A stretch of 64,000 bases of DNA from positions 496,001 to 560,000 of the forward strand of contig NZ_UFTA01000002.1 in NCBI RefSeq assembly GCF_900445265.1, in the 5' to 3' direction. Source of the DNA: Anaerococcus octavius. GTDB taxonomy: Bacteria; Bacillota; Clostridia; Tissierellales; Peptoniphilaceae. The position numbers were made by a program, and so were the translations under genes. This document shows positions 1-64,000 of the stretch, piece after piece (the first letter of the stretch is position 1; each line of letters starts with the position of its first letter). Under the pieces are notes generated by a model. It was not told the origin of the DNA and ran no database searches. It saw only the letters and a list, made by a program, of their open reading frames with translations.

Positions 1-426
1 TGTTGTATAATCATTAAGGGATAATGTTATATCTCTAATATAAAGCTCATTATTATCAAATTTATATTTCAAATTAAGATTATATTCAGTACCACGTATC
101 AAACATTTATAAGTACAATCATAGTAGTTTGATGGATCTTCAAACTTTTCCCATAAGATTTTCTCGTCTGCAGTTATCTTAATTAGCAGATTGATGAGCT
201 CGGTGTCCTCATTTTTTACAAAGCTTTTATCATTTCCTTTTAATTCGCTCACGCTTACATCAAGAACATTAGAAATTTTATATAAGCTATCATCAGAAGC
301 GTTATTAGTTGCATTTTCAATTTGAGATATAAAAGACCTAGAGAGACCAGTCTTTTCTGCCAAGTCCTTTTGAGTCAGACCCTTTTTACGTCTATAAAAT
401 GCTATGTTTTCACTTATAATACTCAT
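1..426 (-). CDS. XRE-family repressor, 3' end outside window
   Basis: Reading leftward from ATG at 426 there is an open frame of 142 codons that reaches base 1 without a stop, so the C-terminus is missing. It begins MSIISENIAFYRRKKGLTQK and carries a clear Cro/C1-type helix-turn-helix in residues 5-60 (TQKDLAEKTGLSRSFISQIE). The start is preceded by AGAGGTG at good spacing. It is divergent from a small Cro-like gene, the usual layout of a phage or conjugative-element control switch. I infer that it is the element's maintenance repressor. The downstream domain could not be assigned from the visible part. Confidence 0.85.
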   Translation of the reverse strand, partial: MSIISENIAFYRRKKGLTQKDLAEKTGLSRSFISQIENATNNASDDSLYKISNVLDVSVSELKGNDKSFVKNEDTELINLLIKITADEKILWEKFEDPSNYYDCTYKCLIRGTEYNLNLKYKFDNNELYIRDITLSLNDYTT

Positions 427-449
427 TTTATCACCTCTTTATTATCAAC

Positions 450-477
450 ATTATAACATTATTTATTAAATTCACAA
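450..477 (-). promoter_or_regulatory. Promoter of the XRE repressor
   Basis: On the minus strand, TTGTGA (477-472) and TATAAT (455-450) are separated by 16 bp and lie just upstream of the repressor start at 426. It is divergent from the rightward promoter at 488-515. Confidence 0.5.
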
Positions 478-487
478 GTAAATTAGT

Positions 488-521
488 TTGCTATTTGGTA
501 AATATAGTGTACAATGTACAC
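488..521 (+). promoter_or_regulatory. Rightward promoter with palindromic operator
   Basis: TTGCTA (488-493) and TACAAT (510-515) with a 16-bp spacer form a plausible sigma-A promoter. A perfect 6-3-6 palindrome GTGTACAATGTACAC occupies 507-521 and covers the -10 box. A repressor bound there would block the Cro/replication operon. The likely binder is the divergent XRE protein or the Cro-like product; this is inferred from position only. Confidence 0.5.
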
Positions 522-551
522 AAGATACATTTAATACACGGGAGGTTATTA

Positions 552-746
552 GTGAAATTAAAGATAAATAATATTAAATTTTTGATGAATGGAATGACTT
601 ATGAAAAACTCTCAGAAAAAACGGGGTTGTCTAAAACATGGCTCGCGACAGTTATTAATAGGGGTCATGCAAGCATGAATGTAGTAAATAAAATTGCTGA
701 AGCTTTAGATGTAGATCCAAAAGAGATAGTTAAACTTGAAGACTAG
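552..746 (+). CDS. Small Cro-like helix-turn-helix protein
   Basis: A protein of 64 residues that is almost entirely one XRE-type helix-turn-helix (MTYEKLSEKTGLSKTWLATV, then a second helix pair ending in DVDPKEIVKLED). I chose the GTG at 552 because GGGAGG lies six bases upstream. The in-frame ATG at 495 would place the promoter and operator inside the coding sequence. It is the first gene of the rightward operon, opposite the repressor, which fits a Cro or antirepressor role. About 13 bases separate it from the next gene. Confidence 0.8.
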   Translation: MKLKINNIKFLMNGMTYEKLSEKTGLSKTWLATVINRGHASMNVVNKIAEALDVDPKEIVKLED

Positions 747-759
747 AAAGGGGTTGTAA

Positions 760-963
760 ATGCTTTTAGATGTGAATCAAGTAATGGTAATACTTAACTG
801 CGGTAAGAGTAGAGCATATAATTCTATAAAGATTTTAAATAAGGAATTAGAAAGAGATGGCTATCTTACTATTCAGGGTCGTATTCCTGCAGAATATTTA
901 GCTAGTAGATTTAGACTTGATGAAGAAGATATTAAGCTACAAGTAACAGAAATGGCGAAATAG
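760..963 (+). CDS. Excisionase-like small DNA-binding protein
   Basis: A 67-residue protein starting MLLDVNQVMVILNCGKSRAY, a pattern typical of small winged-helix excisionase or MerR-like proteins in Firmicutes phages and conjugative elements (a helix that picks the gene, then KSRAYNSIKILNKEL). GGGG precedes the ATG. It sits between the Cro-like gene and the replication gene. It could act in excision or as an activator of the replication operon; the sequence does not decide between these. Confidence 0.6.
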   Translation: MLLDVNQVMVILNCGKSRAYNSIKILNKELERDGYLTIQGRIPAEYLASRFRLDEEDIKLQVTEMAK

Positions 964-975
964 TGAGGTTGTTTC

Positions 976-1740
976 TTGAATGAAAAGGAAAAGGAATTAA
1001 AGAAAACTGAATATGAAAAGAAAAATCCCGACTATTTTACAGTAATACCTGCTATTGTAAGATATGATGATAAGTTAAGAGCGAATGAAAAGATTTTATA
1101 TTCTGAAATCTTAACGTTATCAAGAAAGAATGGTTACTGTTATGCAAGCAATAAGTACTTATCAGATTTGTATGGTGTTAGTATTACTATTATTTCGAGG
1201 TGGATTAATAGCTTAATCAAATACGGATATTTGGTATCTGAAAATGAATATAAAGCTGGTACTAATTACATTCTTAGAAGAAAACTATATCCAACAAATG
1301 TTAAAGATATATTGAATAAAAGTTCAACATATATTGAACAAACGTTCAATAACGATATTGAACAAAAGTTCAAGGATAATAATACAAGTATTAATGATAT
1401 GAATAATAAGAAGAGTAATAATAGTCGAGCAGATGAAAAGAATGATGAATTAATAGACCAAGTTGTTAATTATTTGAATGAAAAAACTGGTAAAGATTTT
1501 AAAGCTACTACAAAGCAAACTGTAAGCTTGATAAAGGCTAGAGCAAGAGATGGTAATAGTTTTGATGATTTTAAAAAGGTTATAGATACGAAAACTAATC
1601 AATGGTTATCTAATCCTGATATGAATAGATATTTAAGACCACAAACATTATTTGGTAACAAGTTTGAAGCATACCGAGAAGAATACTCTAATAACAACGG
1701 ATTCAATAATTCAAATGAGATAAACAAATACGATTGGTAA
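976..1740 (+). CDS. Phage-type replication initiation protein (HTH_36 plus Phg_2220_C)
   Basis: A protein of 254 residues. Residues 15-110 resemble the winged-helix HTH_36 domain of phage replisome organisers (ANEKILYSEILTLSRKNGYC, then YLSDLYGVSITIISRWINSL). A polar, Asn/Lys-rich linker follows. Residues 160-235 match the conserved phage C-terminal domain TIGR02220: VVNYLNEKTGKDFKATTKQT, then a KKVIDTK stretch and NRYLRPQTLFGNKFEAY. The start is TTG at 976 with GTGAGG six to seven bases upstream. Proteins of this family bind the element's origin and recruit the helicase. The next gene is a DnaC-type loader, which supports the assignment. Confidence 0.8.
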   Translation: MNEKEKELKKTEYEKKNPDYFTVIPAIVRYDDKLRANEKILYSEILTLSRKNGYCYASNKYLSDLYGVSITIISRWINSLIKYGYLVSENEYKAGTNYILRRKLYPTNVKDILNKSSTYIEQTFNNDIEQKFKDNNTSINDMNNKKSNNSRADEKNDELIDQVVNYLNEKTGKDFKATTKQTVSLIKARARDGNSFDDFKKVIDTKTNQWLSNPDMNRYLRPQTLFGNKFEAYREEYSNNNGFNNSNEINKYDW

Positions 1741-1755
1741 AGGAGAAATGATTAA

Positions 1756-2496
1756 ATGAATTTAGATGGAATGATAAATGATTATAAACAAATGGGCAAA
1801 GTAAACAATAGAAGTGAAAAAACACTTGCTGAATTGCTGGAGCAAAAAGAAAGAGAACTGCAAGCTAAAATCAATAAAGCTAGTAAGCACTTAGACAATG
1901 AAAGGTATATAAAAAATCTTTCAAGAATGCCTAAAAAAACTATAGATCTAACATTGAATGATATTAAGAATACATGGGAATCCGAAGAAATGCCTCAAGT
2001 TAATATGGCTATTGATTCAGTATATGATTTCAAAACCTTAGAAAAAGGTTTATACATTTACAGTAAACAACCGGGTACTGGAAAAACAACTTTACTTAGT
2101 GCATTAGCTAGAGCCGTATATAAACAATATGAAGAACCAATATTCTTTGCAACTGAAGAATATATCTTATCTAAAGTTAAGGAATCATATAACCCTGAAG
2201 CTCAAACTAGCGAAGATGAAGTTATAAGGGATATAGCTAAAAATAGGGCTGTGTTCATTGATGAATTAGGACAAAATAGTACAGATTGGGCAGTTAGAAC
2301 ACTTAAAAGATTATTAGATGAGATGATGAACAATGACTCAATTTTATTTGTTACTTCAAATTATGGTTTAAATGATTTAGCTGCGAAGCTATATTCAAAA
2401 GAAAATAACTCTCTTAACAGAACTATTGATCAATTTGTAGATAGACTTAACGGAATGACAAAACCTGTTAAGTTTGGAAATAAAAGTTATAGATAA
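1756..2496 (+). CDS. DnaC/IstB-type ATPase, helicase loader
   Basis: A 246-residue protein with a charged coiled N-terminus (about 1-60) and an AAA+ core. Walker A is PGTGKTTLL and Walker B is AVFIDELG; a sensor-1-like segment reads ILFVTSNYGL. This is the layout of DnaC-like loaders encoded by phages and integrative elements. It follows the replication initiator by 15 bases with AGGAG before ATG 1756, so the two are probably co-transcribed. I infer loading of the host replicative helicase at the element's origin. Confidence 0.8.
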   Translation: MNLDGMINDYKQMGKVNNRSEKTLAELLEQKERELQAKINKASKHLDNERYIKNLSRMPKKTIDLTLNDIKNTWESEEMPQVNMAIDSVYDFKTLEKGLYIYSKQPGTGKTTLLSALARAVYKQYEEPIFFATEEYILSKVKESYNPEAQTSEDEVIRDIAKNRAVFIDELGQNSTDWAVRTLKRLLDEMMNNDSILFVTSNYGLNDLAAKLYSKENNSLNRTIDQFVDRLNGMTKPVKFGNKSYR

Positions 2497-2502
2497 AAAT
2501 AA

Positions 2503-2527
2503 AGCCCTTTGCAAAGAGCAAGGGGCT
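2503..2527. terminator. Hairpin after the replication operon
   Basis: AGCCCTTTGC and GCAAGGGGCT form a 10-bp stem (one G-T pair) around AAAGA. The plus-strand 3' flank is A-rich, but the minus-strand flank reads TTTATTTTTA, so it would terminate leftward transcription best. Confidence 0.5.
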
Positions 2528-2553
2528 AATAAAATAATGTACTAATAGTATAA

Positions 2554-2667
2554 ACAATTTTAGCTAAAACTTCAACTGAAAATAATCGAGGTAAGAGATA
2601 TAAGAATTATATTAAAATTCCTTAAGATTTAGTATGTAGATTAGATTCTAATCACTTTGGCATATAA
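2554..2667 (+). pseudogene. Remnant of a small element protein
   Basis: In one frame this stretch reads ILAKTSTENNRGKRYKNYIK, then IP, a TAA at 2623-2625, and continues in the same frame DLVCRLDSNHFGI before a second stop. There is no start codon. The NRGKRYKNYIKIP string looks like real protein sequence, similar in feel to short DNA-binding proteins of phages. I think it is a decayed small gene. It could also be chance in AT-rich DNA. Confidence 0.25.
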
Positions 2668-2715
2668 ACATATACTTCGATTTCTAAAATCTCTTAAATC
2701 GTAAAATATGAAGTT

Positions 2716-3186
2716 TTGTTATACAGAAATAAGATAGGAATAAATTTGAATATAAAAGAATACTTAGATAGAGAAAAAAATATATTTGATTTATCAAAAG
2801 AGATGATTACAGATGATATTGGTTTAAATTACATGATTGGATATAGAGAGGGATACAAAGAAGCCTATAATCAAGTTCGAAAGATTTTGAAAAATTTAAG
2901 CTGGTTATTGATACCTGAATATATATTTCATCAGATTGACCTGTGGGATTTAGTTTATATCATCAATCAATTTGAATATACAGATGAAGAGATTGATACC
3001 TTGATAAAAGTAAAAAAAGCTGATTTTGATATGTATATAAAGTTAGGAGAAAAATATTCTGAAGATATAAAAGAATCGATATATGATCAATTTTATAGTA
3101 TGGATAAAACCAAATCTAGAACTTTCATAAATGAGCTATTGAACAAAATAACAATGGATAAAAAACTATCAAAACTAAAGAATTAA
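2716..3186 (+). CDS. Hypothetical protein, possibly 5'-truncated
   Basis: An open frame of 156 residues, charged and helical (IKEYLDREKNIFDLSKEMIT), that I do not recognise. The only near start is TTG 2716 with no ribosome binding site, and the frame stays open upstream only to 2698. It may therefore be the remainder of a longer gene whose 5' end was lost. The adjacent small pseudogene remnant and the lack of a promoter fit that view. It is followed closely by the next small gene, which has its own AAGGAG. Confidence 0.45.
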   Translation: MLYRNKIGINLNIKEYLDREKNIFDLSKEMITDDIGLNYMIGYREGYKEAYNQVRKILKNLSWLLIPEYIFHQIDLWDLVYIINQFEYTDEEIDTLIKVKKADFDMYIKLGEKYSEDIKESIYDQFYSMDKTKSRTFINELLNKITMDKKLSKLKN

Positions 3187-3201
3187 TTAAGGAGATAAGA
3201 A

Positions 3202-3489
3202 GTGAATAATACTGACTTATTTGAAAGCAATTGCGTAACATTGCCAAATAATATAATAGGGCAACCTGATTTTATACTAAAATCTAAAAAGGAATGTGAG
3301 GAGATAAAACAAGGTGATTTTATTTTCTGCAAGCATATATTTAATAATCGTGAACTTAAGCAATCAGATATTGGAGTAGCAGTCATAGATGGTAATACTA
3401 ATCTCTATGAGATTTCAAAACTAACCAATGATGAGATGGATAAAATAGACTTTGTAGCTAAAGTTACAGGGATATACAGAGACATTTAA
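3202..3489 (+). CDS. Hypothetical protein, 95 residues
   Basis: A small acidic protein beginning MNNTDLFESNCVTLPNNIIG. It starts at GTG 3202, chosen because AAGGAGA lies seven bases upstream. The pattern of short strands with conserved-looking Gly/Asp turns (GDFIFCKHIF, then IGVAVIDGNTNLYEIS) suggests a small beta-rich fold. No family is recognised. It is the second of four closely spaced small genes ending at the 4072 terminator. Confidence 0.6.
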   Translation: MNNTDLFESNCVTLPNNIIGQPDFILKSKKECEEIKQGDFIFCKHIFNNRELKQSDIGVAVIDGNTNLYEISKLTNDEMDKIDFVAKVTGIYRDI

Positions 3490-3519
3490 TGTCTAAATAA
3501 TTACAGTGAGAGGGAAAAG

Positions 3520-3753
3520 ATGAATAAAAAAGAAACTAAGAAAATAATTATGGATTTAGAAAGCGAATCGTACAACCTATATAAAGGCATAGAAGCCTTT
3601 TTATATAGAGTTCTACCACATAATACGGACATGGAAAAAGACTATTCAATGGCATTGTTAGGATGCTTAGCAAATCAATCAAAATTAGTACATGAGTTGG
3701 CTTATACATTATATGATGATACTGAAAGCGTATTAGATAAAGCGGAGGAATAA
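3520..3753 (+). CDS. Hypothetical protein, 77 residues
   Basis: A short, mostly helical, acidic protein (MNKKETKKIIMDLESESYNL; ends ESVLDKAEE) with a GAGAGGG ribosome site before ATG 3520. Unrecognised. The stop codon is followed after one base by the next gene's ATG, so the two are translationally linked and may act together. Confidence 0.6.
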   Translation: MNKKETKKIIMDLESESYNLYKGIEAFLYRVLPHNTDMEKDYSMALLGCLANQSKLVHELAYTLYDDTESVLDKAEE

Positions 3754-3754
3754 A

Positions 3755-4063
3755 ATGGAAAAACTAAACGATTATATTATAGATCCTTGTTATGATATGT
3801 ATATTGACCTAATTAGTGAGATGGGAGAAGATATTGTCTATAACTCATCATCAAGAGAATTTGAAGATGGTGAGGTTATAATAACATTGTGCGAGGGGCT
3901 ACCTAGTGTGTATTTAAAATCAGATGGAAATAAATTAATTATGCAAATGCACATTCTAGCTACTGGGACTGTATCCACTACAGATATAACAAATCTTGAT
4001 AAAATAAAAGATGTAATACCTGAAGTTATAGCAACAATGTATGATGAAAATATTATTATATAG
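3755..4063 (+). CDS. Hypothetical protein, 102 residues
   Basis: An acidic alpha/beta protein (MEKLNDYIIDPCYDMYIDLI) with a central strand-rich part (GEVIITLCEGLPSVYLK). GCGGAGG precedes the ATG, inside the end of the upstream gene. No family is recognised. It is the last gene before a strong terminator and closes the left accessory operon. Confidence 0.6.
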   Translation: MEKLNDYIIDPCYDMYIDLISEMGEDIVYNSSSREFEDGEVIITLCEGLPSVYLKSDGNKLIMQMHILATGTVSTTDITNLDKIKDVIPEVIATMYDENIII

Positions 4064-4071
4064 AAAAATTG

Positions 4072-4095
4072 GAGCAAGGAATTCCTTGCTCTTTT
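4072..4095 (+). terminator. Rho-independent terminator
   Basis: A perfect 20-base palindrome GAGCAAGGAATTCCTTGCTC (4072-4091) is followed by TTTT. It ends the small-gene operon. Confidence 0.75.
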
Positions 4096-4342
4096 CATAT
4101 TGTGGTTAGTTTCAAGTTATATTTAGGTATAAATCAATCTTTTCTAATATCTTATTTAGTTTCTTGAATGGTCATGCTTCTCCTCTAATTTTATATAAAT
4201 ACAAACAAAAACTAACATTAAATACTTGATTATTGGCTATTATTATGCTTATTATTAAGGATTTACTGGATTTGGAATATTTTTATATCACATTTCTACA
4301 TAATTTACTTAGCTAGATAAGATAGGAGAGGTGTAAAACAAA

Positions 4343-4429
4343 ATGCTTATATTTACTAGTTTAATAACTATTGTTTCAAATTTTTATACCTTCTACCTTT
4401 TATTTAAGAACTCCAATCTAATATTTTGA
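4343..4429 (+). CDS. Small hydrophobic peptide ORF
   Basis: ATG 4343 is preceded by AGGAGAGGTG and opens a 28-residue frame beginning MLIFTSLITIVSNFYTFYLL, one probable membrane helix with a short polar end. Size, hydrophobicity and isolation resemble type I toxin peptides such as the TxpA/BsrG or Fst groups, but I see no convincing family match and no obvious antisense RNA. It could be a chance ORF. Confidence 0.3.
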   Translation: MLIFTSLITIVSNFYTFYLLFKNSNLIF

Positions 4430-4697
4430 TGATGACATTTGATGACTTTTTATATTATATAGATATCGATATACTCTATAAGTAATACCATAAAAAAATA
4501 TAATCTAAACATCTATAGTTTATCATACGCAAAATCTAAGAATATAGATTTATGTGAGCTAGACTGATTTTATCATATAAGAGATAGATGAAAAGAAGAG
4601 ATTGACTAAATAATATCATATATAATAAACTTAAATATTTTATTAGTAAATTGTCGGTATATAGTAATAAGTAGTATATAACATTCATGCTTAGTTT

Positions 4698-4724
4698 GAG
4701 TTGGTTAATGGCTAGCTCTTTTTT
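4698..4724 (+). terminator. Terminator-like hairpin
   Basis: GAGTTGG and CTAGCTC form a 7-bp stem with G-T pairs around a 7-base loop, followed by TTTTTT. No annotated gene ends here, so it may close a small RNA or the small-peptide transcript. Confidence 0.45.
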
Positions 4725-4734
4725 AATGTTAAAG

Positions 4735-4769
4735 ATTCATATAATATATATTTTATATATTATATGAAT
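4735..4769. repeat. Perfect 16-bp inverted repeat upstream of the antitoxin gene
   Basis: ATTCATATAATATATA (4735-4750) and its exact reverse complement (4754-4769) flank TTT. It lies 88 bp before the Panacea gene and contains no poly-T tail. A protein-binding operator or an RNA hairpin in the leader is plausible. Confidence 0.6.
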
Positions 4770-4856
4770 ACAAAATGAAATGGAATAGTATTTAAGTTTA
4801 TGATAATATACAAGTAAATAGAGGAGAAAGTTTCTTTCAATAAATAGGGGGATAAA

Positions 4857-5300
4857 ATGACTAGTATATTTGATGTAGTTAATTACATTTTAAGTAAAAA
4901 TGGAGAAATGACTTCGATGAAACTTCAAAAGCTGACCTACTATTCTCAAGCGTGGAATCTAGCTTGGGAGGGGAAACCTTTATTTGACGAGGAGTTTGAA
5001 GCATGGGCTAATGGTCCGGTTTGTAGTGAATTATTCAGAGTTCACAAAGGTCAATTTATCGTAAATAAAGAAATTTTTGAAGATTTTGGAGATGAAAATA
5101 ATTTAAATAAAACCGAAAAAGAGAATATTGATGAGGTTTTAAAAACTTATGGCGATAAAGAGCCTTACTGGTTAAGTAACTTAACACATATGGAAAGGCC
5201 TTGGAAAGAAATCAGATTAAAAAATAATTGTAAAGATGGTGATTTTTGTAATGAAATCATACCTAAAGATTTAATGCAAGAATATTATGCTGGGTTATAA
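4857..5300 (+). CDS. Panacea-domain antitoxin (PanA/SocA-like)
   Basis: A 147-residue protein with the Panacea (DUF4065) signature over most of its length: MKLQKLTYYSQAWNLAWEGK, then PLFDEEFEAWANGPVCSELF. This domain is a versatile antitoxin domain that neutralises many unrelated toxins, and is also known from phage GepA and from Caulobacter SocA. AGGGGG precedes ATG 4857. The stop codon overlaps the next gene's start (TAATG), the hallmark of a two-gene toxin-antitoxin operon. I infer a direct neutraliser of the downstream product, possibly also repressing its own promoter through the inverted repeat at 4735. Confidence 0.85.
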   Translation: MTSIFDVVNYILSKNGEMTSMKLQKLTYYSQAWNLAWEGKPLFDEEFEAWANGPVCSELFRVHKGQFIVNKEIFEDFGDENNLNKTEKENIDEVLKTYGDKEPYWLSNLTHMERPWKEIRLKNNCKDGDFCNEIIPKDLMQEYYAGL

Positions 5301-5758
5301 TGGCTAAAAGGGTTAAACAAGGCGGAGAGCCATCATTATATAAAAAAACACGTGTTGCTGAAAGTCCAGATGCATTTTATGATAAAAATCCTTCTTGGAA
5401 TTTACACAAATGCGATAAAAGCGGTGGGAGTTGGTGTGTAAATCATTCTGTATTAAATGATGATATTTATAAAAAATTAAGTGATTTTGAAAGAATGACT
5501 TGGAAAGAGATTGTTAAACAAACTGGCGGACCTAAAAAAGGGACCAATAATCATTTTATTGGTTTCAAAGATCTTGATAAAAAGGCCCAAAATAGATTAA
5601 TAAAACTAAATTTAGTAAACTTATCAGATAATCTATTTTCTCTTAGGCTTAATGGAAGAACTAGATTATTTGGTTTTCTAGATGAATCGGGTATTTTTAG
5701 TATACTGTGGTTGGATAAAAATCACGAAGTTTGTCCGTCGATAAAAAAGAATACTTAA
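5300..5758 (+). CDS. Putative toxin paired with the Panacea antitoxin
   Basis: A 152-residue basic protein whose ATG shares a base with the antitoxin stop. The N-terminal 45 residues are polar (AKRVKQGGEPSLYKKTRVAE). The core has a conserved-looking MTWKEIVKQTGGPKKGTNNH segment. The C-terminus is a beta-rich run, FSLRLNGRTRLFGFLDESG, followed by FSILWLDKNHEVCPS. The strand pattern and the Arg/His-rich end recall RelE/ParE-fold ribonuclease toxins, but I cannot place it in a named family. Position and overlap strongly support the toxin role; the mechanism is inference. Confidence 0.65.
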   Translation: MAKRVKQGGEPSLYKKTRVAESPDAFYDKNPSWNLHKCDKSGGSWCVNHSVLNDDIYKKLSDFERMTWKEIVKQTGGPKKGTNNHFIGFKDLDKKAQNRLIKLNLVNLSDNLFSLRLNGRTRLFGFLDESGIFSILWLDKNHEVCPSIKKNT

Positions 5759-5836
5759 TAATAAATATAAAAAGCATTTTAATAAAGTAGTTTATAATTT
5801 GTATCATAACTTAATTATGTTCAATATAGAATGATT

Positions 5837-5864
5837 AGGGTCACTAATATGTGACTCTTTTTTT
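5837..5864 (+). terminator. Terminator of the toxin-antitoxin operon
   Basis: AGGGTCAC and GTGACTCT form an 8-bp stem (one G-T) around TAATAT, followed by a run of seven T (5858-5864). Confidence 0.75.
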
Positions 5865-5867
5865 GAA

Positions 5868-5907
5868 CTTATATATATTAGGTATATCTTATATATATTA
5901 GGTATAT
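5868..5907. repeat. Two tandem 20-bp direct repeats
   Basis: The unit cttatatatattaggtatat occurs twice head to tail (5868-5887 and 5888-5907) without mismatch, directly after the terminator. It could be a binding site for an integrase, initiator or regulator. The nearest genes on the right are regulators. Confidence 0.65.
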
Positions 5908-6010
5908 AAAGATATGGAGTTCTATTTTAAATAGCTTATATCTTAAAATATAGAGATTGATTATTGAAACAAAAAGAGAATATACCAATAGAGATGAATT
6001 AGATCCAATT

Positions 6011-6424
6011 TTATTCCCGTAACTCTCGTATAACTGATAATTCAGAATCTATTTTTTCAAGTATCCTGTTTTCTCTCCTGTATAGGGTAGATTTGGTAGT
6101 ATATAAATGGTTTGCTAGTTGTCGCTTGCTAATTTTATTATTTCCATGCATATTTAACAACAATTCGATTTCATCATTTTCTAATGACTGTAAGGCTGAT
6201 TCTATGGTATCTATAAATACCTTATCTTTATACATTTCAGCATTTAAAATTTTAATTCTACAATCTAAATCTTCAACTTTTTTTATAAAATTTGGGTCTA
6301 TACTTTCCTGATCGATATCGTTCTTTATTTTTTCTAAATATGTAGCTTGATTTGATAATGCTTCTTGTTCTTTTTTTATTTTGATGTACTTCTTAATTTC
6401 TTTTCTGGTTTGCTCTATACTCAC
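6011..6424 (-). CDS. ArpU/RinA-like phage transcription regulator
   Basis: A 137-residue protein. Residues 1-90 form a long charged coiled coil (MSIEQTRKEIKKYIKIKKEQ). The C-terminal 45 residues carry a sigma region 4-like helix-turn-helix (KRQLANHLYTTKSTLYRREN). This layout is typical of ArpU-type late-gene activators of Gram-positive phages. The start is GTG at 6424 with an excellent AGGAGG upstream on the minus strand. It is divergent from the ribbon-helix-helix and sigma-like genes, across a 417-bp gap, and is the only complete minus-strand gene in the island. Confidence 0.65.
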   Translation of the reverse strand: MSIEQTRKEIKKYIKIKKEQEALSNQATYLEKIKNDIDQESIDPNFIKKVEDLDCRIKILNAEMYKDKVFIDTIESALQSLENDEIELLLNMHGNNKISKRQLANHLYTTKSTLYRRENRILEKIDSELSVIRELRE

Positions 6425-6841
6425 TTAGACCTCCTAACATTTGTTATCATGGAATTACAATAGTAAAGAATTGTAGATACAATCAGTAATCTATATTCTC
6501 TAAAGTATATTCAAGGCTAATTATTATATCGGCTATTACCCTAGTAACAATATAAAACGCCCTTAAATCTCAAAATAAGCTCCTTAATATTATAGATACT
6601 ATCTAAAAAACTCAAAAATAGTGTATAATATACAGTAAAATACATTGGCTTGAAATAGGCGTTATCATAATTAATGTAAGTCAATAATTACACAAAAGAA
6701 TCATTTTGTGCAATAATTGTTAGTAAATAATAAGAATTGTGTATATTATACCATATAGATGAATGATAATTTTTGTCCTACTTTTATTATTTAGTGTTAT
6801 CATATAAATAGATAGCTACTAATTATTAGGAGGATAAAACA
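6425..6841. other. Divergent intergenic region, 417 bp
   Basis: It separates the ArpU-like gene (minus) from the ribbon-helix-helix gene (plus). It contains several -10-like TATAAT strings, for example in tgtataatatac near 6620, and the imperfect inverted repeat at 6682-6719. No further ORF of note is seen. It probably holds both promoters and their operators. Confidence 0.5.
6682..6719. repeat. Imperfect 16-bp inverted repeat
   Basis: caataattacacaaaa (6682-6697) and ttttgtgcaataattg (6704-6719) pair at 14 of 16 positions around GAATCA; the innermost seven pairs are perfect. There is no T-run, so an operator or origin-like structure is more likely than a terminator. It lies 120 bp upstream of a ribbon-helix-helix gene. 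Confidence 0.5.
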
Positions 6842-7048
6842 ATGACTAATCTAGATGACATAAATAGCAATAAAGTAGGTAGACCATTTTTACCAAGAGA
6901 TGAGAGAAAAGACTATAAGATTACAATTAGGGTTGATAATGAGCTTAAGAAAATGATTGATGAACTAGTAGATAGTAAGAATCTATCAAGGGCTGAATTA
7001 TTTAGAAAAGCTATAGAAGAATACTCTATCAATCATAAAGAAGAATAG
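6842..7048 (+). CDS. Ribbon-helix-helix (CopG-like) DNA-binding protein
   Basis: A 68-residue protein with the ribbon-helix-helix pattern in residues 24-64: a strand (DYKITIRVD), helix A (NELKKMIDELVDSKN), the LSRAELFRKAIEEY helix B. The N-terminus has a GRPFLPRDERK segment common in plasmid and conjugative-element RHH proteins. TTAGGAGG precedes the ATG. It is 25 bases upstream of the sigma-like gene. I infer a small repressor or copy-control protein, possibly acting on the inverted repeat upstream. Confidence 0.75.
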   Translation: MTNLDDINSNKVGRPFLPRDERKDYKITIRVDNELKKMIDELVDSKNLSRAELFRKAIEEYSINHKEE

Positions 7049-7073
7049 TAAGTTCTCTTGATTGGAGGGCAAT

Positions 7074-7826
7074 TTGGAGCAAGCAATCTCTTATGATAAC
7101 AATATAGATCTATTTAAAGAATATCAGAAAACAAAATCTATTAGATTAAGAAATGAAATAGCATTAAAGAATAAGAAATTAATTTATATTGGAATGAAAG
7201 GCTTGTATAGCTCTAATGCAAATGACATTGAAGAACTGGAGCAAGAAGCCTTTATTTGTCTTCTTAAGGCTGTAGAAACATTTGATGTTAGTAAAGGCTT
7301 TAAGTTTTCAACATATGCTATTAGTTGTATCAAAGCTATTACTAGAAATAGATTAGATTATAGTATAGATTTATCTCTTGATGAGCCTATTCAAAATCAA
7401 GACGGAGAAAATCTATCGATGGTCGACACTCTAGAAGATGAAAGGGTAGACATTGAGAGTGATTGCGTAGATAGATATAATCGAAATCGATTTAAATAAA
7501 TACTAACTAAAGAGGAATACAAGGTCTTAGATATGTTTTATATTAAGGAGATGTCTATGAAATGTATAGCCCAAAGTTTAGAATTTACTACTGGTAGGGT
7601 GCAAAATATAAAACATAATGCGGAGAAAAAGATTTATAATTCAAAGTACTTTCAGGATTATAGAGAAGAAGCTTTATACTATGATGAGATTATCTATATA
7701 AAAGCTTATGACTATTCAAGCCTTAAAGTTCAAACTTCTAATATTTCAAATCCTGTACTAGATACAGTTTTAAAATTAGAAAAAAGAGATAATGATATAT
7801 TTAAAAATGTCTTATTAGGAAAATAA
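7074..7826 (+). pseudogene. Sigma-70-like factor interrupted by one in-frame TAA
   Basis: One continuous frame runs from TTG 7074 (GGAGGG just upstream) to 7826 with a single TAA at 7497-7499. Before it lies sigma region 2: EELEQEAFICLLKAVETFD, then KFSTYAISCIKAITRNRLDY. Immediately after it, in the same frame, ILTKEEYKVLDMFYIKEMSM begins region 4 with the helix-turn-helix KCIAQSLEFTTGRVQNIKHN. Both halves are well preserved and no frameshift is needed. It is therefore a recent nonsense mutation, a sequencing error, or a gene needing read-through. The intact protein would be about 250 residues and probably drove transcription of the element's own operons. Confidence 0.75.
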
Positions 7827-7852
7827 AATAAATAGTACTTTTTTAGTACTTC

Positions 7853-7885
7853 AAAAAAATAAAGCCTTGATATTTCAAGGCTTTT
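7853..7885 (-). terminator. Terminator of ssrA
   Basis: AAAGCCTTGA and TCAAGGCTTT form a 10-bp stem. On the minus strand it is followed by a T-rich run (tttatttttttg), just beyond the tmRNA 3' end. Confidence 0.75.
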
Positions 7886-7893
7886 AGTGTATA

Positions 7894-8249
7894 TGGTGGA
7901 GATGATGGGAGTCGAACCCATGTCCGTGGAAGCATCCTTATTAGCTTCTACAAGTTTAGTAAGTTTTTAAATTTCGCATAAAACTTATAAACTTACAAAT
8001 ATTTTTTATGCTAGCTTCATATTACTGAATATACTGCAAAGCTTAGGTATATTAGTTTGTCGCTAAAATTATGAAACAAATTGTAAGTTCGCGACTAACC
8101 TACAATTCATTGCTACCAGATTCTTAGGCAGCTAGTGCGAAGTTTGCTTCGCTATTATTGTTTGCGTTTATATTTAAACTGTGGATTTACGTTCCACACT
8201 CGACTTGCTACTAATAATTACTCGACCACGTCGAAACCATGGCATCCCC
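7894..8249 (-). ncRNA. ssrA: Transfer-messenger RNA (tmRNA)
   Basis: The minus strand starts GGGGATGCCATGGTTTCGAC at 8249 and ends with a T-arm (GGGTTCGACTCCCATCATC) and encoded CCA at 7894. The ends pair as a 7-bp tRNA-Ala-like acceptor stem, GGGGATG with CATCTCC. The tag frame at 8165-8124 encodes ANNNSEANFALAA followed by TAA, ending in the ClpXP-recognised LAA. The product rescues stalled ribosomes together with SmpB and tags the peptide for degradation. The 3' end faces the accessory island, which fits use of ssrA as an integration site. Confidence 0.95.
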
Positions 8250-8260
8250 ATGTAACTAAT

Positions 8261-8288
8261 ACTATACGTTTTGCATCTGTGTTGTCAA
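8261..8288 (-). promoter_or_regulatory. ssrA promoter
   Basis: On the minus strand, consensus TTGACA (8288-8283) and TATAGT (8266-8261) with a 16-bp spacer lie 11 bases before the mature tmRNA 5' end. Confidence 0.7.
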
Positions 8289-8343
8289 AGAGAGGTGGAT
8301 TTTGTAAAATATATATTAAGAAAAGGTTTTTTTAAAACTATAT

Positions 8344-8372
8344 TTCAATTTAGGGTATTAATATATTATATA
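8344..8372 (+). promoter_or_regulatory. Probable promoter of the glycogen operon
   Basis: TTCAAT (8344-8349) and TATATA (8367-8372) with a 17-bp spacer lie 27 bases before the glgC start. No operator is evident. Confidence 0.4.
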
Positions 8373-8399
8373 AGACAAGTCTCTTTAAAAGGAGGGCAT

Positions 8400-9533
8400 A
8401 TGAGAAACTCAAATAAAACCGCAGCAATGTTATTAGCCGGTGGACAAGGTTCAAGGTTAAAGGCATTGACAAAAGATATGGCAAAACCTGTTGTACCTTT
8501 TGGAGGAAAATACAGAATTATAGACTTTGCTTTAAGTAATTCAACTAATTCAGAAATAAAAGATATAGGTGTCTTAACTCAATATAAGCCACAACTATTA
8601 AATCGCCACTTAGGCATAGGTTCAGCTTGGGATTATGATAGAAATCATGGTGGTCTACGCATCCTTTCTCCTTATTATACAGAAGAAGGAGGAAAATGGT
8701 TTGAAGGTACTGCTAGTGCTATCTATGAAAATATAAATTATCTTGACCAAGTAGATCCAGAATATGTTTTAATTCTTTCAGGCGATCATATTTATAAAAT
8801 GGATTACAGGAAGCTTTTAGATATCCACAAAGAAAAGGGAGCTGATGCTACTATAGCTGTTATGGAAGTTGATTGGGAGGAGGCAAGCCGATTTGGTATT
8901 ATGAATACTGATGAAGATGGAAGGATAACTGAGTTTGAAGAAAAGCCAGAAAATCCAAAATCTAACCTAGCTTCAATGGGTATCTATGTTTTTAATTGGA
9001 AAGTTTTAAGAAAAGCATTGATTGAAGATAATGAAAATCCAGAATCATCTAATGACTTTGGTAAAGATATTATTCCAAAAATGCTAAACGATAACCAACC
9101 GCTCTATGTATATAAATTTGATGGTTATTGGAAAGATGTTGGAACTGTTAGAAGCTACTGGCAAGCAAATCTTGATTTGATAAATCCAAACAATGAGCTT
9201 GGTATATATGATGAAGATTGGAAAATATATACAACAAGTTTAAATTTGCCACCACATAGAATTGGCGTAAATGGTACACTAAATGATGCTTTAGTTAATG
9301 AAGCATGTGTAATAGATGGAAAAGTAGATGATTCTGTTTTATTTTCTAATGTAACTGTAGAAGAAGGAGCTGAAGTTTATAATTCTGTTTTATTAAATGG
9401 ATCAAAGGTAAATGCAGGATGCAAAATTTATAATTGCGTTGTTGCAGAAGATATAGAAATAGCAGAAGATATTGGACAAAGTGGTACTGACAAAGTTTAT
9501 TTGGTAAGCTCTGAAGGTATCGAGGAGGAGTAA
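8400..9533 (+). CDS. glgC: Glucose-1-phosphate adenylyltransferase, catalytic subunit
   Basis: A 377-residue protein that makes ADP-glucose and PPi from ATP and glucose-1-phosphate, the committed step of glycogen synthesis. Visible motifs are the nucleotide-binding loop [20 protein letters not shown], the [11 protein letters not shown] segment and [10 protein letters not shown], followed by a C-terminal left-handed beta-helix of hexapeptide repeats. I chose ATG 8400 because AGGAGGG is directly upstream; the longer in-frame start at 8271 would overlap the ssrA promoter. It leads the operon and is one base from glgD, its regulatory partner. Confidence 0.95.
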
Positions 9534-9534
9534 T

Positions 9535-10659
9535 ATGGATAATATTTTAGCATTAATATATAGCTCAGAATTTAATCCAGCTGATTATGGGGAATTATGC
9601 AAGGTAAGGCCTGATTATATGCTACCTTTTGCTAGTAGATATAGGATTATCGACTTTACATTATCAAACTTAACTAACTATGATATAAGCAATGTGATTT
9701 TATATGCTGGAAATAAAATGCGTTCTACCCTAGATCATATAGGTGATGGACGTAGCTGGGAATTAAATAGAAGACGTGGAGGACTGACTATTAATCCTCC
9801 AAATTATGATATTATAAACCCAACTGAAATAGAAACTTATTTTGATACTATTAGAGCCTTTGAAAATAATAATGCAGAATATGTTTTTATTACAAATCCT
9901 ATGTATATCAACAAAGTTGATATAGGAGATGCCAAAGAACGCTTAAAAACAGAAGGCAGGGATGCATTAATTTTTACTAAAAAAACTGAAGATAAAGATG
10001 GATTTTTCTTAAATCGTAAGATAATTAATTCTAGTGAAGATGGCAAGCCAATTAGTGCTGGGTTAAATTTAGGAACTAGTGATGAATTTGATCTATTTGC
10101 TGGCTCTATAATTATTAAAAGAGAGATATTTTTGAGAGTATTAAGATATGCAGAAGAAAAAAATAGTATAACGACTATGCTAACAGCTATTTTTGAATTT
10201 CCAGAAGACCTAGACGTTGGTTTCTATAGAATAGATAATCAATTAGAGATCATTATGGATACTTATTCTTTCTTTGATGCTAATCTTAAATTATTAGACA
10301 GAGAGTACTTCAATAATTTATTTTATAAAGATGGACTTGTTTATACAAAATCTAAAGACGAACCATCTACTTCCTATACAAAAGATAGCAAAGTTAAAAA
10401 TTCTTTGGTAGCAAATGGTGCAATAATTGATGGAGTAGTAGAAAATTCTGTAATATTTAGGGGAGTAAGTGTTAAAAAGGGAGCTGTAATTAAGAATTCT
10501 GTTATTTTCCAAGATAGTGTAATAGGGGAAGAATCTATATTAAACTTTGTAATAGCAGAAAAAGGTACCCAAATAGGAAAAAATGTAAAACTATTTGGAA
10601 ACAGATCTCATCCATATGTATCAAGCAAAAATGAAATTTTAGAGGAATGGAGTTATTAA
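9535..10659 (+). CDS. glgD: Glucose-1-phosphate adenylyltransferase, GlgD regulatory subunit
   Basis: A 374-residue paralogue of GlgC. It keeps RPDYMLPFASRYRIIDFTLS and the C-terminal hexapeptide helix, but lacks the GGQGSRL nucleotide loop. This is normal for GlgD, the non-catalytic subunit that activates GlgC in Firmicutes. GAGGAGG precedes the ATG. The stop overlaps the glgA start (TAATG), implying translational coupling. Confidence 0.93.
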   Translation: MDNILALIYSSEFNPADYGELCKVRPDYMLPFASRYRIIDFTLSNLTNYDISNVILYAGNKMRSTLDHIGDGRSWELNRRRGGLTINPPNYDIINPTEIETYFDTIRAFENNNAEYVFITNPMYINKVDIGDAKERLKTEGRDALIFTKKTEDKDGFFLNRKIINSSEDGKPISAGLNLGTSDEFDLFAGSIIIKREIFLRVLRYAEEKNSITTMLTAIFEFPEDLDVGFYRIDNQLEIIMDTYSFFDANLKLLDREYFNNLFYKDGLVYTKSKDEPSTSYTKDSKVKNSLVANGAIIDGVVENSVIFRGVSVKKGAVIKNSVIFQDSVIGEESILNFVIAEKGTQIGKNVKLFGNRSHPYVSSKNEILEEWSY

Positions 10660-12089
10660 TGAACATTCTTTATCTAACTGGGGAAGCAGTTCCATTTATA
10701 AAAACAGGTGGACTTGCAGATGTAGCAGGCTCTCTTCCAAAAGAACTTATAAAACTTGGTTGCGATATAAGAGTGGTATTGCCTTTATTTTCGTCAATAG
10801 ATGAATCTTACAAGGCAAAAATGGAAAAAATCACCGAATTTTATGTAGACCTTGATTGGAAACATCAATATGCTGGTGTTTATGGCTTAGAGTTTGATGG
10901 GATTAAATATTATTTTATAGACAACCTTGAATATTTTGATCGTGAGAATCCTTACGGATACGATGATGATGCAGAAAGATTTATATTTTTTTCAAAGGCT
11001 TGTACACTATTAGGAAAAGAAATAAACTTTAAACCTGATATTATCCACTCAAATGACTGGCATACAGCAATGGTAAATGTATTTGTAAATGATTATAGGC
11101 GTGGAGATAGCTATTATGATGATGTTAGAACTCTATTTACCATCCATAATTTAAAATATCAAGGTGTTTTTGATCCTGAATATTTACGATTAGCAGGATT
11201 AGATGGATCATACTTTAATGAGAATGATTTAAAGTTTTATGATGCAATAAACTTTATGAAAGCCGGTATAATTCACGCAACTGCTGTAAATACAGTTTCT
11301 GAAAATTATGCTAGAGAAATACATTATCCATTTTATGGAGAGGGTCTTGATGGAGTGATTAGACAATATGATTATAAACTTTCTGGCATAGTAAATGGTA
11401 TAGATTACTCAGAATGGAATCCAGCTACTGATCAAATGATTGATCAAAATTATGATATAAATTCAATAGATAAAAAAGTTTTAAATAAGCTTGCTATTCA
11501 AAAGCTTTATGGATTGCCAGAAAGAGAAGATGTTCCTATGATAGGACTTGTTTCTAGGCTAAATGAGATGAAGGGGATGGATCTTATCCGCTTCATTTTA
11601 GAAGAACTCTTACAAGAAGATATACAATTTGTACTTTTAGGAACAGGTGATTATACATACGAAGAAATGTTTAAATATTTTGCTTGGAAATATCCGGAAA
11701 AAATGGCAAGCAGGATTTATTTTGGAGGAGCAGAAGCTCATAAAATATATGCTGCAAGTGATTTTTATTTGATGCCATCTATATCCGAACCATGTGGTAT
11801 TAGCCAGTTAATTGCCATGAGATATGGTACTTTACCGATAGTTCGTGAAGCAGGAGGATTGAAAGATACAGTTATTCCATATAATGAGTACACAGGAGAA
11901 GGAACTGGATATTCATTTTCAAATATAAATGCCCACGAACTTTTATTTACAATAAAAAATGCTATAAGTATATATAATAATCAAGAATCAGATCATGAAA
12001 GATTGATAAAAAATGCTATGAGCCAAGATATAGACTGGAATATGTCTGCAGGTAAATATTTTAAATTATATGAAAATATACGACCATAA
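10659..12089 (+). CDS. glgA: Glycogen synthase (ADP-glucose, GT5)
   Basis: A 476-residue glycosyltransferase that extends alpha-1,4-glucan from ADP-glucose. It has the KTGGLADVAGSLPKEL sugar-nucleotide loop near residue 15, the GT-B linker region, and the C-terminal SEPCGISQLIAMRYGTLPIV motif with its conserved Glu. The start is ATG 10659, overlapping the glgD stop, with GGAG six bases upstream. The ATG at 10647 is less likely because it lies within glgD. Confidence 0.93.
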   Translation: MNILYLTGEAVPFIKTGGLADVAGSLPKELIKLGCDIRVVLPLFSSIDESYKAKMEKITEFYVDLDWKHQYAGVYGLEFDGIKYYFIDNLEYFDRENPYGYDDDAERFIFFSKACTLLGKEINFKPDIIHSNDWHTAMVNVFVNDYRRGDSYYDDVRTLFTIHNLKYQGVFDPEYLRLAGLDGSYFNENDLKFYDAINFMKAGIIHATAVNTVSENYAREIHYPFYGEGLDGVIRQYDYKLSGIVNGIDYSEWNPATDQMIDQNYDINSIDKKVLNKLAIQKLYGLPEREDVPMIGLVSRLNEMKGMDLIRFILEELLQEDIQFVLLGTGDYTYEEMFKYFAWKYPEKMASRIYFGGAEAHKIYAASDFYLMPSISEPCGISQLIAMRYGTLPIVREAGGLKDTVIPYNEYTGEGTGYSFSNINAHELLFTIKNAISIYNNQESDHERLIKNAMSQDIDWNMSAGKYFKLYENIRP

Positions 12090-12090
12090 A

Positions 12091-14337
12091 ATGAAGACAA
12101 ATAAAGATACTATTATTGAAAGAATACAAAATTATTTGTATTCTTTTTATGCTAAAGATATAAAAACTGCTAGAGATAATGAAATATATGATTGCCTATG
12201 CAGATACTTGATGGAGATTGTAGGTAAAAACTGGGTTGATACAAAAAAGATAAAAGAAGGCTATGAAGTTTATATTCTAAGCTTTGAGTATTTACCGGGT
12301 AGGTTTTTGACAAACGCTATCTACAAGTTAGATTTAAAAGAAGAAATAAAAGAAGCTTTAAATGAGATGGGATTTTCCTATGAAAAAATTACAAGCCTCG
12401 ATAAAGAACCTGCCCTTGGAATAGGAGATATGGGTATGGGTTCGGCCTATCTTATAAATGAACTTTCCAATAAAAAAATAAAAGCAACAGCCTACGCTTT
12501 ACGCTATGAATCAGGTAATTTTAAGCAAGTTATAAAAGACGGTATGCAGACAGAAGAATCTTCATCTTGGCTAAAATATGGATCAAATTGGGAACATAAA
12601 AAGTCTTTTACAAACGAAATTGAAATATATGGTAAAAAACACAAAACCGTTACCTATGATATGCCAGTAATTTCCGATGATGCAAGCTTTATAAATACAC
12701 TTAGGTTATTTAAAGCAGAATCAACAAAAGATATAAATATTAACAAATTTTCTAAAGGCGACATTATAGACGCTTATGATGATTATATAGAAAATAGTTC
12801 TATAACAGAGTTTTTGTATGTAGATGACTCAAGCTATGAAGGCAAAATTCTAAGGCTAAAACAAGAATATTTTTTTGTAGCGTCAGCAATGAGAGATTTT
12901 GTTCGTAGATATATTCTGTATTATGAAAATATAGAGCATATAAAAGAACAGACAAATGTAATAATAAACGATATACATCCTACACTAGCTCTTATAGAAT
13001 TTATAAGTATTCTAAGAAATGACTATGATTTTTCTATAAAAAAATCTATAGACTATACTAGGGAGATTTTCTACCATCTTGCCTTTTCTGTAACAGATGA
13101 TTCTCTAGAAAAGTATCCAGTAGATGAGATAAGAAAATTAAATGAAGAAATATTTATTACCATAATGGACGTTCAAAATGAGTTGACTGGTGAAAACAAT
13201 TATTTACCATTTGTAGAAGATGGATATGTAATATTTAAAAATATAAATCTTGCCCTTAGCAAAGACTATTTATTTTTATCAAAAATATTAGCAGAAGATA
13301 AGATAGCCAGCAAAAAATATATAAATCTAGGTACAGATAGGCTAATATATGCTAAAAGTGCAAATGAAGACCTAGTAAATTATTTAAAAAAATATGATAT
13401 AGATTTTACAGATTATAATAGTTTAAAAAATATCGAAAAATATATAGAGGATAAAAATTTTTTAAATGAACTTGAAGATATTAAATTTAAAAATAAAGAA
13501 AGATTGATAAGGTCATTAGCAAATAAAGAATCGGATATTAATCCATATTCGATTTTTGATATGCAGCTAACAATAATGCATGAAAGCAAAAGACAAATAC
13601 TAAATGCTCTAGCAATTGCTTATCAATATTATTATCTAAGAGATAATAGAAATGCTTATTTTATCCCTGTTACTTATATATTTTCTGGAAAAGCCAATGA
13701 AGGTTATTTTATGGCAAAGGAAACTATTAAGTTTATCTTAGCTCTTAAAAAACTTATTGAATCAGATAAAATAATCAGAAAAAAAATAAAAATTATATTT
13801 GTAGAAAATATAACAGTAGATGATTTAAGAAACTTATATCCAGCTTGTGATATTTATACAAATATAACACATCCGCTTTATGATAATCAAAATTTTGATA
13901 TATTAAATTCTATATTTAATATGGCGAATATAGTTTCAACTAGGGGAGGCATTGTAAATAATCTTAAAACAAAAAATGAGTTTTATTTATTAAATGATGA
14001 TTACAGAGTTTATAAAAATAGGAAAAATTTACGATCTTATAAGGCAAATGATATTATTTATCAAAATCAAGTAGTAAAATATACAATAGATAATTTGTTA
14101 AAAGAAAATCAACGAAATCTACCATATGATTTCTCTAAGCTTTATAATGAGTTATTAGTTTACAATGACTCATTTGAAATATTTTTAGATTTAGAAAACT
14201 TAATTAATCTTAGAAAAATAAGTAGTTTTGACTATTTAAATAAAGAAGCTTGGGCAAAAAATGAAGTTCACAATATATTGTGGGCTAATGAATTTAATTT
14301 AGATCATATAAAAAGGAAACTTAGTTTTGATAAATAA
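12091..14337 (+). CDS. GlgP-family protein with lost catalytic residues
   Basis: The protein aligns end to end with glycogen phosphorylase (GT35): YILSFEYLPGRFLTNAI, RYESGNFKQVIKDGMQTEES, LRLKQEYFFVASAMRDFVRR and INDIHPTLALIEF all have direct counterparts. The active site is gone. The PLP lysine (rabbit K680, in GTGNMKFMLNGAL) falls at N606 in DILNSIFNMAN. The phosphate-binding K568-R569 pair (VKRIHEYKRQ) is T494-I495 in LTIMHESKRQ. H377 is replaced by F332, and the GLGNGGLGRLA loop is degenerate. At 748 residues it is close to family length and undamaged as an ORF. ATG 12091 follows the glgA stop by one base; 12070 is an alternative. No clear Shine-Dalgarno is present. A glucan-binding or regulatory role is likely. 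Confidence 0.8.
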   Translation: MKTNKDTIIERIQNYLYSFYAKDIKTARDNEIYDCLCRYLMEIVGKNWVDTKKIKEGYEVYILSFEYLPGRFLTNAIYKLDLKEEIKEALNEMGFSYEKITSLDKEPALGIGDMGMGSAYLINELSNKKIKATAYALRYESGNFKQVIKDGMQTEESSSWLKYGSNWEHKKSFTNEIEIYGKKHKTVTYDMPVISDDASFINTLRLFKAESTKDININKFSKGDIIDAYDDYIENSSITEFLYVDDSSYEGKILRLKQEYFFVASAMRDFVRRYILYYENIEHIKEQTNVIINDIHPTLALIEFISILRNDYDFSIKKSIDYTREIFYHLAFSVTDDSLEKYPVDEIRKLNEEIFITIMDVQNELTGENNYLPFVEDGYVIFKNINLALSKDYLFLSKILAEDKIASKKYINLGTDRLIYAKSANEDLVNYLKKYDIDFTDYNSLKNIEKYIEDKNFLNELEDIKFKNKERLIRSLANKESDINPYSIFDMQLTIMHESKRQILNALAIAYQYYYLRDNRNAYFIPVTYIFSGKANEGYFMAKETIKFILALKKLIESDKIIRKKIKIIFVENITVDDLRNLYPACDIYTNITHPLYDNQNFDILNSIFNMANIVSTRGGIVNNLKTKNEFYLLNDDYRVYKNRKNLRSYKANDIIYQNQVVKYTIDNLLKENQRNLPYDFSKLYNELLVYNDSFEIFLDLENLINLRKISSFDYLNKEAWAKNEVHNILWANEFNLDHIKRKLSFDK

Positions 14338-16207
14338 TTATAAAAATGTAACTTATAATGATATAAAAGATTATAAAATGGGAGCTATTTATAGTAAGGA
14401 TAAAACGACATTTAGAGTTTTTGCTCCTGAAAAAAATGTCAAACTTTCTATAATAAATGATTATAGAAATCCTAGAAAAAATATATATTCTATGAAACAA
14501 AATGACTGGGGTATTTGGGAGCTTACTTTAAATGGAGACTATGATGGATATTATTATTCATATATTGTAGATGACAAATATGAAGTGACCGATCCGTATT
14601 CTTTTACTAGCTCTATAAATTCTATGTATTCAGTAGTTTGTGATATGCAAAAGACAAATCCAGTAGGTTTTATAAACTCATCTGTTCCTCAAATCCCAGA
14701 AAATGAAGCTATCATTTATGAATTGTCTATCAAAAATTATACTGCCGATAAAACTAGCAATATAAAAAATGCTGGTAAATATTTGGGATTAACAGAAAAA
14801 AATTCTAGTTATCATGGATATAAAACAGGACTAGCTAATTTAAAAGAATTAGGCATTACTCATGTGCAAATTATGCCCTTTTATGATTTTATAAGTGTGG
14901 ATGAAAGTGATCAGAGATTTTTTGATGATGATAACTATAATTGGGGTTATGATCCAGAGTTATACTTTACTCCAGAAGGCTCTTTTGCAATTGATCCAAA
15001 TAATCCTAAGTCTAGAATAATAGAAGCAAAAAAAATGATAGATGCTATTCATTCTGAAAATATAGCTATAATAATGGACGTAGTTTTCAATCATACTTTT
15101 AAATCATATGATTCAAATTTAAATACTTTGGCTCCAAATTATTATTACAGGATGAATAAAGATGGTACTTTTTCAAATGGTTCTGGAGTAGGAAATGAAC
15201 TTGCTAGTGAAAAACCTTTTGTGAGAAAACTAATTATAGATTCTTTAAAACACTGGGTTAAAGAATATAAAATAGACGGATTTCGCTTTGACCTTATGGC
15301 ATTAATTGATGTGGATACTATAAAAATTTCTATAAAAGAACTTAGAAAAATTAATCCAAATTTAATTATTTATGGTGAACCTTGGATAGCTTTAGGCACG
15401 ACTTTGCCATATAAAAAACAAAGCTTAAAAGGCAGCCAAAGATCAAATGGATTTGGAGTTTTCAATGATACTTATAGAGATGCCATAAAAGGAGATACGG
15501 ATTCGTATGGCATTGGTTATATTCAAGGGAATTTTTATCTAAAAACTCAGATTGAAGAAGGCATAGCAGGGTCTATTTATTATGATGAAAAAAGAATGGG
15601 ATTTGCTGACTATGCTTCAGAATCAATAAATTATTTTAATTGTCATGATAATTTAATCCTTTATGATAAGCTTATAATATCTATAAAAGATTTAGAAAAT
15701 ATAGATAATTATATAAAGCTTGCCCTTACTTTAATTATGCTTTCTTTCGGTAAGCCTTTTTTATATGAAGGTAACGAGTTTAATCATAGCAAAAATAATG
15801 ATAGAAATTCTTACAATTCGCCATTGTTTATAAATGCGATAAATTGGCAAGAAAAAAAAGTGAATGTTGACATCTTCAACTATACAAAAAATCTTATAGA
15901 TCTAAGGAAAAGTTTAAAGGTATTTAATAAAGTAGATCCAGAGGATATTAGAAATAGTCTAACATTTATGAATAATATAGACGATTCGTTAATTATCTAT
16001 AAAATTAAGGCTGATGAAGGATATATATTAGTTGCTATAAATGCCAGTAAGGAAAATAAATATTTTGATAGCAAAGAGATAGGATGTTTTACTGGATATA
16101 GGGATTTTATTATGTATAAGATTTTTGACAAAAAGGGTAAATGTAATATTAGAAGTGTAGATTTAAATCTTGAAAAATTATCAGTTAATGTATACAAAAT
16201 TTATTAG
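14327..16207 (+). CDS. pulA: Type I pullulanase (glycogen debranching, GH13)
   Basis: A 626-residue enzyme hydrolysing alpha-1,6 branch points. The N-terminal ~110 residues look like a CBM48 domain (TTFRVFAPEKNVKLSIINDY). The GH13 barrel follows, with the pullulanase signature YNWGYDP, MDVVFNHT, nucleophile D322 in GFRFDLMAL, acid/base E351 in IYGEPW and D441 in FNCHDN. No signal peptide is visible, so it acts in the cytoplasm on stored glucan. TTG 14327 overlaps the preceding stop, with AAGGA upstream. It is the debranching partner in an operon that lacks a branching enzyme. Confidence 0.88.
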   Translation: MINNYKNVTYNDIKDYKMGAIYSKDKTTFRVFAPEKNVKLSIINDYRNPRKNIYSMKQNDWGIWELTLNGDYDGYYYSYIVDDKYEVTDPYSFTSSINSMYSVVCDMQKTNPVGFINSSVPQIPENEAIIYELSIKNYTADKTSNIKNAGKYLGLTEKNSSYHGYKTGLANLKELGITHVQIMPFYDFISVDESDQRFFDDDNYNWGYDPELYFTPEGSFAIDPNNPKSRIIEAKKMIDAIHSENIAIIMDVVFNHTFKSYDSNLNTLAPNYYYRMNKDGTFSNGSGVGNELASEKPFVRKLIIDSLKHWVKEYKIDGFRFDLMALIDVDTIKISIKELRKINPNLIIYGEPWIALGTTLPYKKQSLKGSQRSNGFGVFNDTYRDAIKGDTDSYGIGYIQGNFYLKTQIEEGIAGSIYYDEKRMGFADYASESINYFNCHDNLILYDKLIISIKDLENIDNYIKLALTLIMLSFGKPFLYEGNEFNHSKNNDRNSYNSPLFINAINWQEKKVNVDIFNYTKNLIDLRKSLKVFNKVDPEDIRNSLTFMNNIDDSLIIYKIKADEGYILVAINASKENKYFDSKEIGCFTGYRDFIMYKIFDKKGKCNIRSVDLNLEKLSVNVYKIY

Positions 16208-16216
16208 GAGAGTAAA

Positions 16217-17911
16217 ATGGATTATAAAAAAAATTATGATTTATGGTTAAATAATGAAAAATTTGACGAAAAAACCCATAAGGAACTAGAAGAAATAAAA
16301 AATAATGATGAAGAAATAAAAGATAGATTTTATAGTTCACTAGAATTTGGAACAGCAGGTTTGCGTGGTAAACTCGGAGCTGGTACAAATCGTATGAATG
16401 AATATATGGTTGCCCAAGCTACACAAGGTTTTGCTGATACCATATCAGAAATGGGAGAAGATGCAAAAAAAGCAGGAGTTTCTATTTCATATGATGTACG
16501 TCACAAATCTGAAGAATTTGCAAAAATAACTGCAGAGGTATTTGCTGCAAATGGTATAAAAGTTTATATACACAAAGAAATTGAGCCAACACCAGTTTTA
16601 TCATATACAGTTAGACATCTAAAAACATCTGCTGGTGTAATGATAACAGCTAGCCACAATCCTATGGAATATAATGGCTACAAAGCTTACAATGCAGAAG
16701 GTAGTCAAATATTAGATGAAACTGCTGATAAAATATTAGGACATATTGAAGAACATCCAGATTTTTTTGAAATCTCACGTATAGATTTTGAAAAAGGTTT
16801 AGAAGAGGGAATTATAGAGTGGGTACCAGAAAGTGTAATAGAAGATTATGTAAAGGAAATATTAGCTTGTACTATAAATGAAGATATTGATAAGGATATA
16901 AATATTGTTTATACACCACTAAATGGCACAGGAAATAAATTAGTTCGCAGAATTCTAAATGAGCGCGGTTTTAAAAATATCCATGTAGTGCCAGAACAAG
17001 AAAATCCAGATCCTGATTTTACAACGGTAGGCTATCCAAATCCAGAAATGCCAGCTGCTTTTGAATATTCAGAAAGATTAGGTAAAAAAGTTAATGCGGA
17101 TTTATTGCTTGCAACAGATCCTGATGCTGATAGATGTGCAGTGGAAATAAATGATGGCAATGGAGAATTTGTATTTTTAACTGGAAATAAAATTGGTGCT
17201 TTACTTACAAACTATATTTTAGAAGCACTTGATAAAAATGGAGAATTACCAAAAAATGGTGCTGTTGTAAAATCATTAGTTACTGGAGATTTGATAGCAC
17301 CAATTTGTGAAAAATATGGAGTTAAAAAATACGATGTTCTAACAGGATTTAAGAATATCTTTGCAGTAGCGAATGAACTTGATAGAACAGGTGAAGGTAA
17401 ATTCATTTTTGGTTTTGAAGAATCAATAGGTTATAACTACAAAGATTTTGTTAGAGATAAAGATGCTGTAAATTCAGCAATGATGATAGCTGAAATGGCA
17501 GGATATTATAAAAAACAAGGTAAATCTTTATTAGATGTTCTAAATGATATTTACAAAGAACATGGATATTACTCAAATGATGTAATATCCATAACTCTTC
17601 AAGGTCTTGATGGTAAAGCGCGTATTGGTAGAATAATGGAAGAGTTTAGAAACAATCCATTAGAATCTTTAGCAGGTCTAGAAACAGTAAAAATCATTGA
17701 TTATAAATTAGATGAAACTGGATTGCCAAAATCAAATGTATTAAAATATTATTTTGAGGATGATTCATGGGTAGCAATTAGACCATCAGGAACAGAACCA
17801 AAAATAAAACTATATATAAATGCAGTCTCAAAAGATAACTTGGAAATAGCAGATAACAAAAAACAAAAACTAATCGATCAAATGCAAGAAATCATTGACA
17901 GTATAGAGTAA
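16217..17911 (+). CDS. pgcA: Phosphoglucomutase (phospho-sugar mutase)
   Basis: A 564-residue alpha-D-phosphohexomutase interconverting glucose-6-phosphate and glucose-1-phosphate, so it supplies GlgC. It shows FGTAGLRGKLGAGTNRMN, the phosphoserine loop ITASHNPMEYNGYKAYN, the metal loop ATDPDADRC, the sugar loop GFEESIGYN and the phosphate loop RPSGTEPKIKLY. Its length matches the Bacillus PgcA/YhxB type. GGAG precedes ATG 16217. It is the last gene of the glycogen operon and is closed by a strong terminator. Confidence 0.92.
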   Translation: MDYKKNYDLWLNNEKFDEKTHKELEEIKNNDEEIKDRFYSSLEFGTAGLRGKLGAGTNRMNEYMVAQATQGFADTISEMGEDAKKAGVSISYDVRHKSEEFAKITAEVFAANGIKVYIHKEIEPTPVLSYTVRHLKTSAGVMITASHNPMEYNGYKAYNAEGSQILDETADKILGHIEEHPDFFEISRIDFEKGLEEGIIEWVPESVIEDYVKEILACTINEDIDKDINIVYTPLNGTGNKLVRRILNERGFKNIHVVPEQENPDPDFTTVGYPNPEMPAAFEYSERLGKKVNADLLLATDPDADRCAVEINDGNGEFVFLTGNKIGALLTNYILEALDKNGELPKNGAVVKSLVTGDLIAPICEKYGVKKYDVLTGFKNIFAVANELDRTGEGKFIFGFEESIGYNYKDFVRDKDAVNSAMMIAEMAGYYKKQGKSLLDVLNDIYKEHGYYSNDVISITLQGLDGKARIGRIMEEFRNNPLESLAGLETVKIIDYKLDETGLPKSNVLKYYFEDDSWVAIRPSGTEPKIKLYINAVSKDNLEIADNKKQKLIDQMQEIIDSIE

Positions 17912-17922
17912 AGTAGAAGAGG

Positions 17923-17947
17923 CTAGGGCATAGGCCCTAGTTTTTTT
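17923..17947 (+). terminator. Terminator of the glycogen operon
   Basis: CTAGGGC and GCCCTAG form a 7-bp stem around ATAG, followed by seven T. Confidence 0.85.
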
Positions 17948-18018
17948 ATTGATTTTTATAATGTTCAAAAATAAATCATATGTGGTAAAATATATACAAA
18001 TCGTAAAGGATGGTTTAT

Positions 18019-18522
18019 ATGGAAAAATTTTTGAAAGCTGTTGATGATGTTTTTTCAGTACAAGTTATAGGAAATTTAACCCTATACCAATTATTTTCAA
18101 CAATATTAAAATACATATTTGTAATTGTGGTTTTTTACTTTATATATTCTATTATTAGAATTATTTATTATGATGTAAGGACTACCCTAAAAAAAGAACA
18201 AGAGTCAGACACTTATTTGAAATTATTAAATCGTAATGATGGCTTTAGGTTTATAGTACAAGAATATTATTTTATCGGTGAAGACAATACTATTGGTCGT
18301 GATGATAGAAATACCATTTGTATCAAGGATAAGTATTTATCCAAATTTCACGCCCGAATTATTCAAGACGAAGATATATATTTTTTAGAAGATCTAGATT
18401 CTGCCAATGGAACATTTTTAAATGACGAAAGAATAGAAGATGCAATTGAATTAAAATCAAATGATATTATCAATATAGGTCAATTGCAATTTTTATTTAT
18501 CCAAGGTGAAGATGATGAATAA
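18019..18522 (+). CDS. Membrane-anchored FHA-domain protein
   Basis: A 167-residue protein with one transmembrane helix (about 25-52, ILKYIFVIVVFYFIYSIIRI) and a C-terminal FHA domain (GEDNTIGRDDRNTICIKDKY, SKFHARI, LDSANGTFLNDERI), which binds phosphothreonine peptides. I start it at ATG 18019 with AAGGA upstream; ATG 18010 overlaps that site. It heads an operon with a FtsW/RodA protein and a class B PBP, as in actinobacterial FhaB-RodA-PbpA clusters. I infer that it links Ser/Thr-kinase signalling to wall synthesis. No kinase gene is in the window. Confidence 0.85.
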   Translation: MEKFLKAVDDVFSVQVIGNLTLYQLFSTILKYIFVIVVFYFIYSIIRIIYYDVRTTLKKEQESDTYLKLLNRNDGFRFIVQEYYFIGEDNTIGRDDRNTICIKDKYLSKFHARIIQDEDIYFLEDLDSANGTFLNDERIEDAIELKSNDIINIGQLQFLFIQGEDDE

Positions 18523-19774
18523 TATTATAGATGTAGAAAAAAAAGAGCAAAAATATATTAGAAAATCAATTTTTCTATTATTTATATTTTCTTTTTTAGC
18601 ACTTTCTCTTGCTATGATATTTAATATAGCAAATTTATCAGCAACTGATTTTTACACATATTTAGCTATCTTAATTGTAATAGTTTTATCAACTATACTT
18701 ACTCCAAAGATTACTAAGGCGGATAATATTTTACTGATGATAGTAAATATGCTATTTGCAATTGGTGTGGCTATGATATATAGGATAAATCCTTCATTTG
18801 GTAAAAGACAATTGCAGTTTTATTTAATAGGTATAGTCTTATTTTTCTTAACTTTTTTTATTTTAAGAACTTTTAAATTTTGGAATAAGATTAGCATATT
18901 TTATGTAATTGTTTCAGTAGGACTATTTATGGCTACATTAGTTTTCGGTTCCTACATTGGAGGAGCAAAAAACTGGATTGTTATAGGTCCTGTTACTATC
19001 CAACCATCAGAATTTATAAAAGTACCTTTAGCATTTTTTGTGGCAAGTTTTTATTCAAGATATAACGAAATATCTATGAAACCATTTGGCAGATATTATA
19101 TGAATATAGTTATTTATATTTTTATAGGCTTCTTATTTTTACAAAAAGACTTAGGAACAGCCCTAATATTTTTTGGACTAATGATACTTGCCCAATTTGT
19201 TTATGAAAAAGATAGGGTTTTAATTACCATAAATATATTAGCGATGATACTAGGCTCTATTTTGGCATATTTTATGTTTGGCCACGTTAGAATAAGGGTT
19301 GCTACATGGTTAGATCCATGGTCTGATATAAATGCTACGGGCTATCAAATAACTCAAGCTTTATTTGCAACTGCTAGTGGTGGATTATTTGGAACCGGAA
19401 TTGGTCTGGGACATCCAGATTACATTCCAGTTGCAGAATCAGACTTTATATTTTCAGCCATATCTGAAGAAATGGGTGTATTTATGGGGCTTGCTGTTAT
19501 ACTTTTATTTATGATTTTAGTTTATAGAGCATTTAAAATATCCTTAATTCAACAAGATAAGTTTTTTAGTATCCTAGCTTTTTGTATAGGAGTATTATTT
19601 GCTTTTCAAACATTTATAATATTAGGAGGAGTTTTAAAAATTATTCCTCTAACAGGTGTAACCTTGCCATTTATATCCCAAGGTGGATCATCCATGCTTT
19701 CTGGATTTATATTATTGGGATGTTTGCAATATTGTGCAAGTGACATCAAATATGGAGATGAAATAGATGAGTGA
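18515..19774 (+). CDS. FtsW/RodA/SpoVE-family glycan polymerase
   Basis: A SEDS-family integral membrane protein of about 420 residues with some ten hydrophobic helices. It carries GGAKNWIVIGPVTIQPSEF and VTLPFISQGGSSMLSGFILL, both diagnostic of the family. SEDS proteins polymerise lipid II into glycan strands with a class B PBP. ATG 18515 has AAGGTG at five bases; the start overlaps the FHA gene, and the 3' end overlaps the PBP gene by 8 bp, so the three are tightly coupled. Division versus elongation cannot be decided from sequence. Confidence 0.9.
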   Translation: MNNIIDVEKKEQKYIRKSIFLLFIFSFLALSLAMIFNIANLSATDFYTYLAILIVIVLSTILTPKITKADNILLMIVNMLFAIGVAMIYRINPSFGKRQLQFYLIGIVLFFLTFFILRTFKFWNKISIFYVIVSVGLFMATLVFGSYIGGAKNWIVIGPVTIQPSEFIKVPLAFFVASFYSRYNEISMKPFGRYYMNIVIYIFIGFLFLQKDLGTALIFFGLMILAQFVYEKDRVLITINILAMILGSILAYFMFGHVRIRVATWLDPWSDINATGYQITQALFATASGGLFGTGIGLGHPDYIPVAESDFIFSAISEEMGVFMGLAVILLFMILVYRAFKISLIQQDKFFSILAFCIGVLFAFQTFIILGGVLKIIPLTGVTLPFISQGGSSMLSGFILLGCLQYCASDIKYGDEIDE

Positions 19775-21296
19775 TAAAAATAATCGCAAAGCTAGCAAAA
19801 AAAGAGCTCCAAAAGAAAGTTTTATAGATAAAATAAAAAAACAAGAAGAAGAGCAAAGGATAAAAAATAGCCGAGAGCTAAAAGTTTTATCCAAATCGAC
19901 CTTGAATAAAAGATTACTTTTCGTAATGATTTTCTTTGTGATTTTGTTTATGGGACTTGCCTTATATTTAGTATATTTTGAGCTTTTTAAAGCAAAAACA
20001 ATAGCTAGCAATGAAAATAATCGTAGAAACTGGGTAAATGAGGAAAATATAGCTCGTGGTAAGATTTTTGATAAAAATGGTAATATCCTAGCCTATAGTG
20101 ATGTAGATGAAAATGGCAATCAAATACGCCATTATAATTATGGTAAAGCAGCATCAACGATTACTGGTTATACTTCTAAAACCTATGGTAAAACAGGCAT
20201 AGAGAAAACTTATAACAACTGGCTGTTAAATCTAAAAGATGAAAATATGAGTAATTTTAGAAAAATGGTAGTAACTAATGATGTAGGAAATGATCTTCAC
20301 CTAACAATAGATCAAAATATTCAAAATCTTACCTACAATTATATGAGTAATTATGTTGGAGCAGCAGTAGTTATGAACCCCAAAACGGGTGATATACTAG
20401 CAATGGTCTCAAATCCTACATTTGACCCAAATTATATCGATGCAAATTGGGATAATTTAATTGCAAATAATAATGGACCACTTGTAAATAGAACTACAAC
20501 AGGTTTATACAGACCAGGATCTACTTTTAAAATAGTAACAGCGAATGCTATACTAGATAGTAATATAGACCAAAATTATGAAGATACTGGCTCAGAATCC
20601 ATCCAGAACTTTGAAATTAAAAACTTTGATAACTTAGCCTTTGGTCACTTAGATTTAACAAAAGCCTTTATGTATTCTTCAAATACTTATTTTGCTAAAA
20701 AAACAACGGATATGGGCAAAGAAACTTTGATGAATATGACAGATAAGTATATGTTTAATAAACCATATCCATTTGATTTAGAAAAATATGATTCCGTTAT
20801 ACCTTATAAACAATTAAATCAAGCAGATCTGGCAATGACTGGATTTGGTTATGGAAAAACTCAAGCAACTCCACTTCATATGGCAATGGTAGCTTCAACA
20901 ATTGCAAATGATGGTGTTATGATGCAACCAAAACTTGTAAAATCTATTACAGATAAAGATGAAAAAAATGTTTATAAGGCTAAAGATGAAAAATTGTCGA
21001 TAGTAACTAGTAAAAGCAAAGCAAATACTATTAGAGATATGATGGTAGATGTAGTAAATGAGGGAACAGGTAAGGCAGCCTATATTGATGGTATACAAGT
21101 AGCCGGAAAAACAGGAACAGCTGATAAGTCAAATGGACTTATCGATGCTTGGTTTGTTGGCTTTGCGCCAGCCTATGATCCACAAATTGCAGTAGCCATT
21201 GTAGTAGAAGATGCAAATGATACTGGTGGTGTAACAGTAGCACCAATAGCTAGGAATTTACTGGTTGATATTTTTAACCAAGTAAACCTAAACTAA
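19767..21296 (+). CDS. Class B penicillin-binding protein (transpeptidase)
   Basis: A 509-residue membrane-anchored D,D-transpeptidase. A basic cytoplasmic tail of about 50 residues precedes one transmembrane helix (LLFVMIFFVILFMGLALYLV). The catalytic domain has S252 in RPGSTFKIV, SSN in FMYSSNTYF and KTG in VAGKTGTADKS. It lacks a PASTA domain. The organisation and gene context resemble PbpA of actinobacteria. It cross-links glycan made by the upstream SEDS protein. Its stop abuts the convergent nadK stop with no terminator between. Confidence 0.9.
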   Translation: MSDKNNRKASKKRAPKESFIDKIKKQEEEQRIKNSRELKVLSKSTLNKRLLFVMIFFVILFMGLALYLVYFELFKAKTIASNENNRRNWVNEENIARGKIFDKNGNILAYSDVDENGNQIRHYNYGKAASTITGYTSKTYGKTGIEKTYNNWLLNLKDENMSNFRKMVVTNDVGNDLHLTIDQNIQNLTYNYMSNYVGAAVVMNPKTGDILAMVSNPTFDPNYIDANWDNLIANNNGPLVNRTTTGLYRPGSTFKIVTANAILDSNIDQNYEDTGSESIQNFEIKNFDNLAFGHLDLTKAFMYSSNTYFAKKTTDMGKETLMNMTDKYMFNKPYPFDLEKYDSVIPYKQLNQADLAMTGFGYGKTQATPLHMAMVASTIANDGVMMQPKLVKSITDKDEKNVYKAKDEKLSIVTSKSKANTIRDMMVDVVNEGTGKAAYIDGIQVAGKTGTADKSNGLIDAWFVGFAPAYDPQIAVAIVVEDANDTGGVTVAPIARNLLVDIFNQVNLN

Positions 21297-22082
21297 TTAT
21301 ATAAGCTTATTTTTGATATTGGACCAGTAATGGTTCTTATCGAGAATAAGTTTTTTTATTGTATTTTTTGATACTTTAATATTTATTTTGTAGTCTTTAG
21401 TAGAATATTCCTTACCATCAAAAATAAAAACCGTGTGGTAATTATCTCGTTTAGACACAACAATATCTATACTTGCATCTTCTGGTAATACAATAGGACT
21501 AATGATTGCATTATTTAAATTTGAATAGATAGGTGCAATAGGTGTTAAAGAATAGCCCTTTAATGATTGGTGCAAAATAGATCCACCGCAGGATAAATTA
21601 TAAGCTGTAGATCCGTGGGGAGTAGCAATAATAAGTCCATCACCAGAAAAATTTTCTACAAAATTTCCATCTATAAAAACCTTTAACCTTACTATTTGAT
21701 TTTTATTGCTTTTTACAACAACTTCATTTAAAGACTCTATCTTTCTTTTATTAACAGTTGATTGTAAAATTGTTAGTTCTTGCATTTGATACTGATCGTT
21801 TTTAAAAGCAAGTATAAAATCTTCTATTTCATTTACCTCTACTTCTTGGTAAAAACCTAAATGTCCAGTATTAATCCCTATAAAAGGAATAGATGTAAAA
21901 TTTGTATCATGGACTGCCTTTAAAAATGTTCCATCACCACCAATTACTAAATTTAAGACAGCATTTTTATCATAAGAATTGCTTACAACATAACCGTGTT
22001 TTTCTAATAATTGCTTTGTTTTGTAAAAGATACTTTTACTAAATTTTGATCTGTTTTTAAAAATATTGATAACATTTGTCAT
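21297..22082 (-). CDS. nadK: NAD kinase
   Basis: A 261-residue enzyme phosphorylating NAD to NADP. It shows the GGDGTFLKAV nucleotide motif near residue 48, the second signature NTGHLGFY, and FSGDGLIIATPHGSTAYNLS in the catalytic half. It is convergent with the PBP gene, and its promoter side faces the 6S-like RNA region. Length is normal for the family. Confidence 0.93.
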   Translation of the reverse strand: MTNVINIFKNRSKFSKSIFYKTKQLLEKHGYVVSNSYDKNAVLNLVIGGDGTFLKAVHDTNFTSIPFIGINTGHLGFYQEVEVNEIEDFILAFKNDQYQMQELTILQSTVNKRKIESLNEVVVKSNKNQIVRLKVFIDGNFVENFSGDGLIIATPHGSTAYNLSCGGSILHQSLKGYSLTPIAPIYSNLNNAIISPIVLPEDASIDIVVSKRDNYHTVFIFDGKEYSTKDYKINIKVSKNTIKKLILDKNHYWSNIKNKLI

Positions 22083-22233
22083 TTATCTCTACCTCTCTTA
22101 GTAATTATAACATATATAAAAGAATCCAATTGATAAAATATTTATAAAGATATTCTTATCTACTGGCAAAAATTTTCCTAGAAATAACTATTGAAATATA
22201 GAGTTTTTGAAAAAAAACATGAAAAAGTTTTTG

Positions 22234-22262
22234 TTGAATTAATTTTAACAATGTATTATAAT
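22234..22262 (+). promoter_or_regulatory. Strong sigma-A promoter of the small RNA
   Basis: TTGAAT (22234-22239), a 17-bp spacer and a perfect TATAAT (22257-22262) lie directly upstream of a structured non-coding region, predicting a start near 22269. Confidence 0.75.
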
Positions 22263-22268
22263 TGACGT

Positions 22269-22435
22269 ATCCTAAGGCATACGGTCCGAATTTAAACCTA
22301 CAACTTTTATAAGGGATTGCGTCGTTCTAGTTTGGATGGAAAGCCTCCTTTGAGTGGACTTCAGAAATACTAGGCAGCTTGCCCACCTTCACACAAATGA
22401 AGGTATTAAAGTAAGGGCCTCCTTAGGACTTTTTT
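22269..22435 (+). ncRNA. ssrS: Probable 6S RNA
   Basis: There is no ORF, but the region has a perfect promoter upstream and a structured transcript of about 165 nt. The 5' TCCTAAGG pairs with the 3' CCTTAGGA and is followed by TTTTTT, giving a closed rod. Near the 3' side ACCTTCA-CACAAA-TGAAGGT forms the side hairpin seen in 6S RNAs of other bacteria, and the middle is an open, partly unpaired region (GGTCCGAATTTAAACCTAC). 6S RNA binds RNA polymerase holoenzyme by mimicking an open promoter. SRP RNA and RNase P RNA are excluded because their conserved cores are missing. Confidence 0.6.
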
Positions 22436-22503
22436 AAAATAATTGTTATAACACCTTTTTAGTGGGTATATAATAATTAGTACAAATTAAAGGAGAGATT
22501 ATT

Positions 22504-23142
22504 ATGTCAATAGCAGATTATATTGAAGACAGAGCAAGAGCTAAGCAAAGAGAAATTAAATACGAAATTTGGAAAGCTAAAAACCATGATAGTAGAATGA
22601 GAACACAAGGGGCTTTACTTGGAGCACTTGTTGGAGTTTCAGCTGGAGTACTTTTAGCGCCAAAATCTGGTAAGGAAACTAGAGAAGATATTAGCGAAGC
22701 TTTTGATGAAACAGTAAGAACAGTAAAAGAAACATCAACTGATATAGTTGATAATGCAAAAGATTCTTACGAAGATATGAAATATAGAGCTTATACAGAT
22801 TTAGAACCAGTTAGAGAAGGTTTTGACTATGGTAAAGAAATAGCCAAACAAACTGGAGATCAAATTGCTGAAACAGCTGGAAATGTAAAAGATAATCTTA
22901 CTGAAGGAGCTAGCGAAGTTTCTAGAATAGTTTCTGATACAGCAAGTGATGTTGCATATGATGTAAAATCAGGAGCAAAAGAAGCTAAAGAAGTAGCTGA
23001 TGATAAAGGTGAAGATATAAAAGTAGAAGCTAGCAAAGGTAAAGAAGAAGTAAAAGAAAATGCTGACAAAGCATCAAATAAAGCAAAAGATGCTGGCAAA
23101 GAAATAAAAAAAGATATCGAAAATAAGAAAAAAAATAACTAG
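22504..23142 (+). CDS. YtxH-domain protein with LEA-like repeats
   Basis: A 212-residue protein. A glycine-rich hydrophobic segment at about 36-55 (ALLGALVGVSAGVLLAPKSG) is the YtxH hallmark and inserts in the membrane. It is followed by a long Ala/Lys/Glu/Asp-rich helix of 11-residue-like repeats (AKEAKEVADDKGEDIKVEAS) resembling LEA or apolipoprotein-like stress proteins. AGGAGAG precedes the ATG. It is co-transcribed with the next membrane protein, the same pairing as ytxH-ytxG in Bacillus. An envelope-stress role is probable. Confidence 0.8.
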   Translation: MSIADYIEDRARAKQREIKYEIWKAKNHDSRMRTQGALLGALVGVSAGVLLAPKSGKETREDISEAFDETVRTVKETSTDIVDNAKDSYEDMKYRAYTDLEPVREGFDYGKEIAKQTGDQIAETAGNVKDNLTEGASEVSRIVSDTASDVAYDVKSGAKEAKEVADDKGEDIKVEASKGKEEVKENADKASNKAKDAGKEIKKDIENKKKNN

Positions 23143-23152
23143 GGAGTTTTAA

Positions 23153-23596
23153 ATGGTAACTATTAACTTTAATCTTCTTGGAAATATTATTCTTACTATT
23201 ATCGGAATAATTGCACTTATTTATTTAATAATGACTTTAAAAAGTGCAAACGAATTAGTAAAGAAAGTTCATGGAGTACTAGATAAAAATGAAGACAATA
23301 TTGATCAAGTAATTGATAAACTTCCTGGAGTTGTTGATCAAGCCAACATGTTAGTTAACAACGTAAATACAGTTGTTCAAGACCCTAACCTAAGAATGGC
23401 TATTGCCAAAGCAAATGATACAATGACTAACGTAAATAGTATCACTGACGATATCAGAGATACTGTAAACTATGTTGGTGAAACAGCTATAGATAGTATA
23501 GATACAGTTGGTGCAGGTATAGCATCAGTTGGAGACTATTCAAGCTTAGTAATGGACGTAGTTGATATTGTTAGAAACGTAATATCAGGCAGATAA
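23153..23596 (+). CDS. DUF948/YtxG-like membrane protein
   Basis: A 147-residue protein with one N-terminal transmembrane helix (IILTIIGIIALIYLIMTLKS) and a long helical tail built of repeating Asn/Val/Asp turns (NMLVNNVNTVVQDPNLRMAI), as in DUF948. It follows the YtxH protein by 10 bases with a GGGAG ribosome site, and is closed by a terminator at 23606. The exact function is unknown; the pair is associated with stress in Bacillus. Confidence 0.7.
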   Translation: MVTINFNLLGNIILTIIGIIALIYLIMTLKSANELVKKVHGVLDKNEDNIDQVIDKLPGVVDQANMLVNNVNTVVQDPNLRMAIAKANDTMTNVNSITDDIRDTVNYVGETAIDSIDTVGAGIASVGDYSSLVMDVVDIVRNVISGR

Positions 23597-23605
23597 TAAA
23601 AACAA

Positions 23606-23630
23606 AGGTCATCTTAGGATGATCTTTTTT
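23606..23630 (+). terminator. Terminator
   Basis: AGGTCATC and GATGATCT pair (one G-T) around TTAG, followed by six T. Confidence 0.75.
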
Positions 23631-23647
23631 ATTGAAAAGAGGTAAAT

Positions 23648-24649
23648 ATGGGTCAACCAACAATTAAAGATGTAGCCAAACTTGCTGGTGTTTCTATATC
23701 TACAGTATCAAGAGTTATGAATAACTCAAAACCAGTTAGTCCAGAAGCTAGGCAAAAAGTATTAGATGCTATAGCAAAGCTAGACTTTAAACCAAATGAA
23801 CTTGCTAGATCACTAGTTATGAGAAAATCAAATCTAGTAGGTGTTATAGTAGAAGATCTAGGTATAGAATATATGGCTCAACTTATAAGAGGAGTCGAAG
23901 AAATTGGTAGAGTTTATAAATACGATATTTTGCTTCAAAGTTCCTATGGTAATGAAGAAGCATTAAATAATTCTATAGACTTTCTTGCTACAAAGCAAGT
24001 TGAAGGATTAATTATAATTACAGAAAATTTAACAGATGAAACTTTAATAAAATTAAGAGAAACTAGAATTCCTTTTATTTTATTAGATAAATACCATGCA
24101 TATAAAAACTTAAATACTGTTAGAATTGACTATAAAAAAGAGCAATATAATCTTACAAAATATTTATTTGATATGGGACATGAAAATGTTTTATACATTG
24201 GCAATAAAGATGACAATGAATTAAATAGAGCAAAATTTGCAGGATATAAAGAAGCCATCAAGGAGCTAGAAAAAGAAAGATTTATTTTAAAAATTGATGG
24301 TTTAAATAGTGATGATGGGTATAACATAGGTGAGGAAGCTATAAACTTATGCAAAAAGAATAATATCACCGCAGTATCATTAATGAATGACGAAGTGGCA
24401 ATCGGTTTTATAGACTATTGTACAGATAATGGTATAAAAGTACCTAACGACTTGTCAGTGGCAGGATTTGGTGATTCATCAATTGCAAGTATTTATAGAC
24501 CAAATCTAACTACAGTTTCTATTCCTTATTACGACATAGGAGCTATATCTATAAGAGCTTTAATAAAAAGAATAAAAAATGAAGAAGAAATTTTATTAAA
24601 TGATTGGGTTATGGAATGTAGCATAGTAGCAAGGGAATCAAGTAAGTAA
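23648..24649 (+). CDS. LacI-family regulator, CcpA-like
   Basis: A 333-residue regulator. The N-terminal LacI helix-turn-helix reads TIKDVAKLAGVSISTVSRVM with the hinge PNELARSLVMRKSNLVGVIV, followed by a periplasmic-binding-like sensor domain (LSVAGFGDSSIASIYRPNLT). Its position directly before ptsH and ptsI suggests catabolite control: CcpA works with HPr phosphorylated at Ser46. I could not confirm CcpA-specific contact residues, so a separate sugar regulator remains possible. Confidence 0.75.
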   Translation: MGQPTIKDVAKLAGVSISTVSRVMNNSKPVSPEARQKVLDAIAKLDFKPNELARSLVMRKSNLVGVIVEDLGIEYMAQLIRGVEEIGRVYKYDILLQSSYGNEEALNNSIDFLATKQVEGLIIITENLTDETLIKLRETRIPFILLDKYHAYKNLNTVRIDYKKEQYNLTKYLFDMGHENVLYIGNKDDNELNRAKFAGYKEAIKELEKERFILKIDGLNSDDGYNIGEEAINLCKKNNITAVSLMNDEVAIGFIDYCTDNGIKVPNDLSVAGFGDSSIASIYRPNLTTVSIPYYDIGAISIRALIKRIKNEEEILLNDWVMECSIVARESSK

Positions 24650-24654
24650 GATAG

Positions 24655-24683
24655 TTGAAAAAACAAATATGATACACTATAAT
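24655..24683 (+). promoter_or_regulatory. ptsH promoter
   Basis: TTGAAA (24655-24660), a 17-bp spacer and TATAAT (24678-24683), 27 bases before the ptsH start. This is near consensus. Confidence 0.75.
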
Positions 24684-24710
24684 AATTATATAAACTAAGA
24701 GGAGGCTATT

Positions 24711-24971
24711 ATGGCAGAAAGAAATGTTGTTATTAAAAATGAGACAGGTTTACATGCAAGACCTGCTGCATCATTAGTTCAATTTGTAAAAAATTATCCA
24801 GGAGATGTAAAAATCATTAAAGAAGGTAAAGAAGCAAACGCTAAATCAATCTTTAATGTAATGAGCCTTGGTATTGCTAAAGGAACAGAAATTACTTTAG
24901 TAGTTGAAGGTGAGGACGAAGATAAATTTGCAGATGAATTAGTTGATTTTATTGAAAACTTATCAGAATAA
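24711..24971 (+). CDS. ptsH: Phosphocarrier protein HPr
   Basis: An 86-residue HPr. H15 in ETGLHARPAASLVQF is the site phosphorylated by enzyme I. S46 in NAKSIFNVMSLGI is the regulatory site used by HPr kinase, so this is a Gram-positive HPr able to act in catabolite repression. GAGGAGG precedes the ATG. A terminator separates it from ptsI, which would give more HPr than enzyme I. Confidence 0.96.
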   Translation: MAERNVVIKNETGLHARPAASLVQFVKNYPGDVKIIKEGKEANAKSIFNVMSLGIAKGTEITLVVEGEDEDKFADELVDFIENLSE

Positions 24972-24984
24972 TATTAAACATTTA

Positions 24985-25011
24985 AGGATACTGATTAGTA
25001 TCCTTTTTTTT
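24985..25011 (+). terminator. Terminator or attenuator between ptsH and ptsI
   Basis: AGGATAC and GTATCCT pair around TGATTA, followed by eight T. Partial read-through would serve ptsI. Confidence 0.8.
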
Positions 25012-25035
25012 ATAAATAATTAAGAAAGGTTAAAA

Positions 25036-26739
25036 ATGACTACTGAATACAAGGGAATAAAGGCTAGTAATGGTATAGCCATTGGTACAATATATTTATT
25101 TAATAGAGTAGAAGTTGTAGTTGATGATTCTAAAATAGATGAAAGCATGGTTGATGATGAAAAAAAACGTGTAAAAGCTGCAATTGATGATTATATAAAT
25201 GAATTAAATGACACAAATGGTGCAAATGAAGCGCAGATAAATATTGCAAATGCACATAAAGAATTACTTCAAGATCCATATTTTTCAGATACAATAGATG
25301 CAAAAATAGCCAAAGAATTTAAAAATTCAGAACTTGCACTTAATGAAACAATTAATGAAATGGTAGAAATAATGAGCCAAATTGATGACGAATACTTAAA
25401 AGAACGTGCAAGTGACTACAAGGATATAGGATACCAATTAATGTATAAACTAAAAGGAATTAAACCAAAAGACTTATCATTAATTGAAAAAGGATCCATA
25501 GTTATTTCAAAAGAACTAACACCATCTGATACTTCTAATATGAATAAAGAAAATGTTATTGGATTTGCAACTGATTTGGGTGGAAAAACTAGTCACACAT
25601 CAATAATTGCTCAAACATTAGATATTCCTGCCTTAGTAGGTATGCAAGATATATCAAGCAAAGTAAAGGGTGGAGAAAAAGCTATAATTGATGGTGATGA
25701 AGGAATAATAATTCTTGATCCTAGCGATGATTTAATTGCTGAATATGAAATAAAAGTAAAAGAGCAAAAAGAAAAACGTGAGAGATTACAAGAAGTAAAA
25801 GATAAAGAAGCGATTACAAGTGATGGCAAAAAGGTAGAAGTTTCTGCAAATATAGGAAACATAGAGGACTTGAAAATTGCCATCAATAACGGCTGTGATG
25901 GTGTAGGATTATTTAGAACTGAGCTTTTATATATGGAAAGTGATCACTTTCCAACAGAAGAAGAACAATTTGAAGTATATAAAGAAGCCACACAAATGCT
26001 AGGCGAAAAACCACTTATAATTAGAACTTTAGATATTGGTGGAGATAAGGGACTAGATTATTTCAACTTTCCAGTAGAAGACAATCCTTTTTTAGGATAT
26101 AGAGCTATCAGACTTTGCTTAGATCGCGAAGATATATTTATAACACAGCTAAAAGCTTTGATGAGAGCATCTGCATTTGGTAATCTAAAAATAATGATTC
26201 CAATGATTATTAATATTACAGAATTTAAAAGAACATTGGAATTAATAGATGAAATTAAAAAAGAATTTGATGAAAATGGAGTAGATTATAACAAAGACCT
26301 AGAAGTTGGAATTATGATCGAAACACCAGCATCAGTATTTATGGCTGATAAATTTATAAAATATGTTGATTTCTTTTCAATAGGTACTAACGATTTATCA
26401 CAATATACTCTTGCAGTTGATAGAGGTAATGAAAATATATCAGAATTATATTCAAATTATAATCCAGCTGTTTTAAGAGCTATCAAACGTGTAATTGATG
26501 AATCTCACAAGGCAGGCAAATGGACAGGTATGTGTGGGCAATTTGCATCTGATACTCAAGCTACAAAATTACTTTTAGGATTAGGTCTAGATGAATTTTC
26601 AGCGTCTTCTGCAAAAATTGCAGAAGTTAAGGATACTATTATAAAATCTAGTCAAAAAGAGGAAGAAGAATTTGCAAATGCTCTATTAGATATTGAAAGC
26701 CCTGAAGAAGTAGAAGAAAAGGTAAAAAAACACAATTGA
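25036..26739 (+). CDS. ptsI: PTS enzyme I (phosphoenolpyruvate-protein phosphotransferase)
   Basis: A 567-residue enzyme transferring phosphate from PEP to HPr. It shows the phosphohistidine H187 in GGKTSHTSIIAQTL, GCDGVGLFRTELLYM, the PEP-binding IRTLDIGGDKGLDYF, and the C-terminal FFSIGTNDLSQYTLAVDRGN and TGMCGQFASD with the active-site Cys. Full family length. AAGAAAGG precedes ATG 25036. Confidence 0.96.
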   Translation: MTTEYKGIKASNGIAIGTIYLFNRVEVVVDDSKIDESMVDDEKKRVKAAIDDYINELNDTNGANEAQINIANAHKELLQDPYFSDTIDAKIAKEFKNSELALNETINEMVEIMSQIDDEYLKERASDYKDIGYQLMYKLKGIKPKDLSLIEKGSIVISKELTPSDTSNMNKENVIGFATDLGGKTSHTSIIAQTLDIPALVGMQDISSKVKGGEKAIIDGDEGIIILDPSDDLIAEYEIKVKEQKEKRERLQEVKDKEAITSDGKKVEVSANIGNIEDLKIAINNGCDGVGLFRTELLYMESDHFPTEEEQFEVYKEATQMLGEKPLIIRTLDIGGDKGLDYFNFPVEDNPFLGYRAIRLCLDREDIFITQLKALMRASAFGNLKIMIPMIINITEFKRTLELIDEIKKEFDENGVDYNKDLEVGIMIETPASVFMADKFIKYVDFFSIGTNDLSQYTLAVDRGNENISELYSNYNPAVLRAIKRVIDESHKAGKWTGMCGQFASDTQATKLLLGLGLDEFSASSAKIAEVKDTIIKSSQKEEEEFANALLDIESPEEVEEKVKKHN

Positions 26740-26743
26740 TCAA

Positions 26744-27607
26744 ATGCCAGTTTATATTAAAAATCAAATTAAAAATATAAATTATTTTAAAAATAATGGT
26801 ATTAAAATAAAAGAAATAAATTTCATTAATCATGATAGGTATAGGGTTATGACAGAAAATCAAAAATTTGTTGTAAATTTATATGATAATGATACTTATC
26901 CAAAAATTGAGACTCTGGGGTTAAATAAGGAAGATATATTAGAAAAAGGTCAACTTGATCAAAATAATATATATCAAGTAAGTAAGTTAAATAAAATAAC
27001 TAATCTTTATGATTATTTAAAAAATCATAGCAAAAAAGATAACTATGATTTGGGTTTTAAGTTTGGAAAGATTCTTAAAAAAGTTCATGGTATTCCAATA
27101 GATGAAAAAGTAAATTGGTTTGAGATATTTAATACTAGAGCCAACTATCTTTTTTATATGCATGGAGTAAATGAATATATAGGCGATGATGACTATATTT
27201 TAATAGATTATATAAATGCAAATAAACACCTTACAAAAAATGTCAATCAAAGATATATTTTTAATAAATTAAACTATGAAAATATTCTTATAGATGAAAA
27301 CGGAAAAATAAGTATCTTTGGTTTAGATTTTAATAAGGTTGGAGATAGAGTGTATGATTTTGCAAGAATAAATTATTTTGCATTAGAATCTGAAGAATTT
27401 GTAAAAGGATGTTTTGACAGCTACTTTAAAGAAACAAAAGTTCCGGTTAAGTTTTATAGACTGTTAGCTTTATATGCCGCTTATAATATCTTGTATGATA
27501 TTGTAGAATATAGAGACAGTGATAAGTGTGCATATAATAAAGAAGAAATAGATGACCTTTTAAAAATCTATGATGATTTCAACACTTTTATTCCAACTTG
27601 GCTTTAA
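26744..27607 (+). CDS. APH/choline-kinase-fold protein, catalytic base missing
   Basis: A 287-residue protein of the aminoglycoside phosphotransferase/choline kinase fold. It keeps the late motif GLDFNKVGDRVYDFARINYF, equivalent to the DFD...GDPxxDLA of the family. At the catalytic loop (usually HGDLHxGNIL) it has FNKLNYENIL, so the His and catalytic Asp are replaced by F173 and K175 while N180 remains. It begins four bases after ptsI and is probably co-transcribed. A pseudokinase or a strongly diverged kinase; substrate unknown. Confidence 0.55.
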   Translation: MPVYIKNQIKNINYFKNNGIKIKEINFINHDRYRVMTENQKFVVNLYDNDTYPKIETLGLNKEDILEKGQLDQNNIYQVSKLNKITNLYDYLKNHSKKDNYDLGFKFGKILKKVHGIPIDEKVNWFEIFNTRANYLFYMHGVNEYIGDDDYILIDYINANKHLTKNVNQRYIFNKLNYENILIDENGKISIFGLDFNKVGDRVYDFARINYFALESEEFVKGCFDSYFKETKVPVKFYRLLALYAAYNILYDIVEYRDSDKCAYNKEEIDDLLKIYDDFNTFIPTWL

Positions 27608-27631
27608 AGAGGGCTTTATGCCTTCTTTTTT
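27607..27631 (+). terminator. Terminator
   Basis: AAGAGGGC and GCCTTCTT pair (one G-T) around TTTAT, followed by T residues, directly at the end of the kinase-fold gene. Confidence 0.7.
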
Positions 27632-27693
27632 ATGTGTCAATTGAATTTAAGAGTGATCTATGGTAAGCTTTTATTGTCAATTGGAGGTAATGT

Positions 27694-28530
27694 ATGAAAA
27701 AGAATATCAGTATTTTTGTAGGATCTATATTATTTGCAGTTGGAGTATATTTCTTCCTTCTACAACATAATATAGCGGCAGGAGGTATTTCGGGGATTGC
27801 TCTTATACTTTCAAATTTATTTGGTTTTAATGTTGGTACAATAAACTTAATCTTAAATGCTATTGTATTAACTCTTGGTGCTATTTTTATAAGTGTAAAG
27901 TTTGTAAAAAGATCGATATTATCAGCTGCAACTGTATCAATATCCTTGATACTTTTAGAAAAAATTTTTCCTAATACTATATTAACAGATGATATAATTC
28001 TTAACGCTGTTTTTGGTCCTTTGATAATATCACTTGGTATGGGACTTATATTCTATAACGGAGGATCTACAGGAAGTACTGATGTTATAGCTACCATAAT
28101 TAATAAGTACACAAATATACCTATACATATAAGTTTATTTGCAACAGATTTTATAGTAATTATCTTTTCGATTTTTGTAATTGGATTTGAAAAATCATTA
28201 TATGCAATATTAGTAATTATGATTCAAGACATGGCCTTAAATAATGTTATACAAGGTCTTGGTAGAAAAATTGCAATATTTGTTATAAGTGATAAATATG
28301 AAGAAATAAATGAACTATTAATTAATAAATACCGTAGAGGGGTAACTTTACTTCATGCAGAGGGTGGCTTTACTGGTAGAGAAAAAAAATTAATACTTAC
28401 AATATCTACTAATAGAAGATATCCTTTAATTAGAGAAGATATTCTAGAAACAGATGATAAAGCATTTATATTTACACATACTATTTCAGAAGTCTTTGGG
28501 GAAGGATTTACAACAAAAGAGTTAGGTTAG
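27694..28530 (+). CDS. YitT-family membrane protein
   Basis: A 278-residue protein. The first ~200 residues hold five or six hydrophobic helices with the YitT pattern (HNIAAGGISGIALILSNLFG and NGGSTGSTDVIATIINKYTN). The last ~80 residues form a DUF2179 domain (RRGVTLLHAEGGFTGREKKL). Members are multipass membrane proteins of undefined transport function. GGAGG precedes the ATG. Confidence 0.88.
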   Translation: MKKNISIFVGSILFAVGVYFFLLQHNIAAGGISGIALILSNLFGFNVGTINLILNAIVLTLGAIFISVKFVKRSILSAATVSISLILLEKIFPNTILTDDIILNAVFGPLIISLGMGLIFYNGGSTGSTDVIATIINKYTNIPIHISLFATDFIVIIFSIFVIGFEKSLYAILVIMIQDMALNNVIQGLGRKIAIFVISDKYEEINELLINKYRRGVTLLHAEGGFTGREKKLILTISTNRRYPLIREDILETDDKAFIFTHTISEVFGEGFTTKELG

Positions 28531-28539
28531 GAGATAATT

Positions 28540-29349
28540 ATTAAAGAATTTAAAATAAAAAGATTTAATAAAAATAAGGCATATTTAGCAACTAAATTTG
28601 GAGATGCTGTTATTGACAAAAATGAAGTCAAGGATAAAAACCAGGGTGATCGTGTAAAAGCTTATATTTATCAAGACTTAAATAATGTTTTAAGAGCGGC
28701 TACAGATTTTCCTTATGAAATTAATAAAGTCTATGAGCTAAAAGCGGTTAAGATAGACAAAAAGGGTGTATATTTTCAAATGCCAAATAAAAATCATATA
28801 TTTATGCCTTTTTCTGAAAGAACATATAGAGTTATTTTAGATATGACTTATCCTGTAGCCTTTAAAGTTGATAGCAATGGGGAAATTTATCTTACCTCGA
28901 AGATTAGAGATTTATTAACTACAGACCATGATTTTCATGAAAATGATGAAGTTAGTGGCAGAATTTATTCTATAAATAAATCTATAGGAGCTTTTGTAGC
29001 AATAGATAACAAGTACGACTCACTTTTAAGAATAGATGAGCTTAAAGGAGTTTTTGTTGAAGGTGAATTGGTACATGCTAGGGTAAAAGAAGTAAAAGAT
29101 GATGGTAAGATAGAGCTATCTTTAAGGCAAAGAGCCTATCTAGAAATAGATAATGATAGTGATAAAATACTAGATTATCTTTATGAAAATGGTGGCTTAG
29201 CTTATTTATCAGACAAATCTAGTCCATCAAAAATCAACAAAATATTTGGCATGAGTAAATCAAGCTTTAAACGTGCTATTGGAAGATTATATAAGAACAA
29301 TGATATCAAAATTTTTGATAACAGAATAGAATTAGTAAAGAGGATATAA
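28540..29349 (+). CDS. cvfB: CvfB, S1-domain RNA-binding protein, AUU start
   Basis: A 269-residue CvfB homologue: an N-terminal S1-like domain, a central S1 domain (DEVSGRIYSINKSIGAFVAI) and a C-terminal winged helix (DKSSPSKINKIFGMSKSSFK). The coding frame extends to the yitT stop, but there is no ATG, GTG or TTG before 28780, which lies beyond the first S1 domain. AGGAG at 28529-28533 is six bases from ATT 28540, so AUU is the likely start, as in infC. The upstream 80 codons have clear S1 character. In Staphylococcus CvfB affects virulence-factor expression. Confidence 0.8.
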   Translation: MKEFKIKRFNKNKAYLATKFGDAVIDKNEVKDKNQGDRVKAYIYQDLNNVLRAATDFPYEINKVYELKAVKIDKKGVYFQMPNKNHIFMPFSERTYRVILDMTYPVAFKVDSNGEIYLTSKIRDLLTTDHDFHENDEVSGRIYSINKSIGAFVAIDNKYDSLLRIDELKGVFVEGELVHARVKEVKDDGKIELSLRQRAYLEIDNDSDKILDYLYENGGLAYLSDKSSPSKINKIFGMSKSSFKRAIGRLYKNNDIKIFDNRIELVKRI

Positions 29350-30089
29350 TGACAGAAAATAAATTATTAGCAGAAGTAAATGGTAAACAAATATTTTTAA
29401 GCGATGTATATGAATTAATGCAAGGTATGCAAGATAGTGAAAGATTCAATAACGAAGAAGGTATTCACGTTCTTACAGATGAACTCATCAACCAAGAACT
29501 AATTTTAAAAGATGCTAAAGAACAAAAGTATGATCAAGATGATGAGTTTATTGAAGAACTAGAAACTGTAAAAGATAATATGCTTAAAAATTATGCTATG
29601 CATAAACTTTTTGATAATATAGAAATATCAGATGATGAATTAAAAGAATATTATGAAAAAAATAAAGAATCATTATTCTCACCGGTAACATACACAGCTA
29701 GTCATATTTTGATAGAAGATTTAGAACAAGCAAATAAAATTTATGAAGAAATAAATGAAGGTCTAGATTTTGCTAAAGCAGCTGAAGAATATTCTAAGGA
29801 TCCATCAGCTAATAATGGTGGACAATTAGGAACATTTCCTAAGGGTGTTATGGTAAAAGAATTCCAAGAAGGACTTGATTCTATGGAAGTGGGAGAAATT
29901 TCAAAACCAGTTAAAACACAATTTGGCTACCACCTAATAAAATTAGATGATAAAAAAGAAAAAAATACTAGCTTTGAAGAAATTAAAGATCAAGTTAGAT
30001 CAACTTATGAGATGATAAAAAGACAAGAAGTATATGTAGAATTAGTAAATAAATTAGCAAAAAATGCTGAGGTTAAAAAATTCTACTAG
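29349..30089 (+). CDS. PrsA/SurA-type peptidyl-prolyl isomerase (parvulin)
   Basis: A 246-residue protein with an N-terminal helical chaperone part (1-110, ADVNGKQI-like LAEVNGKQIFLSDVYELMQG) and a parvulin domain (about 113-205: YTASHILIEDLEQANKIYEE, PSANNGGQLGTFPKGVM, VKTQFGYHLIKLDD). There is no signal peptide or lipobox, so unlike PrsA it should stay in the cytoplasm. Its ATG shares a base with the cvfB stop. Confidence 0.82.
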   Translation: MTENKLLAEVNGKQIFLSDVYELMQGMQDSERFNNEEGIHVLTDELINQELILKDAKEQKYDQDDEFIEELETVKDNMLKNYAMHKLFDNIEISDDELKEYYEKNKESLFSPVTYTASHILIEDLEQANKIYEEINEGLDFAKAAEEYSKDPSANNGGQLGTFPKGVMVKEFQEGLDSMEVGEISKPVKTQFGYHLIKLDDKKEKNTSFEEIKDQVRSTYEMIKRQEVYVELVNKLAKNAEVKKFY

Positions 30090-30098
30090 GCAAAGCTT

Positions 30099-31481
30099 AT
30101 GGATTATGATAATTTAAATAGTAATCTAAAATATAATATTGAGCATACTATGGGATATGCAGATGTAGAAACATCTACAGATCTAGTAAATAAGTTTATA
30201 TTAGAAAAAGCCAATGACCACAATTATGAAGTCATAGACTTATTAGATTCTTACTATATAAAAAAAGGTGTGTCACCAAAGGCTATCATTCATCTAAATA
30301 CTGATTCCAATTTTTTGCATAAAAATTTGGAATTGGATCAAAACGATGGAGCGAGGATTATAGCAGGCAAAAATATATATTTATTTAATGCTATTTTTGT
30401 TATAGCAGCTCTTTTGGATTTATCTACAAATGATTTTGATGTATTAATCACTAATAATAATATACAAAAAGATATAAAAAATTACAGTAGTTTAAAAGAT
30501 ATAATTAGATCTGATAATGTTATTAACCTTAATCTACATCAATCAAGATGTATAGCTGATGAATTCAGTGCTCTAAATTTATTAAATATAAAAGTTCCAG
30601 TTCTTAGAAAAGAACTGGAATATTCTTTTAAAACCTTTAGATTATCTTTGAATAATCTAATAGGTGGACATACTGGTGAAGACTTAGATAAGGTTAGAGT
30701 TAACTCTATTAAAGCTACAATGGGTTTGGTTAGAAAAATAAAATCTAAAGTAGATTTAGATATATTAAAACTTCAAGGTGGAGATAGATACGATTATATA
30801 CCTAATTTTGCCAGTGTAGATTTTGCAATAAATTGCCAATATGAAAATGAATTAATTAATACATTCAAACTTTATAAAAATGAATACATAGAAAAGAATC
30901 TGAAATATGAGCCGGATATGGATATTGATTTAAGTGAAATAACTGTTTCAAATATAAATCCCATATCTGATGCGTCATTTAGCTACCTATCATCATTTGT
31001 AGAATTAATACCTACTGGTGCTTATGCAGTAAATTCAAATAACAATCAATTGATAAGCTCTTTAAATTTATCTACGGTAAGGACATTTGAAGATTATATA
31101 AACTTTATAATCGTATTAAGATCTCTATCAGAAGAAAGCATGAATGAGATGTTAGAAAAAGTTAAGACTGCAGCAAGTATAAGTAATAGTAAAGCCTTAA
31201 CAGGATTAAGCTTACCTAGATGGAAAAATTCTGACACTAGTCTTACAGAAATATTTACCAAATCCTATGAAGAATTGACCGGTGATCAGTTAGAAGTAGT
31301 TAAAACTCAATATTCACTGGACTCCAGCATGATATTTTTTGACTTAGATGTTAAGATTGTATCATTAGGGGTAGAATATAAACAAAGAGATGATAATACG
31401 TTTTTTACAGATTTAGCAGATATAATTGCTGTTATAAATGTTATAGATAACGTATTAACACATATTAAAATAAGGAGCTAA
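30099..31481 (+). CDS. M20C (PepD-like) peptidase homologue lacking metal ligands
   Basis: A 460-residue protein with the PepD (Xaa-His dipeptidase) architecture. The lid-domain motif NLIGGHTGEDLDKVRVNSIK matches the family's LKGGHSGxxIxKxRxNAxK. The metal site is dismantled: GHLDMV becomes LNTDSN (N67 for His), the bridging Asp in LGADNGIG becomes F96 in YLFNAIF, TDEETG becomes TNNNIQ, and C-terminal HAGLEC becomes QYSLDS. The frame is intact and of normal length, so selection seems to keep the protein. Probable non-catalytic role. Confidence 0.7.
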   Translation: MDYDNLNSNLKYNIEHTMGYADVETSTDLVNKFILEKANDHNYEVIDLLDSYYIKKGVSPKAIIHLNTDSNFLHKNLELDQNDGARIIAGKNIYLFNAIFVIAALLDLSTNDFDVLITNNNIQKDIKNYSSLKDIIRSDNVINLNLHQSRCIADEFSALNLLNIKVPVLRKELEYSFKTFRLSLNNLIGGHTGEDLDKVRVNSIKATMGLVRKIKSKVDLDILKLQGGDRYDYIPNFASVDFAINCQYENELINTFKLYKNEYIEKNLKYEPDMDIDLSEITVSNINPISDASFSYLSSFVELIPTGAYAVNSNNNQLISSLNLSTVRTFEDYINFIIVLRSLSEESMNEMLEKVKTAASISNSKALTGLSLPRWKNSDTSLTEIFTKSYEELTGDQLEVVKTQYSLDSSMIFFDLDVKIVSLGVEYKQRDDNTFFTDLADIIAVINVIDNVLTHIKIRS

Positions 31482-31482
31482 T

Positions 31483-31869
31483 ATGACAGAAAAAATTGAA
31501 CTTCATGGACATGAATTAGAATTTCAAAAAAATAGCGGTAAAGCTGTTATTGAAATAGACTTAGGAGAAGTATCTGACGAATGCTACTTAGTAGATGTTT
31601 TTTCGGTAGACGGAACAGACTATGTAGCACTTATTTCTAGTGAATCTAATGAAATTTATATTTTCTATTATGAAGATTCTTTTGAAAATGATGAAATAGA
31701 TTTAAAAGTTGTAGATGATGAAGAAGAATTGGATAAAGTATTCCATTTATTTACTCACTATTGGGATGACGAATCATTAGATAAACTTGTAGATGATTAT
31801 GATAATGACATCGAACATTTTGCTGATGATGAACAAGTAATAGAGGATAATGATACACTAGATGAATAA
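31483..31869 (+). CDS. DUF1292 family protein
   Basis: A very acidic 128-residue protein. The first ~90 residues match DUF1292 (YLVDVFSVDGTDYVALISSE, then IYIFYYED and a helix ending LDKVFHLF). The rest is an Asp/Glu-rich tail. Function is unknown; such proteins are common next to translation and RNA-metabolism genes in Clostridia. Its end overlaps the next gene by 8 bp. Confidence 0.8.
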   Translation: MTEKIELHGHELEFQKNSGKAVIEIDLGEVSDECYLVDVFSVDGTDYVALISSESNEIYIFYYEDSFENDEIDLKVVDDEEELDKVFHLFTHYWDDESLDKLVDDYDNDIEHFADDEQVIEDNDTLDE

Positions 31870-32806
31870 TCCTTATTATTCAATTAGCCAGTACTATAAA
31901 GATACCTACGGGCAAAAGGTTTATAAATTGCCAGTAAAACTTTCACTAACTTGTCCAAATAGAGATGGAGCAACTTGTTATGGCGGCTGCATATTTTGTG
32001 GAGAGAGTGGAGGGAGCTTTGAAAATCTACCTTCATATATGACTGTAGATGAGCAATTAGAAAAAAATAAAGATTATATAGGCTCTAGGTATAAAGCAAA
32101 AAAGTTTATTGCATATTTTCAAAATTTCACCAATACTTATATGTCTTTGGAGGAATTTAAACAAGTTATTAGTGCTTGTGACAAGGATTATATAGTAGCA
32201 GTTTCTATTTCAACCAGATCTGATTGTATAACAGAAGATAAACTAATATTTTTAGAAGAATGGTCAATTGAAACTGACAAAGATATTGTTTTTGAATTAG
32301 GATTACAGACTTCAAATTATAGGACCTTGGAAATTTTAAATAGAGGTGAGGACTTAGCTGATTTTATATATGCATGCAATTTGATAAATAGATATAATTT
32401 TAGAATATGTACGCATGTAATCTTGTCCCTACCATGGGATGATATAAAAGATGTTAGGCAAACTGCTAGAATTATAAATGCTTTAAATATAAAAGAAGTT
32501 AAGATTCATTCATTATTTATAATAAAAGATACAAAACTTTATCAAATGTATGAGAATAATGAATTTGAAATGCCAAGCAAAAACGACTATGAAGTAAATG
32601 TAATAGAATTTTTAAGAACAATTAATCCAGATATAGCTGTCCAAAGACTTGTAGGTAGAGCACCACAAGAAGAAACATGTTTTTGTAACCGGGATACTTC
32701 TTGGTGGCTAATAAGAGATGAAATCATTGAAACTATGAATAAAAACGGATATATCCAAGGAGATAAATCCGAACGTATAATTTTTGATAAAATCAAGGGG
32801 GTATAA
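31862..32806 (+). CDS. TIGR01212 radical SAM protein (YtqA-like)
   Basis: A 314-residue radical SAM enzyme. The iron-sulfur Cys set is CPNRDGATCYGGCIFC (cluster Cys around residues 30-45), followed by the family's LGLQTSNYRTLEILNRGED and HVILSLPWDD. The C-terminal RAPQEETCFCNRD with further Cys is typical of the group. The substrate is not established; YtqA-type proteins may modify RNA. AUG 31862 overlaps the DUF1292 gene. Confidence 0.88.
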   Translation: MNNPYYSISQYYKDTYGQKVYKLPVKLSLTCPNRDGATCYGGCIFCGESGGSFENLPSYMTVDEQLEKNKDYIGSRYKAKKFIAYFQNFTNTYMSLEEFKQVISACDKDYIVAVSISTRSDCITEDKLIFLEEWSIETDKDIVFELGLQTSNYRTLEILNRGEDLADFIYACNLINRYNFRICTHVILSLPWDDIKDVRQTARIINALNIKEVKIHSLFIIKDTKLYQMYENNEFEMPSKNDYEVNVIEFLRTINPDIAVQRLVGRAPQEETCFCNRDTSWWLIRDEIIETMNKNGYIQGDKSERIIFDKIKGV

Positions 32807-32808
32807 GA

Positions 32809-33228
32809 ATGATTTATTATGTACTAGGACAATCAGGAACAGGAAAAACACAATATCTTGTAGATAAAGCTAATAAAGATAAAGAAAATAATTTAAACAA
32901 TATTGTTTTTGTCAACACTGATGATGATAAAACTAGAATTTTAGATCACAAGGTAAGAGTAATTAATGCAAAATCTTATGGTATTTGCTGTATATGCTCA
33001 CTAAAAGGATTTATTGCTGGTATATTAGCTCGTGACTACGATATTGGAAAAGTTTATGTTGATGGAATCTATGATATACTTGATTTAGATAGCGAAAATT
33101 TAGAAAAATTAACAAATGAACTAAATGAACTTTCTGAATATGCAAAAGCTGACATCTATCTTGGATTAAACTGGTCAAAAGACGATATCCCTGAATCAAC
33201 TAAAGCTAATATAATTGAAGTTGAATAA
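32809..33228 (+). CDS. Small P-loop NTPase of unknown role
   Basis: A 139-residue protein with a Walker A loop at the very N-terminus (GQSGTGKTQYL) and alternating strands and helices. A hydrophobic strand ending in Asp (GKVYVDGIYDILDLD) may serve as Walker B. Similar short ATP-binding proteins occur in many Clostridia, but I know no assigned function. It follows the radical SAM gene by two bases and ends at a terminator. Confidence 0.6.
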   Translation: MIYYVLGQSGTGKTQYLVDKANKDKENNLNNIVFVNTDDDKTRILDHKVRVINAKSYGICCICSLKGFIAGILARDYDIGKVYVDGIYDILDLDSENLEKLTNELNELSEYAKADIYLGLNWSKDDIPESTKANIIEVE

Positions 33229-33242
33229 TATAATGGTGTTTG

Positions 33243-33266
33243 ACCGTCTCTTAGAGGCGGTTTTTT
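33243..33266 (+). terminator. Terminator
   Basis: ACCGTCTC and GAGGCGGT pair (one G-T) around TTA, followed by six T. Only four bases separate it from the next ATG. Confidence 0.8.
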
Positions 33267-33270
33267 AATT

Positions 33271-33816
33271 ATGATGAATGAAAATGAAAAATTGGAGCTA
33301 TTTGAAACTTTCAGAAAGGAATCCATAGATTTATTGGAAGAATCAAAGGTAGATAAGGAAACATTCCTATCCGCCAATCTAGCTTTTTTAGACAAACTTA
33401 ATCTCAAACCTTTTACATCTATTAAAAGTACAAGAGAAGCCTTATATAATTATCATTATTACAATCTCTTGGCTAAAAAATCAAATTTAGAAGCTCAAAA
33501 AATAATTCACAATCCCAAAAAGAAGAAACAATATGTTAAACGTATAAATCAAAGGGAAAATTATTACTACCTAAAAGATATAGCTACTCTTAGATTTTTA
33601 GAGATTATTGACTATAAAAATATAGAAAGTTATTACATAATTTTAAAGTCTAATAGGTTAAAAGGAGAAATTTTTGAAATCCATGTCAAGTCCATGCAAC
33701 AGGCTATACTTCACTCTAAAAATAAAGTGATTTTACAAAAATTAAGAGAACACAAAGTTTTTGATGAAGAAGAAAGACAATCATTAATTGATTCTTATGT
33801 AAATAAAACATATTAA
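33271..33816 (+). CDS. Hypothetical protein (DUF6648-like)
   Basis: A 181-residue, highly basic helical protein (TREALYNYHYYNLLAKKSNL, HNPKKKKQYVKRINQRENYY). It resembles the DUF6648 group of Clostridia, by memory only. ATG 33271 stands immediately after a terminator T-run with no Shine-Dalgarno; ATG 33274 is equivalent. The next gene starts one base after its stop. Confidence 0.6.
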   Translation: MMNENEKLELFETFRKESIDLLEESKVDKETFLSANLAFLDKLNLKPFTSIKSTREALYNYHYYNLLAKKSNLEAQKIIHNPKKKKQYVKRINQRENYYYLKDIATLRFLEIIDYKNIESYYIILKSNRLKGEIFEIHVKSMQQAILHSKNKVILQKLREHKVFDEEERQSLIDSYVNKTY

Positions 33817-33817
33817 T

Positions 33818-34774
33818 ATGATAGAAATAGTTATTACAAAAAATGATGCTAACCAAAGATTTGATAGATTTTTAAGAAAGTACTTTGAAAATGCACCCTT
33901 GTCAGTTATACAAAAAAATATCCGTAAGAAGAACTTTAAAATAAATGATAAACGTGCCAAGGCTGATACATATGTTTATGAAAATGATAGAATAAAAATG
34001 TATATATCAGACGATAATTATAATAAATGGCTTACAAGAACTGATTTTAAACCGACAGACTTTGATCTTGATATAGTTTTTGAAGATAAAAATATTATAA
34101 TAATGGATAAGGAAAGCGGACTATTGACTCACTCAACAAGTAAAGCAGACTATGGAAATAATTTGGTTGATAATATGCTTTCTTACTTATATAAAACTAA
34201 GCAAGTAGATAAAAGTGTAAAAACTTTTAATCCGGCTGTAGTAAATAGACTTGATAGAAATACTGCTGGTTTAGTAATAGGGGCGAAAAATGCGAATGCT
34301 CTTCGATCTTTAAATAAAGCTATTAGAGAAAGTGAAATTGAGAAGTATTATCTAACAATTGTTAAAGGTGAAATAACCGATGACTTTACTATTGATACAA
34401 CAATAAGTAAAAATGAAAATAAGAATAAGATAAAAAGTTCTAAAGATGGTTCGAGAATAATCACTCACTTTAAGTCAATTGAAACAAATGGCAAATATAC
34501 TTTATTAGAATGTAAGCTGATTACAGGTAAAACCCATCAGATAAGATTTTCCTTAGGCAAAAACAATACTCCTATTATAGGTGACAGAAAATATGGAGAT
34601 AAGAAGACTAACAAACTATTAAATGATAAATTTAAAATAAATAACCAAGTATTATTAGCTTACAAATTGAAATTTAATAATATAGAAAAATTAGGATATT
34701 TAAAAGATAAAACTTTTATATCTAAGAAAACAAGTGATATAGAAAAATTAAAGGGTCAAGTTTTTGATTTATAG
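33818..34774 (+). CDS. RluA-family 23S rRNA pseudouridine synthase
   Basis: A 318-residue protein: an N-terminal S4-like domain (NQRFDRFLRKYFENAPLSVI), then the RluA catalytic core with the Asp of VNRLDRNTAGLVIGAKN, the YLTIVKGEI strand, and the C-terminal GKTHQIRFSLGKNNTPIIGD. It isomerises uridines in rRNA, most like RluC/RluD; the target site cannot be told. It is probably translated by coupling to the upstream gene, since no Shine-Dalgarno is visible. Confidence 0.88.
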   Translation: MIEIVITKNDANQRFDRFLRKYFENAPLSVIQKNIRKKNFKINDKRAKADTYVYENDRIKMYISDDNYNKWLTRTDFKPTDFDLDIVFEDKNIIIMDKESGLLTHSTSKADYGNNLVDNMLSYLYKTKQVDKSVKTFNPAVVNRLDRNTAGLVIGAKNANALRSLNKAIRESEIEKYYLTIVKGEITDDFTIDTTISKNENKNKIKSSKDGSRIITHFKSIETNGKYTLLECKLITGKTHQIRFSLGKNNTPIIGDRKYGDKKTNKLLNDKFKINNQVLLAYKLKFNNIEKLGYLKDKTFISKKTSDIEKLKGQVFDL

Positions 34775-34782
34775 GTAAAAAA

Positions 34783-35685
34783 ATGGATAAAGTAATAGGG
34801 ATAGACCTTGGTGGAACAAAAATAAATGCCTGTCTAATAAATAAAAATGGAGATATTTTACAAAGATCAAATGTAGAAACTCAAGCTAAAAGGGGTAAAG
34901 ACACAGTTTTATCAAATATAAAAAAATCAATTATGAAATTAGACTATAAAGATGCTATCGCTATAGGTATAGGCACGCCTGGATTTATAGATGCAGAAAA
35001 TGGAATAATAACATTTGCTGGTAATATAGAAGGTTGGACAGGTTTAAATTTAAAACATGCTGTAGAAGAATTTGTTGATATACCAGTTTTTGTAGAAAAT
35101 GATGCAAATATTGCTCTTTTAGCAGAAAAATGGCTAGGTACTGGCAAAAATTATGAAGATATAGTTATGGTTACCCTTGGCACTGGAGTTGGTGGTGCAG
35201 TTTATAATGAAAAATCTGGATTACTTTCAGGATCTCATTTTCAAGGAGCAGAACTAGGACATATAATCTTACATCCAGGTGGAGATTATTGCACTTGTGG
35301 TCAATATGGATGTGTGGAAGCATATTGTGCAGGAAGTGCTCTTGTTAAAGCTTATGAAAAACTAACTGGTCAAGTTTTATCGGGTGAAGATATATTAAAG
35401 AATGTATCCAAGGATCTTGCAGCTCAAAAAGTTTTGGAAAACTACCAAGCTGATCTAGCTTATTTTTTAACTAGTCTTAGAAATATATTTGATCCCTCAG
35501 CAATAATTATTGGTGGAGGAGTTATTAATTCAAAGGAAATTTGGTGGGATGGTATGATTGAAAAGTTTAAGGAAGTTTGCAATAAAACTGAAAGTATAGA
35601 CATTTTACCAGCTAAATTTTTGAATGATTCAGGTGTAATCGGTGCAGGGAAAATTGCTTTTGAAAGGATAAATAATGGAAAATAA
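34783..35685 (+). CDS. ROK-family sugar kinase (glucokinase-like)
   Basis: A 300-residue kinase with the ATP loop GIDLGGTKINACL, the sugar-binding VENDANIALLAEKWLGTGKN, GTGVGGAV, and the ROK zinc motif CTCGQYGCVEAYCAG preceded by ELGHIILHPGG. These fit glucokinase, which would feed glucose-6-phosphate to the phosphoglucomutase. The 3' end overlaps the response-regulator gene by 11 bp. Confidence 0.88.
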   Translation: MDKVIGIDLGGTKINACLINKNGDILQRSNVETQAKRGKDTVLSNIKKSIMKLDYKDAIAIGIGTPGFIDAENGIITFAGNIEGWTGLNLKHAVEEFVDIPVFVENDANIALLAEKWLGTGKNYEDIVMVTLGTGVGGAVYNEKSGLLSGSHFQGAELGHIILHPGGDYCTCGQYGCVEAYCAGSALVKAYEKLTGQVLSGEDILKNVSKDLAAQKVLENYQADLAYFLTSLRNIFDPSAIIIGGGVINSKEIWWDGMIEKFKEVCNKTESIDILPAKFLNDSGVIGAGKIAFERINNGK

Positions 35686-36373
35686 TAAGGTTCTAATCCT
35701 AGATGATGAAGACGCTATAAGACAATTTATGAAGATAAATTTAGAATACCAAGGCTATCAAACTGTAGAAGCTGCCTCAGGTGAAGAAGCCATAAGAGTA
35801 TTTGAAGAAGAAGATCCAGCAGTAGCTATATTAGATGTTATGCTACCTGGGATAAGTGGTTTTGATGTATGTGAAGCCATACGCGAAAAGTCTCCTAGAA
35901 CTGGGATAATTATGGTTTCAGCTAAGTCGCAAGATATAGATAAGATATTGGGGTTAGAACGTGGAGCAGATGATTATATAATAAAACCATTTAATCCTCA
36001 AGAATTGATTTTAAGAGTAAGGTCACTTATGCGTAGAGTAAATTTAAGTACAGTTGAAAAAGAAAATAAAGATACCAATACACTTTCAGATGGTCCATTT
36101 ACCTTAGACCTATACTCTAAAAGTTTTTATAAAAATCAAAATGAAATAGATGTTACACCAACTGAATTTGCTATCCTTAAAAATTTCATACAAAATAAGG
36201 GAAAGGCAATGACTCGTGATGAAATTATGGAACAAACTTGGGGTGAAAATTATAGCAATGATACAAAAATTGTTGATGTAAATATAAGAAGAATAAGAGC
36301 CAAAATAGAAGAAGATCCAGCAAAACCTCAATTTATAGAAACGGTATGGGGCACAGGTTATAGATGGAAGTAG
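35675..36373 (+). CDS. OmpR/PhoB-family response regulator
   Basis: A 232-residue regulator. The receiver domain carries acidic DDED, D54 in AILDVMLPGISGFDV as phospho-acceptor, and the Lys of YIIKPFNPQEL. The C-terminal winged helix (TPTEFAILKNFIQNKGKAMT, VDVNIRRIRAKIEEDPAKPQ) binds DNA. It overlaps both the ROK kinase gene and the histidine-kinase gene (by 10 bp). Confidence 0.93.
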   Translation: MENNKVLILDDEDAIRQFMKINLEYQGYQTVEAASGEEAIRVFEEEDPAVAILDVMLPGISGFDVCEAIREKSPRTGIIMVSAKSQDIDKILGLERGADDYIIKPFNPQELILRVRSLMRRVNLSTVEKENKDTNTLSDGPFTLDLYSKSFYKNQNEIDVTPTEFAILKNFIQNKGKAMTRDEIMEQTWGENYSNDTKIVDVNIRRIRAKIEEDPAKPQFIETVWGTGYRWK

Positions 36374-37809
36374 AAAGAAAAAATAAGTTATTAAAAGCAA
36401 ATAATTCTTACAGACAAACCATTATTAGGATAATTATGCTATTTGTAGTTACAGTAGTTATAGGTTTTGAAATATTTGCCTATAACAGTATTAGAAATTA
36501 CTATGAATCAGCACTGATTGGATCAATGCAAAATCAAGCAAGAATTAGTCAATTACAATTTAATACTTATATGAATAGATATGATTTATCAGAAATTATT
36601 ATTGGTGATAAGAATGCATTTTATAGAAATAATGAAACTCAGGTACAAATTTTGGATAATTCCGGAGTAGTTCTTTTTGATTCTCAAGCGAGCAATCAGG
36701 TTGGAACAAAGCTTGGAAAATCTGATGTAAATGAAGCTAGAGAAGGCAAGCAAAGTACTTATAAAAGTCGCAATGAACTCACTAACGAAGAAATAATTTC
36801 TCTATCTTATCCTCTAAATTCTAACGATAATCAAGCAGGTATATTAAGACTAACATCTTCTATGACAAAGGTAAATTATAAGATAAGAAAAGATATGTAT
36901 TTTTACATAATATTTGGTACTATTGTAAGTATCCTTGCTTTTTTTGTATCACTTATAGCATCCAGGCGAGTTATAGCTCCTATATTGGATTTAATAAATG
37001 TATCTGAAAAACTTGCTGCAGGTGACTTTAAGCAAAAAGCGGAAGTTAAAGGTAAAGACGAATTATCTGAACTGGCTTCTACAATTAATTTTATGAGTGA
37101 TAGCATTGTAAAAAGAGAAGATATGAAAAACGAATTTATTTCGTCTGTATCTCATGAATTAAGAACACCTTTAACATCTATCAAAGGCTGGGCTATTACC
37201 CTTCAATCTAAGGACATCCAGCAAAATGCTGATATGCTTAATCAAGGGCTTTCAATTATCGAAAGTGAAGGCGACAGACTTTCAATGATGGTTGAGGACT
37301 TGCTTGACTTTTCTAGACTACAATCTAGTAATTTCAAATACGATAAAGATAAAATTGATATTATCGAACTAGTAAAACAAGTTCATACACAATTAGCACC
37401 AAGAGCTATAAATGAAGGGATAGAGTTCACTTTTACTAGTATATATAAGTCTATAATGGTTTATGCTGATAAAAATCGTATGAAAGAAGTTTTTATAAAT
37501 ATTATAGATAATGCAATTAAATTTACAAGTGAAGGTGGCAAAATAGATATACTAATAGATCAGATTGACGATAATGTATCAGTAACTGTAAAAGACAATG
37601 GTGAAGGAATAAAGGAAGATGAGATAGCTTTTGTATCTAGTAAGTTTTATAAGGGAAGCTCATCCAAATCTCAAACAGGTTTAGGTTTATCTATTTGTGA
37701 AGAAATAATTAAAGGACATTATGGAAAATTAATTATAAAAAGTAAGTACGGCTCAGGTACATCAGTTATTGTAGAAATACCGAGGTTAGATGATGACAAA
37801 AAAGATTAA
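36364..37809 (+). CDS. Sensor histidine kinase
   Basis: A 481-residue membrane kinase. Transmembrane helices are at about 19-42 and 180-202 and flank an extracellular domain of about 135 residues. A HAMP segment follows (LINVSEKLAAGDFKQKAEVK), then the H-box SSVSHELRTPLTSIKG, and an ATPase with N-box IDNAIKFTSEGG and G-boxes DNGEGIKEDE and QTGLGLSICEEI. It is the partner of the upstream regulator. The lipoprotein gene overlaps its 3' end by 20 bp and may form part of the sensing unit. Confidence 0.93.
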   Translation: MEVERKNKLLKANNSYRQTIIRIIMLFVVTVVIGFEIFAYNSIRNYYESALIGSMQNQARISQLQFNTYMNRYDLSEIIIGDKNAFYRNNETQVQILDNSGVVLFDSQASNQVGTKLGKSDVNEAREGKQSTYKSRNELTNEEIISLSYPLNSNDNQAGILRLTSSMTKVNYKIRKDMYFYIIFGTIVSILAFFVSLIASRRVIAPILDLINVSEKLAAGDFKQKAEVKGKDELSELASTINFMSDSIVKREDMKNEFISSVSHELRTPLTSIKGWAITLQSKDIQQNADMLNQGLSIIESEGDRLSMMVEDLLDFSRLQSSNFKYDKDKIDIIELVKQVHTQLAPRAINEGIEFTFTSIYKSIMVYADKNRMKEVFINIIDNAIKFTSEGGKIDILIDQIDDNVSVTVKDNGEGIKEDEIAFVSSKFYKGSSSKSQTGLGLSICEEIIKGHYGKLIIKSKYGSGTSVIVEIPRLDDDKKD

Positions 37810-39268
37810 GTACTTATTGGGATTTTTATTTGTAATATTTTTAACTGCTTGTTCAAATTCCAAATCCCAAGATTTAAGTGATTTGATACAAACTCCAGAG
37901 CTAGCAAATCCTGTTTTGGAAGGAACATGGCAAGTTAGTAAAGTAGAGGATATTACAGATAATACAAATGGCCAAGCACCAGATATAGGATCAAAACTGT
38001 ATATTGATAAAAATTTAGTGGCAATGGATGACGAATATGCATTTCCGCCTACATTTACATCAAAATATGTAAATTTATATGAATATCTAGCCAATAGAGG
38101 CTATGACTTTGAAAAAATAGATAAAAATGAATCGGCTGTAGTTGTAAATGCAACTCAGGGTCAGTTTTTTGCTAGAGATTTTGTAATAAGAAGTGAAGAT
38201 GAGATATTTTTTATAGTAGATGATAAAATAGTCTATTTATCAAAACTTGCAAAAAATGTAGACCAAGAAATCATCGATAAATATACAGCCTTAGCTAGCA
38301 AGGAGAGAATAGATACAAATGAAGATGACGAAGCGAATGAGGATACAGCTTTACTATTAGGTGTAAGGGAAAGAACGGATTCTAACAATGGCAAGCAAGA
38401 TTATGACTATTACACATACTTTGTAAAAATAAATCCTGATGGAGAAGCAATTGTAAAAAAATCAAAAGATATTTTCCTAAGAGGGCAAAATGAATATTGG
38501 AAAGTAAGATCTTTAAAAAGCAAAGTAACCGGTTTGTATGACAATATAGAAGCTTATCCAGCTAGAATAGAAAATGAAATGAATAAGCAAGAAAATATAG
38601 ATAAATATAGCTTTAAAGATTTCTCAAAAGATATAAGAATTAATTTTGCGGATATGAACTATATATCATTTTCTTATAATACAGATATCTCAAATAACAC
38701 AATAAATAAGTATGGGGTATTAAGAACAGGAGATCTTGAATCTAATAAACTTGTAAATATAGATGAATTTACAGGAGAAGAAGACGCCAGTGAACAATTT
38801 GAAGAAATGGTTATAAACGAAGCTGCCAGTAAGGTTTCAGATATTAATCCGGAAAAAATAATAATTGACACATCAGATTTTGGCTTAGTAAGAGATAATG
38901 GTATTTGGACAATACAGACATCTCTTTATACAAAAGAAGGTCAACAAAGAACATCTAGTCAGATACCAATAAGAAACTATGTTGAGGAAAATTCTTCTGT
39001 ACAAACCATTATAACGAGAGATCAGGTTAGAAATATAAACGCCCAAGAAAAAGACTATTTAGTTCTTGAAAATGGAAATTATATGATAATCCAAACCACT
39101 GATGAGATTTTATTTCATAAAATTGTCGATGGAACAATAGAAAAAATTCCTTTCTTTTCAATACAAACTCCAAATCCAACATCATTAATATCATTGGACC
39201 AACAAAGTGGAGCTAATGTGGAAAGTCTTGAAGAAGATTTTATAAGTAACAATGAAATAGTTGACTAA
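37790..39268 (+). CDS. Lipoprotein encoded with the two-component system
   Basis: A 492-residue secreted protein. Positively charged MMTKKIK precedes a hydrophobic stretch and the lipobox LTACSN, so it should be diacylated at the Cys and anchored outside. The mature part is acidic, without a family I recognise. Repeated beta-rich segments (ARDFVIRSEDEIFFIVDDKI and the like) suggest an all-beta fold. Overlap with the kinase gene implies co-expression and possibly a co-sensor role, comparable to lipoproteins of other envelope-stress systems. Confidence 0.75.
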   Translation: MMTKKIKYLLGFLFVIFLTACSNSKSQDLSDLIQTPELANPVLEGTWQVSKVEDITDNTNGQAPDIGSKLYIDKNLVAMDDEYAFPPTFTSKYVNLYEYLANRGYDFEKIDKNESAVVVNATQGQFFARDFVIRSEDEIFFIVDDKIVYLSKLAKNVDQEIIDKYTALASKERIDTNEDDEANEDTALLLGVRERTDSNNGKQDYDYYTYFVKINPDGEAIVKKSKDIFLRGQNEYWKVRSLKSKVTGLYDNIEAYPARIENEMNKQENIDKYSFKDFSKDIRINFADMNYISFSYNTDISNNTINKYGVLRTGDLESNKLVNIDEFTGEEDASEQFEEMVINEAASKVSDINPEKIIIDTSDFGLVRDNGIWTIQTSLYTKEGQQRTSSQIPIRNYVEENSSVQTIITRDQVRNINAQEKDYLVLENGNYMIIQTTDEILFHKIVDGTIEKIPFFSIQTPNPTSLISLDQQSGANVESLEEDFISNNEIVD

Positions 39269-39278
39269 AATTAATTTA

Positions 39279-39307
39279 TTGAAAGACTTTTTGTAAAATG
39301 TTATCAT
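39279..39307 (+). promoter_or_regulatory. Promoter before rdgB
   Basis: TTGAAA (39279-39284), a 17-bp spacer and TATCAT (39302-39307), 17 bases before the gene start. Confidence 0.6.
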
Positions 39308-39323
39308 ATTTCTAGGAGATAAT

Positions 39324-39908
39324 ATGGAATTAGTATTTGCAAGTGGAAATATAGATAAAGTTAAACAGGTAAAATTAATATTAAAAGATGTTGATATTAA
39401 GACACCTGAAGACTATAATATTAAAAATTTTGAAGTGGATGAAGATGCTCCAGATTTAAAGGGGAATGCATACAAAAAAGCAAAAGTTCTTTATGATTTA
39501 ATAAGTAAACCGACTATAGCTGATGACACTGGTTTATTTGTAAATGCCTTGGATGGCAAACCTGGAGTTTATTCTCATAGATATGCTAGTGAAAATCCTA
39601 GCTATAAGGAAAATAGGGACAAGCTTTTAGCTGAACTTTCAGAAAAATCTGATCGTAATGCGTATTTTCAAACGGTTTTATGCTTTATAGATAAAGATGG
39701 CAATGATCACTATTTTTCTGGAAAACTTCCTGGTACTATAACTAAAGAAGAAATTGGGGATTATGAATTTGGATATGATCAAATATTTATGCCAGAAGGC
39801 TCAACAAAAACTTTAGGAGAAATGACTAAGGATGAAATAAACCAAATATCTCATAGAGGCAAAGCTTTTGAAGAGTTTAAAGAATATTTATATAGGTTAA
39901 ATAAATGA
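39324..39908 (+). CDS. rdgB: XTP/dITP diphosphatase (RdgB/HAM1)
   Basis: A 194-residue nucleotide-pool cleaner that hydrolyses non-canonical purine triphosphates such as dITP and XTP. It starts ELVFASGNIDKVKQVKLIL and contains TIADDTGLFVNALDGKPGVY, FGYDQIFMPEGSTKTLGEM and the C-terminal SHRGKAF. It overlaps the phosphoesterase gene by 4 bp. Confidence 0.93.
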   Translation: MELVFASGNIDKVKQVKLILKDVDIKTPEDYNIKNFEVDEDAPDLKGNAYKKAKVLYDLISKPTIADDTGLFVNALDGKPGVYSHRYASENPSYKENRDKLLAELSEKSDRNAYFQTVLCFIDKDGNDHYFSGKLPGTITKEEIGDYEFGYDQIFMPEGSTKTLGEMTKDEINQISHRGKAFEEFKEYLYRLNK

Positions 39909-40390
39909 AAGTTTTGGTAACTAGTGATACTCACGGTTTTTATTCGCCTATTAGTGACTATTTATTAGACCACGAAGATATAAAATTATTACTACATGCA
40001 GGGGATGGTGCATCAGATGTAGAAAATATTCATTATGAAACAGATATTAATTACGAGTTTGTCAAAGGAAATAATGATTATTTATCAGATGCACCTTATG
40101 AAAAAGTGGTGGAAATAGAAAATATAAGAATTTTTATCACTCACGGACATACTTACAATGTATATTATACAGATAATGAAATATTAAAACGTGCAAAGGA
40201 ATTATCCTGCCAAATTGCTATATTCGGACATACCCATCAGTGTGTAAATACAATTAAAAATGATATAAGAATCTTAAATCCAGGTTCAATTAGTTTACCA
40301 AGAGATAATAATTATGGTTTTTTTATACTGGATATAAATGGTGATTCTTATGAAATAACAAGAATTCAAACAAATAAGGAGTTTAAATGA
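39905..40390 (+). CDS. YfcE/MJ0936-type metallophosphoesterase
   Basis: A 161-residue two-metal phosphodiesterase. Motifs are TSDTHGF (metal-binding Asp and His), LLHAGDGA, KGNNDY, THGHTYNV and FGHTHQ. Substrate unknown; the rdgB neighbourhood is standard in Firmicutes. Overlaps on both sides indicate an operon. Confidence 0.88.
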   Translation: MKVLVTSDTHGFYSPISDYLLDHEDIKLLLHAGDGASDVENIHYETDINYEFVKGNNDYLSDAPYEKVVEIENIRIFITHGHTYNVYYTDNEILKRAKELSCQIAIFGHTHQCVNTIKNDIRILNPGSISLPRDNNYGFFILDINGDSYEITRIQTNKEFK

Positions 40391-40929
40391 CAGGATTACT
40401 TAATCTTATCGCACAATATTCATCAAAATTAAATATATTACCAGTAATAGTAGCGATGAATATAATAATTACTATCCTTATTCACTTTTTATCAAAGAGA
40501 AAAATAGTGAAATTTTTTCCTTCTTTTGCTTTAGGAATTATTTCTATTCTTTTATTAATATATTCATTAAATATATTTACAAGTCCACATGGGCTTGACT
40601 TAACTTGGATAGCTGTGTTTTTAGGAACTAGTGCTCTAGTTGGAATATTCACATGTTTTATAATTGATTTGATAAAATCAATAAGAAGTACAAATCTAGA
40701 ATTAAATAATAACGAAGTTTATGTTGCTCAAAAAACAAGAACTGATAAAAAGAGAAAGGACAAAAATAATAGCAGAGTAGCAAAAAAATCTAGTAAAGAT
40801 CACGATAACAAAAAATCATCTAGCAAATATTATACAAAAAAAATTAAGGCAAATCCAAATGGAGAAGTAAAAGCAAGCAAGAAAATAAATACTAAAGATA
40901 TGATAATCTTTGAATCTGAAGAAGAATAA
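40387..40929 (+). CDS. Hypothetical membrane protein with basic tail
   Basis: A 180-residue protein with three hydrophobic helices in residues 1-97 (ILPVIVAMNIIITILIHFLS and two more). The rest is a hydrophilic, Lys-rich tail (TDKKRKDKNNSRVAKKSSKD) probably in the cytoplasm. No family recognised. The tail could touch nucleic acid or membrane lipid; this is only a guess from charge. Confidence 0.6.
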   Translation: MTGLLNLIAQYSSKLNILPVIVAMNIIITILIHFLSKRKIVKFFPSFALGIISILLLIYSLNIFTSPHGLDLTWIAVFLGTSALVGIFTCFIIDLIKSIRSTNLELNNNEVYVAQKTRTDKKRKDKNNSRVAKKSSKDHDNKKSSSKYYTKKIKANPNGEVKASKKINTKDMIIFESEEE

Positions 40930-40939
40930 AGGTGATTTT

Positions 40940-41677
40940 ATGGAAAAAGCAGCATTTTTTGATATAGATGGTACTCTTTTTAGAAACAGTTTATTAATTG
41001 AGCATTTTCTACTTTTAACTGCAGATGGGGTTATTGAAGAAGATGCTTGGCGCAATGAAATAGGTCCTTTATATGATAAATACGAAAATAGGTTAGGTGC
41101 CTATGAAGACTACCTAGACAAAGCATCATTAGTTTACCAACAAAAACTTGCTGGTATTGACCGAGATACTATAGATAAATATTCAAAAATAGTTATAGAG
41201 CAAAATAAAAATAAAGTATATAGAATAACAAAAAAAGCTGTAGAATACCATAAAAAGCAAGCTTTTAAAATATTTTTTATATCAGGGTCTCCAATGTTTT
41301 TGGTAGAACAATTTGGAAAAATTTATGGAGCTGATGAAAGTATATCAACCCTTTATGAATTTGATGAAATGAATACTTTCACTGGGAAAGTAACTCCAAT
41401 GCGGGATAGCAGAAGCAAATTAGGGGCTGTAATGAACCTAACAAAGAAGTATAATCTAAATTTAGACGACTCATTTGCCTATGGAGATACAAATGGAGAT
41501 ATTACTATGTTCCAGTTAGTAGGAAATCCCCATGCAATAAATCCATCATTTGAGTTAATTAATAAGTTATATACTGACAGTGATTTGAGAACAAAAACTG
41601 TCATAGATATTGAAAGAAAAGATGTAAACTACAGTTTTAGATTAAGCGATATGAAAGCAAATTTTAAAAAGTTTTAA
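40940..41677 (+). CDS. HAD-IB family phosphatase (SerB/CicA-like)
   Basis: A 245-residue HAD hydrolase. Motif I is AAFFDIDGTLFRNSL with the nucleophilic Asp, motif II IFFISGSPMFLV, motif IV AYGDTNGDITMF. The cap of about 80 helical residues follows motif I, as in subfamily IB. ATG 40940 follows AAAGGTGA; the in-frame upstream ATG at 40910 lies in the previous gene. Substrate unknown. Confidence 0.85.
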   Translation: MEKAAFFDIDGTLFRNSLLIEHFLLLTADGVIEEDAWRNEIGPLYDKYENRLGAYEDYLDKASLVYQQKLAGIDRDTIDKYSKIVIEQNKNKVYRITKKAVEYHKKQAFKIFFISGSPMFLVEQFGKIYGADESISTLYEFDEMNTFTGKVTPMRDSRSKLGAVMNLTKKYNLNLDDSFAYGDTNGDITMFQLVGNPHAINPSFELINKLYTDSDLRTKTVIDIERKDVNYSFRLSDMKANFKKF

Positions 41678-41860
41678 AAATTTTGATGTATAAAATTTTA
41701 TTTTTAAAATCTTATAAGCTAAATTGTAAGTTAAATATGCAATAATAAAGTAATAGTGCATATTTTTGCTAATAATTTAGTTTTTTTTATTCTTACGATA
41801 AATATATCTAAATAATTATAAGTTTAATTATGTTAGAATAGTAACACGAGGTAATAGATA

Positions 41861-42574
41861 ATGAAGGCAGAATTAAATGAACAATATCCAATAATTGAAA
41901 AACTTGAATATAATTTTTTGATAAATGAAGATATATACTCATTTAATACACTTATGTCTTTATTATATGACAAAAATTTTGTAAAGTTTTCTAAAAATGA
42001 TTACTATGTAAAAGACTATGTTATAAAAAATTTAAAAAAATATTTTCGGAATTTAAGTGATATAGATCAAATTGCCATGACTTTAGAAAATCTTGTTACT
42101 GACGATTTAAATAGATATGAATTTTGGATTTCAGTAAAAGCTCAGTATAGAGCATTTAAAGATAAAAAAATGATAGATGACTTGGAATGTGACATTATAA
42201 ACGATTTGGGTGTAAATTTTTTAATGGATAATTTTTATCCTACAATAAATAAAAATGACCCAAAACTTGTAGAATTAGCTGACAAATACAAGGTAAATAT
42301 ATATAATGACAAAAATTTAGTATCAAAGCTAAAAGAAAATATGGGCATATACTGTGATTTGAAAATAAAATCAAAAATTTATACTTTAGATCAAACTACC
42401 CATAAGCAACTTAGATTTGATACAAGTAGTATCTATACAGAAGATATTACCATCACCCAAACAAAAAAGATTTATGAGAAATCACAGTCATATTTATACA
42501 AATCTATTGTAGACATTTATGCGGAATATTATTTTAGAGGACTGTTAAGAGAAGTATTAGAAAGATATCAATAG
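41861..42574 (+). CDS. Hypothetical protein, 237 residues
   Basis: A soluble, mostly helical protein (MKAELNEQYPIIEKLEYNFL; ends YFRGLLREVLERYQ) that I cannot assign. It is preceded by a 183-bp gap and followed at once by a terminator, so it is probably a single-gene unit. CGAGG precedes the ATG. No signal peptide or membrane helix. Confidence 0.6.
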   Translation: MKAELNEQYPIIEKLEYNFLINEDIYSFNTLMSLLYDKNFVKFSKNDYYVKDYVIKNLKKYFRNLSDIDQIAMTLENLVTDDLNRYEFWISVKAQYRAFKDKKMIDDLECDIINDLGVNFLMDNFYPTINKNDPKLVELADKYKVNIYNDKNLVSKLKENMGIYCDLKIKSKIYTLDQTTHKQLRFDTSSIYTEDITITQTKKIYEKSQSYLYKSIVDIYAEYYFRGLLREVLERYQ

Positions 42575-42594
42575 AGCTTATATAAGCTCTTTTT
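42573..42594 (+). terminator. Terminator
   Basis: AGAGCTTA and TAAGCTCT pair around TA, followed by T residues, overlapping the preceding stop codon. Confidence 0.75.
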
Positions 42595-42606
42595 AATTTA
42601 AAAATT

Positions 42607-43101
42607 ATGAGAATATTAGGAATAGATCCAGGCATTGCAATCATGGGTTATGGCGTGGTTGATTTTGATGCAAATAAGGTTAAAGTAATAGAAAATGGTG
42701 TAATTACAACATCTAGCAAGACAAAAACACCGGAGAGATTAAATATTTTATATGATAATTTAGATGAAATTATAAGTGAATTTAAGCCAGATGAATTTGC
42801 CATCGAAGAATTATTTTTTAATCAAAATGTAAAAACAGCTATTACGGTTGGACATGCTAGAGGTATACAAGTACTTTGTGCACAAAAAAATAATTTGCCA
42901 ATTTATGAGTATACACCGTTGCAAATAAAACAAGCTATAACAGGCTATGGTAGAGCAACAAAAAGTCAAATGCAAAAAACTGTTACTACATTATTAAATT
43001 TAAAAGAAATACCAAAACCAGATGATGCAGCAGATGCATTAGCTGTTGCCCTTTGCCATGCACTAAGTCTAAGATTTAAAGAAAACTTTAGGATGAATTA
43101 A
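42607..43101 (+). CDS. ruvC: Holliday junction resolvase RuvC
   Basis: A 164-residue endonuclease that cuts four-way junctions after branch migration. It has the RNase H-fold acidic residues: D7 in GIDPGIAIMGYG, Glu in FAIEELFFNQNV, and the two Asp of KPDDAADALAVALCHA. ATG 42607 has no Shine-Dalgarno and sits 12 bases after a terminator T-run. The stop overlaps ruvA. Confidence 0.95.
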   Translation: MRILGIDPGIAIMGYGVVDFDANKVKVIENGVITTSSKTKTPERLNILYDNLDEIISEFKPDEFAIEELFFNQNVKTAITVGHARGIQVLCAQKNNLPIYEYTPLQIKQAITGYGRATKSQMQKTVTTLLNLKEIPKPDDAADALAVALCHALSLRFKENFRMN

Positions 43102-43688
43102 TGATTTCATATATTATAGGTGATGTAAGAGTAATTAATGAAGAAGATTTTATAATTGAAAATAATAATATTGGTTATCAAATTAAGTCTTCATTATCAA
43201 CCCTTGCACAAATAGAATTGAATAATGAGTACAAAATATACACTTCCCTGCAAGTTAGAGAAGATGATATGAGCTTATATGGTTTTTTTTCCAAAGATGA
43301 ACTTGAGATGTTTTTGCTATTGACATCAGTTTCTTCTATCGGGCCTAAGAATGCTATAACAATATTATCTTCACTTGGTGTAGAAGAAATAAAATTGGCT
43401 ATAGCAAATAATGATATCGATGCTCTTATAAAGGCAAAGGGAGTTGGCAAAAAAACAGCCAGCCGAATTATATTAGAATTAATGGATAAGGTTAAACTTA
43501 TGCCAATGTCTAATAAAAAAAGCACAAATTCACCACTTCCTAAAAATGAAGACTTGGATGTGGCAAAAGAAGCTTTACAAAATCTTGGATATGCACAAAA
43601 TGATATAGCAAATGTATTAAATGAGCTAAAGGATATGGACTTATCACTTGAAGATTTAATAAAAGAAAGCTTAAAAAGACTTATTTAG
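43101..43688 (+). CDS. ruvA: Holliday junction helicase subunit RuvA
   Basis: A 195-residue junction-binding protein. The N-terminal OB fold (MISYIIGDVRVINEEDFIIE), two helix-hairpin-helix motifs (LTSVSSIGPKNAITILSSLG and AKGVGKKTASRIILEL), and the C-terminal domain that contacts RuvB (DVAKEALQNLGYAQNDIANV) are all present. It starts on the ruvC stop. Confidence 0.95.
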   Translation: MISYIIGDVRVINEEDFIIENNNIGYQIKSSLSTLAQIELNNEYKIYTSLQVREDDMSLYGFFSKDELEMFLLLTSVSSIGPKNAITILSSLGVEEIKLAIANNDIDALIKAKGVGKKTASRIILELMDKVKLMPMSNKKSTNSPLPKNEDLDVAKEALQNLGYAQNDIANVLNELKDMDLSLEDLIKESLKRLI

Positions 43689-43697
43689 GGGAAGTTT

Positions 43698-44705
43698 ATG
43701 TATGATGAAAATGAAAGAATAGTTGGATCTAATGAATTAAAAGAAGATTTAACTAATGAAAATTCAATAAGACCTAAGTGGTTAAAAGATTATATTGGTC
43801 AAGACAAGGTAAAAGAAAAATTAGATATTTTTATAAAATCATCTCTTTCAAGGCAAGACCCCTTAGATCATGTACTATTGCAAGGACCACCAGGACTTGG
43901 GAAAACTACACTTTCATCAATAATTGCAAATGAACTTGGAGTAAACCTAAGGGTAACAAGTGGTCCTGCTATAGAGCGTCCCTCAGATCTAGCAAGTATT
44001 CTTACAAATCTTCAACATGGGGATGTTTTATTTATTGATGAAATTCATAGGATAAATCGTTCCGTAGAAGAAATTTTATACTCTGCTATGGAAGATTTTG
44101 TTTTGGATATAATTGTGGGGAAGGGACCAAATGCACAATCAATAAGGATAGATTTAGAAAAATTTACCTTAGTTGCTGCTACAACTAGAGCAGGACAATT
44201 ATCAGCACCCTTAAGAGATAGATTTGGAGTGATGCTGTCATTAAATCTATATACTGCTGAAGATTTAACAACTATTATAAAAAGATCAGCTAGTATTTTA
44301 GATATAGAAATAGACGATGAGGGAGCTTATGAGATTGCGAAAAGGTCAAGAGGTACTCCTAGGATAGCAAATAGACTTTTAAAAAGAGTTCGTGATTATG
44401 CTATAGTTAGGAAAGAAAGTAAAATAGACTGGCTAACTAGCAAGGAAGGTCTAAATTTACTTGAGATAGATGATATGGGTCTAGATACTATGGACAAAAA
44501 AATTGTTATGACCATGTATCAAAACTTTAATGGAGGCCCAGTTGGCATTGACACAATAGCAGCTTCTACAGGCATAGAAAATGTTACTATAGAAGATGTA
44601 TATGAACCATATTTATTGCAAATAGGATTTTTATCAAGGACACCACGAGGACGTGTTCTAACAAAGAAAGCCTATGATCATTATGGATTAGTTTACGAGG
44701 ATTAG
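43698..44705 (+). CDS. ruvB: Holliday junction helicase subunit RuvB
   Basis: A 335-residue AAA+ motor. Walker A is [20 protein letters not shown], Walker [18 protein letters not shown], with [12 protein letters not shown], arginine finger in [11 protein letters not shown] and a C-terminal winged helix ([20 protein letters not shown]). It starts 9 bases after ruvA with GGGGAAG upstream. Confidence 0.96.
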
Positions 44706-45728
44706 ATGAAAACAGACGATTTTGATTATTATTTACCAGAAGAATTGATAGCCCAACATCCAGCAGAAAAAAGAGATCATGCTAGAATGCTTGTTCTAGA
44801 TAGGAAAACAGGACAAACAGAAGATAAGTATTTTTACGATATTATTGATTACTTAAATCCAGGTGATGTTTTAGTAATGAATGATACAAGAGTAATACCT
44901 GCTAGACTATTTGGTCATAGAGAGGGTAAAGAAGAGTCTATAGAAGTATTTTTATTACATAACACCAAAGGTAAAACTTGGGAATGCTTGGTTCGCCCAG
45001 GCAAAAAAATGAAAATAGGCACAAAAATTATATTTTCAGAGGAATTAAAAGCTGAAGTAAAAGATATAAAAGAAGACGGAAATAGAATTATAGAATTTTT
45101 TTATGAAGGTATTTTCAATGAAATATTGGATAGACTTGGAAATGTACCTCTTCCACCATATATAAAAGAAGAATTAGATGAGCCAGAAGAATACCAAACA
45201 GTATATTCAAAAAATCCTGGATCTGTTGCGGCACCAACAGCTGGTTTGCACTTTACTAAAGAACTTTTAGAAGATATAGAAAATAAGGGAATTAAACTAG
45301 CTTATTTAACTTTAAATGTAGGCTTAGGTACTTTTAGACCTGTAAGTGTAGAAGATGTAAACGATCATAAAATGCATAGTGAGTTTTATACAATTAGTCA
45401 AGAAACTGCTGATATAATAAATGAAGCTCATGAAAATGGACATAGAGTTATAGCTACAGGCACTACAACCATTAGAACTCTAGAATCAGTTTATAAAAAA
45501 CATGGCAAAGTTACGGAGGATTCTGGTTGGACAGATATATTTATATACCCTGGATTTGAATATAAAGTTATTGATGCCATGATAACTAATTTTCATTTAC
45601 CAAAATCAACCTTAGTTATGCTAGTCGCAGCATTTACTTCTAAGGATATGATATTAGATACTTATAAACATGCTGTCGATGAAAAATATAGATTCTTTAG
45701 TTTTGGTGATGCAATGTTTATTCATTAA
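44706..45728 (+). CDS. queA: S-adenosylmethionine:tRNA ribosyltransferase-isomerase
   Basis: A 340-residue enzyme that adds the epoxycyclopentane moiety of queuosine to tRNA. Diagnostic strings are [48 protein letters not shown] and TTTIRTLES. It follows ruvB directly and is paired with tgt, the previous enzyme of the pathway. Confidence 0.96.
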
Positions 45729-46855
<1,127 letters not shown>

Positions 46856-46856
<1 letters not shown>

Positions 46857-47116
46857 TGAAACTAGAATATATAATATTAATTATTCTTCTATTCGGGTTT
46901 TATGAAAAGTCTTTAAAAGACAATAAAATACATAGAAAAAATAGAGAATATGTTAATGATAATCTTAAAGTAGGATCTAAAATAACAACTATTTCCGGTA
47001 TTATTGGAGAAGTAACAAATATACAAGGAGAAGTTGTAACTATTTTATCAGGTGAATATGATAGTGCTACAAAATTAAAAATAAAAAAATCTGAAATAGA
47101 AAATATACTTTCATAA
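46856..47116 (+). CDS. yajC: YajC, preprotein translocase subunit
   Basis: An 86-residue protein with one N-terminal membrane helix and the conserved cytoplasmic part DNLKVGSKITTISGIIGEVT, then VVTILSGEYDSATKLKIKKS. It associates with SecDF; no secDF gene follows here. It ends the ruvC-tgt block before a terminator. Confidence 0.88.
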
Positions 47117-47142
47117 GAGGCAGTTAATGTCTCTTTTATTTT
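47115..47142 (+). terminator. Terminator of the ruv-queA-tgt-yajC block
   Basis: AAGAGGCA and TGTCTCTT pair (one G-T) around GTTAA, followed by a T-rich run; it overlaps the yajC stop. Confidence 0.65.
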
Positions 47143-47191
47143 ATAAAAAATTAAAAAATGGTATAATTTTCCTATTAGGAAGGGTGATGCA

Positions 47192-48922
47192 GTGAGTAAT
47201 TGGTTTATATATAACAAAAAAGATAATTATTTAAATAACTTAAAACATGACAATATTTCAAAGCTAGAGGCCTTGATACTAGCAAATCGTGATATAGTAG
47301 ATGATCAAACTGTAGAAATGTTCTTAAATCCCAGTCTTGAAAAAATGCATGACCCATTTTTGTTAAGAGATATGGATAAGGCTGTAGATTTAATAATAGA
47401 AACTATGAAAAATGGTGGAGAAATTAGAATATTTGGCGATTATGATCAAGATGGTATAGCATCCGTAATGACTCTTTTAGATGGTTTACTTTTTTATTAT
47501 GACAATATTAGCTATGATATACCTCAAAGAGTAAAAGAAGGCTATGGTATTTCTACTGCTATGGTAGAAAAAGCCATATATGACAAAGTTAGCCTAATAA
47601 TTACCTGTGATAATGGTATAACGGGTTTTGATCAAATAAAACAATTAAAAGAAGCGGATTTAAATGTTATTGTAACTGACCACCATGAAATAGAAACATC
47701 CAATGATGGCGAATGGGCAAAACAAGTTTTACCCGAAGCTAATGCTGTTATTAATCCAAAAAGAATAGACCAAGATTATCCATTTACTGATCTATGTGGA
47801 GCTGCAGTTTGCTTTAAATTAATGTCAGCTTTATTTAAAAGATTAGATGGAGATTATGAATATTTGTATGGATTATTAGAATATGTAGCTATGGGCACAG
47901 TTTGTGACATAGTATCTCTAACTGATGAAAATCGTATATTTGTTATTGAAGGTATAAAAAGATTAAATTATACAGATAAACTTGCTATAAAAGCAGTTTT
48001 AGAAGAAAGCTCCTGGACAAAAGAAATTGATGTTTATACACTTGGATTTATTCTAGGTCCAACAATGAATGCTACTGGTAGATTATCTTCAGCAAAAATG
48101 GCCATAGAGCTTTTAATGGAAGAAGACATAGATAGGATATATGAACTTGCTAAGCAACTAGTAGATCTAAATAATGAACGAAAAAAACTTACCCAGGAGG
48201 GACTAGATAAGTGTTTGGCAATTATTGAAGAGAATGATTACTATGACAAGGATGTAATAGTTGTTTACGAGCCAAGCATAAATGAATCTATTTGCGGAAT
48301 AGTGGCCGGACGTATAAAAGAAAAATATTATAGACCAACTATTATACTTACAAACTCAAGCACACAAGGTCTAGCTAAGGGATCTGGTAGGTCTATAGAA
48401 ACTTATAATATTTATAAAGAAGTTTTGAAATTTAAAGAAAATTTAGAATCTTTTGGTGGTCATCCTATGGCCTGTGGACTTTCTATAAGCATAAATAATA
48501 TTGATTATTTGAGAAATTTTTTAAATAATAATTCAACATTAACAAAAGCTCAAAAGCAAAAAACAATTAATATTGATAAGGCAATTGATATTTCAAAATT
48601 ATCACTAGAATTTGCAGAAAGTTTAAATAAACTAACACCTTTTGGGAAAGATTTTGAAAAACCAATTTTTGCAGATAAGAACGTGGATATAGCTCAAGTA
48701 GCCATGATTGGTAAAGACAAAAAAACTATGAAACTATCCCTTCATAAAAATGGTGTCTATATAAATGCTATTAAATTTAATGCAGTTGATCAATACAATT
48801 ATTTAAAAACAAAGTTTAATGGAAATATTGAAGGAAAGAAAATTGATGTAGTCTATTACCCAGATATAAATGAGTTTAGAGGCAATAGAAATCTTCAGTT
48901 AAAACTTATTGATATTAGATGA
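47192..48922 (+). CDS. recJ: Single-stranded-DNA exonuclease RecJ
   Basis: A 576-residue DHH-family 5'-3' exonuclease. The DHH site is formed by IRIFGDYDQDGIASVMTL, CDNGITG and VIVTDHHEIET; the DHHA1 domain carries LAKGSGRSIETYNIYKEV and FGGHPMACGLSIS. The start is GTG 47192 with GGAAGGGTG upstream, and an extended -10 TGGTATAAT (around 47158-47166) precedes it. Shorter than Bacillus RecJ, lacking a C-terminal extension. Confidence 0.92.
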   Translation: MSNWFIYNKKDNYLNNLKHDNISKLEALILANRDIVDDQTVEMFLNPSLEKMHDPFLLRDMDKAVDLIIETMKNGGEIRIFGDYDQDGIASVMTLLDGLLFYYDNISYDIPQRVKEGYGISTAMVEKAIYDKVSLIITCDNGITGFDQIKQLKEADLNVIVTDHHEIETSNDGEWAKQVLPEANAVINPKRIDQDYPFTDLCGAAVCFKLMSALFKRLDGDYEYLYGLLEYVAMGTVCDIVSLTDENRIFVIEGIKRLNYTDKLAIKAVLEESSWTKEIDVYTLGFILGPTMNATGRLSSAKMAIELLMEEDIDRIYELAKQLVDLNNERKKLTQEGLDKCLAIIEENDYYDKDVIVVYEPSINESICGIVAGRIKEKYYRPTIILTNSSTQGLAKGSGRSIETYNIYKEVLKFKENLESFGGHPMACGLSISINNIDYLRNFLNNNSTLTKAQKQKTINIDKAIDISKLSLEFAESLNKLTPFGKDFEKPIFADKNVDIAQVAMIGKDKKTMKLSLHKNGVYINAIKFNAVDQYNYLKTKFNGNIEGKKIDVVYYPDINEFRGNRNLQLKLIDIR

Positions 48923-48929
48923 GGTAAAT

Positions 48930-51122
48930 ATGACAACGGATTTTGACTTAGAATATGAAAAATTAAAAGAAATAATCTTAGAAAATAATCCAAAAGCAGA
49001 TATGGATTTAATAAAAAAAGCCTATTATTTTGGAGAAGTAAATCATAGGGGACAAAAAAGAAATTCTGGAGAAGATTATTTTATCCATCCTATAGCAGTT
49101 GCAAAAACACTGTCAAACATGAAGCTAGATGATCAGACTATTTGTTCTGGTCTTATGCATGATGTTTTAGAAGATACATCTGTAACTTATGATCAGATGG
49201 AAAAGGAATTTGGTCATGAAATAACATTTTTGGTAGATGGTGTAACTAAGCTAAAAAACCTCAACTATAGCTCCAGAGAAGAAAAGCAAGCAGAAAATAT
49301 TAGAAAAATGGTAATGGCCATGTCTAATGATGTACGAGTAGTGCTTATAAAGCTTGCAGATAGACTTCATAATATGCGTACTTTAGAATATAAAACTCGT
49401 GAAAAACAAATACAGACTGCAACAGAAACTCTAGAAATATATGTACCCCTAGCTCATAGACTTGGAATATACTCTATAAAATGGGAGCTGGAAGATCTTT
49501 GTTTTAGATACCAAGAGCCTGAAAAATACTATGAATTAGCGGAGATGGTTTCACAAAAAAGGCGTGAAAGAGAAGCCTATATCAATGAAATAATTGAGAC
49601 TTTAACGGATTCTCTAAAAGATAGTAATATAGATTTTGAAATAAGCGGTAGACCAAAATCTCTATACTCCATTTATAAAAAAATGATTAGAAATGATATC
49701 GTTTTTGAAGAGATTTATGACCTAACAGCAGTAAGAGTACTAGTAGATACTATAGCTGAGTGTTATGCAGTTTTAGGAAAAGTCCATTCTTTATGGAAAC
49801 CTATACCAAATAGAATTAAAGATTATATAGGTCAGCCAAAGCCAAATGGCTATAGGTCACTTCATACAACTGTATTTGGAGAAGATTCTAGGCCTTTTGA
49901 AGTACAAATAAGAACCCGCCAAATGCACAAAGAATGCGAATATGGAGTAGCAGCTCACTGGAGATATAAAGAAAATAACACTAAAGAATCCGATTTTGAT
50001 AATGCTATGGAATTTTTGCGACGTATCATGGAATGGCAAAATGAAGGTGGAGCAGATTCTGATAGTAAAGAATTTATGGAAACTCTTAAAACAGACTTTT
50101 TCTCCAGAGAAATATATGTGTATTCTCCAGCTGGTGAAATATATTCTCTACCAATTGGTTCATGTGCTATAGATTTTGCATATAAAGTTCACACAGAAGT
50201 AGGAAATAAATGTATTGGTGCAAAGGTAAATAGCTCCATAGTTCCTATCACACAAAAGCTAAAAACTGGAGATGTTGTAGAAATACTCACTAGTAAGAAT
50301 TCTGCAGGACCAAGCAAAGATTGGCTAAATATTGTAAAAAGTCATCAAGCAAAAAATAAAATAAAGCAATTTTTTAAGAAAAATGGCAAAGAAGAAAATA
50401 TAGAGCAAGGCAAAAATCAAATTATCCGTGATATAAAAAAACACAGAGAAGGCTACAAATCACTATTAAAAGATGAGTGGGTTGATGAAATCTCTAATGA
50501 ATTAGGATTTCCAACTAAAGATGAGATGTACGCAGCTGTAGGTTACGGTAGAATAACTAGTGAGCAAGTTATACAAAAGCTCATAAAAAGAGAAAAAGAA
50601 CTAGAAGAAAAAGAAAAAGCTATAAACGAGCCTATTGAACTAGTAAACAAAACAGAAAATAAACCATCAACCTCTAAAGGTGAAGTAAGGGTTAGTGACT
50701 TTGATGATGATATAGAAGTAAAGTTTGCAAAATGTTGCACGCCAATACCCGGAGATCCTATAATAGGCTTTATTACAAAGGGAAATGGTATTTCAGTTCA
50801 TACAAAGTCATGTCCAAATATAATTAATAACCATGCTCCAGAAAGGTTGATAGATGTTTACTGGCAAAATGGGGCAAGTGATAAATTTCCTGTAAAAATT
50901 CAAGTGGCTGTAGCAAATTCACCATCTGTCATATATGATATTACAAAGATGATTTCTACTGTAAATGTCAATATTTCTGGCATCAATGCAAGACTTAACG
51001 AAAATCAAGAAGGTGTCATTGACCTAACTGTTGAAGTTAATAGCTTAGACCAGTTGGATGATGTTATGGCAAAACTTAAATCACTTAACACAGTTTATAG
51101 CGTATATAGGGTTAATAATTAA
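48930..51122 (+). CDS. relA: Bifunctional (p)ppGpp synthetase/hydrolase Rel
   Basis: A 730-residue long RSH protein controlling the stringent response. The hydrolase domain has YFIHPIAVAKTLSNMKLDDQ and GLMHDVLEDTSVTY (HD pair). The synthetase domain has ISGRPKSLYSIYKKM and YDLTAVRVLVDT. A TGS domain (EIYVYSPAGEIYSLPIGSCA), a zinc-type Cys region (VKFAKCCTPIPGDPIIGFIT) and a C-terminal ACT domain follow. I start at ATG 48930, with GAGG upstream. Both catalytic halves look intact. Confidence 0.94.
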   Translation: MTTDFDLEYEKLKEIILENNPKADMDLIKKAYYFGEVNHRGQKRNSGEDYFIHPIAVAKTLSNMKLDDQTICSGLMHDVLEDTSVTYDQMEKEFGHEITFLVDGVTKLKNLNYSSREEKQAENIRKMVMAMSNDVRVVLIKLADRLHNMRTLEYKTREKQIQTATETLEIYVPLAHRLGIYSIKWELEDLCFRYQEPEKYYELAEMVSQKRREREAYINEIIETLTDSLKDSNIDFEISGRPKSLYSIYKKMIRNDIVFEEIYDLTAVRVLVDTIAECYAVLGKVHSLWKPIPNRIKDYIGQPKPNGYRSLHTTVFGEDSRPFEVQIRTRQMHKECEYGVAAHWRYKENNTKESDFDNAMEFLRRIMEWQNEGGADSDSKEFMETLKTDFFSREIYVYSPAGEIYSLPIGSCAIDFAYKVHTEVGNKCIGAKVNSSIVPITQKLKTGDVVEILTSKNSAGPSKDWLNIVKSHQAKNKIKQFFKKNGKEENIEQGKNQIIRDIKKHREGYKSLLKDEWVDEISNELGFPTKDEMYAAVGYGRITSEQVIQKLIKREKELEEKEKAINEPIELVNKTENKPSTSKGEVRVSDFDDDIEVKFAKCCTPIPGDPIIGFITKGNGISVHTKSCPNIINNHAPERLIDVYWQNGASDKFPVKIQVAVANSPSVIYDITKMISTVNVNISGINARLNENQEGVIDLTVEVNSLDQLDDVMAKLKSLNTVYSVYRVNN

Positions 51123-51571
51123 TGAGAGCAGTAATTCAACAAGTAAAAAATGCAAATGTAGTAGTAAATAATGAAGAAATTTCAAAAATTGACAAAGGTT
51201 TTTTGGTTTTACTAGGTATCAAGGATAATGACACAATGGATGATCTAGCCTATGTAAAGAAAAAAATTGAAAAACTTAGAATTTTTGAAGATGAAGATGG
51301 AAAAATGAATCTATCAATAGAAGATGTAGGAGGAAAGATACTCTTGGTTTCACAATTTACTCTTTTTGGTGATGTGAGAAAAGGGAATAGACCTTCGTTT
51401 ATACAAGCAGCGAGACCAGAAAAAGCTAATGAATTTTATGAAATAATGAAAAAAGAGCTTATAAATGATGGTTTTGATGTTAAAACCGGTAAGTTCCAAA
51501 CCCACATGGAGGTAGGTTTAATAAATGACGGTCCAACTACAATATTAATTGATAGTGAGAGGATTCTCTAA
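51122..51571 (+). CDS. dtd: D-aminoacyl-tRNA deacylase
   Basis: A 149-residue proofreading enzyme removing D-amino acids and glycine from mischarged tRNA. It starts MRAVIQQVKNANVVVNNEEI and contains ILLVSQFTLFGDVRKGNRPS and the NDGPTTILID active-site end. It starts on the rel stop, the usual gene order in Firmicutes. Confidence 0.95.
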   Translation: MRAVIQQVKNANVVVNNEEISKIDKGFLVLLGIKDNDTMDDLAYVKKKIEKLRIFEDEDGKMNLSIEDVGGKILLVSQFTLFGDVRKGNRPSFIQAARPEKANEFYEIMKKELINDGFDVKTGKFQTHMEVGLINDGPTTILIDSERIL

Positions 51572-52174
51572 ATGCAAATTAAGAGATTTACCCTAGGTCC
51601 TGTTATGACAAATTTATATGTAGTTAGTAAAAATGGACATGGATTCATTGTAGATGCTGTAGAAAAAAGTGATTTGGTAACAGAATATATAAATAAAAAT
51701 AATATCCAAATTGATTTTATTCTACAAACACATACTCATTTTGATCATGTACTAGGGCTAGATTTTTACAAAAATCTATATAATGTTGATGTCTATGCAT
51801 CAAACGAAGCTAAATATATAGCAAATGACAAACATTATAATCTAGCTTTTGATTATGATGATTTATATGTACCCATAGATATTTATCTAGATGATGATGA
51901 AATAATCACAGATTGTAATATAAAAGTATTAAAAACTCCTGGTCATAGCTTAGATTCTACCAGCTATCTGGTGGATGATATTCTATTTACAGGCGATACA
52001 CTTTTTAAATTATCTATTGGAAGAACAGATTTTCCTGGAGGAGATTATAATACAATTATTAATTCAATTAATGAAAAATATAGGATACTAAATCCAAATA
52101 TAGATGTGTATCCAGGGCATGGCGAAAAAACAAATTTAGATTATGAATTTAAAAATAATCCGTTTTTAATATAA
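51572..52174 (+). CDS. MBL-fold hydrolase (glyoxalase II-like)
   Basis: A 200-residue metallo-beta-lactamase-fold enzyme. The zinc motif is QTHTHFDHVLG; other ligands lie in KTPGHSLDSTSYLVDDILFT, GDTLFKLSIGRTDFPGG and YPGHGEKT. Proteins of this kind next to dtd are usually annotated as hydroxyacylglutathione hydrolase-like; a role with bacillithiol or another thiol is possible. It starts directly after dtd. Confidence 0.88.
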   Translation: MQIKRFTLGPVMTNLYVVSKNGHGFIVDAVEKSDLVTEYINKNNIQIDFILQTHTHFDHVLGLDFYKNLYNVDVYASNEAKYIANDKHYNLAFDYDDLYVPIDIYLDDDEIITDCNIKVLKTPGHSLDSTSYLVDDILFTGDTLFKLSIGRTDFPGGDYNTIINSINEKYRILNPNIDVYPGHGEKTNLDYEFKNNPFLI

Positions 52175-52183
52175 GGAGATAAG

Positions 52184-53956
52184 ATGGAATTTAAAAGAAG
52201 CCATATGTGTGGCGAATTAAGAAGTGAAAATATAGGTGAAAAAGTAGTTCTTATGGGTTGGGTTGCTAAAAAAAGAAACCTAGGTTCATTAGTATTTTTT
52301 GATTTAAGAGATAAGACAGGCATAACTCAAATCGTAGTTCGTGAAGAAGATAAAGAAAATCATGATTTAGCTAGTCACTTAGGTCAAGAATATGTTGTTG
52401 AAGTTAAGGGATCAGTTAGAGAAAGAGAATCAAAAAATCCAGAAGTAGCTACTGGAGATATAGAAATAGTTGCAGAAAAAATCAATATTTTAGATAAAGC
52501 AAATACACCACCTATTTATATAAAAGATGATGATGACGTTGCAGAAAATCTAAAATTAAAATACAGATACCTTGATATGAGAAAAGCTTCTGTACAAAAA
52601 AATTTAAAGCTTAGATCTGATATTGTACGTACTATACGTGAATATATGTATGATAATGATTTTACAGAAGTAGAAACACCATTTTTAACAAAACCGACTC
52701 CAGAAGGAGCTCGTGACTATTTAGTACCATCTAGAATAAATCAAGGAGAATTTTATGCACTACCTCAATCTCCACAACTTTTAAAACAAATTTTAATGAT
52801 AGGATCATTAGACAGATATTTCCAAGTTGTAAAATGCTTTAGAGATGAGGATTTAAGAGCAAATCGTCAACCGGAATTTACGCAATTAGATATGGAATTA
52901 TCATTTGCAAACCAAGATGATGTAATTGCTGTAAATGAAGGCTTAATTAAAACATTATTTGACAAATACACAGACTATGATCTAACATTGCCAATTCCTA
53001 GAATGGATTACAGTGAAGCTATGGAATCATACGGATCTGATAAACCTGATCTAAGATTTGGATATAAAATTCAAAATATTTCTGAAATATGGAAAGATAG
53101 TGAATTTAAAGTTTTTGCTAATAATACTTCAGAAGGTAAGTCAGTAAGAGCAATTAACTTTAAAAATTTAGCTGATAAATATTCTAGAAAACAATTAGAC
53201 AAATTAACTGATTTTGTAAAACACTACGGTCTGGGTGGACTTTCTTACATCAAATATGGTGAAGAAGTAAATTCCTCAATCAGCAAATTCTTAACAGATG
53301 ATATTTTAAATAATATGGTAGAAAAATTAGAAATTGAAGATAATGACCTAATTTTAATTGCAGCTGATAAGGATAAAAAAGTTTTAGAAGGTCTAGGAGC
53401 TTTAAGAAACAAAGTTGCTAAAGATAATGATCTTTATGAAAAAGAATATGCCTTAACTTGGGTAGTAAACTTCCCAATGTTTGAATATAGCGAAGAAGAT
53501 GAGAGATATGTTTCTCAACATCATCCATTTACAATGCCTAATGAAGATGATATACCACTTTTAAAAACTCATCCAGAAAAAGTAAGAACACAAGCTTACG
53601 ATATTGTTATAAATGGAGATGAAATGGGTGGAGGATCTGTAAGGATCAATAATTCAGACTTGCAAAAAGATATTTTTGAAGCATTAAATCTAACAGAAGA
53701 AGATATTCAAAATAAATTTGGATTCTTTATTGAAGCCCTATCATATGGTACACCACCACATGCAGGACTAGCTTATGGATTAGATAGATTATTAATGTTA
53801 TTTGCAAAAACAGATAATATTAAAGATGTAATTGCCTTTCCAAAAACACAATCAGCTACTTGCCCACTCACCGAAGCACCAACTATAGTTGATAAAAAAG
53901 CTTTAGATGAGCTTGGGGTTTCTGTAAGGAGTGATGATAATGGCACAAATGATTAA
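52184..53956 (+). CDS. aspS: Aspartyl-tRNA synthetase
   Basis: A 590-residue class II synthetase: an OB anticodon-binding domain (GEKVVLMGWVAKKRNLGSLV), motif 2 QVVKCFRDEDLRANRQPEFT, a bacterial GAD insertion domain, and motif 3 GLAYGLDRLLMLFAKTDNIK. AAGGAG precedes the ATG. No hisS partner lies in front; the hydrolase is followed directly by aspS. The end overlaps the rseC-like gene. Confidence 0.96.
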   Translation: MEFKRSHMCGELRSENIGEKVVLMGWVAKKRNLGSLVFFDLRDKTGITQIVVREEDKENHDLASHLGQEYVVEVKGSVRERESKNPEVATGDIEIVAEKINILDKANTPPIYIKDDDDVAENLKLKYRYLDMRKASVQKNLKLRSDIVRTIREYMYDNDFTEVETPFLTKPTPEGARDYLVPSRINQGEFYALPQSPQLLKQILMIGSLDRYFQVVKCFRDEDLRANRQPEFTQLDMELSFANQDDVIAVNEGLIKTLFDKYTDYDLTLPIPRMDYSEAMESYGSDKPDLRFGYKIQNISEIWKDSEFKVFANNTSEGKSVRAINFKNLADKYSRKQLDKLTDFVKHYGLGGLSYIKYGEEVNSSISKFLTDDILNNMVEKLEIEDNDLILIAADKDKKVLEGLGALRNKVAKDNDLYEKEYALTWVVNFPMFEYSEEDERYVSQHHPFTMPNEDDIPLLKTHPEKVRTQAYDIVINGDEMGGGSVRINNSDLQKDIFEALNLTEEDIQNKFGFFIEALSYGTPPHAGLAYGLDRLLMLFAKTDNIKDVIAFPKTQSATCPLTEAPTIVDKKALDELGVSVRSDDNGTND

Positions 53957-54356
53957 ATTAGGAAAAGTTCTAGAGAATAATAACGGTCATTTAGTAGTAA
54001 GTGTAGCCCGCAATGAAGCCTGTGGCTCATGTGCAGCCAAGGGTACTTGTGGAAAAAAAGAAGAAACTATTATTGAAGTATATTCAACTGAGGATGTAAA
54101 CGTAGGAGACAATATAATTATTGAATCACGTTCATCAGATATTACAAAATATTCTATATACGTATATGTATTGCCAGTAGTAATGATGGTAATAGGTGCA
54201 GTTTTACCAAGCATTCTTTTTAAAAATACAGGATATGATATAAACTTAATTACACTTTTATCCGTTATAGTATTTTTTGCTATATCATTTATTATTATAA
54301 AGGCGATAGATAAAAACCTTGCACATCAAAATGTTATGAAAGTGAGGAAAGTATAA
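53940..54356 (+). CDS. RseC/MucC-like (SoxR-reducing) membrane protein
   Basis: A 138-residue protein. The N-terminal part has a Cys cluster [16 protein letters not shown], followed by a small beta domain and two transmembrane helices ([18 protein letters not shown] and [18 protein letters not shown]). This is the RseC/RsxC-accessory pattern, often part of the Rnf/SoxR-reducing electron-transfer system. ATG 53940 follows AAGGAG; it overlaps aspS. No rnf genes are in the window. Confidence 0.75.
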
Positions 54357-55588
54357 TGGACTACTCTTTAATCAAAGAATTTGATAAAGAAGCCTATGAT
54401 GCTTTAAATAAGGAAATACAAAGACAAGAAGATAATATAGAGCTTATCGCATCAGAAAATTATGTTAAGCCATATATATTAGAAGCTGCAGGTAGTATAT
54501 TGACAAATAAATATGCTGAAGGATATCCAGAAAAAAGATATTATGGTGGCTGTGAAAATATAGATGTCATTGAGCAAATTGCAATTGATCGTGCCAAAGA
54601 ATTATTTCATTGTGATCATGCAAATGTTCAACCACACTCAGGATCGAATGCAAATCTAGCAGTATATTCTGCTCTTTTAAAACCTGGTGATAAAGTTTTA
54701 GCAATGAACTTAACAGAAGGTGGTCATTTAACACATGGTTCTAAGGTCAATTTTTCTGGTAAACTTTATGATTTTTATCAATATGGAGTAGATGAATCCG
54801 GTAGAATAGATTATGATGATGTTTTAAAAAAAGCTAGAGAAATTAAACCTAAATTAATAGTTTGTGGTGCAAGTGCATATCCTAGAGAGATTGACTTTAA
54901 AAAATTTAGAGAAATTGCTGATAAAGTTGATGCATTATTAATGGCAGATGTGGCTCATATTGCAGGACTTATTGTGGCAGGTGAACATCCAAATCCATTT
55001 CCCTGCTGTGATGTAGTAACAAGTACAACTCATAAGACTTTAAGAGGTCCAAGATCAGGAATCATTCTTTGTAAAAAAGAATATGCAAAAGCAATTGATA
55101 ATGCGGTATTTCCAGGAAATCAAGGTGGTCCGCTCGAACATATTATTCTAGCAAAGGCTCTTGGCTTTAAGCAAAACTTAGATTCATCTTGGAAGGATTA
55201 TGCAAAGCAAATAAAAGCAAATGCTAAGGCCATGGAAGAAGCATTAAGAGAGTATAATTTTAAAATGGTTTCAGATGGTACTGATAATCACTTATTATTA
55301 ATCGATCTTACCAATAAAAATATAAATGGTGCTCAAGCTCAAGATTTATTAGACAAGGTAAATATTACAACTAATAAAAATACCATTCCTAATGAAAAAC
55401 TTTCTCCACAAGTCACTAGTGGTTTAAGAATAGGTACAGCTGCTATTACTTCAAGAGGAATGAAAGAAGCAGAAGCTAAAAAAATTATCGAGCTTATTGC
55501 TCGCACTATTGATCAAAAAGAAGACCTAGAGATAATAAAAAAGGAAGTTCTAGAATTGACTAGTAAATTTCCTGTGTATGGGTATTAA
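54356..55588 (+). CDS. glyA: Serine hydroxymethyltransferase
   Basis: A 410-residue PLP enzyme converting serine and tetrahydrofolate to glycine and methylene-THF. It shows [38 protein letters not shown] and the PLP lysine in [20 protein letters not shown]. It starts on the last base of the preceding stop codon, with GAGG upstream. Confidence 0.96.
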
Positions 55589-55590
55589 TT

Positions 55591-56910
55591 ATGACTATGC
55601 CTATAGTAACATTAGTCGGAAGAACTAATGTGGGAAAATCGACATTATTTAATAGACTAGTTGGAAAGAAAAAATCCATTACTGAGGATATTAGTGGAGT
55701 AACTAGAGATAGAATTGTAGATAAAGTAGAGTGGCAAGGAGATGAGTTTCTACTAGTAGATACTGGTGGACTTGATATTTCTAACAAAGAGATGATGAAT
55801 CAAGAAATCAAATCTCAAGTAGAAAAAGCTCTTTTAGAAACAGATTTAATTTTATTTTTAGTAGATGGTAAAGAAGGTCTTAGTCCATATGATGCAGAAA
55901 TTGCAGATGTCATACGCCGCTACCATAAAAAAGTTATAATTGTTGCAAACAAAGTGGATAGTCATAAAGTACCTGATCATATTTATGATTTTTATTCAAT
56001 GGGATTTGATGATCTAGCTATGATTTCAGCTGAGCAAAGCAAGGGTCTTGGAGATTTATTAGATAAAATTGTAGAAAATATTGACTTTGAAGCTTATGAT
56101 CAAATAGAAGATGAAACAAGAATAGCAATTATAGGAAAACCAAACGCAGGTAAATCATCTCTTGTAAACTTGTTGTTAAATGATGAAAGAATGATTGTAA
56201 CAAACGTTGCAGGTACAACTCGTGATGCTGTAGATTCCTATTGGACCTATAATGATAAAAACTACGTTTTAATAGATACTGCAGGTTTAAGAAAAAAATC
56301 AAAAGTTAAAGAAAATATAGAATATTATGCTAACCAGCGTACTTTTGATGCAGTAGATAGTGCAGAAATTGTTTTATTTTTAATAGATGCTACAGTTGGG
56401 GTAACTGAACAAGATACAAAAATAGCAGGTTATGCTCATAATCAAAGAAAAGCAATAATTATTGCAGTAAATAAATGGGACATAGTTGATAAAGATACAA
56501 ACACAATGAAAAATATGGAGGCTGATATTAGAAATAAATTAGGATTTGCTTCATATGCACCTATTGTATTTATATCAGTACTTAAAAATCAAAGAATAGA
56601 TAACTTATTAGATATGATAGAAGTGGTAGATAATAACTACCATACAAGAATATCTACAGGAGTTTTAAATAATATCTTGCAAGATGCAATTATGCTAAAT
56701 CAACCACCACAAGATAAAGGTAAGAGATTAAAGATTTACTATATGTCACAAGTTGGAACAGCTCCTCCTAAATTTATGCTTTCTATAAATGATAGGGATA
56801 TAATGCATTTTTCATATATGAGATATTTAGAAAATCAAATTAGAAAAAATTACAAGCTTACAGGGGTTCCTTTTAGCTTTGTTCTTAAAGAAAGAGGATC
56901 AAGAAAATGA
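55591..56910 (+). CDS. der: Ribosome biogenesis GTPase Der (EngA)
   Basis: A 439-residue protein with two tandem G domains: GRTNVGKSTLFNRLVG, DTGGL and NKVD in the first, GKPNAGKSSLVNLLL, DTAGL and NKWD in the second, and a C-terminal KH-like domain. It acts in 50S assembly. Overlaps plsY by 4 bp. Confidence 0.96.
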   Translation: MTMPIVTLVGRTNVGKSTLFNRLVGKKKSITEDISGVTRDRIVDKVEWQGDEFLLVDTGGLDISNKEMMNQEIKSQVEKALLETDLILFLVDGKEGLSPYDAEIADVIRRYHKKVIIVANKVDSHKVPDHIYDFYSMGFDDLAMISAEQSKGLGDLLDKIVENIDFEAYDQIEDETRIAIIGKPNAGKSSLVNLLLNDERMIVTNVAGTTRDAVDSYWTYNDKNYVLIDTAGLRKKSKVKENIEYYANQRTFDAVDSAEIVLFLIDATVGVTEQDTKIAGYAHNQRKAIIIAVNKWDIVDKDTNTMKNMEADIRNKLGFASYAPIVFISVLKNQRIDNLLDMIEVVDNNYHTRISTGVLNNILQDAIMLNQPPQDKGKRLKIYYMSQVGTAPPKFMLSINDRDIMHFSYMRYLENQIRKNYKLTGVPFSFVLKERGSRK

Positions 56911-57482
56911 TTTTTTTACTTGCTATTTTCTCCTATCTTTTAGGATCTATTCCGAATGGTTATCTTATTGGCAAATACTGTTTTAAAAAAGACATTAGAA
57001 CTCTTGGATCTGGTAATGTGGGCAGCACAAATGTACTTAGAAATTTTGGTAAGGGTGCAGGGCTAGCTACATTTTTTCTAGATTCCATAAAGGGATTTCT
57101 AGCAGTATGTATTGCGGACAAAGTTGCAGGAGTAGATGCTTTTGCAATATGCCTTGTATGTGTTGTACTAGGGCATATGTATAGTATTTTCTTGCATTTT
57201 AAAAGTGGTAAGGGAGTGGCTACTGCCTTTGGTGCTTTTGTTTATATAGATGTAAAGTTCGCATTAATAGTTTTAGCAGTATTTTTGATTGTTGTAATTA
57301 TAGGTAGAATGGTATCACTTGGATCAATTTTAGCTGCATTTTCTGCCATAGTCGTAGGATACTTCTACTTTGGTTTAGGAAAGCTTTATTATGCAATATT
57401 TATTAGTGCAGCTATGATCATTTATAAACATAGGTCAAATATAAAAAGAATAAAAAATCATGAGGAGTCTAAAATATTTTAA
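56907..57482 (+). CDS. plsY: Glycerol-3-phosphate acyltransferase PlsY
   Basis: A 191-residue integral membrane enzyme acylating G3P from acyl-phosphate. Motifs are SYLLGSIPNGYLIGKY, RTLGSGNVGSTNVLRNFGKG and GHMYSIFLHFKSGKGVATAF. It is followed by gpsA, which supplies its substrate; der-plsY-gpsA is a common Firmicutes order. Confidence 0.95.
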   Translation: MIFLLAIFSYLLGSIPNGYLIGKYCFKKDIRTLGSGNVGSTNVLRNFGKGAGLATFFLDSIKGFLAVCIADKVAGVDAFAICLVCVVLGHMYSIFLHFKSGKGVATAFGAFVYIDVKFALIVLAVFLIVVIIGRMVSLGSILAAFSAIVVGYFYFGLGKLYYAIFISAAMIIYKHRSNIKRIKNHEESKIF

Positions 57483-57484
57483 TT

Positions 57485-58471
57485 ATGGAAATCTCAATAT
57501 TAGGATCAGGATCATGGTCTACTGCTATTGCATCATTATTATCTGAAAATTATGATGTTTTGATATATGCAAGAAATAAAGAAGATGCTGATTATATAAA
57601 TAAAAATCATAAAAATCGCAAATACTTAAAAGAATTTGATTTAGCTGAAAATATAAAAGCAACTAGTAATTTAGAAGATTTATTTAAAAATAAATATATA
57701 ATTAATGGAATACCTACTCAAAGCATAAGGTCAGTTATAAAAAAAATTAAATCCTACATAAGTAGTGATAATGTTTTTATCAATTTAGCCAAGGGTATAG
57801 AGCTTGGTAGTCATAAAAGGATTTCAGAAGTTTTTTGTGATGAACTAGGGGATGATATATCATTTGCAGTACTAAGTGGACCATCTCATGCAGAAGAAGT
57901 CATCAAAAAAATGCCAACTGCTGTAGTAGCCGCTTCATCTGATATAAATTTATCTAAAGATGTTCAAAAATTATTTAATAGCGATTGGTTTAGAGTCTAT
58001 AGTTCTACAGATTTAATTGGAGTTGAATTAGGAGGAGCTATAAAAAATACTCTAGCTTTTGGTATTGGAATGTTAGATGGATTAGGCTATGGTGATAATA
58101 CAAAAGCTGCAGTTATTACACGTGGCATTCATGAAATGAATAGGCTATTAATTTCATATGATGCTAATCCTAATACTATTAATGGTCTAGCAGGAGTAGG
58201 AGACTTGATAGTTACTTCTACCAGCCTAAATTCTAGAAATTATAGGACAGGACTTTTAATAGGCAAAGGGTATAGTATGGAAGATGCTGTTGATAAAATA
58301 CAAATGGTTGTCGAGGGCATACCAACAACTAAAGCCTTATACCAATTATCTTTGGAAAATGATATAGACTTACCAATCACCTTGGAAATATATAAAGTTT
58401 TATATGAAAATAAAAATCCTATTGATTCTGTTTCATCATTAATGGGTAGAAGTTTAAAGAGCGAATTCTAA
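57485..58471 (+). CDS. gpsA: Glycerol-3-phosphate dehydrogenase [NAD(P)+]
   Basis: A 328-residue enzyme reducing dihydroxyacetone phosphate to sn-G3P. Rossmann loop ILGSGSWSTAIAS, KGIELGSHKRISEVF, VLSGPSHAEEV and the catalytic region VELGGAIKNTLAFGIGMLDG are visible. GAGGAG lies about 17 bases upstream, so initiation may be coupled to plsY. Confidence 0.95.
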   Translation: MEISILGSGSWSTAIASLLSENYDVLIYARNKEDADYINKNHKNRKYLKEFDLAENIKATSNLEDLFKNKYIINGIPTQSIRSVIKKIKSYISSDNVFINLAKGIELGSHKRISEVFCDELGDDISFAVLSGPSHAEEVIKKMPTAVVAASSDINLSKDVQKLFNSDWFRVYSSTDLIGVELGGAIKNTLAFGIGMLDGLGYGDNTKAAVITRGIHEMNRLLISYDANPNTINGLAGVGDLIVTSTSLNSRNYRTGLLIGKGYSMEDAVDKIQMVVEGIPTTKALYQLSLENDIDLPITLEIYKVLYENKNPIDSVSSLMGRSLKSEF

Positions 58472-58483
58472 TTTAATATATAT

Positions 58484-58512
58484 TTTAAAATTTTATATTT
58501 TTAAGTTATAAT
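58484..58512 (+). promoter_or_regulatory. sepF promoter
   Basis: TTTAAA (58484-58489), a 17-bp spacer and perfect TATAAT (58507-58512), 30 bases before the start codon. Confidence 0.65.
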
Positions 58513-58542
58513 AGAATTAATAAAAGTAGTAAAGGGAAAATT

Positions 58543-59175
58543 ATGTTTGACAAATTTAAAGATTTTATTGGTATTGACGACAATTATGATGACTATGATG
58601 ACGAACAAATGTATTATGATGATAGTAATAAAGATGAATTAGAATCATCTACTTCTTCAAAAAAAAGGGAAGCTTATACCAATCTCTTAGATGATGATAA
58701 TGATAAATCAGAAGGATCCATTACTTATGAAAGTGGTTATTCAGCTTCTAAGCCATCAACTAGCTATAGTTATGATACAAATAATTATAAGCCAGATTCA
58801 TTTGCTAAAAGTAGTTCATCTAGCAATTATACAAGATCATCAAAAAGAGGAGATAATATAGTAAGTATGACAGAAAATAATTTTGCAGGTAAATCATCAA
58901 TGAGAATATCTATCCACGAACCTCTAGATTATGAAACAGATGCTCCAAGTGTTATAAATGATATACTTGATAAAAAAGTAGTTGTTTTAAATCTTGAAAT
59001 GGTTGATGCTGATATGAGACAAAGAATATTTGATTTTGTTTCTGGTGCTGTCTATGCTCTAGATGGAACTGTGGAAAGAGTTACAAAAGGTATTTTTGTA
59101 ATTAGTCCTAGAGGAGTAGAAGTAGATAGTGCAGTTACAGAACAAATTTCAGATGGAAATTATAATCAATTATAA
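58543..59175 (+). CDS. sepF: Cell division protein SepF
   Basis: A 210-residue protein. An N-terminal membrane-targeting helix (MFDKFKDFIGIDDNYDDYDD) leads to a long Ser/Asn/Asp/Tyr-rich linker (about 20-115). The C-terminal SepF domain follows (RISIHEPLDYETDAPSVIND, VVVLNLEMVDADMRQRIFDF, GAVYALDGTVERVTKGIFVI), which polymerises and anchors FtsZ. AAAGGGA precedes the ATG. It is its own transcription unit, closed by a terminator. Confidence 0.92.
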   Translation: MFDKFKDFIGIDDNYDDYDDEQMYYDDSNKDELESSTSSKKREAYTNLLDDDNDKSEGSITYESGYSASKPSTSYSYDTNNYKPDSFAKSSSSSNYTRSSKRGDNIVSMTENNFAGKSSMRISIHEPLDYETDAPSVINDILDKKVVVLNLEMVDADMRQRIFDFVSGAVYALDGTVERVTKGIFVISPRGVEVDSAVTEQISDGNYNQL

Positions 59176-59205
59176 GATCGAGATTAAAATCGATCTTTAT
59201 TTTTT
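59174..59205 (+). terminator. Terminator of sepF
   Basis: AAGATCGA and TCGATCTT pair around an 8-base loop and are followed by TATTTTTT. The T-run touches the next ATG. Confidence 0.85.
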
Positions 59206-59973
59206 ATGAGTTTAAAATATAATTTAGATTTTATAAATGATAAAAGTAAGAAATCAACTATAAAAAAAGCTATCGCTATTTTAGAGAGATCTTATTATAC
59301 GAACTTAGAAGAATCTAGCTTTTTTCTAGACCCTTATGAGCAAGAAGTTATAGAATCTATTGCAAATAAAAACAATATTGATCTTAAATTTATAGGTGGT
59401 AATGATTTAGCTGAGCGCAAAATATTTATCGCCAATTTCTTTTATGAACCTATTGAGGAATCTAATTACATAAGGATTTTAGAATTTAATCATCAAGGAC
59501 TTAGCCACCCTGATGTACTAGGATCTCTAATGAGTTTAAATATAGATCGTGAATCAATAGGAGATATTGTTATAAATGGAGATTGTTGTCAATTTGTAGC
59601 TTTGAAAAAGTATGCAAATTTTATAAAATATAACTTGAAAAAGATAAAAAGAGAAGTTATAGATATAGAGTTAAAAAAAGATAATTTACTTGATATACAA
59701 GCTATTGATTATACTAGATATAGCGGATTTGTATCTTCATTAAGATTAGATAACATAATATCAGAATTTACAAATACATCTAGGTCTAAAGCTAAAGAAA
59801 TCATTAAAGCGAAGTTTGTCAAAGTAAATTATGAAATAATAACAGACCCTAGCAAGATAGTTAGTAAAGGTTCTATGATCTCGATTAGAAAACAAGGACG
59901 TTTTATATTTGATGATATTACAGCTACCAGCAAAAAAGGTAATATGCATATTACATATAGGAAATTAAAATGA
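59206..59973 (+). CDS. YlmH-like S4-domain RNA-binding protein
   Basis: A 255-residue protein: an N-terminal domain characteristic of YlmH (SKKSTIKKAIAILERSYYTN; EFNHQGLSHPDVLGSLMSLN) and a C-terminal S4 domain (SSLRLDNIISEFTNTSRSKA, KAKFVKVNYEIITDP). YlmH binds ribosomes stalled with peptidyl-tRNA. ATG 59206 has no ribosome site and directly follows the terminator T-run, which makes the 5' end puzzling. It overlaps lspA by 4 bp. Confidence 0.85.
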   Translation: MSLKYNLDFINDKSKKSTIKKAIAILERSYYTNLEESSFFLDPYEQEVIESIANKNNIDLKFIGGNDLAERKIFIANFFYEPIEESNYIRILEFNHQGLSHPDVLGSLMSLNIDRESIGDIVINGDCCQFVALKKYANFIKYNLKKIKREVIDIELKKDNLLDIQAIDYTRYSGFVSSLRLDNIISEFTNTSRSKAKEIIKAKFVKVNYEIITDPSKIVSKGSMISIRKQGRFIFDDITATSKKGNMHITYRKLK

Positions 59974-60416
59974 CATATATAATTATAATAGTTTTAGGCC
60001 TAATAATTGACAGGCTAACAAAAACTTATGCGATAAATAACTTAATAGATAATCCCTACAAGGGGAGTATTTTTAACTTTACTTACTTGGAAAATAGGGG
60101 AGCAGCATTTGGAATTTTACAAGATAGAAGGATATTTTTTATAATACTAACACTAGCTATAGTCTGTGCTTTAGTTTATTATTTTCTTAAAAACTATAAA
60201 AAAAATCCAAAACTTTTAAATGTTGCTTTAACAATGATAATTACTGGAGCAATAGGCAATTTTTATGATAGATTATTTCAAGGTTATGTAGTTGATTTTA
60301 TTGAATTTGCCTTTGTAGATTTTCCGGTATTTAATGTAGCAGATATTTTTGTAACTGTAGGTAGTATCTTAATGATCATTTACCTAATATTCTTTGAGGA
60401 AAGAGAAAAAGTATGA
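59970..60416 (+). CDS. lspA: Lipoprotein signal peptidase (signal peptidase II)
   Basis: A 148-residue aspartic membrane protease with four hydrophobic helices. Catalytic Asp residues lie in [20 protein letters not shown] and [20 protein letters not shown] is also diagnostic. It cleaves prolipoproteins such as the one at 37790. GGAAA precedes the ATG. Confidence 0.94.
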
Positions 60417-61090
60417 GTGTAAATATTGGCAATGATTGGGATATTATTCTTGCTGATCAATGGGATAGAGTTTATTATCAAAATTTAAGAAAAAAATTAA
60501 TTACTGAGTATAGAAATTATACAGTTTATCCTGATATGTATGATATTTTTAATGCATTAAAATCAGTAGCATATGAAGACGTAAAAGTAGTTATTTTAGG
60601 ACAAGATCCTTATCATGGTCCTGGACAAGCGCATGGCTATGCTTTTTCTGTACAAAAAGGTATAAAAACACCTCCATCCTTGCAAAATATCTATAAGGAA
60701 ATGCATGATGATATAGGAACATATATTCCAAATAATGGATATTTAATAAAATGGACCAATCAAGGAGTCTTACTTTTAAATACATCACTAACGGTGAGGG
60801 CTCATCAAGCAAATTCTCATCAAAAAATAGGCTGGGAGATACTTACTGATAATATAATAAAAAAATTAAACGAGAGAGAAAAGCCTGTTGTTTTTATTCT
60901 ATGGGGTAGAAATGCGCAGTCAAAGGAAAGATTTATTACAAATCCTAATCATTATATAATAAAATCTACTCATCCTTCACCACTCTCAGCCCATAGAGGT
61001 TTTTTTGGATCTAGACCATTTTCAAAAACAAATGACTTTTTAAAAGCAAGCGGACAAGAAACTATTGATTGGCAAATTGAGAATCTATAA
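60413..61090 (+). CDS. ung: Uracil-DNA glycosylase
   Basis: A 225-residue family-1 UNG that removes uracil from DNA. It shows the catalytic loop [34 protein letters not shown], and the leucine/His loop [15 protein letters not shown]. It overlaps lspA by 4 bp and converges on the minus-strand exonuclease, with which it overlaps by 6 bp. Confidence 0.95.
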
Positions 61091-61990
61091 ATGATTCTCA
61101 ATTATTTTTTTGCTTAAATTTAATATATTTTTATAATTATATAAGTAGTTTTCTCTGATAATTAATAAATTTGGATCAACCGGTAACTGACTTTGATTTT
61201 TTAATGAAAAAGTATTCAAAGCTACATAGCCAGCATTATTATCATCAAATTTTCCATATATAACTTGTATATTTATCTCGACTTCTTTTCTTACAATTCT
61301 TAGTTCATAGTTACTAGCTTGAAAAAATGACTCTGGAAGTTTTTTGTCACTATCAAGCCTAATTTGACAAATGTCATTATTTATAAATACTGACCTAAGA
61401 GTGATATTTGAATTATTAGTATTTATAGAAAGTTCTTTATTAAAATAATCACCTATATTAGATAGTCTTTCAGTAGCTATAATGTCATTTTCATTATGAA
61501 TCATAATTGGTTTTGGCTTGTCTCTTTTTTTTATATCTTCTGTTAACTTGCTAATTACTTTGTACCTGCTAGGATCACTTCTAAAAATACCGATATTTTT
61601 TTCTATATCCATAAGTTTCATCGATTCAAAAACAAAATATTTTCGATGCTTAGATATAAGCTTGTATATATCAAAAGTTTCTGGAAAAATAGCTAGCATA
61701 TTATGCTTATCTAGTCTCATATTTAAAAATGGAATATCAAATTTATCTCCATTATAAGTTATGATTTTTTTACCATCTACTATTTTTAAATATATGTCTA
61801 AAAGTCTCTTTTCTTCATCATTATCTTCTGCAAAATATTGAATAATATAGCAATTATCACCTTCATAACATATAAAACCTAGTAATACAAGCTGATCAGA
61901 TTGAGAATCTAAGCCTGTTGTTTCTATATCAAGTATAATTTCATCTTTATTTAAATTTTCTGGGTAATATAATTTTTTATAAGTAATCAT
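61085..61990 (-). CDS. YprB-like RNase H-fold 3'-5' exonuclease domain protein
   Basis: A 301-residue protein of the YprB-type RNase H-like superfamily. The DEDD residues appear in [37 protein letters not shown], a helical middle ([16 protein letters not shown]) and a C-terminal [12 protein letters not shown] Asp. The start at 61990 is chosen because a TGGTATAAT promoter lies six bases upstream, so the mRNA appears leaderless; the ATG at 62029 would place that promoter inside the gene. The C-terminal ~100 residues are unassigned. Nuclease function inferred. Confidence 0.75.
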
Positions 61991-61996
61991 ACAATT

Positions 61997-62005
61997 ATTA
62001 TACCA
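61997..62005 (-). promoter_or_regulatory. Extended -10 promoter, probably leaderless
   Basis: On the minus strand TGGTATAAT (62005-61997) lies six bases before ATG 61990, so transcription would begin at or next to the start codon. No ribosome site is present. Confidence 0.5.
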
Positions 62006-62087
62006 ATTTGCCGAATATGTATTATACAATATAGTATAATAGTTAAAGATATTAGTTAAGAGAAGAATTAAAATAAGAGGTATATAA

Positions 62088-63206
62088 ATGATTTATTTAG
62101 ATAACGCAGCTACAACTAAAATATATAAAAAAGCACAGGATGCTAGGGCTATGGCTGAAGATCAAGCTTTTGCAAATTCCTCATCAATTCATAGTTTTGG
62201 AATGAAATCTAATAATCTTTTAAAAGAATCCAGACAAATAATAGCTAATGTTATTGGATCAAAAGCTGATGAGATTTATTTTACAAAGGGTGCTACAGAA
62301 GCAAATAACATTGCAATATCCTCTTTAAGTGGCGAATATAATATTGCAATAACTTCATCTATAGAACATTCTTCTGTATATGCTAGTTACAAAAATAATA
62401 TATATAAAGATGTAATTTATTTAAAAAACGATAGCCATGGTTTTATTGATATAGATTGTTTAAAAAATAATTTAAGTGAAGATGTAAAAATAGTTTCAAT
62501 TATATATGCAAATAATGAAACAGGAACTATCCAAGATATAAGAAAAATTAGTGATATTGTTAAATCTTATAATAAAGATATTGTTATGCACATAGATGCT
62601 ACTCAAGCTATGGGTAAGATTTCATGTGATGTAAATAAATTGAATGTTGACTTAATGAGTTTTTCAGCCCATAAATTTCACGGACCAAAAGGTGTTGGTG
62701 GATTATATGTTAGAAAGGAAGTCTTAAATAAAATAAAACCAGTCCTATATGGAGGTTACCAACAAGTAATTTCAAGTGGAACTGACAATCATCCTGAGAT
62801 TTATGCTATGGCTATAGCTTTAAAAGAACAAATAGATGCAAATGAATTTAATTATGTAAATGATCTAAACCAATATATGAGAGAATTAATTAAAAATAAT
62901 ATTAGTGACTATATTATTAATAGTCCAGATCACGACTATTCACCATATGTCTTGAGTGTTGGATTTGCTAAAATAAAATCAGAAGTATTGCTTCATATGC
63001 TAGAGAATAAGGATATATTTGTATCCAGTGGTTCTGCTTGTTCTAAGGGTAATAATAACCGTATATTAGAAGCTTTGAATGTAGATTCAAAATACAGTGA
63101 TGGTGTAATCAGATTTTCTTTTAATGGTGAAAATACAAAGGAAGAATTAGATTATGTTATAGATGTTTTAAAAGATTCTATAGAAGAAATAAGAAGGGTT
63201 ATGTAA
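62088..63206 (+). CDS. Cysteine desulfurase (NifS/IscS family)
   Basis: A 372-residue PLP enzyme providing persulfide sulfur. It starts MIYLDNAATTKIYKKAQDAR and shows the PLP lysine in MSFSAHKFHGPKGVGGLYVR and the active Cys in VSSGSACSKGNNNR. The stop overlaps the thiI ATG, so this is the dedicated sulfur donor for tRNA 4-thiouridine, the NifZ type of Bacillus. AAGAGG precedes the ATG. Confidence 0.94.
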   Translation: MIYLDNAATTKIYKKAQDARAMAEDQAFANSSSIHSFGMKSNNLLKESRQIIANVIGSKADEIYFTKGATEANNIAISSLSGEYNIAITSSIEHSSVYASYKNNIYKDVIYLKNDSHGFIDIDCLKNNLSEDVKIVSIIYANNETGTIQDIRKISDIVKSYNKDIVMHIDATQAMGKISCDVNKLNVDLMSFSAHKFHGPKGVGGLYVRKEVLNKIKPVLYGGYQQVISSGTDNHPEIYAMAIALKEQIDANEFNYVNDLNQYMRELIKNNISDYIINSPDHDYSPYVLSVGFAKIKSEVLLHMLENKDIFVSSGSACSKGNNNRILEALNVDSKYSDGVIRFSFNGENTKEELDYVIDVLKDSIEEIRRVM

Positions 63207-64000
63207 TGCAAACACTATTATCAGTAAGCTTTGGTGAACTTTTTTTAAAAGGTGCAAATAGAAAAACTTTTTTTAATAATGCTTTAAGTCATATTTTAGC
63301 TAATATTAAAGATATAGGATATGAAGATACTTATGTAGAAAGTGCAAAACTTTACATAAAAGCTAGTGAAGATAAATTTGATGACTTAATAAAAGAAATT
63401 GAGAAAGTCTTTGGCATAGCTTATATAGATGAAGTATATAGAGTAGACAAAAATCTTGATGATATTTTTGATGCTGCTAAGTATATTGTAGAAAAAAATT
63501 ATTCTGAAGTTAATTATACATTTAAAGCAGATACAACTAGAGTAGACAAATCATTTGAATTTGATTCTCCAAAAATAAACGCCATGCTGGGAGATTATTT
63601 GCTTGATGAATTTGATAATCTTTCAGTTGATATTCACAATCCAGATTTTAAAGTATATGTAGATATAAAAAATAATGCTTATGTATATTCTAAAAGACAT
63701 AAGGGTCTAGGTGGACTACCAATAGGTAGTAGCGGTGAAGGATTACTTTTACTTTCTGGAGGAATAGATTCACCTGTAGCTGGTTTTATGATGGCAAAAC
63801 GTGGTATGAGAGTTAATGCAGTTCACTTCCATTCCTATCCATTTACATCCAAACAAGCTCATCAAAAAGCCGAGGACTTGGCAAAATTAATGTCGTATTA
63901 TACAGGACCACTTAAATTTTATTCAGTAAATTTAGCAAATATTTATAAGGAAATTGCTACAAATTGCGATAGAAGAGAAACTACTATTCTTTCAAGAAGA
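63206..64000 (+). CDS. thiI: tRNA 4-thiouridine synthetase, 3' end outside window
   Basis: The frame from ATG 63206 stays open to the last base (265 codons). The N-terminal ferredoxin-like and THUMP part (SVSFGELFLKGANRKTFFNN; VDIHNPDFKVYVDIKNNAYV) is followed by the PP-loop LLLLSGGIDSPVAGFMMAKR. It adenylates U8 of tRNA for thiolation. The start shares a base with the desulfurase stop; AAGGG is upstream. Confidence 0.95.
   Translation, partial: MQTLLSVSFGELFLKGANRKTFFNNALSHILANIKDIGYEDTYVESAKLYIKASEDKFDDLIKEIEKVFGIAYIDEVYRVDKNLDDIFDAAKYIVEKNYSEVNYTFKADTTRVDKSFEFDSPKINAMLGDYLLDEFDNLSVDIHNPDFKVYVDIKNNAYVYSKRHKGLGGLPIGSSGEGLLLLSGGIDSPVAGFMMAKRGMRVNAVHFHSYPFTSKQAHQKAEDLAKLMSYYTGPLKFYSVNLANIYKEIATNCDRRETTILSRR

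Follow-up and report, generated by a model that had tools for sequence, protein, structure and literature searches.

The glycogen operon of Anaerococcus octavius encodes, in the place between glgA and pulA (hereafter the slot), a full-length homologue of glycogen phosphorylase (GlgP, family GT35) in which the PLP lysine and the phosphate-binding pair have been replaced, and which is kept under clear purifying selection. The window we analysed is a stretch of 64,000 nucleotides (contig NZ_UFTA01000002.1, positions 496,001 to 560,000). Judging from its residues, it is implausible that the window protein anchors PLP as a Schiff base at the canonical position or binds phosphate through the customary contacts, and it has presumably lost phosphorolysis. 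As neither the PLP site nor the phosphate pair appears usable in the usual way, we favor a reading in which the slot protein descends from the operon's own working phosphorylase and now acts, without catalysis of its own, as a partner of the enzymes that break down glycogen, and we put the probability of this reading at about one half.

The genes run in the order glgC-glgD-glgA-slot ORF-pulA-pgm, all on the plus strand (Table 1), and their tight packing suggests that they are co-expressed; the 3' end of the slot ORF overlaps the listed TTG start of pulA. From position 12091 the slot ORF encodes 748 amino acids. An in-frame ATG at 12070, inside glgA, would give 755, and the start at 12091 falls just past the glgA stop and agrees with the starts of many relatives. 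GlgD returned no match to a nucleotidyl-transferase domain at a threshold of 0.001, and the operon may hold two degraded homologues of glycogen enzymes. The pulA product carries Asp/Glu/Asp motifs that appear intact by eye and that we take to be the GH13 catalytic motifs, and the name pgm is one that we presume from the sequence. The genome is 1.91 Mb in size and 99.6% complete, and all six named loci with matches at 46-74% identity come from Anaerococcus. In several relatives glgB lies 5' of glgC; none was seen in window positions 1-7826, and a GlgB-like match elsewhere in the genome (C1:329088, 43% identity) rules out the absence of a branching enzyme. By eye, the small ORFs 5' of the operon (1-7826) resemble a mobile element, and a DnaC-like ATPase (1756-2496) and a sigma-factor-like ORF (7062-7499) lie upstream of the operon.

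Table 1. Genes of the operon and altered sites within the slot ORF, in window coordinates
Feature	Position	Strand	Basis
glgC	8400..9533	+	ORF opens at TTG 8271; ATG 8400 chosen by eye where similarity to relatives begins; same order in relatives
glgD, homologue of the non-catalytic ADP-glucose pyrophosphorylase subunit	9535..10659	+	ORF list, domain search
glgA, glycogen synthase	10647..12089	+	PF08323, 276 bits
Catalytically degraded glycogen phosphorylase homologue	12091..14337	+	ORF list, PF00343, PDB sequence matches, AF2 model, fold matches
Codon of D113 at the rabbit G135 place (phosphate-contact glycine loop)	12427..12429	+	Alignments
Codon of F332 at the rabbit H377 place (sugar contact)	13084..13086	+	Alignments
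Codons of T494-I495 at the rabbit K568-R569 place (phosphate binding)	13570..13575	+	Alignments
Former PLP-lysine loop; 18/22 canonical-conserved columns lost in the genus	13855..13965	+	Alignment, limits hand-mapped
Codon of N606 at the PLP lysine K680 place	13906..13908	+	Alignments
pulA, pullulanase-type debranching enzyme	14327..16207	+	CBM48 and alpha-amylase domains
pgm, presumed phosphoglucomutase/phosphomannomutase-like	16217..17911	+	After pulA in relatives too

The slot protein matches PF00343 at 353.8 bits against a cut-off of 27, phosphorylases in the PDB match it at an E-value of 2e-78, and across the Pfam and PDB searches the homology is full-length, in two blocks. A phosphorylase fold is predicted for it, since its AF2 model matches phosphorylase folds. 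It misses the curated cut-off of the NCBIfam model TIGR02093, scoring 372.8 bits against 552.9. A preliminary description of this DNA, made from the letters alone, had called the ORF an intact frame between glgA and pulA encoding a full-length GT35 protein and had proposed structure prediction as a check, and it is borne out on these points. It had also described the cofactor site as aligning without gaps, which holds in the MAFFT alignment and agrees with that of HMMER, ruling out misalignment at this site, and the residues it placed at K680, K568-R569 and H377 are all recovered in the alignments. Rabbit residue numbers and roles are as we presume them to be and were placed on the slot protein by motif.

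These losses extend throughout the genus. Across 30 genus loci (L004-L033, L004 being that of the genome itself) the K680 position holds Asn in 28, Ala in one and His in one, E672 is replaced by Asp in every case, and K568, R569 and H377 are kept in none. The preliminary description had reasoned that an intact PLP site in a genus orthologue would point to decay confined to one genome; none was found among the 30 loci, own included. One more member of the genus (G003) has a broken frame.

The same region was taken from other genomes, and its neighbors were annotated with the window's proteins. Within the family of A. octavius, for which 130 genomes were searched, a degraded GT35 gene follows glgA in at least 14 genera and at least 52 genomes (by hand count, 31 of the genus and 21 others), and the same arrangement recurs in a second family of the order, in genera g10 and g82 (7 genomes). 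By hand count this amounts to at least 59 genomes, at least 16 genera and two families; these are lower bounds resting on the four or two best first-look candidates scored per genome, and more degraded copies may exist in the order or class. Five more genomes of the order with two matches (G090, G049, G161, G183, and G054) held no full-length second copy, and a 65-residue piece at a contig edge in G090 was left out of the count. The next gene after the slot is pulA in 57 of the 59 genomes, the sequence ending earlier in G004 and G225; for most genus members the view takes in the adjoining glgA and pulA rather than the whole operon. Slot frames are open in 55 of the 59, being broken in G003, G095, and G120 and, at the N-terminus alone, in G030. 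The broken copies (L038, L141, L147, and, at the N-terminus only, L032) may mean that the slot gene is dispensable and is being lost in some lineages, or that the assemblies contain errors.

Degradation of the slot protein is graded. Of the 14 residues that we take as the catalytic set, 13-14 are kept in 56 canonical rows (chosen by hand, plus every second eligible named locus), 2-3 in 29 genus rows and 0-8 in 26 other slot rows; the four loci with broken sequences were left out of residue and column counts, and L138, on the same contig as L055, was counted once. L146 keeps none of the 14. Lysine is still found in the K680 column in 11 of the 26 other slot rows, and it therefore did not disappear all at once. 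The phosphate-binding pair has been lost more widely, L130 and L131 alone retaining both of its residues, and the substitutions at catalytic sites vary from genus to genus. It is possible, if rather unlikely, that the least diverged genera still bind PLP or catalyze weakly, in which case the slot proteins would form a graded series rather than one pseudoenzyme, a view compatible with our best explanation. L130 and L131 speak for it, retaining K680, K568, and R569 and, in all, 8 and 7 of the 14 residues; however, both have Val at the R138 position and SLST in place of GTGN, and the idea is inapplicable to the window protein. With SLST beside the retained K680, K568, and R569, these two copies (L130:4224-6581 and L131:3697-6060) are possible natural intermediates between enzyme and pseudoenzyme. 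With slot copies that range from intact through partly to fully degraded, each stage in the rise of a pseudoenzyme can be put to the test.

The descent of the slot protein is indicated by two trees. In a tree of 62 rows the 26 slot rows group together as a single clade (SH-aLRT 96), which is joined at 100 with the intact phosphorylases that occupy the slot in two genomes from other families of the class (G384 and G310), each of which has a single GT35 match. A long-branch artefact was considered, as the branch of L146 measures 3.07 in this tree, and was rejected: a 36-row tree with seven of the 26 slot rows gave the same placement with more support (slot rows 100/100; with the intact slot phosphorylases 100/99), although it still has long branches (window row 2.34, L133 1.73). 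The family's other GlgP forms a clade separate from the slot rows in both trees, which rules out a recent duplication of that gene as their source. The trees show that the slot proteins share a common descent.

Of the 59 genomes whose slot copy is degraded, 57 have a second GT35 locus by hand count among the matches listed, although in G102 and G002 it is fragmented; no second GlgP was found in G085 (91% complete) or G004 (86% complete). Residue completeness is stated here for one of these second copies, that of A. octavius itself, which keeps 14 of 14 catalytic residues and follows a MalQ-like gene (named by eye); the canonical glgP whose presence elsewhere in the genome had been put forward as a check is thus there, with a complete catalytic set. 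Since the trees join the slot proteins to intact slot phosphorylases and a second GT35 is present, it appears that the operon's phosphorylase lost catalysis and its gene stayed, and we infer that the operonic enzyme became catalytically dispensable where a second GlgP existed. Another genus member, G014 (L037), has an additional GT35 gene, complete in its catalytic residues and adjacent to malQ-like and ABC-transporter-like genes, together with its slot copy and a further GT35 in fragments. Two glgP homologues have been reported in gut commensals, with no residue analysis in the part of the paper available (PMC10395257). Homology-based annotation would tend to name the slot gene a phosphorylase, as it passes the Pfam cut-off, and metabolic models built for Anaerococcus and related bacteria could list a pair of GlgPs of which one is dead.

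Branch-length covariation, computed on a fixed tree of 34 genomes and 65 branches, links the slot protein to PulA (rho 0.48, p 4.5e-5) and to the intact GlgP (rho 0.41, p 6e-4). No covariation was seen over the same branches with GlgA (0.07), GlgD (0.05), or GlgC (-0.01), and these were rejected as partners. Without the branches of G089, G035, and G082 the values are 0.46 for PulA and 0.43 for GlgP (61 branches), and in a set of 25 genomes that includes pgm they are 0.42 for GlgP, 0.30 for PulA (p 0.04), a weaker signal, and 0.02 for pgm; all of these were obtained from a small number of genes with numerous pairwise comparisons (15 and 21). Other gene pairs covary as strongly (glgD-GlgP 0.46, glgC-glgA 0.49, pulA-pgm 0.51), and the rho values are therefore no specific proof of contact. 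Tree length is 20.5 for the slot protein and between 5.9 and 14.4 for the other five, and since the slot protein and PulA are the two fastest genes, shared relaxed constraint could explain part of their covariation. We read the covariation as a link to glycogen breakdown. The preliminary description had put forward a glycogen-binding scaffold, an allosteric partner of GlgA or PulA, or a sensor as possible jobs; the covariation favors PulA, and with it the intact GlgP, over GlgA.

It is plausible that the slot protein goes back to a functional glycogen phosphorylase of the operon itself, in a lineage ancestral to this family and to one or more further families of the order. In this model, the second GlgP, which is MalQ-linked in A. 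octavius itself, could take over phosphorolysis, leaving the operonic copy to lose its PLP and phosphate pocket and to retain the phosphorylase fold, several glucan-side residues and its place between glgA and pulA. The slot protein would then bind glucan, or the intact GlgP together with PulA, or all of these, and may modulate or position these enzymes in the way that inactive GlgD acts on GlgC. The sharpest form of this explanation makes the slot protein a dedicated regulatory subunit, a dead operonic GlgP that uses the phosphorylase dimer surface to form a heterodimer with the intact enzyme (PulA perhaps joining) and lets that enzyme respond to signals or to expression of the operon. Covariation with GlgP, which is no genomic neighbor of the slot gene in A. 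octavius, is consistent with such a pairing, as is the wide co-occurrence of a second GT35, and an N-terminal segment (RIQ..LYSFYAK), which we take to be in the dimer region of phosphorylases, is conserved with few changes in 18 genus rows. However, the slot protein and the intact GlgP belong to separate phosphorylase clades, and two genomes have a slot copy and no second GlgP found, and we consider the subunit form unlikely. If it were true, the operon would code for two dead-enzyme regulators, GlgD for synthesis and the slot protein for breakdown, and expression of the latter would couple breakdown capacity to the synthesis operon.

Several known systems bear a likeness to a non-catalytic partner of this kind. 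The glgBCDAP-amy-pgm operon of Lactobacillus acidophilus, where deletion of glgP affected growth and bile phenotypes according to the accessible part of the report (PMC4282360), has a slot GlgP (GT35, EC 2.4.1.1) with the same operon order and fold as here. The intact slot GlgPs of two other genomes of the class are the nearest relatives among the rows compared. What sets the protein described here apart from a canonical slot GlgP is the loss of its PLP lysine and its phosphate-binding pair, together with the greater part of the cofactor loop. GlgD of Firmicutes is described, in the text available to us, as an inactive homologue that modulates GlgC (PMC9093745). The likeness is that a homologue of a glycogen enzyme has lost catalysis and is retained in the same operon, and our protein shares the trait of a degraded homologue under purifying selection beside pathway genes; however, GlgC is both neighbor and homologue of GlgD, whereas the intact homologue of the slot protein is encoded elsewhere in the genome of A. 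octavius and a partnership between them is our proposal. In plants ISA2 is non-catalytic, and ISA2 and beta-amylase 4 (BAM4) belong to the GH13 and GH14 families. ISA2 raises the activity of ISA1 within their complex, and BAM4 is termed noncatalytic in the title of a reference, both as given in excerpts of PMC12892837. These are likewise starch-enzyme relatives kept for supporting roles, but they are eukaryotic and come from other enzyme families. HPr, unlike the slot protein, is no homologue of phosphorylase. Its complex with GlgP in E. coli (PDB 9s8k, by the entry title) is a case of a bacterial GlgP bound to another protein. The available portion of a review of prokaryotic alpha-glucan enzymes (PMC11046441) gave no match for pseudoenzyme and describes no inactive phosphorylase paralogue. 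In the open-licence literature searched, as far as its texts were accessible, we found no dead phosphorylase in a glycogen operon and no described role for such a protein, in agreement with the preliminary description.

Selection on the slot gene was estimated by the Nei-Gojobori method over 30 genus pairs with amino-acid identity above 0.72, three of which involve L032. The median dN/dS is 0.094, compared with 0.053 for glgA (30 pairs) and 0.083 for pulA (26 pairs); many of the dS values are above 1 and approximate. This check, which the preliminary description had called for, makes purifying selection clear and, with losses common to all 30 genus loci, rules out local decay in one genome. 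Its suggestion of a pseudoenzyme retained for another job is supported by this selection, by the lack of an intact PLP site in the genus loci and by the complete GlgP elsewhere, with inactivity presumed from the residues. Slow pseudogenisation, with a redundant phosphorylase drifting to loss and held in frame only by tight operon packing, would fit the fast evolution of the slot protein, the four broken frames among the 59 genomes and the different catalytic residues lost in different genera, but is already disfavored by the median dN/dS, by the 55 open frames spread over two families and by the conserved columns that the genus retains, and we regard it as quite improbable.

Columns at least 95% conserved in the 56 canonical rows number 135; the genus retains 51 of them (in 90% of its rows or more) and has lost 57 (kept in 10% or less). 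Four active-site loops account for 38 losses in 57 columns, against 19 in 78 elsewhere (Fisher p 1.3e-6), a test that is descriptive rather than a discovery since the loop boundaries were set with the known catalytic motifs in view. The two domains are alike in the conserved columns kept (28/71 vs 23/64). Residues at the E88, R292, D339, H341, and Y613 places are kept in all 29 genus rows, and D339, H341, and Y613 are altered in some of the 26 other slot rows. Fixation is not significantly more frequent in former catalytic columns than in ordinary columns (18/56 vs 129/607, p 0.066), and re-fixation was rejected as proof of a new pocket. An enzyme with new PLP-free chemistry, such as a nucleotide-sugar glycosyltransferase working in the emptied cofactor pocket, might be read from the Asp at E672 (a conservative change), the Asn at A673 and the retained K574 in 29 of 29 genus rows and the Asn at K680 in 27 of 29, but the phosphate-binding pair has become Ser, Thr, or Ala and Ile, Met, Leu, Asn, or Val within the genus, substitutions vary by genus as would not be expected of a shared new active site, and GlgA of the operon already uses ADP-glucose, making this very improbable. 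Six of the eight conserved columns are lost at L001 353-444, which we take to be the storage-site region of mammalian enzymes, and with this stretch eroded the classical storage site has probably not remained intact.

Few enzymes have been studied as closely as glycogen phosphorylase, and with a dead one maintained by selection in a glycogen operon, the glycogen metabolism of bacteria would gain a new regulator or scaffold. By eye, ORFs of about 205 residues at L036:8621-9238, in the pulA/pgm gap of another genus, and at L226:2763-3386, just 5' of the malQ-glgP locus of A. octavius itself, share motifs, and may be one family tied to both glycogen loci. Downstream of pgm in the window (18010-21296) lie FHA-domain-like, FtsW/RodA-like and penicillin-binding-protein-like ORFs (named by eye), and similar ORFs are also found 3' of the operon in L055 and, in part, in L034.
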